DNA from: an uncultured Halieaceae bacterium
GTDB lineage: Bacteria > Pseudomonadota > Gammaproteobacteria > Pseudomonadales > Halieaceae
Length of the DNA: 64,000 bases
Assembly (NCBI GenBank): GCA_913057135.1
Contig: CAJXNM010000009.1
Span: 1 to 64,000, forward strand
Direction of reading: 5' to 3'
Of the stretch, positions 1-64,000 are shown in pieces (position 1 is the first letter of the stretch; every line of letters begins with the position of its first letter). The position numbers were made by a program, and so were the translations under genes. Below the pieces are notes generated by a model. It did not search any database. It worked only from the letters and a program-made list of their open reading frames with translations, and was not told the origin of the DNA.

Positions 1-825
1 ATCGACTGTGCGTAGTTCGTTCTCTTCCGCGACGACGGCAGCGAGAGACATTGGAAGGAATTGCTCTTCACGAAGGACCTGCGCGAGATCATTGTAGAAC
101 CGTTCGTGCCGTTTAGGTCTTGGTCGCGCAATGAGCGCCCAGGCCTCTGTAATGGTCGGCGCAGATGTAGTGTCGGGGAGCGCAGCCGTTTCCCTAAATT
201 GTGCGTCAACCCCCATGGGGTGAGTCAATTTTTGAAGGAATTCAGAGAACGTCTCAGGGTGCCACGGGTCAGGTGCGAATCCCTGGGCTACTTGCGTCTG
301 CCAAGTCGTGAGATCGGGTAGGAAATCGAGACCAAGACCCTCGAGGGCATCTAGTTCTACCAGGGTTTCGCTTTCAGGTGTGACAGTGAGTTCACCCGTG
401 TCATCGTCCAACTGGATTTGCATAGGCGTAACGAGAAGAGGCGCGAGAACACCTCCTCCCTTCCGAAGCCCGATCATTGCGTTGCCCCACACAAGCTCAT
501 GACTCGCCTGCTGGCGCTGCAAAGACAGACGCAATTGAAGGAGTCTCTGGTAGAGGTCACGAGTTTGGCGAATTGGTTGCGTTCTCACGGCCCATGGAAG
601 CCACTGTGATTCCGTCCACTCCTCCAGCTCCATAAGCCTGTCTTCGTCAAAGGCGAGATTAGATTCCTGCTTGAGCTCGGGAAGGCCAGCTAAGTTGTCA
701 AGGCTTTCGGGCTCCACCAGGCCCTCTAGAGAATCGGGTAATTGAGGAGGTTCATCCTCCGAAAGTCGAGGAACCCTGAGCCAGGCCGGGTTACTTGCGC
801 TTGGACCAAGGCGGATCTGCGTGTT
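1..825 (-). CDS. N-terminal part of a large SF1-helicase-like protein, partial at both ends
   Basis: Reading the minus strand, one frame stays open from a TGA at 828-826 down to base 1, about 275 codons, and leaves the window. No ATG, GTG or TTG lies in the first 30 codons, so the true start is missing or in another frame. The translation opens with N-P-A-W-L-R-V-P-R-L followed by an acidic, proline-rich stretch, then a helical region with RLYQ-like leucine repeats and a segment reading LVWGNAMIGLRKGGG and LAPLLVTPMQIQLDDDTGEL. From memory this order resembles the front of large defence-associated AAA/SF1 helicases (COG1112-like). The helicase motifs themselves would lie to the left of the window, so the family call is inference. 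The 5' end collides with a receptor fragment on the plus strand. Confidence 0.45.
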
Positions 826-1044
826 TCACAAGAGTTTCCTGGCTTCTCACCTGAGCACCGGGGTAGCGCATTTATCATCGTCGACAACTTCACGAACCTG
901 CTCAATGATGACTGGGGTGTACTGCGTCGACCGATCTTCCCCTACGGTGTTACCGAAGCGCAGCAGGCTAACGGTCAAGCTGAAACCCGGGTTGGCGAAG
1001 CCTCTCTCTGGGAAATTCGAGTGGGTCTGAACTACCGCTTCTGA
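802..1044 (+). pseudogene. 3' remnant of an Oar-like TonB-dependent receptor
   Basis: The last ~80 codons of an outer-membrane receptor are preserved: a DLRVSQEFPGF strand, the FIIVDNFTNLLNDDWGVLRR block, and a C-terminal LWEIRVGLNYRF ending in Phe as outer-membrane beta-barrels do. Members of this family are around 900-1000 residues, so more than 90 percent is missing. The frame stays open upstream to 742 only by chance: those codons are antisense to the helicase-like frame and do not look like receptor sequence. The break point is therefore near 790-810. The gene keeps its terminator just downstream. Confidence 0.7.
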
Positions 1045-1066
1045 GGATCGTCATCGATCGACAAAA

Positions 1067-1091
1067 GGGCGCCACGTGGCGCCCTTTTTTT
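1067..1091 (+). terminator. Rho-independent terminator of the receptor remnant
   Basis: A perfect 9-bp inverted repeat, GGGCGCCAC/GTGGCGCCC, is followed directly by seven T. It sits 23 bp after the receptor stop codon. Confidence 0.9.
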
Positions 1092-1280
1092 GTTGGGGCT
1101 TCTTTTGTGACGCGTCGGTACTGGGTGTGATCCGGCGGGCACTCAGTTCATGCAGACTTACGGCGCTAGGCTCAAATACAGAAAATTTCAAGTCGCGAAT
1201 ATTCCGTGACAACACCGTACAATTGCCACGTCGTGAATCGTCTGCACCCTAGGTGCCACTTGGTTGGAATTCCTGCTGTT

Positions 1281-3647
1281 ATGTCCCCATTGCTGAATCA
1301 GCTCGCTCAAGAGCTAGCCGTCCCCGTTCGTCATATCGAAGCGACTGTTGCCCTATTAGATGAAGGCGCCACTGTTCCTTTTGTGGCGAGGTATCGAAAG
1401 GAAGTCACTGGGGGGCTTGATGACACCCAGTTGCGTACCCTTGAGCAGCGCCTTGGGTACCTGCGCGAGTTAGAGGATCGTCGAGACGTCATCCTCAATA
1501 GTATCCGAGAGCAGGGCAAGCTGACCGATGAGCTTGAGGGCAAATTATTGGCGGCCGATAGTAAGAGCCGGCTTGAAGACTTGTATCTGCCTTATAAACC
1601 AAAGCGACGCACTAAAGGCCAGATAGCCATTGAAGCGGGACTTGAGCCCTTAGCTAATGCTTTGTTTGAAAACCCCAATCAGGTTCCCGAGACCCTAGCA
1701 GAGGCCTTCTTGAATGTTGATGCGGGTGTTGCAACGGTCAAGGAAGCGCTCGATGGGGCACGTTACATTCTCATGGAGCGCTTTGCTGAAGATGCCGATC
1801 TGATTGCGCGTCTGCGCGCCATGTTGTGGCAAGAGGGCGAGCTTGTTTCTTCTGTCGTCCCTGGCAAGGAGGTCGAGGGCCAGAAATTCAGCGATTATTT
1901 TGAGCACCGAGAGCGCTTATCGACCACACCTTCCCACCGTGCTCTGGCCATGTTTCGTGGCCGCAGCGAGGGCGTGCTCAATCTCCGAATCGAGTTGCCC
2001 GGGGAAGCTGAGGTCGATACGCATCCTGCAGAGGGCGTGGTGGCCCGTCACATTGGACTGGAGTATGCGGGGCGCGCCGCTGAACGCTGGCTGATGGAAG
2101 TGGTGCGCTGGACCTGGAAGATAAAGCTGTACTTACACTTAGAACTCGACCTTTTTGGACAGCTCCGTGAGCAGGCCGAGTCCGACGCCATCGGGGTCTT
2201 TGCCGCCAACCTGAAGGACTTGTTGTTGGCGGCCCCTGCGGGCCCCAGAGCCACTATTGGTCTAGACCCTGGGCTACGTACCGGTGTCAAAGTAGCGGTA
2301 GTCGACGCCACCGGAAAGGTTGTTGATTACAACACCATTTACCCAACGGCGCCCCAGCGCAAGATCGCCGAAGCCGAGGCCGTCTTGTTGGCACTTATCG
2401 ACAAGCATGAGGTTGAACTCATTGCCATTGGTAACGGCACGGCGAGTCGGGAGACCGAGAAATTTGTCGTCGATATGTTGAAGCAGCATGGGCGGCACAA
2501 GGTGTCCAGCGTGATGGTTAACGAGTCGGGCGCGTCTATCTACTCGGCCTCCGCCTATGCCGCGCAAGAGCTGCCCGATCTGGATGTGACAATTCGTGGT
2601 GCTGTATCCATTGCCCGACGACTGCAGGATCCCCTCGCCGAGTTGGTAAAAATAGAGCCCAAGTCGATTGGCGTCGGTCAATACCAGCACGATGTGTCTC
2701 AGGTTGCTTTATCTCGCTCCCTCGATACGGTGATTGAAGATTGTGTGAATGCGGTCGGCGTCGACGTGAATACGGCATCAAGCGCGCTGTTAAGTCGCGT
2801 CTCGGGTCTCACTACAGCCACCGCGGCCAATATGGTCAGTTATCGTGACCAGAATGGGATGTTCACCAGTCGTGACGATTTGCGCGCAGTGCCGCGTATC
2901 GGCGACAAAACCTTCGAGCAGGCGGCGGGTTTTTTACGGGTTATGAACGGTAGCAATCCCCTCGATCGTTCGGCGGTGCATCCGGAATCCTACCCAGTGG
3001 TCGATCAGATGGCGGCACAACTTGGGTGCGAGCCTAGTAACCTGTTGGGCAACTCCGCTTCGTTGGGCAGAGTGAAACCCGAGCAGCTGGTGACGGACGC
3101 CATAGGTTTACCTACCATCACGGATATTTTGCGAGAGCTGGAAAAGCCCGGCAGGGATCCGCGGCCTGAATTCAAAACAGCTCGCTTCAAAGAGGGCATT
3201 GAAAAACTCTCGGATCTACAACCTGATATGGTGCTAGAAGGTGTGGTTACCAATGTCACTAATTTCGGTGCGTTCGTGGATATTGGCGTGCATCAAGATG
3301 GATTAGTGCATATTTCGGCACTGGCAAATCGCTTTGTGAAAGACCCAAGGGAAGTGGTGAAGGCCGGCGATATTGTGCGCGTTAAGGTGATGGAAGTGGA
3401 CGTGCAGCGAAAACGTGTCGGGCTGAGTATGCGTCTAGATGACAGCCCTGAATCGGTGGCAGAGGGTAGTGCAAAGGCTGCCAATGCAAAGCCCAATGGC
3501 CCGAGCACGCGCCGCCAACACAAGGGAGGTGGTCGTGATAACGGTCGAGAGGGCCGCACCCCAAGTCAAAAAGGCAGTGGTCAAGTTTCAACACCCAGCA
3601 CGGGTTTTGCAGCAGCATTTGCTAATGCGAAGAAGACTCGTCGCTAG
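1281..3647 (+). CDS. tex: Tex-family transcription accessory protein, S1 RNA-binding
   Basis: Cytoplasmic nucleic-acid-binding protein of the Tex/YhgF family, 788 residues from the chosen start, close to the E. coli homologue (about 773). The order is a Tex N-terminal helical domain (about 1-190), a YqgF/RNase H-like core opening with [18 protein letters not shown] (about 325-450), helix-hairpin-helix repeats with [17 protein letters not shown] (about 495-560), and an S1 domain with [16 protein letters not shown] and DGLVHIS (about 640-715). A basic, low-complexity tail follows. The frame is open back to 1206, but family proteins begin at the [11 protein letters not shown] segment, so ATG 1281 is preferred over 1206. 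The 3' end overlaps the convergent nuclease gene by 26 bp. Confidence 0.95.
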
Positions 3648-4467
3648 CTCCATGGTGTTTCGTGCTGTCGTCCATGAGTGCATTGAGCAATTTAGCCAAA
3701 CGCAGACCTGCTAATGTTAAGCGCTGTAATATGAGCTCTTGATGAGCCGCAAGGTAATCCTCGGAAAGCGTCTCAAGTCGCGTTCCCGGCCAATAATGCA
3801 GGCCCGGTTCGCGCAACAGCACCAGCCCTTCATCGGCCCAGGTGATAGCGTCACCGATAGGTTCAACATCCGTCCCCGCTATTAGCTGCGCGATAGACTT
3901 ACCCGACTTGGCCATCGCATAACGCAATATGAGTCCATCCCAGACAGCGTGCATGTTTACCACTGGTCGGTCTTCATCGAGGCGTTGTCGCAGCTGGGGG
4001 CTTAAGGCCAGTTGATAACGATTGCCACCCCGATCGTTCTCAAATGCCACGTGCATCGGTTGGTGCAAGTCCCCAACGAGATGGCCGAGCCAGCGTAATG
4101 CTTCCGCGCGCTGGTTGGGATCTTTACTGTGCTGCAGCAATTCGCTCTGCCGATGGATGGCGGTCAAAATATCACCCTGTTCAGGTCTTGAGTGCTCTCG
4201 AAAAGACAGGAGTTCTGGGGTGGAATTAATGTAATGCCACGGGCTGGTGTCGGGTCTCTCTGGGCGTATGTCATCAGCCCAGCTACAGGCTTCCGAGAAG
4301 GGCTCGGTTAGCAACTGCTCCATTTGTTCCCGCACCGAGGGTGTCACTGAGCGCAAGGCCAGATCACAGATGGCACTGTGCCCGTCTTGCCACCACGCGT
4401 TGGCACTTGGGGTCACCAAGAGTGCATGTAGACAGGTAAAGAGACAAAAAAACCGACTGATAGACAT
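3622..4467 (-). CDS. Secreted S1/P1-type zinc nuclease
   Basis: Periplasmic phosphodiesterase of the S1/P1 nuclease family, expected to cleave single-stranded nucleic acid with three zinc ions. With ATG 4467 (preceded by AGGAAG) the protein has 281 residues and a signal peptide ending in SANA, which leaves Trp as the mature N terminus; that Trp is a zinc ligand in this family. Other ligands are visible: DGH at the start, [26 protein letters not shown] and NMHAVWD. An upstream in-frame ATG at 4506 would add 13 residues and has no better ribosome-binding site. It is convergent with tex and overlaps its last codons. A second protein of the same superfamily lies at 11425. Confidence 0.9.
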
Positions 4468-4624
4468 GGACTTCCTACGTACCGTGGGTAAGGAGTGCAT
4501 CCGCACATTGAATGGTAAGCCTACTCTGTGACACTCTTTAACGGATTTCCCCGAGACAAAGGTGCGTTTATACCCACTTGGTTTTACTATGGATTGACGC
4601 CAGATTTTTTAGAGCTTCGTCGGC

Positions 4625-5881
4625 ATGATAAAAACAACGATAAGTCGAGTATATGCTGATGGCAGTAGCGCTCTAGCGTCACGCAAAGTCGTAATACTGG
4701 CGGTTGTAGCAGCCTATATATGCCTTATCGACCGGGTTGCCATGTCGATTGCTGTCATCCCTATGGTGGCGGAGTTCGGTTGGTCGCCGGCTCATCAGGG
4801 CAACATTATGGCGGCGTTCTTTGTTGGCTACGTGGTTTTGCAACTGCCCGCAGGATGGCTATCCGATCGACTGGGCGGTAAATGGGTATTGGGCGTCGGC
4901 GTGGTGGCTTGGTCTCTGTTTACGTTGCTGACCCCCAGTGCCGCAGGAATCGGTGTGACCGTTTTGCTGATTTGCCGCTTTTTAATGGGTGTCGCGGAAT
5001 CGGTCACCTGGCCGTCGGTTTACAATTTATTTACGCTGTGGGTGCCCGATCAGCAGCGGGGTTTTGCGGTGGGTCTGCTTAACTCGGCTATTTCGGGGGG
5101 CACCATCATTGCGTTAATCATGACCCCGTGGCTGATCGACTTCGGTGGCTGGCGTTTTGCGTTTTGGGCCTATGGCACCCTGGGGCTCATTTGGTTTGTT
5201 GTCTGGGCGCCACTTATTCCCAACCGACGCTCAGAGCCACCGGGCGACTTCGATGATAGTGCTAGCTATCGACCGCTGACCGTGGCCAATGCCCTGTCTT
5301 CAAGGCCGGTAATCGCCATGATGGTGGCGCACTTCTGCACCAACTGGCTGATTTACCTATCGCTGGCCTGGCTGCCTACTTTTCTCAATCAGGCACATGC
5401 GGTGCCCCTCAGCGAGGTGGGTTACTGGGTGGTACTGCCTTTTGTGGTATCGACGGTTGCGACGCCGTTAACAGGGCGTTTGGCTGATCGCTTAATAGCG
5501 CGTGGTGTTGATCGTTTAACCGTGCGCCGTGCCATGCAGGGTACCGCCCTGCTGGGCGTGGCGGCTGCCTTTTTATTAGTGGGCTATATAGAGCAGGTGA
5601 TCTGGGTGGTGGCGCTGTTCTGTCTGGGTAATTTAGCTGCGTCGGGTGCCGTGGCCGGTATCGGCGCCAACCCCATGGAACTGGCCCCCAAGCATGCCGC
5701 TACCCTGTATGGTGCCTCTAATGCGCTGGCCTCATTGGGTTCGGCGGGCGCGGTGTTTGTGGCCGGACAAATTCTGGAGCACACCGGGTCATGGACACTG
5801 GTCTTCCAAAGTGCCGCGCTCGTTGGCATTGTAGGAGCCCTTATTTATCACCTGTGGATTGGCGTCGATCGCCAGTTTTGA
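4625..5881 (+). CDS. MFS transporter, ACS (anion:cation symporter) type
   Basis: Inner-membrane carrier of the major facilitator superfamily, 418 residues with about 12 hydrophobic segments. The loop LPAGWLSDRLGGKWVLG between helices 2 and 3 and the RFLMGVAESVTWPSVYNL segment are typical of the ACS family, which moves organic anions such as sugar acids, phthalate-like aromatics or sialic acid with protons. The sequence does not show which substrate. The N terminus to about residue 22 is polar, and no strong ribosome-binding site precedes the ATG. It is followed 39 bp later by metY on the same strand, but a shared role is not evident. Confidence 0.85.
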   Translation: MIKTTISRVYADGSSALASRKVVILAVVAAYICLIDRVAMSIAVIPMVAEFGWSPAHQGNIMAAFFVGYVVLQLPAGWLSDRLGGKWVLGVGVVAWSLFTLLTPSAAGIGVTVLLICRFLMGVAESVTWPSVYNLFTLWVPDQQRGFAVGLLNSAISGGTIIALIMTPWLIDFGGWRFAFWAYGTLGLIWFVVWAPLIPNRRSEPPGDFDDSASYRPLTVANALSSRPVIAMMVAHFCTNWLIYLSLAWLPTFLNQAHAVPLSEVGYWVVLPFVVSTVATPLTGRLADRLIARGVDRLTVRRAMQGTALLGVAAAFLLVGYIEQVIWVVALFCLGNLAASGAVAGIGANPMELAPKHAATLYGASNALASLGSAGAVFVAGQILEHTGSWTLVFQSAALVGIVGALIYHLWIGVDRQF

Positions 5882-5920
5882 ACCCACGCCCATCTAGCTT
5901 GTAAAGGAGTTGACGTCTCG

Positions 5921-7198
5921 ATGAAACCGGAAACCATTGCCCTGCACGAGGGTTATCACGGCGATCCAGCCACCAATGCCGCTACCACGCCCATTTACCA
6001 GACCACTTCATTTACCTTTAACGACACGCAACACGGTGCCGACCTGTTCAATCTGGCTGTGCCGGGCAATATCTACTCGCGCATCATGAACCCTACCAAT
6101 GCGGTGCTGGAGGCCCGAGTGGCGGCGCTCGAGGGCGGCGTAGGTGCTTTGGCGGTGGCGTCAGGTATGGCCGCTATTCGATACGCAATCGAGACTATCG
6201 CGGAAAGTGGTGACAACATTATCTCTACCAGCCAGTTGTATGGGGGTACTTACAACCTATTTGCCCACACGTTTCCACGCCAGGGCATCGAGGTACGTAT
6301 GGCGAAAGCCGAAGATCTCGATCGTGTGCGCTCGTTGATTGATGACAACACCCGCGCACTGTACTGCGAGTCCATTGGTAACCCTGCCGGTAATGTCGTC
6401 GACATAGCGGCTTGGGCCGAAATCGCCCATGAAGCGGGCATTCCGCTCATGGTCGACAACACGGTAGCTACCCCGTTTCTGTGCCGGGTTTTTGATCACG
6501 GTGCAGATATCGCTATTCACTCGTTGACCAAATATATGGGGGGGCACGGCACCACCGTCGGTGGCATTGTGGTGGATTCGGGCAAGTTCGATTGGGCGGC
6601 TAATGCCAAGCGTTTCCCTATGCTGAATACCCCCGACCCCAGTTATCACGGGGTTGTTTACACCGAAGCGCTGGGTGCCGCGGCGTTTATTGGTCGCTGT
6701 CGTGTGGTGCCACTGCGAAATACCGGCGCGGCCCTTTCGGCTCAAAGTGCCTTTCAAATCATGCAGGGCATTGAGACCCTGGGTATTCGGATGGAGCGCC
6801 ACTGTGAAAACACCGAGCAAGTGGCCGCTTACTTGGCCAGCCATGAGGCGGTTAGCTGGGTGAACTATGCGGCGCTGCCCGACAGCCCGTATCACGAGGT
6901 ATGCCAGCGCCTTTGTGGCGGTCGCGCCTCGGGTATCTTGAGTTTTGGTATTAAAGGGGGTGCTGAAGCGGGTGCCAAATTTATTGATGCGCTCCAGTTA
7001 ATCCTGCGCTTGGTGAATATTGGCGATGCCAAATCCCTCGCCTGTCACCCCGCCACCACCACCCATCGGCAACTGAACCCCGAGGAACTCGCCAGTGCCG
7101 GTGTCTCTGAGGATCTTGTCCGTTTGTCGATTGGTATTGAGCACATCGATGACATTCTTGCGGACATCGAGCAGGCTCTGGTGGCTAGTCAGCGCTAA
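5921..7198 (+). CDS. metY: O-acetylhomoserine aminocarboxypropyltransferase
   Basis: Cytoplasmic PLP enzyme of the Cys/Met metabolism family, 425 residues, which forms homocysteine from O-acetylhomoserine and sulfide. The N-terminal HxGYxxDPATxAxxxPIYQTTSF pattern, the YSRIMNPT segment, MVDNT (Asp179, which binds the PLP ring nitrogen) and SLTKY (Lys204, the Schiff-base lysine) are all present. The length and the long insert after Lys204 fit MetY/Met25 rather than the shorter MetB/MetC (about 380-400). AAAGGAG lies 8-14 bases before the ATG. Confidence 0.93.
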   Translation: MKPETIALHEGYHGDPATNAATTPIYQTTSFTFNDTQHGADLFNLAVPGNIYSRIMNPTNAVLEARVAALEGGVGALAVASGMAAIRYAIETIAESGDNIISTSQLYGGTYNLFAHTFPRQGIEVRMAKAEDLDRVRSLIDDNTRALYCESIGNPAGNVVDIAAWAEIAHEAGIPLMVDNTVATPFLCRVFDHGADIAIHSLTKYMGGHGTTVGGIVVDSGKFDWAANAKRFPMLNTPDPSYHGVVYTEALGAAAFIGRCRVVPLRNTGAALSAQSAFQIMQGIETLGIRMERHCENTEQVAAYLASHEAVSWVNYAALPDSPYHEVCQRLCGGRASGILSFGIKGGAEAGAKFIDALQLILRLVNIGDAKSLACHPATTTHRQLNPEELASAGVSEDLVRLSIGIEHIDDILADIEQALVASQR

Positions 7199-7221
7199 GC
7201 TGCGCTTCTCTTGATTTGGCT

Positions 7222-7265
7222 AGGAGGGTAGAGTGCCGACTCTTTCTTGAGTCGGCGCTAACGCG
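7222..7265 (+). promoter_or_regulatory. Shine-Dalgarno plus hairpin ahead of the nucleoside carrier
   Basis: AGGAGG at 7222-7227 is the only good ribosome-binding site before the ATG at 7266, but it is 38 bases away. Between them lies a perfect 8-bp hairpin, GCCGACTC/GAGTCGGC (7235-7242 and 7249-7256, loop TTTCTT). There is no T run, so it is unlikely to be a simple terminator of metY. Folding would shorten the gap between the site and the start codon. Confidence 0.5.
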
Positions 7266-8492
7266 ATGATCAGTATCGTAGGTATGGCCCTGTTGTTATT
7301 GCTCGCTTGGCTACTGTCGAGTCATCGCAGTGCCATTAATTGGCGGACAATTGCACTGGCGTTCGGTTTGCAGGTGGGCTTGGGTGGCTTGGCCTTGTTT
7401 GTGCCTTGGGGCATTGCAGCGCTCAAAGCCACCTCTGCTTATGTGGCGGTGCTGCTTGACTATGCCCGTGCCGGTATTCAATTCATGTTCGGTGGGCTCA
7501 TTGGTAGCGAGAGCATAGGCTTTGTATTCGCGCTTAATGTGTTACCGGTCGTGGTGTTTTTCTCCTCATTAATTGCGGTGCTCTACTACCTCAATGTGAT
7601 GCAGTGGGTCATCCGTATTTTAGGCGGCGCACTGCGTAAACTATTGGGAACCAGTCACACAGAGTCCTTATCGGCGGCCGCCAACGTTTTTGTGGGGCAG
7701 GCAGAGGCGCCCTTGGTCGCGCGTCCGTTTATCCCGGGCATGACCATGTCGGAGCTCTTTGCGGTCATGGTCTGCGGTATGTCGTCTATCGCAGGCTCGG
7801 TCATGGCCGGTTATGTGGCGCTGGGTATCCCACTGGAGTTTTTGTTGGCAGCTAGTTTCATGGCAGCACCCGGTGGGCTACTCATGGCCAAGTTACTCGA
7901 GCCTGAGACCCACCGACCCGTTGAGCCCGCTGAATCTAATGCGATCTCATCTGAATCTTACGTCAACCTTGTTGATGCGGCCGCGACAGGTGCCATGAAT
8001 GGCATGCGCATGGCGGCAGCTATCGCCGCCATGTTAATGGCATTCATCGCCTTGATTGCTATGGCGAACGGTATCTTGGGCTGGTTTGGTGATCTGGTGG
8101 GTTTGGCAGATCTCACCCTCGAAGGCATCCTCGGCACCCTATTCAAACCGTTGGCGTGGCTGCTCGGTGTGCCATGGGAGCAGGCGGCTGCAGCGGGCAG
8201 CCTGATTGGACAGAAGATTGTTCTCAATGAGTTTGTGGCTTACGTAGCCTATACCTCCATCAGTGAGCAATTTTCCACCGTATCCCAGGCTATCGTTATC
8301 TTTGCCCTGTGTGGATTTGCCAACTTGTCATCGATTGCTATTTTGGTGGGAGGACTTGGCGCGGTGGCCCCTATGCGTCGAGATGAGATTTCACGGTACG
8401 GTTTTCGGGCCTTGTTGGCCGCTACCCTATCGAATTTAATGAGTGCCGCTATTGCGGGATTTTTCTTGTCGCTGCAAACCCAGTTGGCCTAA
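7266..8492 (+). CDS. Concentrative nucleoside transporter (NupC/CNT family)
   Basis: Inner-membrane nucleoside:cation symporter, 408 residues. Family landmarks are the GGLIGSESIGFVFALNVLPVVVFFSSLI region, the QAEAPLVARPFIPGMTMSE helix-hairpin (Gln-Ala-Glu-Ala contacts nucleoside in CNTs), GTSSI-like GMSSIAGSVMAGYV, and KIVLNEFVAYVAY (Asn-Glu-Phe substrate motif). A stop in frame at 7250-7248 forbids a start far upstream, so translation begins at ATG 7266 or at the ATG at 7284. The next gene starts 5 bases after its stop. Confidence 0.9.
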   Translation: MISIVGMALLLLLAWLLSSHRSAINWRTIALAFGLQVGLGGLALFVPWGIAALKATSAYVAVLLDYARAGIQFMFGGLIGSESIGFVFALNVLPVVVFFSSLIAVLYYLNVMQWVIRILGGALRKLLGTSHTESLSAAANVFVGQAEAPLVARPFIPGMTMSELFAVMVCGMSSIAGSVMAGYVALGIPLEFLLAASFMAAPGGLLMAKLLEPETHRPVEPAESNAISSESYVNLVDAAATGAMNGMRMAAAIAAMLMAFIALIAMANGILGWFGDLVGLADLTLEGILGTLFKPLAWLLGVPWEQAAAAGSLIGQKIVLNEFVAYVAYTSISEQFSTVSQAIVIFALCGFANLSSIAILVGGLGAVAPMRRDEISRYGFRALLAATLSNLMSAAIAGFFLSLQTQLA

Positions 8493-8496
8493 CGCA

Positions 8497-9339
8497 ATGT
8501 CTGAAGCTACTCTTCCGCTCATCTCCTGTCATGCCGAGGATTTTGGCCAGCGTTTCGTCGCGTCACTGCAAACCTTTGGTTTTGCGGCACTTGCCGATCA
8601 TCCCCTATCAAGCACGACCATATCGCGTATCTACCGTGATTGGCGTCGGTTCTTCGCCAGCGGCGAGGCGGATCAATTCCGCATGAACCCCCAGCGCCAA
8701 GACGGGTACTTCTCCTTAACAGAGGCGGAGCACGCCAAAGGTTTTGCGCAGCGCGACCACAAGGAATATTTTCAGTACTACCCTTGGGGTCAATGTCCGA
8801 CTGGTTTGCGTGACGACCTTGCCCACTACTACAAAAAGGCGGTTGCATTCGCTGGCAGGCTACTGAGCTTCGTGGATGCCTTCGCACCCGAGTCGGTGCG
8901 GGCGCAATTTTCTGCTCCCTTGGCGTCCATGATTGAAGGCAGTGAACAGTCCATGCTGCGGGTGCTGCATTACCCGCCCGTGTCGCCAGACACGCAGGTA
9001 TTACGGGCCGCGCCCCATGAAGATATTAACTTTCTCACCATTTTGCCCGCTGCCGATGGTCCGGGTCTCGAAATTCAGCGCAAAGACGGAAGCTGGCTAC
9101 CGGTGCCCAACCGACCTGAGCAAGTATTGATTAATATTGGCGATATGCTGCAAGAGGTGTCTGGCGGTTGGCTGCCCTCTACTACCCATCAGGTCGCTAT
9201 CCCATCGGGTGCTGATTTAATGCAGGGCCGCATGTCACTGCCGCTGTTTTTGCACCCGCGCCCCGAGGTGGTGCTATCAAGTCGTCACACGGCGCGCAGC
9301 TATTTGAGTGAACGCCTTGAAGAACTAGGTGTTGTTTGA
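8497..9339 (+). CDS. 2-oxoglutarate/Fe(II) oxygenase, isopenicillin N synthase-like
   Basis: Non-heme iron oxygenase of the IPNS/2OG-FeII superfamily, 280 residues. The iron triad is His174 and Asp176 in PHEDINFLTIL and His231 in TTHQV; Arg245 and Ser247 in GRMSLPLF would bind 2-oxoglutarate. An N-terminal DIOX_N-like segment covers about residues 5-120. ATG 8497 is chosen over the in-frame codon at 8443 because the latter would lie inside the transporter gene; no Shine-Dalgarno is seen, and translation is probably coupled to the transporter, whose stop is 4 bases upstream. The substrate is unknown; the neighbour suggests a nucleoside or base, but that is only context. Confidence 0.88.
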   Translation: MSEATLPLISCHAEDFGQRFVASLQTFGFAALADHPLSSTTISRIYRDWRRFFASGEADQFRMNPQRQDGYFSLTEAEHAKGFAQRDHKEYFQYYPWGQCPTGLRDDLAHYYKKAVAFAGRLLSFVDAFAPESVRAQFSAPLASMIEGSEQSMLRVLHYPPVSPDTQVLRAAPHEDINFLTILPAADGPGLEIQRKDGSWLPVPNRPEQVLINIGDMLQEVSGGWLPSTTHQVAIPSGADLMQGRMSLPLFLHPRPEVVLSSRHTARSYLSERLEELGVV

Positions 9340-9359
9340 TCCCCTGTTAAAGGAGCCTA

Positions 9360-9935
9360 TTGATGCACGATTTCTCTCAGCGCGATCCCATCTCTGGTGT
9401 CAGTGAATCCCTGTGGCAGCGGTGGTCACCCCGTGCCTTCGACGGCTCAGCTATCGACGATGATGTCGTGGCCCGCCTGATTGACGCGGCGCGTTGGGCC
9501 CCTTCCTGCCGCAATGAGCAGCCCTGGCGTTTTCACACCAGTACGGCCAATACCTTTAATGACTTTCTAGCGCTACTGGTCGAGGGCAATCAGGGATGGG
9601 CGCAATCTGCCTCGCTCCTGGGATTCATCGTCTGTGAGCGGCATTTTCAGCGTAACGGTGATCCCAATCACCACGCTCGCTTTGACGCGGGTGCTGCTTG
9701 GATGGCACTTACCCTGCAAGCGCGCGCCGAAGGTCTGTACACCCATGGCTTGGGTGGCATCAAATACGACGAAGTGGCGGCGTATTTGGCTATCGATACC
9801 CAGCGTTACGATGTGGTGATGGGCTTTGCGGTAGGCCGCGCTGTCGAGGTGTCAGCGTTGACCGACGAGCAGCGCGCCCGGGAAATCCCGAATGGTCGCA
9901 TGGCGCTTGGGGATATTTGGCAGTCCTACCGTTAG
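9360..9935 (+). CDS. Nitroreductase-family flavoprotein
   Basis: FMN-dependent oxidoreductase of the nitroreductase superfamily, 191 residues. The N-terminal RWSPRAFDG segment (SxRxF-type flavin contact), the AARWAPSCRNEQPWRF motif and the central GAAWMALTLQARAEGLYTHGLGG segment are diagnostic. AAAGGAG stands 6-12 bases before a double ATG, so the start may be 9360 or 9363. It lies 20 bp after the oxygenase gene and is probably co-transcribed with it. The natural substrate cannot be read from the sequence. Confidence 0.88.
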   Translation: MMHDFSQRDPISGVSESLWQRWSPRAFDGSAIDDDVVARLIDAARWAPSCRNEQPWRFHTSTANTFNDFLALLVEGNQGWAQSASLLGFIVCERHFQRNGDPNHHARFDAGAAWMALTLQARAEGLYTHGLGGIKYDEVAAYLAIDTQRYDVVMGFAVGRAVEVSALTDEQRAREIPNGRMALGDIWQSYR

Positions 9936-9979
9936 TGCGCGGTCCCACCACCGGGTGGTTGTTGCAGTAATCCTTGTCA

Positions 9980-10885
9980 TTAGGCGGCGTTATTCGATGT
10001 TTTGCTGGGCCAGTGTTGCAGTAACAGACCCAGCAAAATGAAGCCCAGCCCGATGAGTGTGTAGGCGCGAACGGGCTCCTTGAGCAGAACCGCGATAAAC
10101 ACCAGCGATAATGGCGGCGACAAGAAAATAAGTGTGGAAATACGCGCGCTGCTGCTCGTCAGTCGCATAGCGTTGAGCCACAAAATAAAGCTGAGGCCCA
10201 TTTCGAATAGACCCACGTAGACGCCGCCAAGCAGCCCCACACCCATTGAGAAGGTGGCCTGATCTGTCATCAGCAGTGCGATAACCAGCAGAGGCGTGGA
10301 GCCAGAGAAGTTCAGAAACAAGCCGGTGATGGGTGACAGTGAGTGTCGAGTATTGGCTATCCAGCACAACCCCCATAGGACCGTACTCGCCACCGCCAGA
10401 GTGACTCCGAGTGGATCGGCAAACGTCAGTCCAAGGACATCGCCTCGGGTAGCAATGATGAAGACCCCGCAGTAACTGATTAAAGCGGCTTTGATGTCCG
10501 TTCGGCTGAGCCGCTGCCCCAGAAGCGGTGCAGCCAAAAGGGGTAGGGTGAGTGCCCAGGTGTAGTTCAAGGCCATGGCCTCTTGGGCGGGCAATCGATC
10601 GTAGGCGGCGAATAACAAAAAGTAATACAAGCCCGGGTTCATAGCACCAATCGCGCAACCCAAGATCACGTCGCGTCGCGGGATGCGCGTGAGGCCAGCG
10701 AGCTCGCCGCGCAGCGCCACGAGCGCCGCAAAAAACAGCCAGGAGACTACGGATGCTACACTGACGAGTTGTAGCGGCGATAGCTGTTCTAGACTGAGTT
10801 TGAAAGCGGTGGCGACGGTGCTCCAGAGAGCAACGGCACCGAGGCCATAGCTGATGGCCAGCCGGTCGTTGTGATGGCCTGTCAG
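9980..10885 (-). CDS. DMT/EamA-family permease, apparent CTG start
   Basis: Inner-membrane drug/metabolite transporter with two EamA repeats and about ten helices. The first GTG/ATG in frame (GTG 10720) would remove the first helix and a half. Upstream codons in the same frame give LAISYGLGAVALWSTVATAFK, a typical EamA first helix, so the gene must begin earlier. No ATG, GTG or TTG exists there. CTG 10885 overlaps the stop of the rhodanese gene as CTGA, and GGGGAG lies 10 bases upstream, so CTG is the best start, giving 301 residues, normal for the family. The cargo is unknown. It converges on the nitroreductase gene. Confidence 0.8.
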   Translation of the reverse strand: MTGHHNDRLAISYGLGAVALWSTVATAFKLSLEQLSPLQLVSVASVVSWLFFAALVALRGELAGLTRIPRRDVILGCAIGAMNPGLYYFLLFAAYDRLPAQEAMALNYTWALTLPLLAAPLLGQRLSRTDIKAALISYCGVFIIATRGDVLGLTFADPLGVTLAVASTVLWGLCWIANTRHSLSPITGLFLNFSGSTPLLVIALLMTDQATFSMGVGLLGGVYVGLFEMGLSFILWLNAMRLTSSSARISTLIFLSPPLSLVFIAVLLKEPVRAYTLIGLGFILLGLLLQHWPSKTSNNAA

Positions 10886-11265
10886 GGTCCGGTACTCCCC
10901 AGCTGCGCCTGTAGCGGCAGCAAGTCTTGATAAGCACCGGCGTTAATCACCTGGCTGAATCCCGCCTCAGTGAGTGCCTTTGCCGCAATGCCAGAACGGT
11001 TGCCACTTCGGCAGTACAGCACTACGGTTGAATCCTTCGATATCCCACGCTTTGTGAGCCCTGCCACGATTTCCGGGTGCGGAATATGGATGGCGCCATC
11101 CAGACGTCCGCCAGCCACCTCTTCCGCGGATCGAACATCCACCAGTAGGGCGCCGCCGTCGGCGACTAATGCCAATGCCCGCTGTTGGGCTTCCTGGTCA
11201 GGTTTCGTGTTGCCACAAGCGACGAGGGTGATTGCGGATACTAAAAGGCTGATAATGGTGCGCAT
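10882..11265 (-). CDS. Rhodanese-like lipoprotein
   Basis: Single rhodanese domain of 127 residues behind a lipoprotein signal (lipobox LVAC, Cys17), so it is probably anchored in the periplasm. The loop VVLYCRSGNRSG places the sulfur-carrying catalytic Cys at 85, and LVDVRSAEE is the usual first strand. The role may be thiosulfate:acceptor sulfur transfer or thiol exchange. Its stop overlaps the apparent CTG start of the DMT permease, so the two form an operon. Confidence 0.88.
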   Translation of the reverse strand: MRTIISLLVSAITLVACGNTKPDQEAQQRALALVADGGALLVDVRSAEEVAGGRLDGAIHIPHPEIVAGLTKRGISKDSTVVLYCRSGNRSGIAAKALTEAGFSQVINAGAYQDLLPLQAQLGSTGP

Positions 11266-11424
11266 AATGATTGTCCGGGTTGGGCGATTGGGGTGTCATC
11301 ATAGCGTCTCTTGTGGTGTCTCTAATAGGCTTCAGGGGCCGGGGCGAGGGCGCCGGATGTTATCTGATCGTATAGCGGTTAAGTGACGCGCGTTCCGAGT
11401 AGAGCGAGCAGAGAGGGATTGTCG

Positions 11425-12738
11425 ATGCGTTTTTTCATGGTGATGGTGGGCCTGTTGGTAGTGGCCAAAGCGGGGGCTTGGTCAAATCACGCCACCCTGG
11501 CCTGGCCCCAATTGCGGGACACCCCGGAGTTGGTTGAATTGCAGGTCGCTGCAGAGCCGCTCTCGTCCTTTGTCGAGGCACAGGCGGCGGAGATTGTGGT
11601 GGCCCTTGAGCAATCAGAGCAATGGGCACAATCCTATTTGCCCGCTTACGCACCGACCCCGTCCGCTTTGCGCCCGACAGTCTCTGAGTTGGAGGAGGAT
11701 CCCCTTGGCACCTTTCTTGGGGCTATTCGTGTCAATCCGCAACTGGACTACCCCCTGTTTGTGCAATTGCTCCCGCCCGATGATCAGTCATCCATGGCAA
11801 CGCTAGGATGGAATGACCTGAGTTTTCTGGAAGCGGGCACCTCCCACATCCATGTCCGCTATCGTCCTCTGGATGCCGGTCAAGCTGTTAGCGCTGCAGA
11901 CGTTTTTGCCACGGCCAGTGATGAGCCCGACCACGGTATGGATATTGGTTTGTTTACGGATAACCACACCCCCTTCGGTGATCGTTATGCCTTTGGTGAG
12001 CAACCCTTTGGCAACCCGAATCTGCCCTATGGCTCTCAAGCACCGTTTCACATGGGGTTTTTTCATCTCGACTGGTTGACTCGTAAGGCGCAGCCCGGGC
12101 TATTGGCTACTTATCCCCTCTGGCGCATCGATCTTTACCAACGACTCGCCGAAGTGGCATTTAAGACCCAGCATCCCTACTGGGGCTGGCGATTTATGGG
12201 GTGGGCCATGCACTACATAGGCGATTTAACCCAGCCTTATCACGCGGTGCCATTGCCGGGTGTGAGTACCTTCGATGCGCTGTTACTGGTGGCCCGCGGG
12301 AAAACCGGCGAGGCGGTGCAGTTGGTGTCGAATCGACATGGGGTGCTCGAATCTTATCAGTGGGCCCGTGTCGATCAATTGATGAAAGCGCAAGCATGGC
12401 GGGCGCCGTTATTGCAGGCGGCGTCAGTCGCGGACACATCGGCATCTTTGACGGTTGATGATGTGGCAGGGAGCGTTACAGCCGCTAGTGTCGCTGCGGC
12501 ATCGGATCTTGACGCAGCCCTTGAGCGTTACTTGCCACAGCAATGGATTAGCGATCCGGCCTTTGAATGGACTGGCTCTGGTCTTGAGGAGCGGGTGGTT
12601 GCCGATGTCATTGCACAGGGAGGGGCTGAGTCTGCCGCAGCCTTAGACGCTGTCATCGCACAGCAGCTTCGGCGCTTTGCCGACGCACTCAAGCGCTGGG
12701 TCAATACAGGATTAGCCCTGCAGGTGAAGCCCTCTTGA
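11425..12738 (+). CDS. Secreted zinc phospholipase C / P1 nuclease-like protein
   Basis: 437-residue exported protein. The signal peptide ends in KAGA and leaves WSNHATLAW, with the mature N-terminal Trp used as zinc ligand in this superfamily. WAMHYIGDLTQPYHA supplies the H-x3-D-x4-H group, and NRHGVLESYQ resembles the N-x-H-x3-E metal site of bacterial zinc phospholipase C more than the NMHAVWD site of P1 nucleases. An insert of about 150 residues separates the N terminus from the metal core and is not recognised. ATG 11425 has GAGAGGGA upstream and begins the signal peptide; the codon at 11383 is less likely. The substrate is uncertain. Confidence 0.7.
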   Translation: MRFFMVMVGLLVVAKAGAWSNHATLAWPQLRDTPELVELQVAAEPLSSFVEAQAAEIVVALEQSEQWAQSYLPAYAPTPSALRPTVSELEEDPLGTFLGAIRVNPQLDYPLFVQLLPPDDQSSMATLGWNDLSFLEAGTSHIHVRYRPLDAGQAVSAADVFATASDEPDHGMDIGLFTDNHTPFGDRYAFGEQPFGNPNLPYGSQAPFHMGFFHLDWLTRKAQPGLLATYPLWRIDLYQRLAEVAFKTQHPYWGWRFMGWAMHYIGDLTQPYHAVPLPGVSTFDALLLVARGKTGEAVQLVSNRHGVLESYQWARVDQLMKAQAWRAPLLQAASVADTSASLTVDDVAGSVTAASVAAASDLDAALERYLPQQWISDPAFEWTGSGLEERVVADVIAQGGAESAAALDAVIAQQLRRFADALKRWVNTGLALQVKPS

Positions 12739-12765
12739 TCTGTCTTTCGTGCGCATGATTGGAGT

Positions 12766-13470
12766 ATGACATTAGTGAGTACTCGCATCATAGCTAAGCC
12801 TGTGGGCCCGATTCGGCGCGGCATTGCGGATTCATTGCCCCTGTTCATACCTGCCATCCCCTTTACCTTGGTATTCGGCATTGTGGTGCGCGATGTGGGT
12901 GTGGCCGCTTGGTTGGGTTGGTCGTCGTCACCGATTATCTTTGGTGGTGCCGCGCAGATCACCCTACTGACGTTACTGGGGGAGGGGGCATCGGTGGTGG
13001 CGGCCTCGACCGCTGCCCTCATTGTGGGCGCCCGGCACCTGCTGTACTCGGTGACCCTGGCGCCACGTTTTCAGGATCAACCCGCTTGGTTTCGCTGGGT
13101 AGGCTCCTACATGCTAATCGATCAGGTGTTTGCACTGACCGCAGTCGATCGGCAGGAGGATCCTAAAGTTTTCCGGCATTACTATTTGGCTGCGGGCACG
13201 ACCTTTTGGTGCTTGTGGATGACGTTTACCGCATTGGGTATTGTGCTGGGCCCCAAGATTCCCTCGCACTGGCAGTTATCGTTCGCAGCACCGGCTCTGT
13301 TTATGGGACTCTTGGCGGTGACCATCGACCGTTGGCAGAAGGCGGCAGTGGCCATTTCAGCAATGGCTTTTACTGGGTTGCTGGCCGATCTACCCAACCG
13401 CAGCGGATTGTTGATTGGCGCTTTACTGGCTATTGGCTTGGGCATCATTTTGGAACGCGTACGCCGGTGA
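12766..13470 (+). CDS. azlC: AzlC-family branched-chain amino acid exporter, large subunit
   Basis: Inner-membrane permease of the AzlC (YgaZ) family, 234 residues. Landmarks are the GIADSLPLFIPAIPFTLVFGI opening, a GGAAQITLL segment and GARHLLYSVTLAP, which is a strongly conserved AzlC motif. With AzlD it exports valine, leucine, isoleucine or analogues. The stop codon overlaps the azlD start (TGATG), which fits a two-subunit transporter made in equal amounts. Confidence 0.92.
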   Translation: MTLVSTRIIAKPVGPIRRGIADSLPLFIPAIPFTLVFGIVVRDVGVAAWLGWSSSPIIFGGAAQITLLTLLGEGASVVAASTAALIVGARHLLYSVTLAPRFQDQPAWFRWVGSYMLIDQVFALTAVDRQEDPKVFRHYYLAAGTTFWCLWMTFTALGIVLGPKIPSHWQLSFAAPALFMGLLAVTIDRWQKAAVAISAMAFTGLLADLPNRSGLLIGALLAIGLGIILERVRR

Positions 13471-13778
13471 TGGTGCTATTGGCTATTGTCCTTACGGGTA
13501 TTGGTACCTACGCCCTGCGTGCGGTATTCGTGGTGACCTTGTCGCGTCAGCGCTTTCCAGTCTTGGCATTGCGCGCCCTAGAATACGTGGCACCAGCAGT
13601 GATGGGTGCACTGGTTATCTCGATGTTGACCTCATCCGAAGGCCAGGTGGCTCTCGGCATACCAGAACTCGCCGGGTTGGCGGTGGCGGCGTTGGTGGCC
13701 GCACGCACACGTAACCATATTTATGCATTGGCCGGTGCGCTGGGCGCTTATTGGCTCTTGGGCTACGCGGGTCTGTAA
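13470..13778 (+). CDS. azlD: AzlD-family branched-chain amino acid exporter, small subunit
   Basis: 102-residue membrane protein with about four hydrophobic segments, beginning at ATG 13470 directly overlapping the azlC stop. The GIGTYALRAVFV segment near the start and ALEYVAPAVMGALVI are typical AzlD sequence. The frame is open upstream into azlC, but that portion is antisense-like overlap and not AzlD. Confidence 0.9.
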   Translation: MVLLAIVLTGIGTYALRAVFVVTLSRQRFPVLALRALEYVAPAVMGALVISMLTSSEGQVALGIPELAGLAVAALVAARTRNHIYALAGALGAYWLLGYAGL

Positions 13779-13935
13779 TAGCTCAAGGGATGTCGCTGAC
13801 ATAATTGGGCATAATTGAACAGCGTTTGCCATAAACCCATCGCGGTTATACCGCTTTTGAGGGGTTAACTCTCCTACACCGCAGTAGGGGTGGATATGTC
13901 GTCCATCCAGCTGCCAAGCCAAGGAGACTAGACCC

Positions 13936-14652
13936 ATGCGTAACACCATTGCAGTAACCACATTGACCATCAGCACTCTGTTCGGCAGCGGCTCTGTCGC
14001 AGCTCTTGAAACAGGAATGAAGCAAGATCTCACCGCCATCGGGACCATTGCTGTGGCCACCGCCGCCGCAGGCCCTGTCGGATTCTTGGCCGGTGCATTG
14101 GGCGGGAGCTGGCTCGCTGCCCAAGTTGCTGAGGCCGATAAGCAGGCTGATACTGAAGCGACGCTGGCTGAAACACAGCAACAACTGGATGATCGACAGC
14201 GGACATTGGCTGCTTTGCAGCGTGAATTGAGAGCATTGCGTGTCGAGCAAACCCAGTTGGCCAATAGTGCCCTCGAACAGTTGCAGCTCGAAATGTTATT
14301 CACGTCAGGAGACGCCAATCTGACCGAATCGGGTCTACAACGTGTTCACCTGCTGGCGGCGTTTCTAGTTCGCAACCCAGATCTGTCGATTACCATCGAA
14401 GGCTTTGCCGATCCACGGGGCGATGAGCAGAGCAACTTGCGTTTGTCCCGGGCTCGGGCCGGGGCGGTGGCTGACGCACTCAACTCGGCGGGTATTCCCC
14501 AGTCGCGTATGACCTTGGTGGCCCACGGTGACACCCAAAGTCGGGCGCGAGTGGGGGACGTAGACGCCTATGCACTGGAGCGTCGCGTGCGTATTGAGCT
14601 GTCTCGATCTGACGTTGACCGCCAAGTTGCTGAAGTCTCGTTAAATGAATGA
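13936..14652 (+). CDS. OmpA-family peptidoglycan-associated protein
   Basis: Exported 238-residue protein. After a signal peptide (about 1-24) come a Gly/Ala-rich hydrophobic segment (about 36-62) that could be membrane-buried, a coiled coil with Gln/Leu repeats (about 72-115), and an OmpA C-terminal domain (about 118-225) with EGFADPRGDEQSNLRLSRAR, the peptidoglycan-binding motif. AAGGAG precedes the start. The layout recalls the OmpA-like PdsO protein of proteobacterial sortase systems, but no sortase lies nearby, so only the OmpA-family call is made. Confidence 0.85.
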   Translation: MRNTIAVTTLTISTLFGSGSVAALETGMKQDLTAIGTIAVATAAAGPVGFLAGALGGSWLAAQVAEADKQADTEATLAETQQQLDDRQRTLAALQRELRALRVEQTQLANSALEQLQLEMLFTSGDANLTESGLQRVHLLAAFLVRNPDLSITIEGFADPRGDEQSNLRLSRARAGAVADALNSAGIPQSRMTLVAHGDTQSRARVGDVDAYALERRVRIELSRSDVDRQVAEVSLNE

Positions 14653-14750
14653 CTTTGAGCGTTAGATTTCATTGATCGGGTACACGGTTGGCTTGCGTAT
14701 CGTCCGCGTACCCTATTTACTGCGCTTTTAATTGACTGATGGAATCTACA

Positions 14751-15938
14751 ATGACAGCACAACGAGATTTTGACCTAGTGGTCGTTGGTGCCTCGGGCTA
14801 CACCGGGCGTTTGGTTGCAGAGTACTTGGCGAACACCTACGGTAACAGTGACATCAAGTGGGCCATGGCAGGTCGCTCCCTTGAAAAGCTTGCGTCAGTG
14901 CGCGATGAAATGGGGATAAGCCCCGAGACGCCATTAATCCAGGTCGATAGCCACGACGATGCTTCAGTCTCGGCGCTTGTGCAGCGCACCCGTGTTGTCA
15001 TCACGACCGTCGGCCCCTATCAGCTTTACGGCAACGCGCTTATTGCTGCATGTGCGCAACATGGTACTGATTATGTTGACTTGTCCGGCGAGCCCGGTTG
15101 GATGCACGACACTATTGCGGCGCACAGTGCAGCGGCGAAGGCCTCCGGTGCACGCTTGGTGCATTCCTGTGGTTTCGATTCTATTCCCTTTGATCTCGGC
15201 GTATTCCATCTACAGCAACACATTAAAGCGGCGACCGGTGCCCCCGCGTCGGTCGTGAAGGGGCGTGTGCGTGCCATGAACGGCAGCTTCTCTGGGGGTA
15301 CGTTGGCGTCTCTGAAGGCTACTATGGCGGCGGCGGCTGAGCGCCCTGAGTTAATTGGCATCTTGATGAACCCCTTTTCACTGGCAGAGGGCTTTAACGG
15401 TCCTGAACAGCCAGCGGGCAACCAGCCACAGTACGAGCAGGAGCTTTCAAGTTGGAGTGCCCCGTTCATTATGGCGCCGATTAACACCAAAAATATCCAT
15501 CGATCGAATTTCCTTCTCGGGCATCCCTGGGGGGAAGACTTCCGCTACGACGAGATGATCCTTACCGGAGACGGTGACGATGGTAAGGCCGCTGCGGAGT
15601 TTGTGGCCAAGGACGATTCATTTGCGAAAAGTGACTTGAAGCCAGGGGACGGTCCCAGCAAAGAAGAGCGCGAAGCAGGTAATTATGACGTATTGTTTGT
15701 GGCGAAAGGGGCAGATGGTGGTCTATATATGAATAGTGTCAAAGGCGACCGCGACCCTGGATACGGCTCCACGTCGAAAATGTTAGCCGAGGCTGCTATT
15801 TGTTTGTTAAAGAACCCCGGTTTGGCATCGGGCGGTATTTGGACCCCGGCAGCGGCGATGGGAGAAGTATTAATTGCTCGGCTGCAAGAACAAGCGGGAC
15901 TCACTTTCACCATGCTTTCACCACAATCACAGGCTTAG
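14751..15938 (+). CDS. Saccharopine dehydrogenase-like NAD(P)-dependent oxidoreductase
   Basis: 395-residue cytoplasmic protein with an N-terminal Rossmann fold, VVVGASGYTGRLVAEYL, and the WAMAGRS, VITTVGPYQLYG and DYVDLSGEPGW segments of the saccharopine dehydrogenase NADP-binding family (also called trans-acting enoyl reductases in mycobacteria). In that family some members reduce unsaturated acyl chains; here the substrate is unknown. ATG 14751 puts the Rossmann strand at the usual distance; an in-frame ATG at 14739 adds four residues. Confidence 0.85.
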   Translation: MTAQRDFDLVVVGASGYTGRLVAEYLANTYGNSDIKWAMAGRSLEKLASVRDEMGISPETPLIQVDSHDDASVSALVQRTRVVITTVGPYQLYGNALIAACAQHGTDYVDLSGEPGWMHDTIAAHSAAAKASGARLVHSCGFDSIPFDLGVFHLQQHIKAATGAPASVVKGRVRAMNGSFSGGTLASLKATMAAAAERPELIGILMNPFSLAEGFNGPEQPAGNQPQYEQELSSWSAPFIMAPINTKNIHRSNFLLGHPWGEDFRYDEMILTGDGDDGKAAAEFVAKDDSFAKSDLKPGDGPSKEEREAGNYDVLFVAKGADGGLYMNSVKGDRDPGYGSTSKMLAEAAICLLKNPGLASGGIWTPAAAMGEVLIARLQEQAGLTFTMLSPQSQA

Positions 15939-15945
15939 TTTTCCT

Positions 15946-16320
15946 ATGAAATTGACTTACGCTGCTACTATCGTCATGGCGCTGTTGCTTGCATCTGGAT
16001 GCGCGCAATACCAGAACACCCGAGGTGTTGAGGTGACGTGGCAAGCAAATGCCCTCGATAGTCTGGAGCGAGGTGAGACCACCCGAGCCGATGTGTTGGC
16101 GCTGTTCGGACCGCCGTCTCAGGTGATTACCAGTGGCGATGAAACCGCGCTGTACTATCTGAATGAACGCTCCGACGGCACCGGTTTGGTATTGGTGGTT
16201 TATAACCGGCTCGATATGGCGACCCGCTACGATCGCGCGATATTTTTCTTCGATCGACGCGATCGGCTCACTGATTACTCAGCAGTGATTCAGCCCAATG
16301 ATGATGTAGTTAGCGACTGA
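15946..16320 (+). CDS. Small lipoprotein, BamE/SmpA-like
   Basis: 124-residue predicted lipoprotein with lipobox ASGC (Cys19). The segment LERGETTRADVLALFGPPSQV matches the turn-and-helix start of BamE/SmpA-OmlA domains, which bind outer-membrane assembly factors or cell-wall proteins, but it is not BamE itself. ATG 15946 begins the signal peptide. Its stop overlaps the next lipoprotein gene (TGATG), so the two are made together. Confidence 0.75.
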   Translation: MKLTYAATIVMALLLASGCAQYQNTRGVEVTWQANALDSLERGETTRADVLALFGPPSQVITSGDETALYYLNERSDGTGLVLVVYNRLDMATRYDRAIFFFDRRDRLTDYSAVIQPNDDVVSD

Positions 16321-16907
16321 TGCTGGCGAGGCTCACCTTATGGGGTTGTCTCGTCGCCATGTTGGGGTGCTCGCAGTCCTATCACTTCTTGGGTGAAGCA
16401 CTGCCGAAAGACCTTGATCAGCGTCTTTCTGGGGGCACGTTGTCAGAGCTCTTAGAGACACTAGGACCCCCGCACAGACTGTCATCCACCTTTGATGGCT
16501 ACGTGATGGCCTGGGAGTACTGGCAGATTGAAGAGGTCGGTATTGGTGTGGGGTTGAGTGCGCTGGGCATTGATGCACTTCAACTCGATTGGGGAGATGC
16601 CAGTGTCGACAGTGATTTCATTCTGGTGTTCGTGGATGGCCGACACCGAATCACCGATATTACTCGATCGTCCTGGGCCGGTGATATCAGCGATGCGGCA
16701 TCGCTCATGCCGTTTGTGGGTGCGGGGCAGTTTATGGATGTTGACGACCTGACCGAGCCCCTACCTCAGCATAACTGGGGTGCCAGTATGCTGTTGCCCT
16801 TGCGTGAATCCCAAAACAATGGATTGCGCCCGGGTATGGGCGATACGGGCATCGAGCAACGAGGAACCCCAGCCGGTGTGGGTCAGCGGAGTTTAGAGCT
16901 CGACTAG
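16320..16907 (+). CDS. Lipoprotein of unknown function
   Basis: 195-residue predicted lipoprotein (lipobox MLGC, Cys17). The GGTLSELLETLGPPHRLSS stretch resembles the GxxxxxVxxxLGPP core of its upstream partner, so both may be divergent BamE-fold proteins. The last 40 residues are Gly/Pro-rich and probably disordered. The function cannot be assigned. Confidence 0.7.
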   Translation: MLARLTLWGCLVAMLGCSQSYHFLGEALPKDLDQRLSGGTLSELLETLGPPHRLSSTFDGYVMAWEYWQIEEVGIGVGLSALGIDALQLDWGDASVDSDFILVFVDGRHRITDITRSSWAGDISDAASLMPFVGAGQFMDVDDLTEPLPQHNWGASMLLPLRESQNNGLRPGMGDTGIEQRGTPAGVGQRSLELD

Positions 16908-16991
16908 TATTCCCCATGGCCAACGTCATTGTATGGCACATGTCTATCAAAAATTCCCTCCACGCCCGTCTGGCCTGCATTACCTCGATCG

Positions 16992-17459
16992 TTACAGCGG
17001 TCGAGACATCCAGATGGAATCATCGGCAATGAAACCTGAGCGGGTATAAAAACGACGTGCGCGAGTGTTGTGGGTCTCTGTCTCCAAGAAGATTTTGACG
17101 ATCCCCTGTGCCCGCAGGGCGTCAAACAGCAGAGCCATCACCTGCGTGCCGATACCGATATTGCGTTGCCGCAGAAAGATCTCGTCGATCAGCGCTTCTC
17201 GGCCACCGGATTCTAAACTGTAGCCCCATGTCAGTATTGCGTAGCCCAAGGGGACATTGGGGTGCGGGTTTGAATGGGCATCCCTGTCAGCCTCAATCAG
17301 ATAAACCACACCAAATGCGTCACTCGCTAGCAGCGGCGGCAGGGCTCGTTCAATGCGCTCTGGCTCAAAAAGATGCTGATCGATTTGATAAAACGCTTCG
17401 ATCAGCTTGATCAAGCTTGGGTAGTCCGCTGCTTGGGCACGCCTTAGGGTTGGCTTCAT
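16992..17459 (-). CDS. GNAT-family N-acetyltransferase
   Basis: 155-residue cytoplasmic acetyltransferase. The second half shows the fold order of the family: LIDEIFLRQRNIGIGTQVM (the acetyl-CoA pyrophosphate loop Q/RxxGxG/A), then IFLETETHNTRARRFYTRSGF. The acceptor substrate is unknown. The ATG overlaps the stop of the upstream metallo-hydrolase (ATGA), indicating one transcript. Confidence 0.88.
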   Translation of the reverse strand: MKPTLRRAQAADYPSLIKLIEAFYQIDQHLFEPERIERALPPLLASDAFGVVYLIEADRDAHSNPHPNVPLGYAILTWGYSLESGGREALIDEIFLRQRNIGIGTQVMALLFDALRAQGIVKIFLETETHNTRARRFYTRSGFIADDSIWMSRPL

Positions 17460-18745
17460 CGATCGCCACCGGTCTCATCGCTTTTTTGTTTGGATTCGTT
17501 GGCAGCAGCGCCAAAAATACCTTTGGCCATTAATGAGGTTTCATGGGAGCGGCGCTGCTGGTAGATGGCGGCGCGCAGCCTGTGGATGTCAGCATCATTG
17601 GGCTCAGCGAGGGCCGCCAGTTCAGCCAAGTGACAAGCGAGGCGTGGATTGACTTCCGACAGCGCGAGGCCGCGCTCTGCAAGCACCCGTGCCCCCCCTG
17701 CAAGTTGCGCCAATTCCTGTGCAAGACTGCCCTCGGGGGCGGGTTTTAAGTTGGCTGGATTGCCGTCGTACCAGCCGCCATACAGCCGCCAAATATTTCG
17801 CACCACAAATTCCGGTTCGTCATAAACCGGCGCCAGCCACGGTTTCGCCAATATGTCTGAATCGAGCTGTACGGAGTGAATCACGTCGTCTAATCGCGCC
17901 CCCTCGTTCATCAGCGCCAGTGTTTGCTGAACCAGTGACTCGAGTGCGTTGGCCACGTCATTGAGCACCGATTGAATTCGCTCTTTACCGGCAATGGGGA
18001 GACCGTGTGCGGGTAAGAAGAGTTCGGCGTCCATGGCGGCCATCGTTCGCAGTGCAGCGGCCCACTCCCTTGGGTAGCGTTGGGCTTTTTGAGGATTGCC
18101 CGCATTGGGGAACGCCCAAATGAAAAAATCACCGGCACAGATGGCACGCTCTGAGGGTATCCAAGCCCACGTGTGATCGTCGGTTTCTCCTTTGGCGTGA
18201 TGTAGCTCAAAGTGGGTATCGCCCACCTTTAAGCTGTGGCGGTGGCTGTAGGTGATGTCCGGTTCTGGAGTGCTCGTCGGTAGAAACTGTGCCTGGCCAG
18301 CGAGATCATAGCCTCGCCGGCGAAATTGACCGAACTGACGTTCGTTAATGACGTGGTTGTAGCCATTGGTAAGTCGGTAGCGCTCAAATCTGCGAGCTAC
18401 ATTTTCGTGGGCTACAACCTGGGTTGCGTGGTTGTCATCGATAAAGGCGCCGCAGCCCCCCACATGATCGATATGCCCATGGGTGAAGATAATGCTGTGA
18501 AAAGGAGCCTTGTCCCACTGCCTTATGGCATTCACACAGCGCTCACCACCGTGTTCGTTGGATGTGTCGAAGGCAACTAACCCCGCATCGGTGCGGAACA
18601 CGATGGAGTGGGAAAAGGCCTCGACCATGCCCACCCGCGCGTTCAATTCAGAAAATTCATGGGTGATGCGGTTTAAAGGTCCCGCCTGTGCCAACTCAAT
18701 ACGCCCATCGATCACGTCTGTCGATAAAGTCAGAAGGTCTGCCAT
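17456..18745 (-). CDS. Metallo-beta-lactamase-fold hydrolase with alkylsulfatase-type dimerisation domain
   Basis: 429 residues. The MBL core carries THGHIDHVGG (the H-x-H-x-D-H zinc site) and a later GDFFIWAFPNAGN segment. The C-terminal half has NIWRLYGGWYDGNPANLKPAP, a mark of the alkyl sulfatase dimerisation domain found in SdsA1-like enzymes; the SCP2-like third domain of true SdsA1 (about 630 residues) is missing. No signal peptide is seen from ATG 18745, which starts the conserved sequence; the frame is open to 18940 but that extension is not typical. Substrate may be a sulfate or other ester, unproven. Confidence 0.78.
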   Translation of the reverse strand: MADLLTLSTDVIDGRIELAQAGPLNRITHEFSELNARVGMVEAFSHSIVFRTDAGLVAFDTSNEHGGERCVNAIRQWDKAPFHSIIFTHGHIDHVGGCGAFIDDNHATQVVAHENVARRFERYRLTNGYNHVINERQFGQFRRRGYDLAGQAQFLPTSTPEPDITYSHRHSLKVGDTHFELHHAKGETDDHTWAWIPSERAICAGDFFIWAFPNAGNPQKAQRYPREWAAALRTMAAMDAELFLPAHGLPIAGKERIQSVLNDVANALESLVQQTLALMNEGARLDDVIHSVQLDSDILAKPWLAPVYDEPEFVVRNIWRLYGGWYDGNPANLKPAPEGSLAQELAQLAGGARVLAERGLALSEVNPRLACHLAELAALAEPNDADIHRLRAAIYQQRRSHETSLMAKGIFGAAANESKQKSDETGGDR

Positions 18746-18978
18746 CGCTACTGCCTGTGTTGTGGTTTTGTTATTTGATACGAAGAATCCTGGCACAACA
18801 GACCTAGAGCCTGAAGAGCACTTCCGCTGATAGTTGTCGTGGACATGCTTCGCTCTTACTATCGGTGTGTGTAACACAATAATCATAAAGAACGCCGTGT
18901 TTTTAATTGCCCAAATGACCGCTCTGTTTATGCATGTCATGTGTTGGGGAGAGGGGTGACACGGTGCGGGGAGAAATC

Positions 18979-20208
18979 ATGAATCGATGGATGCAATGCT
19001 CTGGATTACTGACAATACTGTCGCTGATGGCATGTGGCGGTGATCGTCAGGGCCCGGTGTCAGCGGATGCTCACTCGGATTATCAAACGATCCTTATGAC
19101 CCAGTTGATCGATGCTCAGCCGGGGGATGTGATTGAGATTCCTGCCGGGAAGTTTGCCTTTGAACGGTCCCTGTCACTCACTGTCGATAATGTGACGGTG
19201 CGCGGCCAAGGCATGGATAAAACCGTGTTGTCCTTCGCAGGCCAGACATCCGGTGCGGAAGGACTTTTGGTGACCGCTAATGACTTCACCATCGAAGACC
19301 TAGCGATTGAAGACACCCGAGGCGATGCTCTGAAAATTAACGAAGGCGAGAATATTATTATCCGTCGCGTGCGCACCGAGTGGACCAAGGGTCCTGACAC
19401 AGATAATGGGGCTTACGGCATCTATCCGGTGCAAACCACGAATACCCTCATCGATGGCGTGGTTGCCATCGGGGCTTCTGATGCGGGTATTTATGTGGGA
19501 CAGTCACGCAACGTCATTGTGCGCAACAGCCGTGCAGAATTTAACGTCGCTGGCATTGAAATCGAAAATACGATTGATGCCGACGTATACGGCAATGTGG
19601 CTACCTACAATACGGGCGGTATTCTCGTCTTTAATATGCCCAACCTACCGCAGCCCGGCTATGGCACAAGGGTGTTTGACAACAAAGTATTGGCTAACAA
19701 CACCGATAACTTTGGACACGCAGGTACCCCTGTCGCCAGCGTGCCGGCCGGCTCTGGCGTTGTGATTAATTCAAACGACAAGGTTGAGATTTTTAACAAC
19801 GTGATTCGTGATCACGATACCGCCAATGTCATTATTTCCTCGGTGTTCTCGACGGGTTTTTCCGATATCGGCACCCAAGACAATTTTGACCCTTACCCCG
19901 AGACCATTTGGATCGCCGACAATAGCTTCGGTGAGGGGGGCGGTGATCCGGATAATCTGGAATTACAGGCGCTGCGTGTCATGATGTTTGGCCTCTCGGG
20001 TGAACTACCCGAGGTGCTTTGGGATGGTTTCGTTAATCAAGACTTGGTTGAGCAGGGTACGCTGCCCGCCCGTTACCGCATCTGTTTAGATAACGGTGAG
20101 GCCCAGCTACTCAATGTCGACGGCCCTAATGGCTACAGTGCGCCCCATATTGTCGAGGACACCGCTTGTCAGCATGAACGTTTGTCTGCCGTGAGTTTGC
20201 CGTTCTAA
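18979..20208 (+). CDS. Parallel beta-helix lipoprotein
   Basis: 409-residue exported lipoprotein (lipobox LMAC, Cys19) with an N-terminal cap and right-handed beta-helix repeats of about 22-25 residues: NVTVRGQG, NDFTIEDLAIED, ENIIIRRVRTEW, NTLIDGVVAIG, RNVIVRNSRAEFN and so on. It fits the family of beta-helix proteins that sit beside SO_2930-type diheme cytochromes, and the next gene is one. GGGGAGA precedes ATG 18979. The ligand is unknown; related folds bind or cut polysaccharides. Confidence 0.82.
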   Translation: MNRWMQCSGLLTILSLMACGGDRQGPVSADAHSDYQTILMTQLIDAQPGDVIEIPAGKFAFERSLSLTVDNVTVRGQGMDKTVLSFAGQTSGAEGLLVTANDFTIEDLAIEDTRGDALKINEGENIIIRRVRTEWTKGPDTDNGAYGIYPVQTTNTLIDGVVAIGASDAGIYVGQSRNVIVRNSRAEFNVAGIEIENTIDADVYGNVATYNTGGILVFNMPNLPQPGYGTRVFDNKVLANNTDNFGHAGTPVASVPAGSGVVINSNDKVEIFNNVIRDHDTANVIISSVFSTGFSDIGTQDNFDPYPETIWIADNSFGEGGGDPDNLELQALRVMMFGLSGELPEVLWDGFVNQDLVEQGTLPARYRICLDNGEAQLLNVDGPNGYSAPHIVEDTACQHERLSAVSLPF

Positions 20209-21419
20209 TGCCTGTAGCTCTCTTCATTTTGCTCGTTTTTCTGGGTGGGTGTGGTAATCAAACAGCGCCGGTTTATCACTCGGAAGGACGCCCGAGTGCG
20301 TTGTCTGACTGGGGCTTGCTATACCGCGATGGGGATCAATTGCATCTCGGCACGGGGGTGCAGTCTTACACGTTGAATTCGGCACTATTCAGTGACCACG
20401 CGGGAAAGTTACGCACCCTGTGGATGCCAAGTGGCCAGTCAGCCACTTACTCGCCAACCGATACCTTCGATTTTCCTGTTGGTACGGTGATCAGCAAAAC
20501 CTTCTACTACCCCCTTGATGCAGAGGGACATGTTCTGCGGGGTGACAACCCCGGGGCAAGCACCGCCGCCATGACAAGTCTTGATCTTGATCAAGTACGC
20601 CTTGTTGAAACCCGGCTATTGGTGCTTCGGGAAGGGGGATGGGTGGCGCTACCCTATGTCTGGAATGAGGACCAGCAGGATGCGCGGCTTGTTCGAACAG
20701 GTTACTCAGAGGCGTTTACCCTCGCCGAGCCTGACGGCCGACGGCGAAAGGTGGATTATTTAGTCCCTAACGTTAATCAATGCGCGGGTTGTCACGCGGT
20801 TAACAACACGACTCGGAAATTGCAGCCCATAGGGCCGACCGCACGTCAGCTTAACCGAGACCTTGTCTATCAAGGGGGCTCTCGCGAGGGCAACCCCCAT
20901 GAAGGCAACGTGACAAAATCAACGCGTAATCAACTGAAGCACTTAGCTGAGGCGGGATACCTGAAGGGGCTGCCTGCCGTTGATGACATACCTCGAGCCG
21001 CGGCTTGGCATGACACACGTGAACCACTCGAGGCTCGCGCTCGCGCTTACCTCGACATCAACTGTGCCCACTGTCATAACCCCGTGGGCCCTGCGGATAC
21101 TTCGGGCTTACATTTACACGCATCGGCCACCTCGGGGCCTAACTTGGGCATTTGCAAACCACCTATTGCCGCGGGCCCGGGCTCGGGTGGTCACCGTTTC
21201 GGTATTTTGCCCGGTATGCCGGATGCATCGATCCTGACCTATCGCATGGCATCGCGGCAGGCAGACGTGATGATGCCCGAACTCGGGCGCTCGCTGGTGC
21301 ACGAGGAGGGTGTGGCGCTGATTGGCGATTGGATTGCTGGCTTACCCGGCGATTGCGGCGTCATTGAATCGAGTACCCTCAATCCTCGTCGGGTCGGTGC
21401 CGTGACCACGGGGCAGTAA
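20208..21419 (+). CDS. SO_2930-family diheme c-type cytochrome lipoprotein
   Basis: 403-residue exported protein, probable lipoprotein (Cys15 in LGGC). Two heme c attachment sites are visible, CAGCH (192-196) and CAHCH (286-290). The N-terminal region with SDWGLLY, NSALFSDHAGKLRTLWMP and FPVGTVISKTFYYP is characteristic of the SO_2930/HNE_0200 family. The start overlaps the beta-helix gene stop (TAATG). Role in electron transfer is inferred; the partner and substrate are unknown. Confidence 0.88.
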   Translation: MPVALFILLVFLGGCGNQTAPVYHSEGRPSALSDWGLLYRDGDQLHLGTGVQSYTLNSALFSDHAGKLRTLWMPSGQSATYSPTDTFDFPVGTVISKTFYYPLDAEGHVLRGDNPGASTAAMTSLDLDQVRLVETRLLVLREGGWVALPYVWNEDQQDARLVRTGYSEAFTLAEPDGRRRKVDYLVPNVNQCAGCHAVNNTTRKLQPIGPTARQLNRDLVYQGGSREGNPHEGNVTKSTRNQLKHLAEAGYLKGLPAVDDIPRAAAWHDTREPLEARARAYLDINCAHCHNPVGPADTSGLHLHASATSGPNLGICKPPIAAGPGSGGHRFGILPGMPDASILTYRMASRQADVMMPELGRSLVHEEGVALIGDWIAGLPGDCGVIESSTLNPRRVGAVTTGQ

Positions 21420-21429
21420 AGCCCGATAT

Positions 21430-22554
21430 CTAGGCCTGCTGTGCGCTAGGCTGTTGTCGGATCGTCACCTGTATATCGTAGCTTGTTTCTCGCCGAACCA
21501 CGTCTATCTCGCCACCCGCTTGTGCGAGTACCTGTCGATTCAGCTCACTCTCGATATCCGTGCCATCGAGTGGGTTGTCAAAGCTCGCGGGCAAGTTGAC
21601 GCTGAGTACCAGTGAGCGATCAGTTTCAGAATACTCTGCCCGAAGCTCGAATTGTTTCAAGCTTTCAAGCCCCGGTAATAGCAGAGCAATCAACTCTTCG
21701 GTTGCCAAATCGAGCCGGAGTGCCACATCCCGTGTGATGAGGTGTTTCTCGCAGAATCCCTCGAGACCACCATGTATGGCAAAGATATCGACGTCGGGGC
21801 TATCGATGCTTACTACATGGGAGCGCACCCTTTGAATAAAGGCGCGGGTCAGGGGACTCTGCGGATGATCAAATACTTGATCGGGTGGACCCTGCTCGTG
21901 AATGCGGCCCTCGTGCATAAAAAAGATTCGGCTCGAGGCGTCGCGCGCAAACTCCATCTCATGGGTCACCATGAGCATGGTCAGGCCTTGCCGCGCCAAG
22001 TTGCGGATGACTGCGAGGACCTCACTCACCATGGTTGGGTCGAGGGCTGAGGTAGGCTCGTCGAGCAGGATGACGTCCGGGTCCATCGCCACGCAGCGGG
22101 CAATAGCGACCCGCTGCTTTTGACCCCCCGATAATTCACTGGGCAAATGATTAGCTCGTTCGGCAAGACCCACGGTATGCAGCAGTTCTAGGGCTTTTTT
22201 GCGGGCTTCGGATTCACTTTTGCCCAAGAGTTGCAACGGGCCAATGGTTAGATTTTCCAAGACCGTCAGGTGATCAAATAAATTAAACGACTGGAACACC
22301 ATGTTCATCCGTTGGCGGATGCGTGGTGCGTCGGCCCCGGGTGCTGTGATTTCCTCACCCTCAATGACAATGCGCCCACTGGTCGGTTGCTCAAGCAGGT
22401 TCAAGCAGCGCAGCATCGTGCTTTTGCCACAGCCCGAGGGCCCGATAATCGAAATCACCTCGCCTTTTCTGATGTCTGCATCGACACCGTTGAGTACCCG
22501 AAGGTCGCCAAATTGTTTGTGCAAATCTTCAATGCGAATCATGGCGTCGGTCAT
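21430..22554 (-). CDS. Polar amino acid ABC transporter ATPase with an extra C-terminal domain
   Basis: 374 residues. The first 245 are a normal GlnQ/HisP-type ATPase: Walker A GPSGCGKST (38-46), Q-loop VFQSFNLF, signature LSGGQKQR (141-148), Walker B VILLDEPTSALD, H-loop MVTHEM. GlnQ proteins end there; this one continues about 125 residues. The added region has helix VALRLDLATEELIALLL (277-293), then a strand-rich part ending GEIDVVRRE. Its pattern recalls the RsbW/HATPase_c_2 fold but the Asn of the N-box and the DxGxG motif are absent. The gene overlaps the upstream permease (ATGA), and the operon begins with a STAS gene, which supports the comparison. Confidence 0.88.
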   Translation of the reverse strand: MTDAMIRIEDLHKQFGDLRVLNGVDADIRKGEVISIIGPSGCGKSTMLRCLNLLEQPTSGRIVIEGEEITAPGADAPRIRQRMNMVFQSFNLFDHLTVLENLTIGPLQLLGKSESEARKKALELLHTVGLAERANHLPSELSGGQKQRVAIARCVAMDPDVILLDEPTSALDPTMVSEVLAVIRNLARQGLTMLMVTHEMEFARDASSRIFFMHEGRIHEQGPPDQVFDHPQSPLTRAFIQRVRSHVVSIDSPDVDIFAIHGGLEGFCEKHLITRDVALRLDLATEELIALLLPGLESLKQFELRAEYSETDRSLVLSVNLPASFDNPLDGTDIESELNRQVLAQAGGEIDVVRRETSYDIQVTIRQQPSAQQA

Positions 22555-24152
22555 GGGGTTAACCTCGCGCGTCGTCGCTCAGGATCGGTTCGGCGTTCGA
22601 TGTAGGTCAACCCTTGCCCCAGTAACCAAATGAGCAACAGGTAGATGAGGGTGACCATGATTAACGGGAAGAATGCATCAAAGGTGCGGGAGCGAATAAT
22701 GTCGCCAACCTTGGTGAGATCTTGAACAGCGACGTAACCGACGATCGAGGTGTTTTTTACCATCGAGATAAACTCACCCCGATAGACCGGCAGAATCCGT
22801 TGAATGAGCTGTGGCAGAATGATGTGCCGGAAGCTCCCTAACTGGGTAAATCCTAGTGAAACGGCAGCCTCGGTTTGACCGCGATCGATGCTCAGCAAAC
22901 CTGCGCGAAAAATTTCTGCGCTGTACGCAGCGAACATCAGGCCGAAGGAAAAGATAGCCACCGCCACGGGGTTGACGTTAACTGAGCCGAAGACAACATA
23001 GAAAATCAGCATGAGGAGCACAACTGCCGGCACCCCACGGAGTATCTCAATAAAGATGCGTGCAGGTACGTGAAGAATGGCCAGTGACGACATGCGCATG
23101 GCGGCCATTGCGACGCCAAATGCGGTGCCCAATATGCACGATCCTAAAGCGATGATGACGGTAACCCAAAGCCCGTTGAAAATAAGTTTGTAACGGTCTT
23201 CGCGGATAATGTTGCGATAGAAGCTGTCTTTAAGAGAAGCAAAGATACCGATGGGTTCTTGCGCCGTCTTGCTATTGTTCGCGCCAGACAAACGGGATTT
23301 TAGGACGAAAAAATAATTGCCTTCCTGTCGATAAGGGTTGGAAAACCCAATACTTTCCTCCCGCTCGGGGGTGATGAACATATCGGAGATGATGACATCA
23401 ATCTTGCCACTGATCAGCGACGGGATAAGGGCGCCCCAGTCGACGGTGACAAACTCGGGGCGGTGACCGATCGATTGGGCGAAGCGCATAGCGATCTCGA
23501 TCTCGCTGCCCACCAGCAAATTGTCGACATAGGTGACATTGGGTAAACCCATGATCGAGTTACCGACCTTCAAAACCGGTGCGTCGGTGTCAAAGGCGAT
23601 AGTGGGAAGGGTGGTGCGCCCTTCTTTTCGCCAGCGCCGCTCTATGTCTTCCAGTGTTCCGTCAGCCTTGGCTTGCGCCAGAAATTTGTTGAATTGACCC
23701 CTAAGTGAAGTACTGTCTTTTCGAAATCCCGCACCTGATGGGGAGTCGAATAAGGACTCACCAAACGCCGTGACCCTGGGCTGTTCCGCCATTAGTGCGC
23801 GAAGACTGGCGCCATCGGCCATGCCGGCATCGAGTTTATTGGCGACGAGCGCAGTAATCAGATCGGCTTGAGAATTGAAGCGTAAAACCGTTGCATCGGG
23901 GAAATTTTTATCAGCGTAAACATCGTAGGCTGATCCCTGTGTCACACCAATGCGCATTTGCTTGAGCTGCTCGACGGAGCTGATGACGTCCTGTGCTGTA
24001 GCGGACAGGCTAATGCAGCACATAAACAACAAGGCCATCGAAGCACTAATAGGCCAACACCTATTGCTGCCAGGCGCTGGCGGATCGATTGTGGGATGCA
24101 GAGGAAGACGCTGATCGTGAACTCGGCGCAGTGCCAATCGTCGACGCTTCAT
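22551..24152 (-). CDS. Fused periplasmic-binding protein and amino acid ABC permease
   Basis: 533 residues joining two normally separate subunits. After a signal region (about 35-55, ALLFMCCISLSATAQ) come SBP_bac_3-type lobes to about residue 290 (MRIGVTQGSAYDVYADKNFP; WGALIPSLISGKIDVIISDM; FSNPYRQEGNYFFV), then a HisM/GlnP permease domain (about 310-525) with GLWVTVIIALGSCILG, EILRGVPAVVLLM and a coupling loop EAAVSLGFTQLGSFRHIILPQ. The binding lobe appears twice as partial units (about 60-180 and 190-290). ATG 24152 overlaps the STAS stop (TAATG); an internal ATG at 24038 would start nearer the signal peptide but has no ribosome-binding site. Confidence 0.88.
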   Translation of the reverse strand: MKRRRLALRRVHDQRLPLHPTIDPPAPGSNRCWPISASMALLFMCCISLSATAQDVISSVEQLKQMRIGVTQGSAYDVYADKNFPDATVLRFNSQADLITALVANKLDAGMADGASLRALMAEQPRVTAFGESLFDSPSGAGFRKDSTSLRGQFNKFLAQAKADGTLEDIERRWRKEGRTTLPTIAFDTDAPVLKVGNSIMGLPNVTYVDNLLVGSEIEIAMRFAQSIGHRPEFVTVDWGALIPSLISGKIDVIISDMFITPEREESIGFSNPYRQEGNYFFVLKSRLSGANNSKTAQEPIGIFASLKDSFYRNIIREDRYKLIFNGLWVTVIIALGSCILGTAFGVAMAAMRMSSLAILHVPARIFIEILRGVPAVVLLMLIFYVVFGSVNVNPVAVAIFSFGLMFAAYSAEIFRAGLLSIDRGQTEAAVSLGFTQLGSFRHIILPQLIQRILPVYRGEFISMVKNTSIVGYVAVQDLTKVGDIIRSRTFDAFFPLIMVTLIYLLLIWLLGQGLTYIERRTDPERRRARLTP

Positions 24153-24502
24153 TAGGCATCCTTAACCGTGATCAGCGCACTCTCCAAATCACTGCAGATG
24201 GGCATGATGTTGCCAAAGCCACTAATGTCAAAGACGTCTTTTACCAGTGGTGAAAGGTTGCAGACGGTGAAGCCCATGGCGTTCTTGTTGGCAAGCTTGG
24301 CGCCCACAAGAAACACTCTTAGACCGGCTGATGAGATGTATTCAAGCTGGCTGCAATTCACCACGATAGCGCGGGTATGACCCTCGGTCTGCTCGAATAA
24401 AGGCTCTATGGCACTCTGAAAGCTTTTGGCGTTACCAAAATCGAGTCGGCCCTCGGCATGGACAATGGTGATTTCATCGCGATGTTCGGTTGTTATATTC
24501 AC
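24152..24502 (-). CDS. STAS-domain protein, anti-sigma antagonist type
   Basis: 116-residue cytoplasmic STAS domain. AEGRLDFGNAKSFQSAIEP, VVNCSQLEYISSAGLRVFL and NLSPLVKDVFDISGF follow the SpoIIAA/RsbV order; the phosphorylatable serine would be in YISSAGL. GTG 24502 is chosen because GGGAGGAA lies 8 bases upstream; a longer frame to 24613 reads through a hydrophobic but non-conserved stretch. It heads the operon with the ABC transporter genes. Confidence 0.88.
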   Translation of the reverse strand: MNITTEHRDEITIVHAEGRLDFGNAKSFQSAIEPLFEQTEGHTRAIVVNCSQLEYISSAGLRVFLVGAKLANKNAMGFTVCNLSPLVKDVFDISGFGNIMPICSDLESALITVKDA

Positions 24503-24742
24503 GCGGGTAGTTCCTCCCGTTCCATTGGTGTCACGGACGATGATTAAAAAACCCCCGACCACAGAGAGGATATAGCCTACTAAGGGGAATGATTCAATGC
24601 GGCGAACGTTCAATGATTTGGCGAATCAATGAACGTAGATGCTTTCCTACCAGCGGTGCCAGCGCTCACAATGGCAATGTGTGACAACTACTGGCACAGT
24701 GTTGTGGCCAAGCAGTCTGTTTAACCAAAGAGCGGAGTTTTC

Positions 24743-26422
24743 ATGGGTCTTGATGCTAGGTGTTGGCGATGGTTAACCCTGTTGTTGCTGTGCCTTCAGG
24801 TGGTACCTACCCACAGTCAAGAAGGGCAGCACAGTGAGCGTATTCTTGTTGTTGACGGCCAGTGGCGTGACACGGGCGCATTGAGTCTCAGTTGGCAGTC
24901 TAAAAATGCCCTAAGGTCCGGTACCGTTGATGTTCATCGGCGTTTGTTAGGTGAGCGCGGCGGTGCAAGCTGGTGGCCATTGGCTGAGGGTATCCGGCAT
25001 CGGCGCGTCTATGTAGACGAGACGGTGAAGCCCGGTAAAGCCTATGAATATCGCATCACCCGCACCGACGGAGATGATGTTCAGGTTGGTTACTGGTTGG
25101 CGGGCAGAGAGGTCGACGCACCCGAGGGGCGCGGTGTTGTGTTTCTAGTGGTCGATAGCACCCTTGAGTCAGCACTGACTCCCGAATTGCAGCGGTTCGT
25201 GGATGATCTTGTGGGTGATGGCTGGCATGTCCTGCGACGGAGCGTGCCTAGGCACAACGGAACCGATTTGGTGTCCAACATGACCCATGCCAGTCAGCTC
25301 CGTGATTGGCTCGCCCTTGAAGCTGACAAAGCCGGTACCGCGACCCGTGCACTCATTTTAGTGGGCCATGTGCCCATTGTGATGACGGGGCAGGTGAGAC
25401 CCGACGGTCACAACCCCCAACCCCATGAAAGTGACCTTTATTATGCGGATTTGGGGCAGCGCTGGGCTCAAAATGCAAAGGGTGAACTGCTGCAAAATCG
25501 CTTGCCCGATTTGCGCATTGATATGCATGTCGGTCGTATTGATTTCGCGCCCCTTGCTGCGGGCGATCCCGAAGTTGAGCTTGCGCACTTGAAGCATTAC
25601 TTCGAGAAAAACCACCGATGGCGCCATGGTGAGTTGGGGGATTTACGCAACGCCTACGGTCAAAGTGGTCATTTATCGGTGGAGATCACCATGCTCAATA
25701 ACATCGTGGGGCCTGATCAGGTGAGCGATGGCGGTCACCACGATACTGGTGTCACACAGCCGTATCTGTGGGGTGTTGATTTTGGGCATTGGAAGGGTAG
25801 TGAATACCCCGGCGCCGGTATTAAGCCTGTGTTCGCGATTAACTTTGGCAGTGGCAAGCAGCATTTCGCGAAGCCAGGCAACCCCATGACTCAATTATTG
25901 GCGCAGGAAGGCTATACCCTTGCGGTGGGGTGGGGAGCTAGGCCCGCTTGGTGGCTACAACGCATGGCATTGGGGGGCTCCATCGGTGATGTTCACTTTG
26001 CGACGGTGAACAATGGCCCCTGGTACTTTGGCGACTACCAAGACGCCGTAGACTATTACCCGATGGGTAACTACTTGTGGCGGGCGCCGGTATGGGTGAA
26101 TTTACTCGGTGATCCAACATTGCGTGCTTTTCCACTCACTCCCCCCGCAGGTCTCAGCGGCGAGATAGACAGTGGAACTGCCATACTGCGTTGGCGAACT
26201 GCCGACGCGGCTGACGTGCTCGGGTATCAAGTATTGCGGTTAAACACAGAAACAGACAGGTTTGAACCGATCAGTGGGCTACTCGAGGACAGCCATTTTG
26301 AGGATACCGCCTGGCGCCCGGGGTATCGCTATATGGTTCGTAGCTACGGCCTGAAACAGGTGTATGCCGGGTCATTTTATACGTGGTCGCAGGGGGGCTT
26401 TATCGTGCCCAGTAGTTTGTGA
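24743..26422 (+). CDS. Exported protein with a gingipain-like alpha/beta region and FN3-like ends
   Basis: 559 residues with a signal peptide (about 1-25). The N-terminal 110 residues and the last 90 look like fibronectin III-type beta sandwiches (GTVDVHRRL...GKAYEYRITRTDGD; ILRWRTADAADVLGYQVLRLN...PGYRYMVRSYG). The middle has VVFLVVDSTLESALTPELQRFVDDL, ALILVGHVPIVMTGQ, SDLYYADLG and DMHVGRIDF, an order seen in C25 (gingipain) relatives. I see no clear catalytic His-Gly...Cys pair, so activity is not claimed. It stands alone between the STAS operon and the Rieske genes. Confidence 0.55.
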   Translation: MGLDARCWRWLTLLLLCLQVVPTHSQEGQHSERILVVDGQWRDTGALSLSWQSKNALRSGTVDVHRRLLGERGGASWWPLAEGIRHRRVYVDETVKPGKAYEYRITRTDGDDVQVGYWLAGREVDAPEGRGVVFLVVDSTLESALTPELQRFVDDLVGDGWHVLRRSVPRHNGTDLVSNMTHASQLRDWLALEADKAGTATRALILVGHVPIVMTGQVRPDGHNPQPHESDLYYADLGQRWAQNAKGELLQNRLPDLRIDMHVGRIDFAPLAAGDPEVELAHLKHYFEKNHRWRHGELGDLRNAYGQSGHLSVEITMLNNIVGPDQVSDGGHHDTGVTQPYLWGVDFGHWKGSEYPGAGIKPVFAINFGSGKQHFAKPGNPMTQLLAQEGYTLAVGWGARPAWWLQRMALGGSIGDVHFATVNNGPWYFGDYQDAVDYYPMGNYLWRAPVWVNLLGDPTLRAFPLTPPAGLSGEIDSGTAILRWRTADAADVLGYQVLRLNTETDRFEPISGLLEDSHFEDTAWRPGYRYMVRSYGLKQVYAGSFYTWSQGGFIVPSSL

Positions 26423-26440
26423 GACAACACAGGACAATGA

Positions 26441-26920
26441 CTACAGATAGATAATAAGAGAGCACTGCGGCGCTTCCGGGTTGATCAGATCAACCCGTTT
26501 TTGTCGGATCTTGAATTCATCTTCAGAGGAATCGGGTACCAGTATATGAGTTCCCCGGTAGGCGTATACCCGTTGCTCGTCACGATACCAAACGACGACA
26601 TGTTGATTGGAAGTAACGCAGATATCCCCGTTTGCGCTTTGATGTCCGACACGGATATTGCCTATCAGGTGGGAGCAACGAATTGACCAATCCTTCGACG
26701 ATGCGCGTGGATGTACAAAATTCCGCCGACGGATTTCCATCATGACCCGGTCGTCATACACGTGTGAGATATGATTCAAAGGATCGCTCTGGTTTTCTGC
26801 TGCGGGCATCCAGTAGTGGCCATCCTCTGTAAACAGTGTCACCCACTGATCGAGATTGGGTTGATCGAGCAGGCCGGCTTCTTGGTAGAGAAAATTTTCA
26901 ATTCGATGCTCGTTTTTCAT
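26441..26920 (-). CDS. Aromatic-ring-hydroxylating dioxygenase, beta subunit
   Basis: 159-residue small subunit of a Rieske oxygenase, SnoaL/NTF2-like fold. EAGLLDQPNLDQWVTLFTED, YWMPAAEN, ISHVYDDRVMMEIRRRN and a C-terminal RQKRVDL are typical. It has no catalytic centre; it holds the alpha subunits together. ATG 26920 overlaps the alpha stop (ATGA); an upstream frame to 26977 lies inside the alpha gene. It is the last gene of the operon; no ferredoxin or reductase gene follows. Confidence 0.9.
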   Translation of the reverse strand: MKNEHRIENFLYQEAGLLDQPNLDQWVTLFTEDGHYWMPAAENQSDPLNHISHVYDDRVMMEIRRRNFVHPRASSKDWSIRCSHLIGNIRVGHQSANGDICVTSNQHVVVWYRDEQRVYAYRGTHILVPDSSEDEFKIRQKRVDLINPEAPQCSLIIYL

Positions 26921-28260
26921 TGGGCAACTCCCGAGACCTTTGCCTCGAAAATAGACCCCTCCATGTAGGCTTTCCATGCGCCGTATTGCGTGCGCATATC
27001 AAGATCTGAAGTTCCCCCGCCCACGATGCGGTCTTCAAGTACTTTGTCTCTTCCATACTGTCGGTGGAACTCCACCCATTCGTTAGATGGAGAGGCAAGA
27101 CCCTCTTGGGTTCGCCGGTAGACCTCAAGGTCATCAGGTCCGACCATACCCATTGCCGAGTTAATGAGTCGCGAATACAGAAGAGTCCGCTGTAGCATGG
27201 ACTCTGGGGCGCCTTTCAAGCGAAAGGACCACGTTTCAACGATGAATTTATTAACGCTAATAGGTCTTATAACACGAATATTTTGTACGGCGCACTTAAT
27301 GGTGAGTGACGGGTAGAACAATACGTTGTGGGTGTTGAAGGCATAAATCTCTCTTGTCCGTGCCTCCCCATAAGCTGCGACCATTGCCGCGTGGTACTCG
27401 GGATCCACCGAGTAATCCGCGTGAATACTGGTCTTTCCGCCGTCATAGTGGTGGCCGAAGGGAAAGCCCGTGATACCGCTGTCCTCAAATTTTTCATAGC
27501 TAGCGCCAAAGGGGGGAATGATCTCCGCTTCTCGACGCTGTTCAACGGCCTCTGGCGGCAACGTGGCTATGTAATCCTGGGCTGCTTTAACAACTGATTC
27601 ATGGGTAACCATGGGATGCATGGTGTCATTGAGGTTCTCGAGAATGAATTTCCAGTTGCAGGCGTGCTCATACCTGAGTACCCCACCCGCGACCTCTACT
27701 TCACCCTCGGGTGCTCGGTCGCACAAGTTATCGAAGCAGTCCTTTGCGCCACCCATCCAGGTGACGAGATTGGGTGCGGAGGCAGAGAGTGTGGCAAATA
27801 CAAAGCCACGGTAGCTGTCAACCTGTGCCAGAGGTTGCATACTGTAACAGGGAGCCTTGGAGTCGAAGCCGGTATTGTCGTAGCCGGTCTCGTTAGGGAC
27901 TTTCAGCAAACTGCCGTCAAAGCGGTAACTCCAGCCATGATAGGCACAGCGCAGTGCACCGCGGACATTGCCAGAGCGTTGCTCAACCACCTTGGCGCCC
28001 TTGTGGCCACAGCGATTGTGTAAAACGTGCACACTACCCTCTTTGTCACGGATCATGACCACAGGGATATTATGATTGATATGGGTGGTGAAGAAGTCAC
28101 CGGGATTTGGGATTTGTGATTCGTGGCCAATGAAGATCCAAGCTTGCCCCCAGATACGCGTCATCTCTAGTTCAAAAATTGCAGGATCGGTATAGATACT
28201 GCGATGGGCCTTGGTTGCCGTTACTAAGGCATCGAGATTACGGTCAGGTATCGGTGTCAT
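26917..28260 (-). CDS. Rieske aromatic-ring-hydroxylating dioxygenase, alpha subunit
   Basis: 447-residue catalytic subunit. The Rieske cluster ligands are Cys84 and His86 in NRCGHKGAK and Cys105 and His108 in CAYHGW. The mononuclear iron site has His215 and His220 in NDTMHPMVTH, with Asp212 as the bridge to the neighbouring Rieske domain; the third ligand is probably an Asp in GPDDLEVY. GAGGAG precedes ATG 28260. The product would be a cis-dihydrodiol or a hydroxylated aromatic; the adjoining SDR fits dihydrodiol oxidation. The substrate is unknown. Electron carriers must be encoded elsewhere. Confidence 0.92.
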   Translation of the reverse strand: MTPIPDRNLDALVTATKAHRSIYTDPAIFELEMTRIWGQAWIFIGHESQIPNPGDFFTTHINHNIPVVMIRDKEGSVHVLHNRCGHKGAKVVEQRSGNVRGALRCAYHGWSYRFDGSLLKVPNETGYDNTGFDSKAPCYSMQPLAQVDSYRGFVFATLSASAPNLVTWMGGAKDCFDNLCDRAPEGEVEVAGGVLRYEHACNWKFILENLNDTMHPMVTHESVVKAAQDYIATLPPEAVEQRREAEIIPPFGASYEKFEDSGITGFPFGHHYDGGKTSIHADYSVDPEYHAAMVAAYGEARTREIYAFNTHNVLFYPSLTIKCAVQNIRVIRPISVNKFIVETWSFRLKGAPESMLQRTLLYSRLINSAMGMVGPDDLEVYRRTQEGLASPSNEWVEFHRQYGRDKVLEDRIVGGGTSDLDMRTQYGAWKAYMEGSIFEAKVSGVAQ

Positions 28261-28333
28261 ACCGGCTCCTCGCTTGAAGGCACAATCGAAAACGGTGTTG
28301 CCACCGGCGTACTGGATTGTCTGCGGGTTCCCA

Positions 28334-29065
28334 TCACAGAGACAGGGAGCCGAGACTGGCACCACCGCAAACCATTAGGGTTTGCCCCGTGATAAATCCA
28401 GCACCCTCACCTGCGAGGAACGCTACCGCATCGGCGACGTCGGTGGATTGCCCCAATCGCTTGACAGGAATGCTGGCGGCGATGGCATTGAGTTTTTGTT
28501 GGTCATCACCGGTTACTGCCGAGAACATTTCGGTGTCTGCAATGGGACCGGGCGCCACCGTATTCACGGTAATACCATAGGAGCCGAGCTCTAATGCCCA
28601 CGTTCTTGCCATACCGATCATGCCCGCTTTGGTGGCTGTATAACTGGTCCTCGTTCGAAGCCCCAAGGCTGCACGGGACGTGATAAGAATAATTCGCCCA
28701 AACCCTCGGGCCTTCATGGTGGGTAAGATCGATTGCGTAAGGCAAATGGCTGCCCCGATGTGAACCTGGCTCAGATAATCATAGTCATGGAGATCGACAT
28801 CTTCGATGACATCGGCTCGGATGAGCCCCGCATTGTGTACCAATCCAGTCACGACAAAGTCCTTTGCCGTTTCTTTGGCTGCCTCCTCGGTAGCTAGTCG
28901 ATCACTCAGGTCAACGGTGATGTTATGGAGTTTTGGATTGGACCAGCCCAGTGGGCGTCGTGACAGGTTTACCACGGATAACCCAGCCTCTAAAAAATGC
29001 TGGCAAATAGCAGCACCAATACCGGTACTACCCCCTGTCACTACCACGGTGTCATGTTGTTTCAT
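28334..29065 (-). CDS. Short-chain dehydrogenase/reductase
   Basis: 243-residue classical SDR: TGGSTGIGAAI (cofactor loop), NAGL (95-98 region), ITSRAAL with the catalytic Ser, and SYTATKAG with the catalytic Tyr and Lys. PGPIADTEM follows. Lying just before the Rieske alpha gene, it may oxidise the cis-dihydrodiol to a catechol, but SDRs of this type also act on hydroxyacyl-CoA, which the neighbouring thiolase-like gene would equally suit. A gap of 60 bp to the DUF35 gene is compatible with one transcript. Confidence 0.9.
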   Translation of the reverse strand: MKQHDTVVVTGGSTGIGAAICQHFLEAGLSVVNLSRRPLGWSNPKLHNITVDLSDRLATEEAAKETAKDFVVTGLVHNAGLIRADVIEDVDLHDYDYLSQVHIGAAICLTQSILPTMKARGFGRIILITSRAALGLRTRTSYTATKAGMIGMARTWALELGSYGITVNTVAPGPIADTEMFSAVTGDDQQKLNAIAASIPVKRLGQSTDVADAVAFLAGEGAGFITGQTLMVCGGASLGSLSL

Positions 29066-29125
29066 AGGTTCGCTTCCTTAACTGGTTTGGTGCTTTGGGC
29101 CACTTTATGCACTAACCGCGCTGTG

Positions 29126-29671
29126 TCAGATGCCTCCCTCCTTCAACGCAGGTTGATCCAAACCCAGACTACCCACGATCTCATGTCGTGTACTTGATTC
29201 TGTGATGTCGCAGTCTTCAGGCACAGCGATCAAGACCACGGATTGAGAGTTATCACTGTGACTGAAGACGATGACCCTGTCCCGGGGCTTCAAGCGGATG
29301 TCACCAATGTGTAGTAGTACCACGGGCCCAGCATCCAGTTTTACTGAACCCATGACCCAAGTACCCTGTTGTAAACGACGCTTGAAAAACTCCCATAGGC
29401 TGTGGTGCAACTCGGTTCGCGCTAGTAACACACCTGTGCCGATTGTGTCCCGATACACCAGAGCATCCTCCAGGCAGCGACCACAAAGTTCGGTGGGGGG
29501 GTATTGCACATACCCGCAATGGGTGCAGTGCTGCATCGCGAGACTCGACGATAGATTGGCGGCAGAGAACTGTGCTCCCAGTGAGGTGCGCTGCTTAGGG
29601 GCACGAGCGCGTGCACGCAGAGAGGGCCTGTGAAATTTCAGGCGACGTTTGATCTTCTCGCTGGCTATCAA
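29126..29671 (-). CDS. DUF35 OB-fold protein with zinc ribbon, thiolase partner
   Basis: 181 residues. A rubredoxin-like zinc ribbon is clear: CTHCGYVQYPPTELCGRC (two C-x2-C pairs), followed by an OB fold with GTGVLLARTELHHS and GPVVLLHIGDIRLKPRDRV. In this family the protein binds the acyl-CoA and is an obligate partner of a thiolase-like enzyme. The start overlaps the stop of the thiolase-like gene (ATGA), which supports a complex. The first 45 residues are basic and not part of the domain. Confidence 0.9.
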   Translation of the reverse strand: MIASEKIKRRLKFHRPSLRARARAPKQRTSLGAQFSAANLSSSLAMQHCTHCGYVQYPPTELCGRCLEDALVYRDTIGTGVLLARTELHHSLWEFFKRRLQQGTWVMGSVKLDAGPVVLLHIGDIRLKPRDRVIVFSHSDNSQSVVLIAVPEDCDITESSTRHEIVGSLGLDQPALKEGGI

Positions 29672-30852
29672 GTTTTTGTCCTCGTTAGCATGGCGACCGC
29701 TGAACAGAGGCCTCTATCGTAGTTAACCATGCCATAGCCACTTACTAGCCCCAAGCGAGCTCCGGGCACTTGATGGTTTCCTGCTTGGCCCGTGAGTTGG
29801 CGAATCGATTCAGTAACACCCAGAAATCCGGCGGCTGAACCCGCTTGGCCACAGGAGAGCTGACCGCCGCAAGTATTGTGGGGTAATTTGTATTTGGGTG
29901 ATCCCGAGTGGTCGAAGCGCATATCGGTTTCATTGACAAACTGCCTCCCATTACCCTTGGCACAAAACCCTAGATCCTCCATCTGCATCATGCTGATGAC
30001 GGGGTAGTCGTCATAGGTTTGGAGAAAATCCATGTCTTCAGGGCCGTAACCGGCACGCTGGTAGAAAGCCTCGATGTATTCCGTCCAGCCGCCCCGATAT
30101 TGCACGGGGTCTTCGGCGTGGGCATTGTGTAACTCATCGGTGGCGAGGATGCCCGCGAACGGCAGATTCAGTGCCCGTGCCCGTGCTTCACTCATGACCA
30201 TAAAACCTTCACCACCTGCGCAAGGCATGACGCAGTCAAAGAGATGTAGTGGCCCTGCGATGGGGCGTGCTTGCAGGTATTGGGCTTCGCTAAGGGTCTT
30301 GTGGCCAAGTAAAGCACCGGGATAGAAGTTAGCGTTGTAGCGTTGATCCACTGCAATGCGCGCAAAATCTTCACGTCGAGCGCCGAACTTTGCCATGTAG
30401 TGACTGGTTATTAGGCTAAAAGCAGCATTCGGGCCCGCGGCGCCGTAAGGGAAGGAAGCATCAATACTCCAGCTGGAAAAATTGGCTGCGGTAGCTTCGA
30501 AGGCGCGGTGAGCAGCACCATCGCCTCCGATACAAGCTACTATGTCTGCTTCACCACACTGCACCGCACGGGCTGCACGTCGCAGTGCGACGATTCCTGA
30601 AACGCCGCCCACATTAGCCTGTTCAATCCAGCGCGGGCGTATACCCAGGTGTTGGGTGAGTGCCACCGCTGAATCAACACCCAGTGAAAAACTCGATACA
30701 GCGAAGCCATCTACCTGTGTTTTGTCGATGCCTGCGCGTTTACACATCTCACGGAGAACCGAGCCGATAAACCAGGCTGCACCGTGGGGACTCTGCTTAG
30801 CGTAACCCCAAGTCACTGGTGTTACTAAAGCTACCCCCTGATATCCCATCAT
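29668..30852 (-). CDS. Thiolase-fold protein lacking the thiolase catalytic residues (Ltp2-like)
   Basis: 394 residues with SCP2-thiolase-type sequence throughout (GGDGAAHRAFEA, DCVMPCAGGEGFMVMS, NTCGGQLSCGQAGSAAG). The acylated Cys expected in N-x-x-C-x-S-G is Gly83 (NVGGVSG), the His of GHP is replaced in SCGQAG (about 334-338), and the C-terminal catalytic Cys position reads VSGYGM. Such proteins, for example the steroid side-chain aldolase Ltp2, work with a DUF35 partner as retro-aldolases; the conserved QTYDDY (Tyr280) recalls the catalytic Tyr of that group. Here the DUF35 gene is next. Retro-aldol cleavage of an acyl-CoA side chain is the preferred guess. The start overlaps the ligase stop (ATGA). 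Confidence 0.85.
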   Translation of the reverse strand: MMGYQGVALVTPVTWGYAKQSPHGAAWFIGSVLREMCKRAGIDKTQVDGFAVSSFSLGVDSAVALTQHLGIRPRWIEQANVGGVSGIVALRRAARAVQCGEADIVACIGGDGAAHRAFEATAANFSSWSIDASFPYGAAGPNAAFSLITSHYMAKFGARREDFARIAVDQRYNANFYPGALLGHKTLSEAQYLQARPIAGPLHLFDCVMPCAGGEGFMVMSEARARALNLPFAGILATDELHNAHAEDPVQYRGGWTEYIEAFYQRAGYGPEDMDFLQTYDDYPVISMMQMEDLGFCAKGNGRQFVNETDMRFDHSGSPKYKLPHNTCGGQLSCGQAGSAAGFLGVTESIRQLTGQAGNHQVPGARLGLVSGYGMVNYDRGLCSAVAMLTRTKT

Positions 30853-32501
30853 CCGCTCTTGATCCTTTTTTTGAGCTGCCTAAGATCGAAGGCGTCGCCA
30901 GCTTCTAAGAGATTGCGAGCGAGTATTTTGATGTCGGCGCGTTTAGGTTTGTTGGATGCTGTAACTGGAATCGTCTCACAGAAGATCAACCACCCAGGCG
31001 CCTTAAAATACACGAGCTGCTCAAGTGCGCTATGTTGGATGTCGAGGGCCAGATCCCTAGATGCGACGAATCCTGTATTCAGCATCACGCATAGAGCCAC
31101 CTCATCACCACGTATTTCATCTGGGACCGCCGTTGCAACCGCAGTTTGAATGGCAGGATGTGTCGATACTGCTGCTTCGACTTCAAGGGCGGAAATGTTC
31201 TCACCGGATCGGCGGATGATATTTTTGCGTCGATCGACAAAAGCCAAACTCCCGTTGTCCAGTTCGACCACAACATCGCCGGTGTTGAGCCAGCCATCCT
31301 GCCAAATCTCAGCGGTTGCCTCTGGATTTTTGAGATAGCCTGAAAAAAATCCCCGTCGCGGATCCGAGCCGGCTGCTCTGACCCGTAGCTCACCCGGCAC
31401 ACCGGTTGCGACAGGCTGCTTATGCTCGTCAACCAGCTGCCACTCGACCTCAGGCGAGGGTTTGCCGAAGCAACACGTACCCACACGACGAGGCTCAAGA
31501 TTGGCAATGATCGCCCCTCCAGCCCCACACTCTGTCATTGCCCAAGCTTCGATCAATGGAAAGCCGAAGCGACGCTCAAAATTTTCATGATGGGTTGGAT
31601 TCACACCCGCGCCAAAGCCGAAGCGCACTTGCCCAGAAAAGTCATCATTCTTAGTCGGTGGTAAGGCTAACAAAATGGCCGGTAAAACCCCTAAGTAGTG
31701 CAGTGCCGTCGCGCCAGAATCACGGACACTTTGCCACCAGGTGGAAGGATGGAAGCGATCAAGTTGAATTAGGCAGCCACCGGACATAAACATAGCCATG
31801 GTCGATACCGACATGGCGTTCATATGGCTTAGGGGTAAGGGTGTGAGTAAGCGTTCCTGGCCCTCCTGTAGGCTTATATGACCGTCAAGCTTTTGGTACC
31901 ACAACCCCTGCTGGATAAAGTAATCATTACTCAACATACAGCCTTTGGGTTTGCCGGTGCTACCCGATGTGTAAAGCAGGGCACACTCGGTATCTGCGTG
32001 GGGTTCGACCACGGAGCAGGGTGGACCAAAGTTCAGCGTATGGATATCTTGCGGAGTGACTACCGGAATAGGCGTTCCCAGTCCCGCACTGATTCTCTGC
32101 ATACGGTCCCGGTATTCCGTCAGTGTGATGACGGCCTGCGCTTCACCATGTTCGAAGTAATAGGGGATCTCGCTATCGAGCATTTCGTGGTTGATCGGGA
32201 TAACGCTTACCCCAAGCGCATTGAGTGCCAGCCAGTGGACAAAGAACTCGATACGATTCTCTAGCACCAATGCAATGCGGCCATTGACGCCACTGTCTTG
32301 CCATGTGGCTGTTGCGCTATCTATCGCATCATTGAGCGTTTGATAGGTCACGGAGATGGATTTGGCGCTATAACCGGAGCAGGCGGTGAGCGGTATGTGA
32401 ATCGCTTCGCGTGTGCCGTGTTTATCGAGCGCATTGCGAACGGCTACACGCGGTGATTGAACGGGAACGCTCACGATATTAGGCTCCACCCTGCATTGCA
32501 A
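30849..32501 (-). CDS. AMP-forming acyl-CoA ligase
   Basis: 550-residue adenylate-forming enzyme. LLYTSGSTGKPKGC is the P-loop, EAWAMTECGAGG the A5 motif, GWLNTGDVV the A7 motif, and FVDRRKNIIRRSGENIS the hinge with A8. The C-terminal domain carries the lysine in TASNKPKRADIK. It would charge an aromatic or side-chain acid to its CoA ester for the thiolase-like aldolase downstream. It leads the minus-strand operon; the promoter must lie in 32502-32655. Confidence 0.9.
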   Translation of the reverse strand: MQCRVEPNIVSVPVQSPRVAVRNALDKHGTREAIHIPLTACSGYSAKSISVTYQTLNDAIDSATATWQDSGVNGRIALVLENRIEFFVHWLALNALGVSVIPINHEMLDSEIPYYFEHGEAQAVITLTEYRDRMQRISAGLGTPIPVVTPQDIHTLNFGPPCSVVEPHADTECALLYTSGSTGKPKGCMLSNDYFIQQGLWYQKLDGHISLQEGQERLLTPLPLSHMNAMSVSTMAMFMSGGCLIQLDRFHPSTWWQSVRDSGATALHYLGVLPAILLALPPTKNDDFSGQVRFGFGAGVNPTHHENFERRFGFPLIEAWAMTECGAGGAIIANLEPRRVGTCCFGKPSPEVEWQLVDEHKQPVATGVPGELRVRAAGSDPRRGFFSGYLKNPEATAEIWQDGWLNTGDVVVELDNGSLAFVDRRKNIIRRSGENISALEVEAAVSTHPAIQTAVATAVPDEIRGDEVALCVMLNTGFVASRDLALDIQHSALEQLVYFKAPGWLIFCETIPVTASNKPKRADIKILARNLLEAGDAFDLRQLKKRIKSG

Positions 32502-32655
32502 TCCTGTGACATGAATTATATTTTAGGTTTGAAATGTTTGCCACTTCCCGCGCGTCCCAGTTTTATCGGCAAGATGTTTGAAGTAGTCCATGAAGAATCT
32601 TTTGGCTCTATGCTGTGAAGGCTAATGCAGTACTGCAAATAAGGAAAATCGTACG

Positions 32656-33447
32656 ATGACCATGCATGCTTTATCGGAACTAGCAGTGGCTTTACTTGAT
32701 GGCAGTGTCCGGATTGTTGATCTCAGCGTCACACTTGATGGCCACACCCCTATATTGCAGTTGCCTGAAGAGTTCGGCTGGAAACAATCTTGGCCATTTG
32801 CCTTGGAGGAAATATCCCGTTACGACGAGCGCGGCCCCGCTTGGTATTGGAACAACATTAAATGCGGTGAACACACCGGAACCCATTTCGATGCGCCGAT
32901 TCATTGGATAACGGGTAAAGATCACGAAAACCATGCCACCGATACACTACCCACGGATCGTTTCGTTGCGCCCGCTGTCGTTGTCGATGCCACATCCGCC
33001 GTACAGGCCGACGAAGATTTTTTACTCACGGTCGATTTTTTAAAGGATTGGGAGGCTCGCCACGGCGAAATACCGCGGCGTTCTTGGGTGCTGTATCGAA
33101 CGGATTGGTCTAAGCGTGAGACTCCGTCTGAATTCCTCAATAAACGAACCGATGGGCACCACAATCCAGGATGGGACCCTGCCGCGATCACGTTTTTGGC
33201 CGAAGAGCGGGACATCATCGGCGTCGGAACTGAAACCGTGGGTACGGATGCGGGGCAAGCCTCTGGTCAGGAACCCATGTTCCCCTGCCACAATCTGATG
33301 CATGGAGCCAATAAGTGCGGTTTGGCGAGTCTTACCAATCTGGATCAGCTTCCTCCTACGGGTGCCGTTTTGATTGCGGCACCGCTTAAGATTCGGGATG
33401 GTTCGGGTAGCCCTTGTCGCGTGCTTGCATTGGTACCTCGCAGTTGA
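32656..33447 (+). CDS. Cyclase-family metal-dependent hydrolase (kynurenine formamidase-like)
   Basis: 263-residue cytoplasmic protein of the cyclase/formamidase fold. The signature HTGTHFDAPIHW supplies the zinc ligands (H-x-G-T-H-x-D-x-P-x-H), and a later GTETVGTDAGQ and NLMHGANKCGL complete the usual order. Family members open lactones, imides or formamides; the substrate here is unknown. It is transcribed divergently from the ligase operon and converges on hpaI with 5 bp between stops. Confidence 0.88.
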   Translation: MTMHALSELAVALLDGSVRIVDLSVTLDGHTPILQLPEEFGWKQSWPFALEEISRYDERGPAWYWNNIKCGEHTGTHFDAPIHWITGKDHENHATDTLPTDRFVAPAVVVDATSAVQADEDFLLTVDFLKDWEARHGEIPRRSWVLYRTDWSKRETPSEFLNKRTDGHHNPGWDPAAITFLAEERDIIGVGTETVGTDAGQASGQEPMFPCHNLMHGANKCGLASLTNLDQLPPTGAVLIAAPLKIRDGSGSPCRVLALVPRS

Positions 33448-33452
33448 TTTTG

Positions 33453-34238
33453 TTACTGCGCTGCTAATCGGCTTTTGATGCGTGCATCGGCCGCGGAGCG
33501 CATAGCATTACCGATCAGTAATGTATCGACCGCAACGCCAATGAAGTCGGTGTCAGCAGCGATGCAGCGCTCAATCATGGGTTCGCTCATCGTGAGAATG
33601 CCGGCGATTTTGCCCGCCGTTTTGATCTTTAGTATGGCCGTAATACAGGCTTCAATCAGTTGGGGATCATCGCCTTGACCAATGATACCCATTGACGCCG
33701 CCAAATCCGAGGGGCCGATAAAAACTCCATCGACGCCGTCGACAGCCAAGATGTCATCGAGATTAGCGAGTGCCGTTAGTGTCTCCGCTTGAACGATGAG
33801 GCAAATTTCGTCATTGGCTCTGTGTAAGTAGTTGTCTACTTGGTTCCAACGTGCCGCTCTGGCCAAAGACGTGCCAACTCCGCGCAGACCTTTTGGGGGG
33901 TAGTAGACCGCGTTGACGCAGGCGCTAGCCTGTTCAGCAGTGTCGATCATGGGGATGATGAAGGTTTGTGCCCCCATCTCTAAAAATTTCTTCAATAGCG
34001 CGGGGTCCCCATTAACTGGGCGCACTAATGGTGCGACGTCATAGGGTTCAATCGCGCGCAAATGCGCCATCACATCGCTCAACTCAAAAGGGGCATGCTC
34101 ATGGTCGATAAGTAGCCAATCAAAACCAGCACCTGCTGCTATTTCGGCTACGTTCGCATCCGGCAAGCCGAGCCAACAACCCCACAGTGTGCGCTGAAGC
34201 CTGAGACGAGTAAGAAATCGATTTTTGGGCAACTCCAT
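33453..34238 (-). CDS. hpaI: HpcH/HpaI aldolase (4-hydroxy-2-oxoheptanedioate aldolase)
   Basis: 261-residue class II aldolase, the last step of the homoprotocatechuate pathway, giving pyruvate and succinate semialdehyde. WGCWLGLPDAN, FDWLLIDHEHAPF, LVRPVNGD (Arg of the active site), VQAETLTAL and GPSDLAASMG (Glu and Asp metal ligands) are present. It ends a five-gene operon with gaps of 7-15 bp. E. coli HpaI is of the same length (about 262). Confidence 0.93.
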   Translation of the reverse strand: MELPKNRFLTRLRLQRTLWGCWLGLPDANVAEIAAGAGFDWLLIDHEHAPFELSDVMAHLRAIEPYDVAPLVRPVNGDPALLKKFLEMGAQTFIIPMIDTAEQASACVNAVYYPPKGLRGVGTSLARAARWNQVDNYLHRANDEICLIVQAETLTALANLDDILAVDGVDGVFIGPSDLAASMGIIGQGDDPQLIEACITAILKIKTAGKIAGILTMSEPMIERCIAADTDFIGVAVDTLLIGNAMRSAADARIKSRLAAQ

Positions 34239-34247
34239 TGCGGGCCT

Positions 34248-35051
34248 CTAAACGAAGTTGACTGTGATGTGTCCCAGCGAGCCGTAGTCGCAAACCATAT
34301 GGTCACCCGGGCGAGCAACTACCGGTCGGGTAAAAGAGCCACTCAGCACAAACTGACCGGGTTCTAGGCCTATGCCGTGTTTCGCAAATCGTTTGCAAAC
34401 CCAGCAGATCCCGTGGGCTGGGTGATCCATGACCCCCGCTGCAAGTCCTGTCTCCTCAACCTCACCGTTGAGGTAGAGAATGGCTCCCGCCCAGCGCAAG
34501 TCGATTCCAGTTGGGTTAATGCGCTGATCACCCACGATATAACCCGCGTTAGCTGCATTGTCCGATATGGTGTCAAATACTTTTCGGGTATAGCCAGTGT
34601 CGGGATCAACACGATAACTCCTTGCTGCAATAAGCTCGAGCGAGGGAACGATGTAGTCGGTGGCATCAAGCACCTCAGCGACGGTTACGTGCTCGCCACG
34701 CAGCGGTTTTTTCATGACAAAGCCGAATTCGACTTCAATTCGTGGGTCGCAGAAATCGCCGGTATTGATCACCGCGTTATTTGGGAAAGCCATACTCTCT
34801 AGCAAAATACCGAAGTCGGGGGTGTCAATGTGCATGGCTTGCTGCATAGCCCTTGAAGTCAATCCAATCTTGTAGCCACTGATTCGGTCCCCATCCGCAA
34901 TCTTTTGGTCAACCCAGGCGCGCTGAATCGCATAGGCGTCATCCATGTCCATATTAGGGTGCTGCAGTGTGACCGCACGTGTTTGCTGGCGTGTCTTTTC
35001 AGCTTCATAAAGTGCGTGGGCTGCGGCCTGAATGGCATCGGTGTCCAACAT
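34248..35051 (-). CDS. hpaH: 2-oxo-hept-4-ene-1,7-dioate hydratase
   Basis: 267-residue hydratase, the same length as E. coli HpaH, adding water to 2-oxohept-4-enedioate. SGYKIGLTSRAMQQAM, DPRIEVEFGFVMKKPL (metal ligands Glu) and LELIAARSY follow the MhpD/HpaH order. ATG 35051 is chosen: the frame is open to 35108, but that part overlaps hpaF and is not family sequence. Eighth base upstream of hpaF end, so translation is probably coupled. Confidence 0.94.
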   Translation of the reverse strand: MLDTDAIQAAAHALYEAEKTRQQTRAVTLQHPNMDMDDAYAIQRAWVDQKIADGDRISGYKIGLTSRAMQQAMHIDTPDFGILLESMAFPNNAVINTGDFCDPRIEVEFGFVMKKPLRGEHVTVAEVLDATDYIVPSLELIAARSYRVDPDTGYTRKVFDTISDNAANAGYIVGDQRINPTGIDLRWAGAILYLNGEVEETGLAAGVMDHPAHGICWVCKRFAKHGIGLEPGQFVLSGSFTRPVVARPGDHMVCDYGSLGHITVNFV

Positions 35052-35058
35052 GGCGACC

Positions 35059-35424
35059 TCAGATGTTTTTGAAATTGAACTTAACGCTATCGATTTCCCG
35101 CATCTCAAAGGACAAGAGAATTTTTCGCTCCGCCATCAATGGTTTCATGTGGGTTTTCAGCGCATCAAAAATGGCTTCGCCGGCTGATTGGCGTGCCTGA
35201 AGCTCGCGACCCTGCCCAACGCTCATTGAGACATGCACAAAGCCGGTATTTGGATCGCCACCGGCTACCCGTTGACAATCGGCTCGGTAGGCGCGGGCAC
35301 GCAGGCCTGTTTCGGGAAAAAGACCTGTTGCCACCGCGGTCTGGCAGAGCGTGTTCAGTAAGGCATCGACCGCCAGCACTTCATCCGGAAGATTATTAGC
35401 GTATTCAACGATAAAGTGCGGCAT
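35059..35424 (-). CDS. hpaF: 5-carboxymethyl-2-hydroxymuconate delta-isomerase
   Basis: 121-residue tautomerase-fold protein. The second residue is Pro (M-P-H-F-I-V-E-Y), which becomes the catalytic N-terminal proline after Met removal. E. coli HpaF is about 126 residues and starts the same way. It sits between hpaD and hpaH with gaps of 9 and 7 bp. Confidence 0.93.
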   Translation of the reverse strand: MPHFIVEYANNLPDEVLAVDALLNTLCQTAVATGLFPETGLRARAYRADCQRVAGGDPNTGFVHVSMSVGQGRELQARQSAGEAIFDALKTHMKPLMAERKILLSFEMREIDSVKFNFKNI

Positions 35425-35433
35425 GCTTTACTC

Positions 35434-36285
35434 TCAGACAAGGGGGAAGATGGCGTTTATTTGGCCGGTACCTGAGCTACCAAAATAAGGTGTCAGTACT
35501 TCCACTTTGCCCCGATACTGGTCCCATCCCATGACGCCGAGGAGCATGGCAGTATCATGCATGAAACCCTCGCCGTGGCATTTTTCAGCGTATTCCGGCA
35601 GCATCGCCACAAACTCAGCCCAATCGCCTCGCTCCCACATGCGCACAACCTCGTGGTCCATGTGTTCAAGCATGGGTGACCATACCTTGTGCAAGAACTG
35701 TTCAGAGACGCCATTTTGTGCGAAGCGATGGGACAGTGATCCGGAGGCTAAAACAGCCACTTTGCCATCGTAGTGGTTTTCCACTGCGTCGCGCACTGCG
35801 GCGCCAAGGCGACCACTGTCCGTGAGGTCATGGACGGTACATAGCGCCGATATAGAAACTACCTTGAAGCGGCGATCGGCATTCATGTAGCGCAGGGGCA
35901 CCAATGTACCGTATTCCAGTGCGAGCGTGGTGTCGCTGTGGGCGCGCGCGTTAACACCTGTGGCAACTGCAGAATCGGCGATGGCTTGGCCAAGAGCCGT
36001 GTTGCCATCGTATTCGTAGGGCATATTTTTGATGAAATGGGGTAGCTCATTACTGGTGTACACCCCTTTGAAGTGAGGAGCGTTGTTGATGTGATAACCC
36101 GAATTCACCAACCAATGGGTGTCGAATACGACGATGGTATCAACACCGAGCTCCCTACATCGACGAGAAATTTCCCGATGACCTTCTATGGCCGCTTCTC
36201 TGCAGCCTTTGTGTGGACCGTCCATCTCTGAAAGATACATGGATGGCACATGGGTAATTTTAGCGGCGAGTGCAATATCTCCCAT
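35434..36285 (-). CDS. hpaD: 3,4-dihydroxyphenylacetate 2,3-dioxygenase
   Basis: 283-residue extradiol ring-cleavage dioxygenase of the LigB (class III) type, the same length as E. coli HpaD. AAKITHVPSMYLSE contains the first His ligand, FDTHWLVNSGYH the second, and SLSHRF lies further on. It opens homoprotocatechuate to 5-carboxymethyl-2-hydroxymuconate semialdehyde in the cytoplasm. The gene follows hpaE after 15 bp. Confidence 0.94.
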   Translation of the reverse strand: MGDIALAAKITHVPSMYLSEMDGPHKGCREAAIEGHREISRRCRELGVDTIVVFDTHWLVNSGYHINNAPHFKGVYTSNELPHFIKNMPYEYDGNTALGQAIADSAVATGVNARAHSDTTLALEYGTLVPLRYMNADRRFKVVSISALCTVHDLTDSGRLGAAVRDAVENHYDGKVAVLASGSLSHRFAQNGVSEQFLHKVWSPMLEHMDHEVVRMWERGDWAEFVAMLPEYAEKCHGEGFMHDTAMLLGVMGWDQYRGKVEVLTPYFGSSGTGQINAIFPLV

Positions 36286-36300
36286 GTCTGGACTCCTCTC

Positions 36301-37827
36301 TCAACGGCCCATTACGGGCACGGTATGGGTGTCATGGGCGATGCAGACATTTTTCGTCTCCATATAAAAATCGAAGCTGTAGTCGCCACCGTCACGCCCG
36401 ATACCGCTCATTTTCATGCCACCAAAGGGCGATGGTAGGTTCCGATTATTCTCCGAATTAACCCACAACATACCCGCTTGGACTTTTTGTGCCATGCGCA
36501 GCGCGCGTCCGGTATCTTTGGTCCAAATATATCCAGCTAAGCCGTAATCGGTGTCATTAGCTATGCTAATTGCCTGTTGTTCGTCGTCGAAACCGATCGC
36601 GGTGAGCACCGGTCCAAAGATCTCCTCGCGAGCAATACGCATACTGTTACTTGCATCTGTAAAGAGTGTGGGCGCGACATAATTACCATCACCTAAATCA
36701 TCACGCCGGTGACCGCCTATCGCGACGCATGCGCCATCTTCGACGGCGATTTTGAAGTATCCCAATACCTTTTCGAAATGGCCACGATGCACCAACGGAC
36801 CCACTTCTGTTGCGGGATCCAGAGGATGGCCGACACGCAGATTCGAGACCCGCGCCTTCAATGCATTCAGAAACCGGTCTTTTAAGCCATTTTGAATGAG
36901 CAGCCGCGAACTCGACGTGCAGCGTTGCCCGTTTAAGCTGTAGATCATGAACACCACCGCATCGAGTGCACGTTCAAAGTCTGCATCATCGAATACGATC
37001 ACAGGGTTTTTCCCTCCGAGCTCGAAATGAACTCGTTTTAAGGTATCAGCCGCTTGTCGCATGATGTGGCTGCCGGTCGTTGTCTCACCTACAAGGGCGA
37101 CTGCCTTGATCGCGGGGTGTTCGGTCAATCGCTTGCCCACCGTTTCACCGAAGCCGTGTACCATATTCCAAACACCTGGTGGAATTCCCGCTTCTTGACT
37201 GATGTCGGCAAGTAAAGTGGCGGACAGTGGGCTCAGCTCTGCAGGCTTGTGTACCACTGTGCAGCCAGCGGCCAATGCGGGTGCTATTTTCCATGTCGCC
37301 AGCATAAAGGGCGTGTTCCAGGGTGTAATGATCCCCACTGGGCCTATGGGGCTCCTGATAGTCAGGTTTGTATGGTCGCTCTGGAACAGTGATTGACCAT
37401 TGCGCGCCTCGGGAGCCTTATCGGCAAAGAAGCGAAAATTGGCGGCACCGCGAATGGCCGCTTGCTTCATGAACCGTATAGGTTGGCCACAATCTGACGA
37501 TTCGACTAGCGCTATTTCATCGGCTCGCTGCTCAATTAAGTCGGCAAAGTGATGCAGTAGCTTTTTACGGGCTGCACCGGGCATATCTGCCCAGTCTTCA
37601 AAGGCGTCAGCTGCAGCTTCACAGGCACTATTCATATCGGACGGTGTGCCAGCAACCACTTTGCCTAGACTCGTATTATTGGCCGGCTCGATGTTGTCAT
37701 AGGTGTCAGCGTCATCCGTGTCTTGCCATTTGCCGTTAATGTAGTGTCCGGTGACGCTGCTGGAGAACCGAGCCAAAAAGCCCTTTGCCCGCTCAAGATT
37801 TTCATAAAGGGGGGAGTTGCTGGTCAT
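36301..37827 (-). CDS. hpaE: 5-carboxymethyl-2-hydroxymuconate semialdehyde dehydrogenase
   Basis: 508-residue NAD-dependent aldehyde dehydrogenase. TPWNTPFMLATWKIAPALAAG, FELGGKNP (general-base Glu) and LNGQRCTSSSR (nucleophilic Cys) are intact. Its place as first gene of the hpaE-D-F-H-I operon supports the specific name. ATG 37827 follows GAGGA; an in-frame codon at 37860 adds 11 residues without family similarity. A palindrome lies 58 bp upstream. Confidence 0.93.
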   Translation of the reverse strand: MTSNSPLYENLERAKGFLARFSSSVTGHYINGKWQDTDDADTYDNIEPANNTSLGKVVAGTPSDMNSACEAAADAFEDWADMPGAARKKLLHHFADLIEQRADEIALVESSDCGQPIRFMKQAAIRGAANFRFFADKAPEARNGQSLFQSDHTNLTIRSPIGPVGIITPWNTPFMLATWKIAPALAAGCTVVHKPAELSPLSATLLADISQEAGIPPGVWNMVHGFGETVGKRLTEHPAIKAVALVGETTTGSHIMRQAADTLKRVHFELGGKNPVIVFDDADFERALDAVVFMIYSLNGQRCTSSSRLLIQNGLKDRFLNALKARVSNLRVGHPLDPATEVGPLVHRGHFEKVLGYFKIAVEDGACVAIGGHRRDDLGDGNYVAPTLFTDASNSMRIAREEIFGPVLTAIGFDDEQQAISIANDTDYGLAGYIWTKDTGRALRMAQKVQAGMLWVNSENNRNLPSPFGGMKMSGIGRDGGDYSFDFYMETKNVCIAHDTHTVPVMGR

Positions 37828-37884
37828 CGTGGTGTCCTCGGACTTTATTTTAGACGGCAAGTATTACTGCGAATCGAGGAGAAA

Positions 37885-37898
37885 GGTAACACGTTAAC
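37885..37898 (-). promoter_or_regulatory. Palindromic operator candidate, site A (hpaE operon)
   Basis: GGTAACACGTTAAC, 58 bp before the hpaE start. It shares GGTAACrCGTTA with sites at 41800 and 42824. The core TAACrCGTTA is nearly self-complementary, as dimeric repressors require. Confidence 0.6.
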
Positions 37899-37931
37899 TA
37901 ATTGCTCGCCACGGCAATGCGTTACGCGCCG

Positions 37932-38891
37932 TTAGCCTGATCGATAGACTTTCGACGGTGGATGGCCAAATTCGGCGGTAAACACACGAGTAAAATGGGA
38001 AACATTGTTAAACCCACACTCGTAGGCTATTCGCGAAACTCGGCCGCGGGAGTCAGGCGTCCCTAGTAATTGGTTCTTGGCGCGAACTAGACGCTGTTCC
38101 AGCAAGTAGCGGGAAAACGTGGTGTCGTGTTGTGCAAATAAATAACGTAGGTAGCGTGTTGATATGTTAAGCGACGCGGCGACTTTCGATTGGTCTAGGT
38201 CCGGATCCGCTAGATGGCGCGCAATGAATCGTTGCGCCCTAGCAAAAACGAATTCATAGCGATTGCCGTCGCATTTCTCTGTTTTGAACCGGCTAATCGC
38301 TTCCGCCGCTATCGTTGAGAGAATGGCTTCACCCAGCGCTTGTCGCGATTGTGCGCTGGCATAGTTATTGCGCGTTCGCCAAGCGCTCAGGGTCATCTGG
38401 GCTGCCAAACTTGCCTGGCCGCTGATCATGGCATGGTGATTACACGTTACGCTGAAGGGATCCAGGCCTGTTTTTTGCCGAAACTCCGGCGTCGGAATCT
38501 TGGCGACCAGCATTGTCATAGGTTGTTCAAATTCTACCGAATAGCGTTCAGTGGTGTTGCAGAACGCATAGTTACCCGCACGTAGAAATTGCACTCTGTC
38601 CCGCTGGGTGTTGATGCTCTCACCGCTCACCTGCAGGTGCATCAACATGGCGTCTTCCTCAGTGTTGGCCACGAGAGTGTTTGAGTGAAACACGCCCGCG
38701 GGGTCAACATTGACCTTCGATAACTGAACGCTACCTAAATCGATGGTGGCAAGGCTGCCTCGGTAGCCTGAAACGGGTTTCGCCTCGCACTGAAGTAATG
38801 TGAAACGTCGACATATAAGTTCATTCCAATATTCGAGCTGTTGAGCTGCGGGCACTGATTGCGTGCTGTACTGGGCTGCTTCAATCACCAC
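37932..38891 (-). CDS. AraC-family transcription regulator, FeaR-like
   Basis: 319 residues. The N-terminal part matches the AraC_binding_2 type (SVPAAQQLEYWNELICRRFT; NYAFCNTTERYSVEF), found in FeaR, which senses phenylethylamine-derived aldehydes or acids. The C terminus has two helix-turn-helix units: DQSKVAASLNISTRYLRYLF and RIAYECGFNNVSHFTRVFTAEFG, then HPPSKVYR. It is divergent from TonB receptor 1 and located behind hpaE, so an aromatic effector is likely but unproven. Confidence 0.9.
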   Translation of the reverse strand: MVIEAAQYSTQSVPAAQQLEYWNELICRRFTLLQCEAKPVSGYRGSLATIDLGSVQLSKVNVDPAGVFHSNTLVANTEEDAMLMHLQVSGESINTQRDRVQFLRAGNYAFCNTTERYSVEFEQPMTMLVAKIPTPEFRQKTGLDPFSVTCNHHAMISGQASLAAQMTLSAWRTRNNYASAQSRQALGEAILSTIAAEAISRFKTEKCDGNRYEFVFARAQRFIARHLADPDLDQSKVAASLNISTRYLRYLFAQHDTTFSRYLLEQRLVRAKNQLLGTPDSRGRVSRIAYECGFNNVSHFTRVFTAEFGHPPSKVYRSG

Positions 38892-39117
38892 GAGTTTCTC
38901 CCGTTTATATTTGTTATTGATGCCTTCAGCGTCATGGCGCCAAGGTCAGCGTTACAAAAGTGACACATTCCTATACGGAATAGAAGTTTTGCCGTATCAG
39001 TAAAGCGTCAAATTTTTCGCATTATTTATACTTTACGCTGCAAGAGTCTTAACCGACCACTTTAGGCGTCAGGCGCGTTTAACAAGCTCATAACAAGCAC
39101 ACAAGAGGGTACATACC
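38892..39117. promoter_or_regulatory. Divergent promoter region between AraC gene and receptor 1
   Basis: 226 bp without a gene. On the plus strand TATACT at 39027-39032 is a good -10 box for the receptor, but no matching -35 stands 16-18 bp upstream, as is common where an AraC protein activates. A GAGGG lies before the GTG start at 39118. Confidence 0.5.
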
Positions 39118-41442
39118 GTGGCTACAAACATACGAAAACAGGGGTTTCAGCCCAAGATTATCGCCGCAGCAGTGATTGCTGCTGTGGTGGCATTTGATGC
39201 CAATGCCCAAGCTGGTGTACTCGAAGAGGTAACGGTTACCGCACGTAAGCGATCGGAAAGCCTGCAAGACGTCCCCATTGCTGTGACTGCCTTTACTGGC
39301 GACACCTTGGAAGACAAGGGACTGATTAATATCGCGCAGGTCGCCGATTGGACGCCCGGCCTTGAGATGGACCCAACCGCAGCGATTAGCGGTAGCTCGG
39401 CAACCTTGACAACCTTTATTCGTGGTATCGGTATGAGCGACTTCTTGCTCACGATTGACCCAGGTGTAGGTCTCTATGTGGATGATGTATATGTATCGCG
39501 CTCAGTGGGTGGCCTTATTGACTTGCTTGACGTGGAGCGCGTAGAGGTCCTGAAAGGCCCACAAGGTACTCTGTTTGGCCGCAATACCATCGGCGGCGCA
39601 GTTTCTTTGCACTCCCGTGACCCTGCATTTGAAACCGCAGGGACCATGAATGTTACCGTCGGTACTGACAATAGATTGGATGTTCGGGGGCGGGTTGAAT
39701 TGCCGATCAGCAACAGCTTGACCAGTTCATTCGCATTCTCGTCCAAAACTCAAGATGGCTACGGTGAGCGGCTCCCATTCCCGGATGACTATGTGCCAAA
39801 AACCGTTCCTGCGGGTTCAGCGCCCGATGCGTACTACGGCGGCAACGTGTATGGCGATGGTAGTGCCTTGGGTGAAGTCAACAGTCAGTCGTTCCGAGCA
39901 AAGTTCCTGTATGACCAAGAGAATTGGCAAGCGCGTTTAGCGGTTGATGTATCTCGTGCGCGTGAGACGGCGCCAGCGTCGACACTGCTGGGCTTTACAC
40001 CCACTTACGGTACGGGAGCGGCGCTTGCCGATGCCCACAACGCGGCGGTGGCGGGCTTACTGGTGCCCGGTCTCAACATAAACAGCCTTGTATACGACTC
40101 TCGATGGATCACGGGCGACGAACATACCACCTACGGCAATGCGTTTTCCCAGTCGGATTACGACCTGTACGGTGTGGCACTAACCCTGAACAGCAGCCAC
40201 GGTTGGGGCGATTTCAAATCTATTACCGCCTATCGTGACCTCGAGTCCGAGTTCGGACGCGATGGTGACAGCTCACCTATTATTTTGGACCACACTCACA
40301 ACCGTTATGAACATCAGCAATTCTCCCAAGAGTTTCAGTTTACGGGCTTAGCAATGGACGACCGCTTAAGTTGGCTGGCCGGTTTTTATTACTTCCGAGA
40401 GGAGGGCTATGACCGGGTTCAAGTGCCGCTTGGGTTGGAGGTCGACCTCGCAGCCACTGGGCTTCCGGGAACTGTTATTAATTTGTGGTTGGACGAGGCT
40501 AATGATGTTGAGAACACATCGGTCGCGACATTTGCTCAATTGACCTATGACTTTACTGATAAGCTCAGTGCTACCGCTGGGGTTCGTTATACCCGGGACG
40601 AGAAAGACTACAACCCGGTCCATGTAACCCAGGGGGTCAATCCCATTGAGCTACTCATTGACAGTGATACAGTGAAATTTACGGATACTTCGCCTCGCGT
40701 GAGTCTGGACTACCGATGGTCCGACCAGGTCTTTACTTATGTTTCTTATTCTGCGGGCTTCAAGTCAGGGGGGTATACCGGTCGTACTGTTGATCCTCAG
40801 GCGGGTGTTCGTCCCTTTGAGCCAGAGGAAGCGGATACTTGGGAGGCAGGTATAAAGCTTGACTTCACCAGTGTGCGTGTCAACGCCGCTGCATTTACAA
40901 CCGACTACACCAACCTTCAAATCATCAACCAAGAGGGCATTACACCGATTACCGTTAACGCCGGTGAGTCGACTATCGAGGGTATGGAGATTGAGATAAT
41001 GGCAATGCCAACACCAAACCTCCAGCTGTTATTGGGTTATTCCTATTTATCGGCAGAGTACACCGAGATTACCGATCCGAACGCGACCATTGATGAGAGC
41101 TTTGCATTTGCCAATACCCCTGAGCACTCATTCAACGCATCTATTGATTACACCGTGCCGACTTCGATGGGTGATTGGTTATTGCGTGCAGACTATACGT
41201 GGAAAGACGACCACTTCAATGATGCTGAAAACACGCCGCTGCTGGCTCAGGATGCATTTGGTCTACTCAACCTCAGTGCGGCATGGGATCCCAACGAAAC
41301 CTGGCGGGTGCGGGTTGGCGTTAAAAATGTCAATGACGAACTATACTTGTTCTCGGGCTTTAGCCAGCCGGGTGTTGGTTTTATCGAGGGTAGTTACAAC
41401 CGTGGGCGAGAGTGGTACGCCACAGCCGAATATACATTCTGA
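39118..41442 (+). CDS. TonB-dependent receptor 1
   Basis: 774-residue outer-membrane receptor starting at GTG. A signal peptide ends near residue 30 (AFDANAQA). The TonB box region LEEVTVTARKRSESLQDVPI is followed by the plug (about 40-155: RGIGMSDFLLTIDPGVGLYVDDVY, VEVLKGPQGTLFGRNTIGGAV), then a 22-strand barrel ending EWYATAEYTF with C-terminal Phe. It imports a bulky ligand using TonB energy. Position beside hpa genes and an AraC regulator suggests an aromatic compound. A terminator follows at 41467. Confidence 0.93.
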   Translation: MATNIRKQGFQPKIIAAAVIAAVVAFDANAQAGVLEEVTVTARKRSESLQDVPIAVTAFTGDTLEDKGLINIAQVADWTPGLEMDPTAAISGSSATLTTFIRGIGMSDFLLTIDPGVGLYVDDVYVSRSVGGLIDLLDVERVEVLKGPQGTLFGRNTIGGAVSLHSRDPAFETAGTMNVTVGTDNRLDVRGRVELPISNSLTSSFAFSSKTQDGYGERLPFPDDYVPKTVPAGSAPDAYYGGNVYGDGSALGEVNSQSFRAKFLYDQENWQARLAVDVSRARETAPASTLLGFTPTYGTGAALADAHNAAVAGLLVPGLNINSLVYDSRWITGDEHTTYGNAFSQSDYDLYGVALTLNSSHGWGDFKSITAYRDLESEFGRDGDSSPIILDHTHNRYEHQQFSQEFQFTGLAMDDRLSWLAGFYYFREEGYDRVQVPLGLEVDLAATGLPGTVINLWLDEANDVENTSVATFAQLTYDFTDKLSATAGVRYTRDEKDYNPVHVTQGVNPIELLIDSDTVKFTDTSPRVSLDYRWSDQVFTYVSYSAGFKSGGYTGRTVDPQAGVRPFEPEEADTWEAGIKLDFTSVRVNAAAFTTDYTNLQIINQEGITPITVNAGESTIEGMEIEIMAMPTPNLQLLLGYSYLSAEYTEITDPNATIDESFAFANTPEHSFNASIDYTVPTSMGDWLLRADYTWKDDHFNDAENTPLLAQDAFGLLNLSAAWDPNETWRVRVGVKNVNDELYLFSGFSQPGVGFIEGSYNRGREWYATAEYTF

Positions 41443-41466
41443 GCGGTCCTTAAAGACGTTGAACTT

Positions 41467-41491
41467 GGCCGGCATAAGTCGGCCTTTTTTT
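41467..41491 (+). terminator. Rho-independent terminator of receptor 1
   Basis: GGCCG (41467-41471) pairs with CGGCC (41480-41484) across an 8-base loop, followed by seven T. It stands 25 bp after the receptor stop. Confidence 0.8.
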
Positions 41492-41799
41492 GCTCTAACA
41501 ATGAAATAAAAAAGGGTAAAGGATGTTGTCGATATGCCATGATACTTGGGGCCATAGTCCTTACCGGGAGTCTATTGTCTTTTGAGGGGTATTATCGAGT
41601 GCAACCAGCAGGTCCGTCCTGAGGTTTCACTCGAGCGATACGGCCCCTGACAGTGCCGATGGCTGATCGTTACGGATCTCGAGCTACTCCTCCCCCATGG
41701 TGGCTCGTCGTTCATGCTGGGCTCGTAGCCTGTAAATCGTTCGCATTATCCGCCTGCTGGGTTCTCTTGCTAGACCCTTCCGCTTACATTTGGTAGAAC
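41492..41799. other. Intergenic stretch with no gene seen
   Basis: Between the receptor 1 terminator and the operator candidate at 41800 no credible coding frame, repeat or RNA structure was found. It is probably the leader of the FAH gene, but no convincing -35/-10 pair could be picked. Confidence 0.5.
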
Positions 41800-41813
41800 G
41801 GTAACGCGTTAAC
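41800..41813 (+). promoter_or_regulatory. Palindromic operator candidate, site B (FAH gene)
   Basis: GGTAACGCGTTAAC, 66 bp before the FAH-family start. TAACGCGTTA is a perfect 10-bp palindrome. Same motif as sites A and C. Confidence 0.65.
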
Positions 41814-41878
41814 TATTGGGGTCTTCAAGTCATTGCCGCCAGACCCCGTCGCCCGTTAATCACCGCAGGGAAAGCACC

Positions 41879-42787
41879 ATGCCTTCACGCTTAGTTAGTT
41901 TCGAATCTGCCGGCTCAGAATCCTGGGGTGTGGTAGCCGCTGGCGGTATTGTCGATCTTGGTGCCCGTGATGGAGGTTCGATCCTGACGCTGTTACGTGA
42001 GGGGATCGACTATGAGGCGCTTGAATCGAGGGTGGCTGGCATGGCCCCTGATATCGCCCTCGAGGACGTTCGATTACTACCTCCGGTTGTTCGCGGAGAA
42101 AAAATCATATGCATCGGGGTGAACTACGCTAACCGTAATGCAGAGTACAAAGACAACTCGGCAGACCCAGAGTGGCCTAGCTTGTTTATGCGAGGCTTTG
42201 AGTCATTTACCGGTAGCGGTGCAAATTTGTGGCGACCACCCGAGAGCCCCCAGCTTGATTATGAGGGGGAGATTGTCATTGTGATTGGTAGAGAAGGCCA
42301 TCGCATCCCTCAGGATCGGGCCATGGATTACGTAGCTGGTTACACCCTGATGAATGAGGGCACGATTAGAGATTGGGTTCGCCACGCTAAGTTCAATGTG
42401 ACTCAGGGTAAGAATTTTCCATGTACGGGTAGTATTGGCCCTTACATGGTCACCGCCGATGCGGTCGATGACCCTGCTCGGTTGACCTTGGAAACACGGG
42501 TCAATGGCGAATTGCGGCAGCAGGATACAACTGCCAATCTCATGTTCCCGTTCGACTATCTGATCAGTTACCTGTCGATTTTTTACACGCTGAAGCCCGG
42601 CGATGTCATTTCGACCGGCACACCTAATGGCGCAGGCGCACGTTTCGATCCCCCCAAGTACCTAAAGCCCGGCGATGTTGTCGAGGTGACGTGCTCTGCA
42701 ATCGGCACGTTGCGTAATGGGGTTGAAGATGATCCAACGGCTGGGTCAAACATGACCTTGCAGTTACGAGACAATTGCCGACGCTAA
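41879..42787 (+). CDS. Fumarylacetoacetate hydrolase-family protein, HpaG-like
   Basis: 302 residues with one FAH domain (about 70-300). CIGVNYANRNAEY, DYEGEIVIVIGREG (metal-binding Glu pair), TLMNEGTIRDWVRH and GDVISTGTPNGAG are characteristic. In the homoprotocatechuate route HpaG is the decarboxylase/isomerase, and in E. coli carries two FAH domains; this is a single-domain version, with HpaF present as a separate isomerase. ATG 41879 begins conserved sequence; the frame is open to 41816. It may also be a general acylpyruvase. It lies between two TonB receptors. Confidence 0.85.
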   Translation: MPSRLVSFESAGSESWGVVAAGGIVDLGARDGGSILTLLREGIDYEALESRVAGMAPDIALEDVRLLPPVVRGEKIICIGVNYANRNAEYKDNSADPEWPSLFMRGFESFTGSGANLWRPPESPQLDYEGEIVIVIGREGHRIPQDRAMDYVAGYTLMNEGTIRDWVRHAKFNVTQGKNFPCTGSIGPYMVTADAVDDPARLTLETRVNGELRQQDTTANLMFPFDYLISYLSIFYTLKPGDVISTGTPNGAGARFDPPKYLKPGDVVEVTCSAIGTLRNGVEDDPTAGSNMTLQLRDNCRR

Positions 42788-42823
42788 CCGTCCTACCGGA
42801 TATTGACTTACTCGCTAGTAAGC

Positions 42824-42836
42824 GTAACGTGTTACC
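42824..42836 (-). promoter_or_regulatory. Palindromic operator candidate, site C (receptor 2)
   Basis: Read on the minus strand it is GGTAACACGTTAC, matching sites A and B over 12 positions. It lies 80 bp before the receptor 2 start. Confidence 0.6.
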
Positions 42837-42915
42837 TAGATCGTTTGTTCGGGTTTTGTCCTCCCGACACATGTTGACGTTCGCAAAAAAAATATATTCC
42901 CAACGGAGCCACATC

Positions 42916-45327
42916 ATGACTCAGATTAAAAAGAGCCCCCTCAGTATTGCCACCGTAGCAGCCCTGACCGCATTAAGTATCCACACTACTGAAGCCAATG
43001 TACTCGAAGAGGTTGTGGTAACCGCCCAGAAGCGTGAACAAAACCTGCAGGATGTGGGCGTTTCAGTCACTGCTTACGATGGAGCGCAACTCGATGCGTT
43101 GGGTTTTGATAACAATGTTGACATTACTCAGCAAATTCCTGGGATGCAGCTGAACACGTTCTCGCCGAGTCTCACTACCTTTAACATACGTGGTGTATCG
43201 CAGAATAACTTCACAGATAATCTAGAAGCCCCTATTGCGGTCTACATCGACGATGCCTATGTTTCGAGCATGCAGGCTATTAATGGTCAGATGTTCGATA
43301 TGGCGCGGGTAGAGGTACTACGTGGCCCGCAAGGCACGCTGTTTGGCCGGAACGCTACAGGTGGCCTCGTTCACTACATCACCAATAAAGCGGTCGATGA
43401 CGAGACCAACGGTTACCTACAGGCTGAAGCAGGTGATTACGGCCGCAAGGCAATCGAGGGTGCTATTGGTGGTGCCATCAGCGATAGCGTGCGCGTGCGC
43501 TTGGCCGGCCGCTGGAACGAGATGGATGGTTACATCGAGTCTAAGGTTTATCCCTTTGGTGATGCGGATGCGCCCCTGACTGCAGACGACTTCCCGCCAC
43601 CCTCGGGTGTTGATATCGGTGGTATGGATGGCTATGCCGGGCGGCTGTCCGTGCAATGGGATGTCAGTGAAAATACTTTGGTCGACCTAGGCATTAAGTA
43701 CAGTAAAGACGATAAGGTCCCTACCGGTGGGTACAACTTTTTACCCTACGGACCAAACGATAACGCCTATATTCCGCCCGAATTCCAAGCGTTTGTCACT
43801 GATGTTATCGGCGCGCCCGCTGAAATCACACCCGATATCTTCTTTTGCGAGAGTCAGATCAATTGTTTTGCGCCGGTGAACGAGGCCGGCTTGGCGATCT
43901 TTGAAGGGGATGCCGATGAGCCCTTCGAACACTACTCAGATTACCCGGGCTACCTTGATCGCACGATCGAAAATTACACCCTCAATATTCAGCATGAATT
44001 CGCCAATGGTATGAACTTGCAATCCATTACCAACTACATGGCGGTGGAGAAGTTTTACACCGAGGACGGTGACGGTATTCCTGTGCCCATTATTGAATTC
44101 ACCACTGTGGCTGATCAGGAGCAGTTCAGTCAGGAATTCCGTCTCAGTGGCGAGACCGATAACATCCGATGGCAGACGGGATTTTACTACCTTGACATAG
44201 CCATGGATAACCAGGCTCGCACGGCTGGCTCGCCCGCTTTTGGTGCTGCTGAGGAACTCGGTTATGCCCAGGACGCCATTGCACCGGCGGTGGATCAGGA
44301 CTATCAGATCGATGCCCGAAACTGGTCGGTGTTTGGCCAGACTGAATTCGATATCAGTGATGCATTGACCTTAATCACTGGCCTGCGTTGGTCTCAGGAC
44401 GACAAAGACATGACTTTTGTGTCTTCCTTTGTCGATGAGGCGGCAGGTATAGGTCCTGATTTGTTGTTTGATTTTGCTGCACAGGTAGCGGCGGTTAATG
44501 GTGATCAAGACGAGGTGGATTACGGCGATTGGGCCGGCCGTATCCAGTTGGATTACCGCATGACCGATGACACATTGCTGTTTGCGTCGTGGAATCGTGG
44601 CATCAAGGGCGGCAACTGGACTGTGTCATCGGGTGTTGACTTAGATACCATCCGACACGATGAAGAAGTGTTAATCAGCTATGAAGCCGGTTTCAAGTCA
44701 ACCCTGGCTGACGGTAAGGCGCGTATCAACGGTACCGTTTTCTACTACGATTATCAGGACTATCAAGGCTTCTCGTTCAATGGCGGTACCCCGCAAATTC
44801 GTAATTCTGACGCGGAGTCCATGGGTGGTGAGTTAGAGCTTTTTTGGACGCCTAGTGAGAGCTGGGATTTTGTATTGGGCGCCTCTTTCCTCGATACCGA
44901 AGTGGATACGGTTTTCGGGCCTGACGTGCAAGCAACACCGGTGCCTGGGGTTGTGGTTGACTGGCCAGTTAAGGAAATCAGTGGCTACGAGTTACCGAAT
45001 GCCCCTCAGTTTAGCTTGAACTACCTCGCCCGCTACAATATGGATGCGCTGGGTGGCAATCTTGCGTTCCAGATCGATGGTAACTACAACGACGATCAAT
45101 GGTTCGAGGTGACGAATGCCGGTGGTTCGTTACAAGAGGCCTACAACGTAACCAACGCGCGCGTGACGTGGTTGAGTGCGAGTGAGTCGCTAGAGCTGGT
45201 GGCATGGGTTAAAAATATGTTCGATGAAGAATACAAAATCTATAACCTAAACCTTGGTATTTTGGGTAACACTGCTCAATATGCACCCCCGATGATGGTT
45301 GGTGGCCAGGTGCGCTATAGCTTCTAG
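42916..45327 (+). CDS. TonB-dependent receptor 2
   Basis: 803-residue outer-membrane receptor. The signal peptide runs to about residue 27 (IHTTEAN). TonB box region LEEVVVTAQKREQNLQDVGV, plug features IYVDDAYVSSMQ and RVEVLRGPQGTLFGRNATGG, and a C-terminal barrel ending GGQVRYSF. ATG 42916 with CGGAG upstream is chosen; the frame is open to 42775. Its place after the HpaG-like gene and before a sulfatase suggests a sulfated or hydroxylated aromatic ligand (inference). Confidence 0.93.
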   Translation: MTQIKKSPLSIATVAALTALSIHTTEANVLEEVVVTAQKREQNLQDVGVSVTAYDGAQLDALGFDNNVDITQQIPGMQLNTFSPSLTTFNIRGVSQNNFTDNLEAPIAVYIDDAYVSSMQAINGQMFDMARVEVLRGPQGTLFGRNATGGLVHYITNKAVDDETNGYLQAEAGDYGRKAIEGAIGGAISDSVRVRLAGRWNEMDGYIESKVYPFGDADAPLTADDFPPPSGVDIGGMDGYAGRLSVQWDVSENTLVDLGIKYSKDDKVPTGGYNFLPYGPNDNAYIPPEFQAFVTDVIGAPAEITPDIFFCESQINCFAPVNEAGLAIFEGDADEPFEHYSDYPGYLDRTIENYTLNIQHEFANGMNLQSITNYMAVEKFYTEDGDGIPVPIIEFTTVADQEQFSQEFRLSGETDNIRWQTGFYYLDIAMDNQARTAGSPAFGAAEELGYAQDAIAPAVDQDYQIDARNWSVFGQTEFDISDALTLITGLRWSQDDKDMTFVSSFVDEAAGIGPDLLFDFAAQVAAVNGDQDEVDYGDWAGRIQLDYRMTDDTLLFASWNRGIKGGNWTVSSGVDLDTIRHDEEVLISYEAGFKSTLADGKARINGTVFYYDYQDYQGFSFNGGTPQIRNSDAESMGGELELFWTPSESWDFVLGASFLDTEVDTVFGPDVQATPVPGVVVDWPVKEISGYELPNAPQFSLNYLARYNMDALGGNLAFQIDGNYNDDQWFEVTNAGGSLQEAYNVTNARVTWLSASESLELVAWVKNMFDEEYKIYNLNLGILGNTAQYAPPMMVGGQVRYSF

Positions 45328-45388
45328 TGATTGGGCTAGTTAAGGGCCCTTCAACCGGACCGCTATATTATGGTGCTTCAATTTCAAG

Positions 45389-45411
45389 CCGGGCCACGTG
45401 CCCGGTTTTTT
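45389..45411 (+). terminator. Rho-independent terminator of receptor 2
   Basis: CCGGGC (45389-45394) pairs with GCCCGG (45400-45405), then six T. It ends one base before the sulfatase start codon, so the sulfatase either reads through or has its own promoter nearby. Confidence 0.8.
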
Positions 45412-47157
45412 ATGATGACGGTTGTACACAACGTAGTCATTGGAGCGCGGCTCCTTGCATTGGTGGTCACTACGCTAATGGTTGGTTGCGGCGGTTATGA
45501 GGGCGATACAGAAAATGACGGTGGCGCGATGCATGCTCGGGCGCAGTCATCTATCGGTACCCAGCGACCGAATATTTTGCTTATCGTGGTCGACGATATG
45601 GGGTACACGGATCTTGGAAGCTTTGGCGGTGAAATTCCGACGCCAAACTTAGACGAGTTGGCGAAGGCGGGTACACGTTTTACCGATTTTCAGGTTTTGC
45701 CAGCATGTTCACCGACCCGGGCCACCCTATTGACGGGTTTGGAACCCCATGCTGTCGGTTTTGGTTCGCTCGCAGAGGAGTTGGCACCCAATCAACAGGG
45801 AGCCCCTGCCTACACGGGTGTTTTACCAGTCAGCGCAACCACGTTACCGCGACTACTGCAGTTTGCTGGCTATCGTACTTATATGGCTGGTAAGTGGCAT
45901 TTGGGTTACGAGGCTGGTCGTGGCCCAGCATTCTTTGGATTTGACCGCTCTGTAGCCCTAATGGACGGCGGCGCTAGCCATTTTCCCGATATGAAACCCG
46001 CCTACGCAAAAGATCCGAGTGCTATAGCCGCTTATACCATCGACGACCAAATCATCGACACCGCGCCTGAAAATTTCTCTTACTCGAGCCAATATTATGC
46101 GGATGAACTGCTTCGCTTCATTCGCGAAGGGCTTGATTCAGCGGGTAGTGATCCAGTTCCGCCTTTTTTTGGTTACTTATCCTTTACTGCGCCCCACTGG
46201 CCACTACAAGCCCCCCGAGAGAGTATCGCGCGCTTCGAAGGACGCTACGTCGATGGCTACGAAAAGCTACGTGAGCAGCGTTTAGAGGGGCTCAAGCAGC
46301 TAGGGGTGATTTCAGACACCGATGTACTCTCGCCGTTGCCCCCCAAGGTCCGCCCGTGGTCGTCACTAACCCCGACGGAAAAAAAACGAGAAGCGAGAGC
46401 AATGGCGGTATATGCCGCTATGGTGAGTGAGGTTGACCATCATGTAGGTAGGATCATTAACTATCTCAAGCAGACAGGTCAGTTTGACAATACCGCCATT
46501 GTCTTTTTCTCAGACAATGGCCCAGAGGGGCATGACCTAGACGAAACATGGCCTGCGGACTTGTTCCCTCAAATTCGTGCCGTCATCGATGAGCGCTTTG
46601 ATCATTCGACGGGTCGTATGGGGTTGCCGGGCTCTTACACGCTATATGGTGCTGGTTGGGCACACGCAGGATCGCCACATTTACGCTTGTACAAGGGATT
46701 CCCCACAGAAGGAGGAACCAGGGTTGCAGCGTTCGTTACCTTGCCTGGTAACACCCCACAAGTGCAATGGCTCGATCAGCAGGTAAGTGTTCGCGATATT
46801 ATGCCCACGCTGTTGTCGCTGGCGCAGGCACCAGTGCCAGCTTCACTGCAAGCGACTTTGGCCGGTGAGTCGTTAATTTCACGGATTTTGGGTGGATCAC
46901 CAGATACACCTCCACCCGCTTTGGTCATCGAGTTTCTAGGTAAGCAGGCAGTTAAACAGGGCCACTGGAAATTGGTTAAGCTGCCGCCGCCCTATGGCAA
47001 CGATAAGTTCTCACTTTATGATTTGCGCAAGGATCTGGGGGAGCGTGACGATGTATCTGCACAGTTTCCCAAAAAAACCGCCGAGCTCATCGCTGCTTAT
47101 TCACACTATGCTGCGTCCTATGGGGTCATTGAGCCCAGCTGGGTGAGCGGTTATTGA
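45412..47157 (+). CDS. Type I sulfatase, predicted lipoprotein
   Basis: 581 residues. The signature CSPTRATLLTG gives Cys99 as the residue converted to formylglycine. NILLIVVDDMGY supplies the metal Asp pair, and GKWHLG and FFSDNGPEGHD are other active-site motifs. A lipobox (VGC, Cys26) predicts membrane anchoring; the start is ATG 45412 or 45415, since sequence before it is the terminator hairpin. It probably removes sulfate from an aryl or alkyl ester in the periplasm. It converges on paaX with a 7-bp overlap. A formylglycine-generating enzyme was not seen in the window. Confidence 0.9.
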   Translation: MMTVVHNVVIGARLLALVVTTLMVGCGGYEGDTENDGGAMHARAQSSIGTQRPNILLIVVDDMGYTDLGSFGGEIPTPNLDELAKAGTRFTDFQVLPACSPTRATLLTGLEPHAVGFGSLAEELAPNQQGAPAYTGVLPVSATTLPRLLQFAGYRTYMAGKWHLGYEAGRGPAFFGFDRSVALMDGGASHFPDMKPAYAKDPSAIAAYTIDDQIIDTAPENFSYSSQYYADELLRFIREGLDSAGSDPVPPFFGYLSFTAPHWPLQAPRESIARFEGRYVDGYEKLREQRLEGLKQLGVISDTDVLSPLPPKVRPWSSLTPTEKKREARAMAVYAAMVSEVDHHVGRIINYLKQTGQFDNTAIVFFSDNGPEGHDLDETWPADLFPQIRAVIDERFDHSTGRMGLPGSYTLYGAGWAHAGSPHLRLYKGFPTEGGTRVAAFVTLPGNTPQVQWLDQQVSVRDIMPTLLSLAQAPVPASLQATLAGESLISRILGGSPDTPPPALVIEFLGKQAVKQGHWKLVKLPPPYGNDKFSLYDLRKDLGERDDVSAQFPKKTAELIAAYSHYAASYGVIEPSWVSGY

Positions 47158-48083
47158 ACCACATCGAACCCACCGAATCGCTCGAAGAACGCGGCGCTCG
47201 GCCCCGGCAAGCGACCTTGTTGTGCTTGTAGCGACTCTTCTATGTAGGCAAGTGAGGGTGGCGCCAAGGACTTGTACAGGGATGCGACCATTTGGTGTGC
47301 CAGCGTTCCCTGCCAGCGATTAGGTAGTAAATCGTCCGGTAGTGGTGTATCCCGTAATAGGATGCGGCGGTAGTCATGAATAAGAAGTAACCGAGCATGA
47401 AGTGCTTCGATGGGCGTGGCTTGTTTACCCCGATCGATAGCTGTTTGTAACGGTTTGAAGCGCTTTATAAGAGATGCATATTCGTCTGCTAGTAGGCTGA
47501 GGTCCCAGCGGTCACTCACCGTCTGGCGTAACTGGCGCTTTAGTGTCATCGGCGACGTGCTTGCTTGCATGACAATGACACTATCGTGCAAATCAAACTC
47601 GTCCAATAGATCTTGAATCGCCACATCATCACTGCCGGGTCTGGCAAAGGCACCTGGAGTAAGTGCTCGAAATCCCAACCAATTTAAGCTGCGTCTCAGG
47701 TCTTCCCTTACGGACTCTTCAACGTCAACCAGTAGCAATATCTGCCAGTGGCCACGCCAGACATCGTTGCTGTGACTGTATATTCGTTCAGCGGCACGTT
47801 GGTATTGCAAGCTGCCGTGGGATGTAAACCGGTAAAAGCTTTTGCGACCCTCTCGCTCGACATCGAGCCAGTCCTCTTTTACCAAGCGGAATACCGAGGT
47901 ACGCACCAGTCGGTCATTGACCCCAAGTCCCTCAAGCGCATTTGCGATACTGCCGAGCCATATCTGCTTGCCGTGCTGTGACACGACATCACCAAAAAAA
48001 GTCACGATGAGCGACTTGGCGCGCATAGGCTTGCGCTCTCGAAACGCGTCAATGATGTCATTTAACTGTCGCGAAATCGTCAT
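47151..48083 (-). CDS. paaX: Phenylacetate pathway repressor PaaX
   Basis: 310-residue repressor, close to E. coli PaaX (about 316). The N terminus MRAKSLIVTFFGDVVSQHGKQ and LVRTSVFRLVKEDWLDVEREGRKSFYR make the winged helix; the PaaX-type C-terminal domain follows (HWQILLLVDVEESVREDLRRSL; LLLIHDYRRILLRDTPLP). It binds phenylacetyl-CoA and releases paa promoters in other bacteria. It is divergent from paaK, sharing a 123-bp region. Confidence 0.94.
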   Translation of the reverse strand: MTISRQLNDIIDAFRERKPMRAKSLIVTFFGDVVSQHGKQIWLGSIANALEGLGVNDRLVRTSVFRLVKEDWLDVEREGRKSFYRFTSHGSLQYQRAAERIYSHSNDVWRGHWQILLLVDVEESVREDLRRSLNWLGFRALTPGAFARPGSDDVAIQDLLDEFDLHDSVIVMQASTSPMTLKRQLRQTVSDRWDLSLLADEYASLIKRFKPLQTAIDRGKQATPIEALHARLLLIHDYRRILLRDTPLPDDLLPNRWQGTLAHQMVASLYKSLAPPSLAYIEESLQAQQGRLPGPSAAFFERFGGFDVVQ

Positions 48084-48206
48084 GGGCGGTGGCTCGGCAT
48101 AAGTGGATAACTACCTTATTTAATTGATACAAAAATCTTGAAATTTGGCCTTAAGCTGTATTACGTTAAGAGCATTCTTATAATCACATCCTAGACGGAA
48201 GTCATC
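48084..48206. promoter_or_regulatory. Divergent paaX-paaK promoter region
   Basis: TATAAT at 48179-48184 is a perfect -10 for paaK, about 23 bp before its GTG start. No clear -35 matches at 16-18 bp. TTACGTTAA (48161-48169) loosely resembles the GTAAC palindrome but is too degenerate to count as another site. Confidence 0.5.
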
Positions 48207-49499
48207 GTGACAAGCGAATTATTTTCATCACTGGCAGGTGTCCGCAAGGTCTCCCGCGATCAGCTAGACGATTTACAGCTATGCCGGTTACGCGAAACCC
48301 TAGAGCACGTGTACGCCAATTCAATCGTTTATCGGCAAAAATTCGATGCCGCCGGGGTGCATCCAAGTGACTTGGTTGCCTTGTCAGACATTGCCAAATT
48401 CCCGTTTACGACCAAAGAAGATCTCCGACAACACTATCCATTTGGACTGTTTTCGGTCCCGATGGAGCAGGTGGTACGCGTCCATGCGTCAAGTGGCACC
48501 ACGGGTAAACCGACAGTGGTCGGTTACACACGTGAAGATATCGATCACTGGGCTACCTGCGTGGCTAGATCCATTGAAGCCGCTGGCGGTCGCCCTGGAG
48601 ATCGGGTTCAGGTGGCCTACGGTTACGGGTTGTTCACGGGGGGGTTGGGCGCCCACTACGGCGCTGAAAAATTAGGATGTACAGTGATTCCGATGTCCGG
48701 TGGCCAAACCGAAAAACAGGTGCAGTTACTTCGGGACTTTGAGACTGACATCATTATGGTGACGCCGTCGTATATGCTCAACATCGCGGACGAGATGGAT
48801 CGACAGGGTTTGACACCCAGTGATCTCAAGTTGCGCACCGGGATCTTTGGGGCGGAACCATGGACTGATGCGATGCGAAGTGCCATCGAGGCGCGCTGCC
48901 AGATTGACGCCACCGATATTTATGGCTTGTCTGAGGTTATGGGTCCCGGGGTGGCACAAGAATTTGTTGAATCCAAGGATGGCCCCACTATTTGGGAGGA
49001 CCATTTCTATCCCGAGGTGATTGACCCAGAGACGGGCAAGGTGTTGCCTGAGGATGCCGAAGGTGAATTGGTTTTCACGAGCCTCACCAAGCGTGCTTTT
49101 CCGGTGATTCGATATCGCACCCGAGATCTCACTCGACTATTGCCCGGATCCCAGTGCGTCATGCGCCGTATCGCAAAGATCACCGGGCGGTCTGATGACA
49201 TGTTGATTGTTCGAGGCGTGAACGTATTCCCCTCGCAGATCGAAGAGCAGCTTCTCAAGTTCAGTGCGCTGTCTCCCCACTATCGAATTGAGCTCTATAA
49301 GCAGGGCAACATGGACTCAGTCACGATTCATCTCGAACCAGCCGAGGGTATCGGTGCCGATAAGGCTGCCGCTGCCGGTAAGGAATTAAGCGCTCTGATC
49401 AAGTCTTTTATCGGAATCAGCGCGGCCATTAAGTTACACCCGGTGGGAGGAATACCACGCTCGGAAGGCAAGGCTAAGCGAGTGATTGACAAACGTTAA
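48207..49499 (+). CDS. paaK: Phenylacetate-CoA ligase
   Basis: 430-residue AMP-forming ligase, first step of the phenylacetyl-CoA route. VHASSGTTGKPTVVGYT is the P-loop, DIYGLSEVMGPGVAQE the A5 motif, and VIRYRTRDLT with GRSDDMLIVRGVNVFPSQIE the C-terminal PaaK-type region. Translation begins at GTG, with GGAAG upstream. It is placed apart from the main paa operon, beside paaX and TonB receptor 3. Confidence 0.95.
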   Translation: MTSELFSSLAGVRKVSRDQLDDLQLCRLRETLEHVYANSIVYRQKFDAAGVHPSDLVALSDIAKFPFTTKEDLRQHYPFGLFSVPMEQVVRVHASSGTTGKPTVVGYTREDIDHWATCVARSIEAAGGRPGDRVQVAYGYGLFTGGLGAHYGAEKLGCTVIPMSGGQTEKQVQLLRDFETDIIMVTPSYMLNIADEMDRQGLTPSDLKLRTGIFGAEPWTDAMRSAIEARCQIDATDIYGLSEVMGPGVAQEFVESKDGPTIWEDHFYPEVIDPETGKVLPEDAEGELVFTSLTKRAFPVIRYRTRDLTRLLPGSQCVMRRIAKITGRSDDMLIVRGVNVFPSQIEEQLLKFSALSPHYRIELYKQGNMDSVTIHLEPAEGIGADKAAAAGKELSALIKSFIGISAAIKLHPVGGIPRSEGKAKRVIDKR

Positions 49500-49603
49500 A
49501 CACCGAAGCCAACCGGTGAGCGGTTCTTTGTTGGCAATACGTAATAAAAAGTCGGCCCTTCGTCGATGGATAAAACTATTTCACATCCACTCAGGAGAAA
49601 ACA

Positions 49604-51904
49604 ATGCAACGAGGTCAAAAAACACTGATCAGCGGCTGTAAGAGTGCGCTGGCGGTCCTCACAGGAACTGCAACCATAGGTTTACTGCCTGCCACATCTG
49701 CAGTGGCACAAGGCGGACAGTTGGAGGAAGTGATCGTCACATCCAACTACCGAGAGGAGAACCTGCAAGATGTTGCCGTTGCCGTGAGCGCGATTAGCGG
49801 CGATGAATTGAATGATGCCCAGATTTTCGGTCCCACCGAAATAGCACTCCGAGTGCCGGGAATGGCGTATGCAGAATTTGCCCCCGGACAAGCGATTATT
49901 TCTATGCGCGGTGTCAGTTCCGCTGATGACGGCGCGGGGATGGATAATTCGGTTGTTATGTTTTTGGACGGGGTCTATGTCGGCTCCCTCGCATCCATCA
50001 GTCAAGAAATGTTTGATGTGGAGCGCATCGAAGTATTGCGGGGGCCGCAGGGTACCCTGTTTGGGCGTAATGCGATCGGTGGAGCTATCAGCGTTAGTAC
50101 CTTGAAGCCCTCTCAGGAAACCAACATCCGCGCCGAAGCATCGATCGGTAACGAGGGCAACTTGCGTTACCAAGGTCTTATCTCCGGTGGGCTCACTGAT
50201 ACCTTGTCAGGTAAGCTGGTTTACAACCATCGAGAGCACGATGGCTATGTCGAGAATATTATCCTAGGCATCGATCAGCAGGACGAGGACATTACCTCCT
50301 ACCGTGGCCAATTACGTCTTGAACTCGACAACATGGATTGGTTGCTCTCAGCCGATTACATGGAAGATGAGCGTCAAGACATGGGGCGGGTGCCTATTTT
50401 CGGCAATGGCCGCGACACAGTGGAACGCTATGAAGCCTGGGGTGGGGATTTCCGCAAGGTGGCTGCTCCCGCCGGTACCACTGCAGAAGGTGGCGGTTCC
50501 TATCGTGAAACCTCAGGCGTAAGTCTGCAGGGCGATATCATGCTCGATGGCGGCACGTTCACAACGATTACTGCAATGCGCAATGCTAAAACTGATTGGG
50601 GCATGGCCTCTATTGGTGTCGGTATTCCGGTCGAAATCCTTGATGATATTGTGCAAGACATCGATACGCTTACCCAGGAATTTCGCTGGACGTCAGACCT
50701 TAGCGGCAATTTTAACTACGTCGCAGGTCTCTACTTCTTGCAGGAAGATACTGAACGCACCGAGCAATTCCGGTTGTTGATGCCCTTTGATACAACCGGT
50801 GCGATTTTCACAGATCCTGGGACGCAACAATGGGCACGAGCCAATGACATTGGTAATGAAGTCTCTTCTCAGGATAACTCTACGACCAGTTACGCCGCTT
50901 ATTTCCAAGGTGATTACGATCTCAGTGATGCCCTGACCTTGACTGTGGGTTTGCGCTACACCTACGACGAGAAAGAGACAACCTCGACGTCGGTTAACTG
51001 TGGTAACGCCGCTGGGCAGGACGGATATCCAGAGTACTGCACGGGTGTTGAGGGTTCACTGTCGATCATCCCAGAAACGTTTACGGTTACCGCGGAAGAC
51101 AGCTGGAGTGACGTCTCACCTAAGGCGGTACTGACTTACAACGCCAGTGACGATGTCATGTGGTACGGCAGTGTTAGTTGGGGCTTCAAAAGCGGTGGTT
51201 TTGGCGGCGCTCCCGGTACACCCGAGCAGGCGTCTACACCTGTCGATCCAGAGAATGTGGTCAACTACGAAGTTGGTATGAAGGGCGACTTCTTAAATCG
51301 CACCCTGCGTTTTAATGCGGCTGCGTTCTACATGGATTATACCGATCTGCAGGTCGTACGATTCGGCCCCACCCTCGACAATCCCAACTTCGGTCAATTT
51401 GTTACGGAAAACGCGGGTGAGGCGGAAATTACAGGTATTGAGACCGAGTTTACATGGGCGCCGAGTGACGTATTCCGTTTGAGTGGAACCTACGCTTGGC
51501 TCGATACATCCGTTAGTGATTTACTGATTAACGGTGTTGATCCCACACAGGTACCCGGCAACTCTGATGATTTGCGTCAAGCGCCAGAGAACAAATATTC
51601 ATTAACGGCGGTTTACGATATTCCTCTTAGTGGCGGCAGCATGATTTCACTGCGTGCTGACTATATGCATACGGATGAGCAGATTAACGATTATCTGAAT
51701 CAAAATACCATCATCGATGAATTTGATTTGGTGGATGCGCGTATGTCGTGGACATCGGCGGACAGCACCTGGACCGTGGCGCTCTGGGGTAAAAACCTGA
51801 CTGACGAAGAGTACATCTCACATAGCTACACGATTGGTCCCGGCGTGATCGGGACCTGGGGTGCTCCTCGGCTGTATGGTGCCTCGGTCACTTACGAAAT
51901 GTAA
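49604..51904 (+). CDS. TonB-dependent receptor 3
   Basis: 766-residue outer-membrane receptor. The signal peptide ends near SAVAQ (about 35); TonB box region LEEVIVTSNYREENLQDVAV, plug with RGVSSADDGAGMDNSVVMFLDG and RIEVLRGPQGTLFGRNAIGG, and a barrel ending LYGASVTYEM (terminal Met is unusual, most end in Phe or Trp). It lies between paaK and the penicillin G acylase gene, so a phenylacetyl conjugate is the suggested ligand. AGGAGA precedes the ATG. Confidence 0.93.
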   Translation: MQRGQKTLISGCKSALAVLTGTATIGLLPATSAVAQGGQLEEVIVTSNYREENLQDVAVAVSAISGDELNDAQIFGPTEIALRVPGMAYAEFAPGQAIISMRGVSSADDGAGMDNSVVMFLDGVYVGSLASISQEMFDVERIEVLRGPQGTLFGRNAIGGAISVSTLKPSQETNIRAEASIGNEGNLRYQGLISGGLTDTLSGKLVYNHREHDGYVENIILGIDQQDEDITSYRGQLRLELDNMDWLLSADYMEDERQDMGRVPIFGNGRDTVERYEAWGGDFRKVAAPAGTTAEGGGSYRETSGVSLQGDIMLDGGTFTTITAMRNAKTDWGMASIGVGIPVEILDDIVQDIDTLTQEFRWTSDLSGNFNYVAGLYFLQEDTERTEQFRLLMPFDTTGAIFTDPGTQQWARANDIGNEVSSQDNSTTSYAAYFQGDYDLSDALTLTVGLRYTYDEKETTSTSVNCGNAAGQDGYPEYCTGVEGSLSIIPETFTVTAEDSWSDVSPKAVLTYNASDDVMWYGSVSWGFKSGGFGGAPGTPEQASTPVDPENVVNYEVGMKGDFLNRTLRFNAAAFYMDYTDLQVVRFGPTLDNPNFGQFVTENAGEAEITGIETEFTWAPSDVFRLSGTYAWLDTSVSDLLINGVDPTQVPGNSDDLRQAPENKYSLTAVYDIPLSGGSMISLRADYMHTDEQINDYLNQNTIIDEFDLVDARMSWTSADSTWTVALWGKNLTDEEYISHSYTIGPGVIGTWGAPRLYGASVTYEM

Positions 51905-51918
51905 TAAGGGTTGTTTCT

Positions 51919-51943
51919 GGGGCGCACTAGCGCCCCTTTTTTT
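51919..51943 (+). terminator. Rho-independent terminator of receptor 3
   Basis: GGGGCGC (51919-51925) and GCGCCCC (51930-51936) pair around a 4-base loop, followed by seven T. Confidence 0.88.
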
Positions 51944-52000
51944 AAATTGCTTCGTGGATTTGCCGAATACCGTTTTTTACCTTGATACGAGGGAATTGCA

Positions 52001-54604
52001 ATGATGTGTGACGTGATAGCGCGCTGTGGCCGCCAGATCGCACTGAGCTTGTTTGGGTGCCTGTCGGTACTGCTCGCGAGTTGTAGTGGCGACCCTGAGT
52101 CCGTCACCGGTGATACCGCCGTTTCACAAACCCCTCGTTCCGCTAACAAGGTGTTAACGGTCGAGCAATTGGATGCAACACCTCACGTCGATCGGCCGGT
52201 GGCGGTAACGATTTATCGCGATAAATACGGCACACCCCATGTGTTTGCGGATGATAATTACGCGGTTTATTTTGGCTACGGCTATGCGGTGGCAACTGAT
52301 CGTTTGTTCCAAATGGAAATGCTGAAGCGAACCGCTCAGGGTCGCGTCGCGGAGGCACTGGGCGATGACTATTTAGATCTTGATATCAAGATTCGGACTC
52401 AGTACGACCATCCGCTGGTGCGTGAGCAGGTTGATGCATTGTCACCCCGGGATCATGACATTCTTGCGGGTTATGCGGCGGGTATGAATACCCGCATTGC
52501 AGAGTTGCTGGCGGATGAGCAACCCGTCTTACCGAAGCCATTTTACGATTATGGTTTTGAGCCCAGCTATTGGTCAGCATCGGATGTGGCGGCGATTTTT
52601 GTTGGCTCCATTGCGCATCGCTATGCCGACTTCAATTCGGAGCGAGATAATTTGGTGTTTTTGCAGAGCATGCAGCGACGTCATGGGCCCGATATCGCGT
52701 GGGCGATATTTAATCAAAGCAAGTGGCTGCTCGACAATACCTCACCTACGACCGTTCCCCGGTCGGCGCCCGTCAACACGGCAACCCCTGAACGCCCCGA
52801 CTACTTACCCCAATTGCCCACGAGCACCGGCGTTGCGCATCTGTTATTTGATGATAACGGTCGATTTGCAGGCTTAAGCGACGATACGGCGGGGCGTGGG
52901 TTATTTGCTCAGTTTGTCGCCAGTCGTGGCTTTGATAGCCACCCAGAATTTATGCCCGCCAGTAATTTTTGGGCCATGACCGCCTTAAGTGACGCCAATG
53001 CTGCACTGCTTAATGGCCCACAATTCGGCTTTGGCACGCCGAGTTATGTCTATGGCATTGGATTGCACGGTGGTGATTTCAATGTCGTCGGTAATACGCT
53101 GTTGGCGCTGCCTAGCTTGTTGTTTGCCCATAACAATGAATTGGCTTGGGGCAGTACCGCCGGTATCTCGGATCAAACGGATGAATTCTGGTTGCAACTC
53201 AATCCGGATAACCCTGAACAATACCGTTACCTAGGTGAGTGGCGGGATTTTGAGCGGTGGTCAGAAAATATAGCCCGGAGAGATGCAGATCCCATCACAG
53301 TGACTGCGCGACGCGCTGCTCAGGGGATGGTACAAGCGGTTGATGTGGATCGAGGGGTCGCCTGGGTGCGAGCTCGAGCGTGGGAAGGGAAGGCTGTCGA
53401 TGACTTAATGGCTTGGATTTGGTTATCTACGGATCAGTCACTCGCTGCCGCTGAAGCTCGAATCGCGGGTAAAGCCACCAATATCAACATGTACACCATG
53501 GATAAAACGGGAAACCTGGGATATGTGCACAGTGGCAAGTATCCGCATCGGGCTCCCAGTCATGATCCGCGATTGCCGGCCCCGGGAGATGGCAGCCAGG
53601 ATTGGTTAGGGCTGCGCGATTACAGCGACAATCCAAAGATGCGTGACCACCAGCAGGGCTATGTGGTTAATTGGAATAACCGCCCAGCGGCTGATTGGGT
53701 TAGTTCAGACCTGTGGAGTTACACCTGGTCACGTGCAGATCGAATGCACATTCTTTTGGACGAGCTGCGATCCATGAAGGGTGGATCGGTCGATGACCTT
53801 GTAGCGATTAATACACGTAGTACTTTTGAAGATGTGAACTATCGTTATTTGCTACCACCACTTCTGGAGGCGGTGGAGGAGTCGCCTTTGACCTCTGCCC
53901 ATCGGGAGGCGCTGGATTTGCTTGTTGATTGGGACAAGTCTTGGGTTGCCGACAGCGCAGGGAACTATGGTCCAGCCAATGCGATCATGGAAGCTTGGGT
54001 GCGAAACTTACATCGCCATGTGTTTCTTGATGATGTCGGGGAGGACAGCTTTCATTGGTTTGCTGCGACTAACTATCCCAATCAGACACTCGGAGCATCC
54101 TTAGGCACGCCTGTAGGGGTTCGCGTTTTGACGCATCTTATGGATCAGATCGATGCTCAGGAATCGCCTGCCTACGACTTCTTTAATGGAGAGTCACCGG
54201 GACAGGCATTGCTTGTCAGTTTTGTTGCTGCTGTTGATCAGTTAAAGAGTACTCAGGGCGACGCTATCAAGACATGGCGCTTGACAGCGGCTCCCATGCA
54301 GTGGCTACCCGTGAACTTCCGTGGTGTCCCTCAGGCCAGTGAAAATAATACTTTTTCGACCATGAGTTACCAGAATCGCGGGACTGAAAACAATGTCTTT
54401 GTGGCGACTGGCGAGGGTATTGTAGGCCGCGATGTGATTCCACCGGGCCAGGGTGGCCATTTTAACGCCGATGGTAGCCCAGGAGCCCATTTCGATGATC
54501 AATTCGAGCTTTACAACACCTTCGGATACAAGTCGCTGCCGTTTACTGAGTACGAAGTAAAGGCTGCGGCGGCAACGGTTGTGGATATTGCGATCAGTCC
54601 GTAG
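52001..54604 (+). CDS. Penicillin G acylase, predicted lipoprotein
   Basis: 867-residue N-terminal-nucleophile hydrolase; E. coli penicillin G acylase is about 846. The precursor holds an alpha chain, a spacer, and a beta chain that should begin at Ser321 in PASNFWAM. The phenylacetyl pocket of the E. coli enzyme is kept: an A-H-R-Y stretch (Arg207, Tyr208) for alpha Arg145-Phe146, GPQFGF for beta Phe24, GSTAG for beta Ala69, and NWNNRP for beta Asn241. The signal ends in a lipobox (LASC, Cys28), so it is probably membrane-anchored, unlike the soluble E. coli protein. It should release phenylacetate from amides. It converges on the amidase gene with an 11-bp overlap. Confidence 0.93.
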
Positions 54605-56054
54605 CCTCAATTGACTCCGCCGGCGTGCGTATAAGCAGTGTCTCTATGGCTTTGGCTATGGCTAGTAACTGACGATCGGAGCCCTGTGGACCATCGAGTT
54701 CAATACCCATTGGTAGACCATTGGGGCGCATGCCGGTTGGTAGGCTAATGCCTGGAATACCTGCGTTGCTTCCGGGGTCGGTATTTCTGATGTAAGTGGC
54801 AAAGGTTGATACCCCTCGACCATTGAGGGCAACGGTGTTGAGGTCGGCGTTGATGGGGCTAGCTTGCAGTGGTGTAGTAGGGAACAGCATTGCAGCAACG
54901 TTATGGCTGTCGAAATAGTTGGCGTAAGCGCTCTGTAGCGCGCGACGTTGCTCGCCAACTGCGCGGCGGTAGCTGGATTCGTCAATAACACCATCCAGTG
55001 CGCTGCCGACCACCTCGGCCACATCGGGGCTCGCGATGCTCTGGCGTAGGGCTGTTATCGACACGCTCGGCACATAGTCGGCCAAGTAACGTCGCAATAG
55101 TTGATTGGTCTCGTATAAAACCACTGGGAAGCTCACCGCGGAGTTTAAGGCGTCAATGTTTTCGAAATCAGCATTGACCAATTCGACTCCAGCCTCCTCT
55201 AGGCGGCTCAAAACATGGGCCATTGTGTCCGCAACTGGCGGAGCCAGATCATCATAAAAATAGTGTCGTGATATACCGAGCCTTAGCCCCTTGAGGCTGA
55301 CTGGCTCGAGCTTGGAGACGGGCTCGCCAGCGAGAATATTGTCAAGCAGTGCTGCGCTAGTGACGTTTTTCGCGATCGGTCCCGCGGTATCTCTGGTAGT
55401 TGAGATAAGTGTCATGCCGTCGTTGGGGTATCGGCCGGTTGTTGGCCGAAAACCCACCACGCCATTTAGTGCGGCAGGAATCCGCACCGAGCCACCCGTA
55501 TCCGTGCCAATGCCAGCATCGACAATCCCCAGTGCTACAGCAACCGCTGTACCGCCGCTGCTGCCGCCCGCAATCATTTTTGCGTTAGTTGCATTGGTCA
55601 CCGCGCCATAGGCTCCATTGGCGCTAGTGATGCCGTAAGCAAGTTCATGCATATTGTTTTTACCAGCGATCACGGCCCCAGCCTCCCGGATCCGGGTGAT
55701 GATGGTGGCATCCTCTGATGGAATGAATCGGTCTAGCGCCGGCGTGCCTGCCGTATTGGGTAGCCCTGCCACATGTATGTTGTCCTTGATGCTTACACGC
55801 ATCCCTGTGAGTGCTCCCGAACCTGTTGCGGGCAGTTCAGCAAAGGTGATGAAACTACGGTTGGCTTCGTCATTATCTTGCCCGGGTTCAACGTGACGAT
55901 AGCCCGGTTGGCTCACACTGATTTGTTCTGTCACGGGATTGGACAGTGTTGTCTGGTTCGTCGTATCGGGACAAGCGACTAGAGTGGCCAGCAGGCAGCT
56001 GACAGCGGTTCCTCGGAGCATGGGAGTGTAGTACTGAGCTATACGGTCGAACAT
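54594..56054 (-). CDS. Amidase-signature enzyme, predicted lipoprotein
   Basis: 486 residues. The Ser-cisSer-Lys triad is intact: Lys90 in VSIKDN, Ser165 in AGGSSGG and Ser189 in [12 protein letters not shown] lipobox (LVAC, Cys28) predicts a membrane-anchored periplasmic enzyme. ATG 56054 with AGGAGA upstream is chosen over the in-frame codon at 56087. Substrate may be aryl-acid amides, given the adjoining acylase and paa genes; the family is broad. Confidence 0.9.
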
Positions 56055-56172
56055 GACGATATCTCCTGTATTTTTTGTTATTCGCAAGGCTGAACCATGA
56101 CCTATTGGCGAGCCACAATCAATTGCACAGGAGCGAGCAATATCGCTTCAAAAAATATTACAATTGTTTTTG

Positions 56173-56204
56173 ATTTTGGAAAAGTTGTGTATCATATTGG
56201 AAAA
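56173..56204 (+). repeat. Direct repeat before the paaZ operon
   Basis: ATTTTGGAAAA (56173-56183) and ATATTGGAAAA (56194-56204) are one mismatch apart and exactly 21 bp (two helix turns) between starts. ATTGTTTT (56163-56170) and AAAACAAT (56201-56208) form an outer inverted pair. Candidate PaaX or other regulator site, 30 bp before paaZ; TATCAT between the repeats could be the -10. Confidence 0.5.
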
Positions 56205-56233
56205 CAATAAGGCATCAGTCTGCGGGAGTTTTC

Positions 56234-58276
56234 ATGAAGCTACAGAGTTACATTGCCGGTGCTTGGGTCGAGGGCGCAGGTCAAGGCAGGCAGGTTGTTG
56301 ATGCGGTTCATGGTGAGCCCGTGTGCACTGTTACTAGCGATGGCATCAACATGGCGGAAGCAGTGCGCTATGCACGGGACATAGGCGGCAGCGGCTTGCG
56401 TGCTATGACGTTTCACGAGCGTGCTGCGGCTTTGAAAGCCATTGCAAAGCACCTCATGGAAAAGAAGGAAGATTTTTATCAGCTGTCGTTCAAAACCGGT
56501 GCTACCCGAGCGGATTCCTGGCCCGATATTGAGGGCGGTATAGGGACCGTATTCAGCTATGCCAGTCTCGTTACCCGTGAGTTACCCAACGACGTGGTGC
56601 TGGTAGAAGGGGACATGGAGCGGCTGTCTCGAAATGGCAGCTTTGTTGGTCGTCATATTCTCACACCAAAGGTGGGTGTGGCGGTGCACATCAACGCCTA
56701 CAATTTCCCAGTCTGGGGTATGTTGGAAAAAATAGCGCCCAGCCTCGCTGCGGGTATGCCCGTTATCGTTAAGCCGGCTACACCTACGGCCTATCTCACC
56801 CAAGCGGTGGTCAAAGAAATGCTCAGTGTCGGTACGCTACCCGAGGGGGCTATTCAGCTCATATGCGGTAGTGCAGGGGATTTGCTCGACCATCTTAATG
56901 AGCAGGATGTCGTTACCTTTACCGGCTCGGCTAGTACCGGTCAGGCGCTGCGTAACCACCCTAATCTCATCGCTAACAGTGTGCCTTTCACGATGGAGGC
57001 GGATTCTTTGAACTGCGCCATTCTCGGTCAATCGGTGCGACCCGATGACGAGGAGTTCGCGCTTTTCATCAAGGAAGTTGCTAAGGAGATGACGTTCAAG
57101 GCGGGACAGAAATGTACTGCCATTCGTCGGATTATCGTGCCAGAGGAGTCTATTGATGCGGTCGTCGATGCATTGTCGGTACGACTGGCTAAGATGACTC
57201 TGGGGGATCCGACTCAGGAGGGCGTTCGTTTGGGGGCCTTGGTCAGTGCAGAGCAGGCTGATGATGTTCGCTCGAAGGTCGCTGAACTGACCTCCGAGGC
57301 GACGATCGCTTACGGTAGTGATCAGGCTATGCCGTTAGTGGGTTTGGAGAGTAATGCTGGCGCATTTTATCCGGCCACACTACTGCGTTGTGAGAATCCC
57401 CTTGAGGCCGAGAAAATCCACAGTGTTGAAGCCTTTGGTCCGGTAGCCACCGTCATGCCTTACAGTAACCTCGGAGATGCAGTGACGATCGCGCGCTTGG
57501 GTAAGGGCTCTCTGGTCGGCTCTGTCTACACTTATGACGATGTGGAGGCGCGAACGATTATTTTGGGCACTGCGCCGTGGCATGGTCGTATGTTGGTGCT
57601 CAATCGTGATTGTGCGGGCGAGTCTACAGGTCACGGCTCCCCGCTCGCGAATTTAGTGCATGGCGGCCCTGGTCGAGCGGGTGGTGGCGAGGAATTGGGC
57701 GGTGTACGTGCAATCAAACATTATATGCAGCGTACCGCTATCCAGGGCTCACCCACCACATTGATGGCTATAACAAACGAATATCATGCGGGTGCGCGCG
57801 AGAAGCACGACGTGGTGCATCCCTTCAAAAAATACTTCGAGCAGCTTGCTATTGGTGAAACGTTAGTCACCCATCGTCGAACGGTGACAGAGGCGGATAT
57901 CGTCAACTTTGGCTGTATCAGTGGCGACCATTTTTATGCGCATTTTGACGATATCGCGGCCAAAGACTCATTTTTTGGACAGCGTGTTGCGCATGGCTAT
58001 TTTGTGTTGTCGGCTGCTGCGGGCATGTTTGTTGACCCAAATCCTGGGCCGGTAATAGCTAACTACGGATTGGAAAACTTGCGTTTTGTTGAGCCGGTTC
58101 CTGCTGGAACAACCATCCAAGCCAAACTCACCGTTAAGCGCAAAATTAAGAAGGCCCGCCGCGGTGATGATAAGCCGAACGGCGTGGTGGTTTGGGCAGT
58201 CGAAGTGAGTAATCAAAATCAGGAATTGGTGGCGGTCTACGACATTCTGACGCTTGTCGAACGACAAGAGGACTGA
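56234..58276 (+). CDS. paaZ: Bifunctional oxepin-CoA hydrolase / semialdehyde dehydrogenase
   Basis: 680 residues, like E. coli PaaZ (681). The N-terminal aldehyde dehydrogenase domain (about 1-520) has [40 protein letters not shown] and [12 protein letters not shown] with the catalytic Cys. The C-terminal MaoC-type hydratase domain (about 540-675) has [17 protein letters not shown] with the Asp/His pair. It hydrolyses the oxepin ring and oxidises the resulting aldehyde. The stop overlaps the paaG start (TGATG). Confidence 0.96.
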
Positions 58277-59067
58277 TGGTGAGCTACGAGAGTATTTTAT
58301 TTGATGTTGAGGATAGCGTTGCGTGCTTGACGTTGAATCGCCCTGATAGCCTCAACAGCTTTACAGCCAGTATGCATGCCGAGGTTGCCGAGGTGCTCGG
58401 GCGTGCCGCCGAGGATGCGACGATCAGAGCTGTAGTGATTACAGGTGCGGGGCGAGGATTTTGTGCTGGTCAAGACCTCAACGATCGCAATGTCGCACCG
58501 GGTGAGCGTGTCGATTTAGGTGCATCGGTAGAGGCCTTTTATAATCCTCTCATACGTCGCATCACGTCGATGGAAAAGCCCGTCTTGTGCGCAGTCAACG
58601 GTGTTGCCGCCGGTGCCGGCGCTAACATTGCCTTAGCCTGTGATTTGGTATTCGCAGCGCGCTCCGCAAAGTTTGTCGAGTCATTTGCCATGTTGGGGCT
58701 CATACCCGATTCCGGTGGCACCTGGCACCTGCCGCGATTGGTGGGTATGGCTAGGGCAAAAGGGATGGCAATGCTCATGCCCAAAATTTCCGCCGATCAA
58801 GCGAAGGAGTGGGGTTTGATTTGGGAGGTCGTTGATGACGATGACCTAATGACCACCGTGATGGGCTTGGCCAGACACCTGGCGACCCAGCCAACCAAGG
58901 GGTTTGGGTACACCAAGCAGGCGTTTTCGGCGTCGATGACTAACTCCCTCGATGAGCAGCTGGAATTAGAGAAGGAGCTCATGCGAGTGGCGGGTTTTAC
59001 CGATGACTACGCTGAGGGGGTAAAGGCGTTTTTGGAAAAACGCCCCCCCGTTTATAAGGGGCGATAA
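58276..59067 (+). CDS. paaG: 1,2-epoxyphenylacetyl-CoA isomerase
   Basis: 263-residue crotonase-fold isomerase. TGAGRGFCAGQDLNDRNV, VNGVAAGAGANIALACD and LIPDSGGTWHLPRLVG match E. coli PaaG closely, including the Asp in the IPDSGG loop used as active acid/base. It turns the epoxide of phenylacetyl-CoA into oxepin-CoA. The stop overlaps paaI (TAATG). Confidence 0.95.
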   Translation: MVSYESILFDVEDSVACLTLNRPDSLNSFTASMHAEVAEVLGRAAEDATIRAVVITGAGRGFCAGQDLNDRNVAPGERVDLGASVEAFYNPLIRRITSMEKPVLCAVNGVAAGAGANIALACDLVFAARSAKFVESFAMLGLIPDSGGTWHLPRLVGMARAKGMAMLMPKISADQAKEWGLIWEVVDDDDLMTTVMGLARHLATQPTKGFGYTKQAFSASMTNSLDEQLELEKELMRVAGFTDDYAEGVKAFLEKRPPVYKGR

Positions 59068-59540
59068 TGAGTGACGCTCACCAAGACACGGCGGATGGTG
59101 TTAACGCTGATCGTATTGCCAAGGCTGCCGGTGATGCCATGTGGGCCGATGATCGCGCCACTCAGGGTATGGGTATGACACTGGTGTCGGTCACCGCGGG
59201 CCGCGCCGAAATCACGATGCCTGTCCGTGAAGATATGGTCAACGGTCACCAAATTTGTCACGGGGGGTTCATTTTTGCCCTTGCTGATAGTGCCTTCGCA
59301 TTCGCCTGCAATAGCCGCAATTTGGTCACCGTGGCTTCCGGAGCGCGAATCGACTTCCTGCGACCTGCAAAGCTAGGCGATGTCCTAACCGCTGTATCTT
59401 CGGCGGTGCATCAGGGCAAACGCACGGGTATTTATGATTCGGTGGTGACTAACCAGAAGGGCACTATCATCGCCCAATTCCGCGGTAATTCCGCCACCAT
59501 TGGCGGGGCACTGACCCACATTAAGGAGGAGCAGGCGTGA
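59067..59540 (+). CDS. paaI: PaaI hotdog-fold thioesterase
   Basis: 157-residue acyl-CoA thioesterase. VNGHQICHGGFIFALADSAFAFA is the PaaI hotdog motif with the catalytic Asp in LADS. It hydrolyses dead-end hydroxyphenylacetyl-CoA esters and returns CoA. It overlaps paaJ by GTGA. Confidence 0.94.
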   Translation: MSDAHQDTADGVNADRIAKAAGDAMWADDRATQGMGMTLVSVTAGRAEITMPVREDMVNGHQICHGGFIFALADSAFAFACNSRNLVTVASGARIDFLRPAKLGDVLTAVSSAVHQGKRTGIYDSVVTNQKGTIIAQFRGNSATIGGALTHIKEEQA

Positions 59541-60742
59541 GCAAGGTCTTCATCTGCGACGCGATTCGTACCCCTGTAGGCCGCTACGGTGGTAGTTTGT
59601 CCATGGTCCGAACTGATGACCTTGGCGCCATCCCGATGCGTGCACTGGTGGCACGCAATCCACAGGTTGACTGGAGTAAAGTTGACGATATTTGGTATGG
59701 CTGTGCCAACCAGGCGGGTGAAGATAATCGCAATGTCGGGCGAATGAGTGCGCTGCTAGCAGGGCTGCCTGAGTCTGTGCCTGCTGTTACTGTGAATCGG
59801 CTCTGCGGTTCTGGCATGGATGCAATTGGTTCGGCAGCCCGGGCGGTTAAGGCGGGTGAAATTGAATTGGCCATCGCCGGTGGTGTTGAATCCATGAGTC
59901 GAGCACCCTTTGTTTTTGGGAAAGGTAGCTCGGCTTTTGATCGCAATATCGAGACCTATGACACAACCATCGGTTGGCGCTTTATCAATCCTATGTTCAA
60001 GAAGCAGTGGGGCACTGACTCCATGCCTGAAACCGCAGAAAACGTCGCTGAACAGTTCGGTATTGAGCGTGCGGCGCAGGATGCCTTCGCTTTGCGCTCC
60101 CATGAGCGCGCGCTGGCAGCACAGGACGCCGGGTACCTCTCGGAGGAAATCACACCGGTTATGGTCCCCCAGCGAAAAGCAGATCCTATCTGTGTCGATA
60201 GCGATGAGGGACCTCGACGCGGCACTTCCTTAGACGTGCTTGGCAAGTTACCGACGCCTTTTCGTGAGGGGGGCAGTGTTACCGCGGGCAATGCATCCAG
60301 TGTCAATGATGGCGCCTGTGCGCTGTTGATTGCCTCAGAAGCCGCTGCCGACGCGCAGGGCCTGACGCCGAAGGCGCGGGTAGTGGCCATGGCGACTAGT
60401 GGGCTGGAGCCGAGGATTATGGGGTACGGTCCCTTTGAAGCAACCAACAAGGTCTTGCGGGTTGCGGGGCTGACGCTTGAGCAGATGGATGTCATTGAGC
60501 TCAATGAAGCGTTTGCAGCTCAGGGTTTGGCGGTTATGCGGGCCTTGGGATTACCCGACGACGCCGAGCATGTGAACCCCAACGGGGGTGCGATTTCTAT
60601 CGGCCATCCCTTGGGTATGAGCGGGGCCCGTTTAGTAACGACAGCTACGTATGAACTGCATCGTCGCGGTGGACGCTACGCGCTTTGCACGATGTGTATT
60701 GGGGTGGGGCAGGGTATCGCACTCATCATTGAGCGTGTCTGA
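59537..60742 (+). CDS. paaJ: 3-oxoadipyl-CoA/3-oxo-5,6-dehydrosuberyl-CoA thiolase
   Basis: 401-residue thiolase with the full catalytic set: Cys in NRLCGSG, His in [12 protein letters not shown], Cys in [10 protein letters not shown]. It starts at GTG, overlapping the paaI stop; AAGGAGG precedes it. It cleaves the beta-keto intermediates to acetyl-CoA and succinyl-CoA. In contrast to the protein at 29668, nothing is lost here. Confidence 0.94.
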
Positions 60743-60765
60743 TTAACAACTAACTTGCGTGGAGC

Positions 60766-61728
60766 ATGAACATGAATGACAACATTGTCGCACTGCCGAG
60801 TGAAGAGAAGTTTCAAGCCCGGATTGATGCTGAAGAAAAAATAGAGCCCAAGGACTGGATGCCGGAGAAGTATCGTCAAAATTTGATCCGACAAATTTCT
60901 CAGCATGCACATTCAGAGGTTATTGGTGAACAACCGGAAGGTAATTGGATTACCCGCGCGCCTACGCTAGAGCGTAAAGCCATTCTCTTGGCCAAAGTGC
61001 AAGATGAAGCTGGGCATGGTTTGTACCTATACTCAGCGGCAGAAACCCTTGGTATTACCCGTGAAGAAATGATTGATCGTCTGCACAAGGGAATAAGTAA
61101 ATACGCATCGATTTTTAACTATCCGTCCCTTACTTGGGCAGATATAGGCGCCATCGGTTGGCTGGTCGATAGTGCCGCTATTGTCAATCAGGTGTCTCTG
61201 CAGAATACCTCTTACGGTCCCTATGCCCGAGCCATGGTGCGCATCTGCAAAGAGGAAAGTTTTCATCAGCGTCAGGGCTACAACATTATGATGGTGTTGA
61301 TGCAGGGATCTGAAGAGCAGCGTGCAATGGCGCAAGACTCTCTCAATCGTTGGTGGTGGCCTGCTCTGATGATGTTTGGACCTCATGACGGTGAATCTGC
61401 GCACAGCGCTCAAAGCATGAAGTGGAAAATTAAGCGCCGTAGTAATGACGATTTGCGTCAGCAGTATGTTGATCAGGCGGTTCAGCAGGCTCATGCCATT
61501 GGTTTGGAAATCCCAGATCCGGATCTTAAATGGAACGAGGATCGTGGCCACTATGATTTTGGCGAAATTGATTGGGATGAGTTCGAGCGGGTGATTTCTG
61601 GTGATGGGCTCTGTAATCGTCAACGCATCGCGCACCATATAAAGGCCCACGAGGACGGTGCTTGGGTACGCGAAGCGATGGCAGCTTATGACAGCAAGCG
61701 TCGCGCTCGCGCGACCGATGTTGCCTGA
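60766..61728 (+). CDS. paaA: Phenylacetyl-CoA epoxidase, catalytic subunit A
   Basis: 320-residue di-iron subunit. [20 protein letters not shown] and [15 protein letters not shown] contain the E-x2-H motifs of bacterial multicomponent monooxygenase-type iron sites. PaaA epoxidises the ring with O2. Two Met codons 6 bp apart at the start; 60766 is chosen. It opens the paaA-E part, 23 bp after paaJ. Confidence 0.96.
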
Positions 61729-61753
61729 TTATTCTGCTACGGGACACGTATAA

Positions 61754-62038
61754 ATGTCAGATCATCTTCAGCTTTACGAAGTTTTTATTCGGTCACGTCG
61801 GGGCCTGGATCATAAGCACGTTGGTAGCTTACACGCAGACGACCCTGAGCAGGCCCTTGAGTACGCCCGAGACGTCTACACACGCCGAGGTGAGGGGGTC
61901 AGTATTTGGGTGGTTGCTTCCCGTGATATCACGGCCTCTCAAGAGTCAGATTGTGAGAGTTTCTATGACCCGCTAGATGATAAACCCTATCGGCATGCCG
62001 CCATGTACGAACTGCCAGAGGGGGTGGATAGTCTGTGA
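61754..62038 (+). CDS. paaB: Phenylacetyl-CoA epoxidase subunit B
   Basis: 94-residue subunit that bridges the epoxidase. YEVFIRSRRGLDHKHVGSLHADD and YTRRGEGVSIWVV are characteristic. It overlaps paaC at the stop (GTGA). Confidence 0.96.
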   Translation: MSDHLQLYEVFIRSRRGLDHKHVGSLHADDPEQALEYARDVYTRRGEGVSIWVVASRDITASQESDCESFYDPLDDKPYRHAAMYELPEGVDSL

Positions 62039-62793
62039 GCGATAATGCACACATTGCCAAATATGTACTGCGCTTGGCAGATGACGCCCTGGTACTTGGG
62101 CATCGATTGTCAGAATGGACCAGCCGAGCGCCGTTTTTGGAAGAGGATCTAGCCCTCACCAATGTGGCCCTCGATTTCGTTGGCCGTGCTCGGATGTACT
62201 ATCAATATGCCGCAGAGTTGACGGGTGGCGGTGCCACCGAAGATACCTTTGCTTACACCCGTGATGCGCGCGAATTCAGCAATTTGTTGCTGTGCGAATT
62301 ACCCCGCGGTGATTTTGCGTTTAGCGTTGTCCGCCAGTTTCTCTATGATGCTTTTGCCCTTCCGTTCCTGCGTGAGTTAAAGGGCAGTTCTGATCAAAGG
62401 CTGGCGGGTATTGCGGCAAAGGCCGAAAAAGAGAGCACGTACCATCTGCGACGAGGCAAAGAGTGGGTGCTGCGCTTGGGTGATGGGACTACCGAGAGTC
62501 ATCAGCGTATGCGTCAGGCCCTCGATGAATTGTGGGGTTACACCCATGAATTGTTTGAGGTTGATGCCCTAGAAGAAGCGTTGATTGCAGAGGGTATAGC
62601 GGTCGATCCGCGCACTATCCGAGATGAATGGCAGCAGACGGTGACGTCTGTTCTGATACAAGCGACTTTGCCTGTCCCGGAGTCCAGTTGGTCAGTACAG
62701 GGTGGCCGTACAGGTTATCACACCGAGAGTCTCGGCTACCTATTGGCAGAGCTGCAGTTCATGCAGCGCGCTTACCCCGGCTTACGTTGGTAA
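62035..62793 (+). CDS. paaC: Phenylacetyl-CoA epoxidase structural subunit C
   Basis: 252-residue ferritin-like subunit pairing with PaaA. YVLRLADDALVLGHRLSEWTSRAPFLEEDLAL and KAEKESTYHLRRGKEWVLRLGDG are typical of PaaC, which has lost the iron. Starts at GTG overlapping the paaB stop. Confidence 0.95.
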   Translation: MSDNAHIAKYVLRLADDALVLGHRLSEWTSRAPFLEEDLALTNVALDFVGRARMYYQYAAELTGGGATEDTFAYTRDAREFSNLLLCELPRGDFAFSVVRQFLYDAFALPFLRELKGSSDQRLAGIAAKAEKESTYHLRRGKEWVLRLGDGTTESHQRMRQALDELWGYTHELFEVDALEEALIAEGIAVDPRTIRDEWQQTVTSVLIQATLPVPESSWSVQGGRTGYHTESLGYLLAELQFMQRAYPGLRW

Positions 62794-62810
62794 GGCTTGA
62801 GGTTTTTGGC

Positions 62811-63326
62811 GTGCCAAACGCAGACCTGATTCCATTGTTACCCGAGGAGGAGCTTGCAAGGCGCACTCGCCGGGCAGAATCACCTCACCCAGAGCTCTGG
62901 TCTATTCTCGATGGGGTGATGGACCCAGAAATTCCCGTCATTACTCTGTACGAGCTCGGTGTTTTGCAGGATGTATACCTCGATGATGATGGCGTTCATT
63001 TGGTGATGACACCGACGTATATCGGTTGTCCTGCGATGGGTGTCATGGAAGAGGACGCACGAGCTGCTTTGGCTGCGGCAGGTTACACAACGGTGACCGT
63101 TGAGATGCGACTTGCGCCGGCTTGGACTACCGCATGGTTAACGCCTGAAAGCCGTCGTAAGATGGCTGAGTATGGTGTTGCCGCACCTTCGGGCGAGAAT
63201 ATTCAGTGCCCCCAGTGCCGCAGCGAAGCGGTCGTCATTATTAGCGAGTTCGGCTCCACTGCCTGCAAGGCCCTTTATCGCTGCCAGAGCTGTAGTGAAC
63301 CGTTTGATCTGTTTAAGGCGATCTAA
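62811..63326 (+). CDS. paaD: Phenylacetyl-CoA epoxidase assembly protein PaaD
   Basis: 171 residues. A DUF59/MIP18 domain with LDGVMDPEIPVITLYELGVL is followed by a zinc-binding tail, CPQC and CQSC. It is an iron-sulfur or di-iron maturation factor. The GTG at 62811 is preferred: the frame runs back to 62628, but that overlaps paaC. GAGG stands 9 bases upstream. Confidence 0.92.
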   Translation: MPNADLIPLLPEEELARRTRRAESPHPELWSILDGVMDPEIPVITLYELGVLQDVYLDDDGVHLVMTPTYIGCPAMGVMEEDARAALAAAGYTTVTVEMRLAPAWTTAWLTPESRRKMAEYGVAAPSGENIQCPQCRSEAVVIISEFGSTACKALYRCQSCSEPFDLFKAI

Positions 63327-63328
63327 TC

Positions 63329-64000
63329 ATGTCGATATCTACTTATTACCCACTCACCGTGTCCAAGGTCTCGCCAGAGACCGATCAAGCCATTTGTATT
63401 GGGTTTGAGGTCCCCGATGATCTTCGGGACACCTTTGCTTTTAAACCAGGTCAGTATCTGACCTTGCGTGCAGACATCGATGGTGAGCGCGTAAGCCGGT
63501 CTTATTCTATTTGCGTCGGTCCAGGGCGAGATGCGCTCAGCGTTGCCATTAAGCGCGTTGACGGCGGCATTTTTTCTAATTACGCCAATGACTGTTTAAA
63601 GCCAGGGATAACCCTCGATGTGATGCCACCACAGGGCCACTTTTCCGTAAATATTCAGCCTAACAATGGGCGCAACTATTTGTTTATCGCCGCGGGTTCG
63701 GGTATTACTCCCATCATGTCTAACATTGAAGCGGTACTCGAGCAGGAACCGCAGAGTCGAGTAACGCTGCTTTACGGGAACCAGCGCACTGCTACCATCA
63801 TGTTTCGACAGACTCTGTCGTTTCTGAAAAACCGTTACTTAGAGCGCTTCAACTGGATTAATATTCTGAGCAAAGAGTCTCAAGATGCCCCACTTCTCAA
63901 CGGGCGTATCAATAATCGGAAAGGTGCTGAGCTCAATGGTAAAGTGTTACAACTCAGTAGCTTCGATTTGTTCCTGTTGTGTGGTCCCGAGTCGATGATT
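63329..64000 (+). CDS. paaE: Phenylacetyl-CoA epoxidase reductase PaaE, cut by window end
   Basis: First 224 residues are seen. The FAD domain carries SRSYSICVG (R-x-Y-S) and the NAD domain AGSGITPIMS and LLCGPESMI. PaaE also has a C-terminal plant-type 2Fe-2S ferredoxin domain, which lies past base 64000. It passes electrons from NADPH to PaaA. It might also serve the Rieske oxygenase, which lacks its own reductase here, but nothing in the sequence shows that. Confidence 0.94.
   Translation, partial: MSISTYYPLTVSKVSPETDQAICIGFEVPDDLRDTFAFKPGQYLTLRADIDGERVSRSYSICVGPGRDALSVAIKRVDGGIFSNYANDCLKPGITLDVMPPQGHFSVNIQPNNGRNYLFIAAGSGITPIMSNIEAVLEQEPQSRVTLLYGNQRTATIMFRQTLSFLKNRYLERFNWINILSKESQDAPLLNGRINNRKGAELNGKVLQLSSFDLFLLCGPESMI

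Follow-up and report, generated by a model that had tools for sequence, protein, structure and literature searches.

In a 64,000-nucleotide stretch of DNA from an uncultured Halieaceae bacterium (hereafter the window), we found a trio of genes sitting between paaK and paaZ of a phenylacetate degradation (paa) cluster: the first encodes a TonB-dependent receptor (TBDR3), the second a penicillin G acylase (PGA) and the third an amidase resembling indoleacetamide hydrolase (IaaH). This block probably constitutes a PaaX-controlled system for uptake and hydrolysis of phenylacetyl, or more broadly arylacetyl, amides. Gene content and order, their conservation, operator-like sites, lipoboxes and one gene fusion, all read from sequence, make up the evidence.

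A receptor and two hydrolases are built into the paa cluster

By using NCBIfam models, we found that PaaX and PaaK flank the trio at one end and PaaZ with PaaG at the opposite end, each above cut-off, and the Pfam and NCBIfam calls together bear out the packing of the three genes between paaK and paaZ that an earlier note on this DNA had claimed (Table 1). That note had also spoken of the whole Paa route, which holds for PaaA, B, C, D, G, I, K, X, Z and the 3-oxoadipyl-CoA thiolase (PaaJ), all above cut-off in the window. However, PaaE lies just past the window end and scores below its cut-off (409 versus 421 bits), and neither paaF nor paaH was noticed in the cluster, counting the window and the partly annotated reading frames past its end. 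Like a paa catabolic cluster with PaaX, the window has paaX, K, Z, G, I, J, A, B, C and D in order, with paaE and an adjoining ActP-like symporter gene next door past the window end; it differs in having an outer-membrane receptor and two hydrolases built in. Scans of positions 48000-56400 returned 4 promoters (8.5 expected) and 6 terminators (7.8 expected), totals that carry no signal as such.

Table 1. Features of the trio and of its flanks, in window positions
Feature	Position	Strand	Basis
paaX, phenylacetyl-CoA-responsive repressor	47151..48083	-	TIGR02277 280.6 bits, cut-off 264.55
PaaX-type operator, paaX/paaK gap	48125..48163	.	TGATAC-N27-GTATTA; predicted site; training site of model R1
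paaK, phenylacetate-CoA ligase	48207..49499	+	TIGR02155 666 bits, cut-off 646
TBDR3	49604..51904	+	PF00593 and PF07715 over cut-off; orthologues at same position in relatives
Terminator-like hairpin, TBDR3/PGA gap	51919..51936	+	Terminator scan
PGA precursor, lipobox Cys28, N-terminal nucleophile Ser321	52001..54604	+	PF01804, PDB matches, pocket, lipobox
Amidase-signature hydrolase with lipobox	54594..56087	-	PF01425; NF005688 (indoleacetamide hydrolase) nearest NCBIfam model; likely ATG 56054
PaaX-type operator, divergent amidase/paaZ gap	56156..56194	.	TATTAC-N27-GTATCA; predicted site
paaZ	56234..58276	+	TIGR02278 1035 bits
paaG, paaI, paaJ, paaA, paaB, paaC, paaD	58276..63326	+	NCBIfam models

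TBDR3 carries a signal peptide and a TonB-box-like EEVIVT, read by eye. SusCD-like loci are nutrient systems made of a TonB receptor and surface lipoproteins, and the window block likewise pairs a receptor gene with adjoining genes for predicted lipoprotein hydrolases. However, TBDR3 was ruled out as a SusC/RagA receptor (TIGR04056, 50.7 bits versus a cut-off of 368), no SusD occurs among the annotated genes, and the predicted substrates are aromatic amides and not glycans.

The PGA belongs to the PF01804 fold family (369 bits); in the PDB it is best matched by chains that bear the name penicillin G acylase, and Ser321 aligns to the first Ser of their beta chain. The E. coli phenylacetyl pocket had been described as kept. 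This is right for GPQF, GSTAG and NWNN, all present together with Arg207-Tyr208, but the latter pair is Arg-Phe in the Kluyvera reference and in the other enterobacterial PGAs examined, and is thus a change. By aligning the sequence at what we take to be the pocket and oxyanion positions of the E. coli-type enzyme, we found alpha R145 and beta Q23, F24, F57, S67, A69, W154, I177, N241 and R263 kept, and the changes M142I, F146Y, V56L, F71I and F256Y.

The amidase is a member of the amidase-signature family (PF01425, 298.9 bits, cut-off 27) in which a Ser-cisSer-Lys motif was seen by eye. Its best NCBIfam model is that of indoleacetamide hydrolase, NF005688, but since the score of 515.7 bits falls short of the curated cut-off of 532 we name it IaaH-like only; it also differs from IaaH by an added lipobox-bearing export signal and by its paa linkage. 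In one relative, known from one low-coverage metagenome assembly, PGA and amidase are fused within a single reading frame.

As the earlier note had proposed, both hydrolases carry lipoboxes, read in the sequence and called by a pattern rule: LLASC with Cys28 in PGA, and LVAC with Cys28, counted from the ATG at 56054, in the amidase. By the same rule, none was called in the amidase of Luminiphilus syltensis, and one was flagged in the PGA of Kluyvera (L098). By a stricter rule, the PGA lipobox tracks linkage to the receptor (23/27 versus 4/54) and is absent from all enterobacterial PGAs examined. The conservation of the lipobox supports the predicted lipid anchoring of the hydrolases.

The trio is conserved in relatives and in other families

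A conserved neighbourhood of TonB receptor, penicillin acylase and paa genes, which the earlier note had named beforehand as its test, was indeed found. The same gene order occurs in all nine same-genus (Luminiphilus) relatives that have a PGA orthologue, to the extent covered by their contigs, and the trio was found again in other gammaproteobacterial families and in two separated PGA groups. In 57 genomes of the genus, our own among them, PGA and TBDR3 were both present in 9 and alone in 1 and 1 (Fisher p 1e-8), with identical counts and p value for PGA and the amidase; PGA and PaaA were both present in 9 and alone in 1 and 2 (p 6e-8), these p values ignoring kinship. Among 80 loci, receptor and amidase were both present in 17 and paa markers in 26. 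The block is also carried by the cultured type strain of L. syltensis (L040 and L059). Sampling across the class gave a PGA match at E<=1e-60 in 4/370 genomes, our own included, and so gained few new loci. One genome (G088) encodes a receptor 63% identical to TBDR3 without a PGA.

We compared these loci with those of other PF01804 acylases. Receptor, amidase and paa markers were all absent from the first 20 control loci (0/20 each). Because only 4/20 of these lay in genomes with PaaA found, a second set was made, all in PaaA genomes and several on short contigs, and again none had any of the three (0/19). Generic clustering of any penicillin-acylase paralogue with paa is thereby ruled out.

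PaaX-type operators mark the cluster and receptor operons elsewhere

The E. coli-type operator TGATTC-N27-GAATCA was not found near the cluster with up to one mismatch. A TGATAC form with the same spacing was first noticed on visual inspection of the intergenic sequences, then scanned for; hence, only the test on held-out loci and the lack of other matches in the same genome count as tests. The predicted sites lie ahead of paaX/paaK and between the amidase and paaZ, with inverted arms 27 nucleotides apart. This spacing is common to the E. coli PaaX operator, whose arms are given as TGATTC, and to the window sites, whose arms are TGATAC-like. In the genome to which the window belongs, model R1 gave two matches at E<=1, and these are the two sites of the cluster (150/244 first-look candidates scored).

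With a profile trained on Luminiphilus sites and a score of >=14, an operator was found upstream of the receptor in 8/18 held-out loci, compared to 2/153 other genes and 6/4620 shuffles. Among the 10/18 held-out receptors without such a site upstream, two (L045 and L131) belong to blocks led by a strong site, before the amidase or paaK. No PGA-specific operator was seen, since 0/17 held-out PGA upstream regions reached a score of 11, and in the window there is no operator directly upstream of TBDR3 or PGA. As a positive control, an N27-spaced site was found 150 bases before an E. coli pac gene, and such a site was present in 4/8 enterobacterial or Providencia PGA loci and absent from the other 4/8. 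In nine genomes, the cassette has no adjacent paa markers within the stretch examined; PaaX and PaaA are encoded elsewhere in 9/9, with PaaX above cut-off in 8/9. At the level of sequence, the presence of PaaX-type operators both in the cluster and at receptor operons of other loci bears on a predicted phenylacetate-linked induction.

A terminator-like hairpin occurs in 23/26 gaps between receptor and PGA genes, compared to 7/520 shuffled gaps. Given this conserved hairpin and the lack of an operator directly upstream of either gene, co-transcription of TBDR3 and PGA is unproven.

Alternative readings of the locus

The same machine could have another main substrate: hydroxylated or other arylacetates, coming for example from 4-hydroxyphenylacetyl or 3,4-dihydroxyphenylacetyl amides, might feed the Hpa meta-cleavage genes of the window as much as Paa. 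HpaE, HpaD and HpaH equivalogs above cut-off and an HpaI-like aldolase below it are encoded at 33453-37860, and in G007, G009 and G002 the cluster has HpaE- or HpaD-like genes with 72-84% identity nearby. An E. coli pac gene is found about 4 kb from hpaBC, a phenol-hydroxylase-type gene separates amidase and PGA in some relatives, and F146Y and F256Y add polar groups to the pocket. Still, we regard this reading as unlikely, since operators, trio and gene order follow paa and not hpa, and trio loci of other families have no HpaD- or HpaH-like match, with only 31-33% aldehyde dehydrogenase matches in L064, L117 and L125.

It is less likely again that TBDR3 merely lies within the cluster as a siderophore or cofactor receptor without relation to it, only the acylase and the amidase belonging to phenylacetate metabolism. 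The receptor subfamily follows PGA rather than paa alone (in G015 and G031, paa is present and both the subfamily and PGA are absent), it occurs in 0/39 control acylase loci, and a PaaX-type site precedes it in the held-out loci mentioned above. Such a receptor would nevertheless fit the solved structures that match TBDR3 (siderophore, heme and bacteriocin receptors), the tens of TonB receptor candidates per Halieaceae genome at first look, the fecI-fecR pair ahead of the receptors in G080, and the other, distant receptors inside control loci L204, L207, L210, L211 and L213. Also, receptor and PGA distances correlate across 18 loci (r 0.60) but weakly in 10 hand-picked representatives (r 0.35, as high in 45/2000 permutations), so that receptors may be exchanged. 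The least probable reading, to which we give very little credence, is that the acylase serves quorum quenching, as an acyl-homoserine lactone (AHL) acylase, or beta-lactam turnover, phenylacetate release being incidental. A review that mentions degradation of AHLs by the PGA of Kluyvera regards a role on AHLs as better conceivable than one on beta-lactams (PMC5474475). Against this stand the conserved paa linkage and PaaX-type operators, a pocket of phenylacetyl type, and a similarity to PvdQ so poor (47 bits versus a cut-off of 950) that a PvdQ-type acylase is ruled out.

A proposed route for phenylacetyl amides

For uptake and hydrolysis of phenylacetyl amides under PaaX, we infer ligand, enzyme activities, cell location and PaaX binding as follows. 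TBDR3 would carry the amide over the outer membrane; lipid-anchored PGA would cleave N-substituted phenylacetyl amides, and the lipid-anchored IaaH-like amidase primary amides such as phenylacetamide. The released phenylacetate would pass the inner membrane, perhaps via the ActP-like symporter, to be activated by PaaK and handed to PaaABCDE/G/Z/J. Phenylacetyl-CoA would free both operators of PaaX and thereby turn on expression of TBDR3, PGA, the amidase and the Paa pathway, control of TBDR3 and PGA running through paaK. The scavenging reading of the earlier note, that is import, phenylacetate release and then the Paa route, is supported by the conserved neighbourhood, the PaaX-type operators and the lipoboxes.

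PGA is of major industrial importance, and its role in nature is still described as unclear. The suggestion that the locus gives it one is supported but less new than implied: according to a review, PGA is already thought to scavenge phenylacetate esters and amides, and E. coli PaaX binds the pga promoter, phenylacetyl-CoA inhibiting the binding (PMC9493321). The E. coli pac/pga gene under PaaX encodes an enzyme of the same family and core pocket and has an N27-spaced site upstream, but in the E. coli record the pac gene, located near hpaBC, is solitary and has neither a receptor nor an amidase gene adjoining it. That PGA and PaaX are linked is already established for E. coli; our literature search did not turn up the receptor, the lipid anchor, the amidase or joint control, and nothing in it joined TonB receptor, penicillin acylase and paa. 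A term search of the main text of three paa-pathway papers (PMC2653477, PMC13186573 and PMC4498308) returned neither acylase nor TonB.

We lean slightly towards a kind of nutrient system in marine Gammaproteobacteria that has so far not been described, in which a PaaX-controlled outer-membrane receptor and surface-facing lipoprotein PGA and amidase would act together as a unit, capturing phenylacetyl amides and stripping them, scavenging and not beta-lactam chemistry being the main natural role of PGA. A single nutritional role of PGA, recurring across several bacterial families, is what the receptor, the predicted lipid anchoring, the second amide hydrolase, the gene fusion and the PaaX-type operators all suggest. 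TBDR3 thereby gains a predicted ligand class, and the role of PGA becomes testable in the cultured type strain of L. syltensis, for which paa genes and growth on L-phenylalanine are reported (PMC3679898).

Gene content of the paa cluster

The earlier note had a TonB-dependent receptor (TBDR3), a penicillin G acylase (PGA) and an amidase packed between paaK and paaZ, and Pfam and NCBIfam matches bore this out, the amidase being IaaH-like. PaaX, PaaK, PaaZ and PaaG flanking the trio were each supported in the same way, PaaI, PaaJ and PaaA to PaaD were also found inside the window, and just past its end the same contig carries PaaE and an ActP-like symporter (409 and 740.6 bits for cut-offs of 421 and 750, respectively). 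Because no paaF or paaH was seen in the cluster, of which only part of the reading frames beyond the window is annotated, the "whole Paa route" of that note is almost, though not completely, demonstrated. Beyond paaX, away from the trio, there is another TonB receptor next to a sulfatase whose N-terminus shows, by eye, a lipobox-like MVGC signal. An orthologue of this receptor occupies that position in G005 and in L. syltensis, and the sulfatase does so in these two and in the genome G002. The window also holds HpaI/H/D/E-type genes for 3,4-dihydroxyphenylacetate cleavage, which recall the E. coli pac-hpa neighbourhood.

Features of the window discussed here (PaaX-type sites assigned by sequence)
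Feature	Position	Strand	Note
E. coli-type site, perfect	24590-24628		TGATTC-N27-GAATCA
HpaI/H/D/E-type genes	33453-37860
Second TonB receptor and sulfatase	42775-47157
PaaX-type site	48125		TGATAC-N27-GTATTA, paaX-paaK gap
TBDR3	49604-51904	+	Pfam/NCBIfam support
Hairpin with T-run	51919-51936
PGA	52001-54604	+	Pfam/NCBIfam support
Amidase	54594-56087	-	likely ATG 56054; Pfam/NCBIfam support
PaaX-type site	56156		TATTAC-N27-GTATCA, amidase-paaZ gap

The neighbourhood is conserved within the genus

The nearest loci come from records that bear the name Luminiphilus, L. syltensis NOR5-1B among them. As the earlier note had proposed checking, we looked for the neighbourhood in relatives, and the order paaX, paaK, TBDR3, PGA, (insert), amidase, paaZ was the same, to contig limits, in 9/9 same-genus relatives with a PGA orthologue (complete over the stretch in L034, L035, L037, L038, L039 and L040; cut by a contig end in L036, L042 and L043). 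One or two genes are inserted between PGA and amidase in 4/6 complete loci (L035, L037, L038, L039). The stretches L037 2928-7365, L038 4001-8618 and L039 7095-9017 each hold a phenol-hydroxylase-type FAD monooxygenase there, assigned by Pfam for the L038 copy, and those of L037 and L038 also a second TonB receptor.

Among 57 genus genomes including our own, nine carry both PGA and TBDR3, one PGA alone (G003, whose contig starts inside PGA) and one TBDR3 alone (G033, whose contig stops 45 bases past TBDR3). The corresponding counts were 9, 1 and 1 for PGA with amidase and 9, 1 and 2 for PGA with PaaA, and the Fisher values for these co-occurrences ignore kinship. G015 and G031 have PaaA and lack the trio; the paaK-paaZ gap of G031 holds a different TonB receptor and a 95-residue frame.

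Active site and predicted lipid anchor of the acylase

The best solved-structure matches of the window PGA are chains named penicillin G acylase. Compared with Kluyvera intermedia PGA, our numbering reference, and at positions that we take to form the pocket, β-Ser1, Gln23, Phe24, Phe57, Ser67, Ala69, Trp154, Ile177, Asn241 and Arg263 as well as α-Arg145 are kept, while α-Met142 is Ile, α-Phe146 Tyr, β-Val56 Leu, β-Phe71 Ile and β-Phe256 Tyr. Judged from these kept residues and five substitutions, most of the phenylacetyl site is retained and its rim is altered. The Arg-Tyr pair that the earlier note called kept is a conservative change.

By a fixed pattern rule, a lipobox signal was called in 23/27 receptor-linked PGAs versus 4/54 others; the sequences counted share kinship, both receptor groups together amount to few events, and some of the 54 sit on contigs too short to reveal a receptor. 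Inspection by eye added a lipobox for three further members of the 27 and left only L069 clearly without. Two Marinobacter PGAs (L126, on a short contig, and L128) have a lipobox and no detected receptor. The rule also called the amidase lipobox in 7/9 genus relatives and not in L. syltensis. Since the residue after the lipobox Cys is not constant (the window PGA has Ser, one relative Asp), the predicted anchor may lie in either the outer or the inner membrane.

PaaX-type sites in the cluster and upstream of some receptors

Both PaaX-type sites have the N27 spacing given for E. coli PaaX in passages of the review PMC9493321. Because the TGATAC form was first spotted by eye, we built a profile from 14 sites in the paaX-paaK and amidase-paaZ gaps of Luminiphilus and tested it on 20 held-out loci of other genera. 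An upstream site was found for 8/18 held-out TBDR3-type genes at a score of at least 14 and for 11/18 when the threshold was lowered to 11, the 18 including the G088 receptor (13.1) and those of L062 and L063, which are closely related to each other; thus 10/18 have no strong site. At 14 or more, the site preceded 2/153 other genes of these loci, and 6/4620 shuffled upstream regions reached 14. One of the two matches precedes fecI, opening a fecI-fecR-receptor-receptor-PGA/amidase block in G080, and the other, in L108, a gene that by eye resembles an AMP ligase. Two receptors without their own site belong to blocks led by a strong one, before amidase (L045, 16.8) or paaK (L131, 28.0), and the second receptor beside the amidase in L037 and L038 has an upstream site as well.

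In our own genome, a sequence model of the sites gave two places at E<=1, namely the two training sites of this cluster, 150 of 244 first-look candidates having been scored; in G002 it gave one weak place outside the cluster. An E. coli pac gene, our positive control, lies about 4 kb from hpaBC and has an N27-spaced site 150 bases ahead of its start with 2 mismatches, a second match of equal quality occurring elsewhere in the same 20 kb. Such a site also precedes PGA in 4/8 other enterobacterial or Providencia loci, and a PaaX-like site (12.0) precedes it in L126. The perfect E. coli-type site in the window, between divergent genes for an amino-acid ABC transporter and a weakly peptidase-C25-like protein, is perhaps a chance match.

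Nine receptor-linked loci had none of eight paa markers on the stretch examined, which is short in several. Elsewhere in these genomes, PaaX (9/9, eight above the curated cut-off) and PaaA (9/9, versus 32/196 relatives including our own) were both found. A site of at least 14 precedes the receptor in 4/7 of these loci with a scorable upstream region (L095, L108, L113, L121). Scanning up to 1.5 kb from paaX or paaA in the genomes that carry these loci gave sites of at least 19 for L069, L095, L107 and L121, weaker ones for L064 and L066, and no site for L108, L110 and L113.

Fusion, transcription and distribution beyond the genus

In G080 (Halieaceae MAG BB37), a single open frame of 1342 residues matches first the window PGA (1-854) and then the amidase (938-1341), whose own signal is absent; the frame comes from one assembly with a low coverage of 4.8. 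In the same genome (L060, 3080-9870), a fecI-fecR pair, preceded by a PaaX-type site (29.6), and an STN-domain receptor stand ahead of the TBDR3-PGA/amidase genes, an arrangement for which cell-surface signalling of an aromatic amide is possible.

A terminator-like hairpin was found in 23/26 receptor-PGA gaps versus 7/520 shuffled gaps, one further locus with a long gap being left out. That of the window is kept across several families although the acylase comes directly after. It may cause partial termination, setting receptor level above acylase, or PGA may have a start of its own; the hairpin speaks against taking simple co-transcription for granted.

Outside the genus, we examined the best 80 of 587 confirmed loci from a public genome collection, a set that was chosen by closeness rather than at random and in which records of the same Luminiphilus genomes recur. 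Within up to 10 kb, 26/80 had one or more of eight paa markers, 22/80 a TBDR3-type receptor, 18/80 the amidase type and 17/80 both. In Herbaspirillum, Collimonas, Zoogloea, Paraburkholderia, Variovorax and Amaricoccus (Beta- and Alphaproteobacteria), PGA has paa genes nearby and no TBDR3-type receptor; loci of this kind are L099, L102, L111, L112, L119, L123, L124, L127, L129 and L132 (Beta-, Alpha- and other Proteobacteria). Among the loci examined, those of Achromobacter, Providencia and enterobacteria had no paa genes nearby. No paa gene, TBDR3 or amidase was found at 20 control loci of the penicillin-acylase family (PF01804). Since PaaA was found in the host genome for just 4/20, we took 19 more from PaaA-bearing genomes, again with none of the three, although 5/19 contain more distantly related TonB receptors. 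On a quick tree (78 of 81 rows), whose details are unsure because long branches meet, receptor-linked PGAs form two separated groups, and over 72 rows the paa label must change at least 10 times.

Besides the 10/18 held-out receptors with no strong site, the receptor-PGA distances and the G088 locus speak against the proposed joint system. PGA and amidase distances correlate at r 0.87 over 18 loci and 0.73 over 10 hand-picked representatives (0/2000 permutations as high in both), whereas receptor and PGA distances give r 0.60 (0/2000) and a weak 0.35 (45/2000). G088 carries a close TBDR3-like receptor (L136, 3253-10984; 61-63% identical) without an acylase nearby, in a different aromatic-degradation neighbourhood with an M24 peptidase/creatinase-type gene and, named by eye, a Rieske-type oxygenase and a tryptophanase-like gene.

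Relation to known acylase regulation

Passages of the review PMC9493321 describe PGA as a presumed scavenger of natural phenylacetate esters and amides and report binding of E. coli PaaX to the PGA promoter, with Galan 2004 and Kim 2004 as the sources cited; therefore the acylase-PaaX-paa link is already known. The activities of PGA and amidase, the ligand of the receptor and the induction of the genes are predictions from sequence. What is apparently new, having not been found in print in the open-licence literature searched, is that a receptor, a lipid anchor, an amidase partner and shared PaaX-type sites would join this known link.
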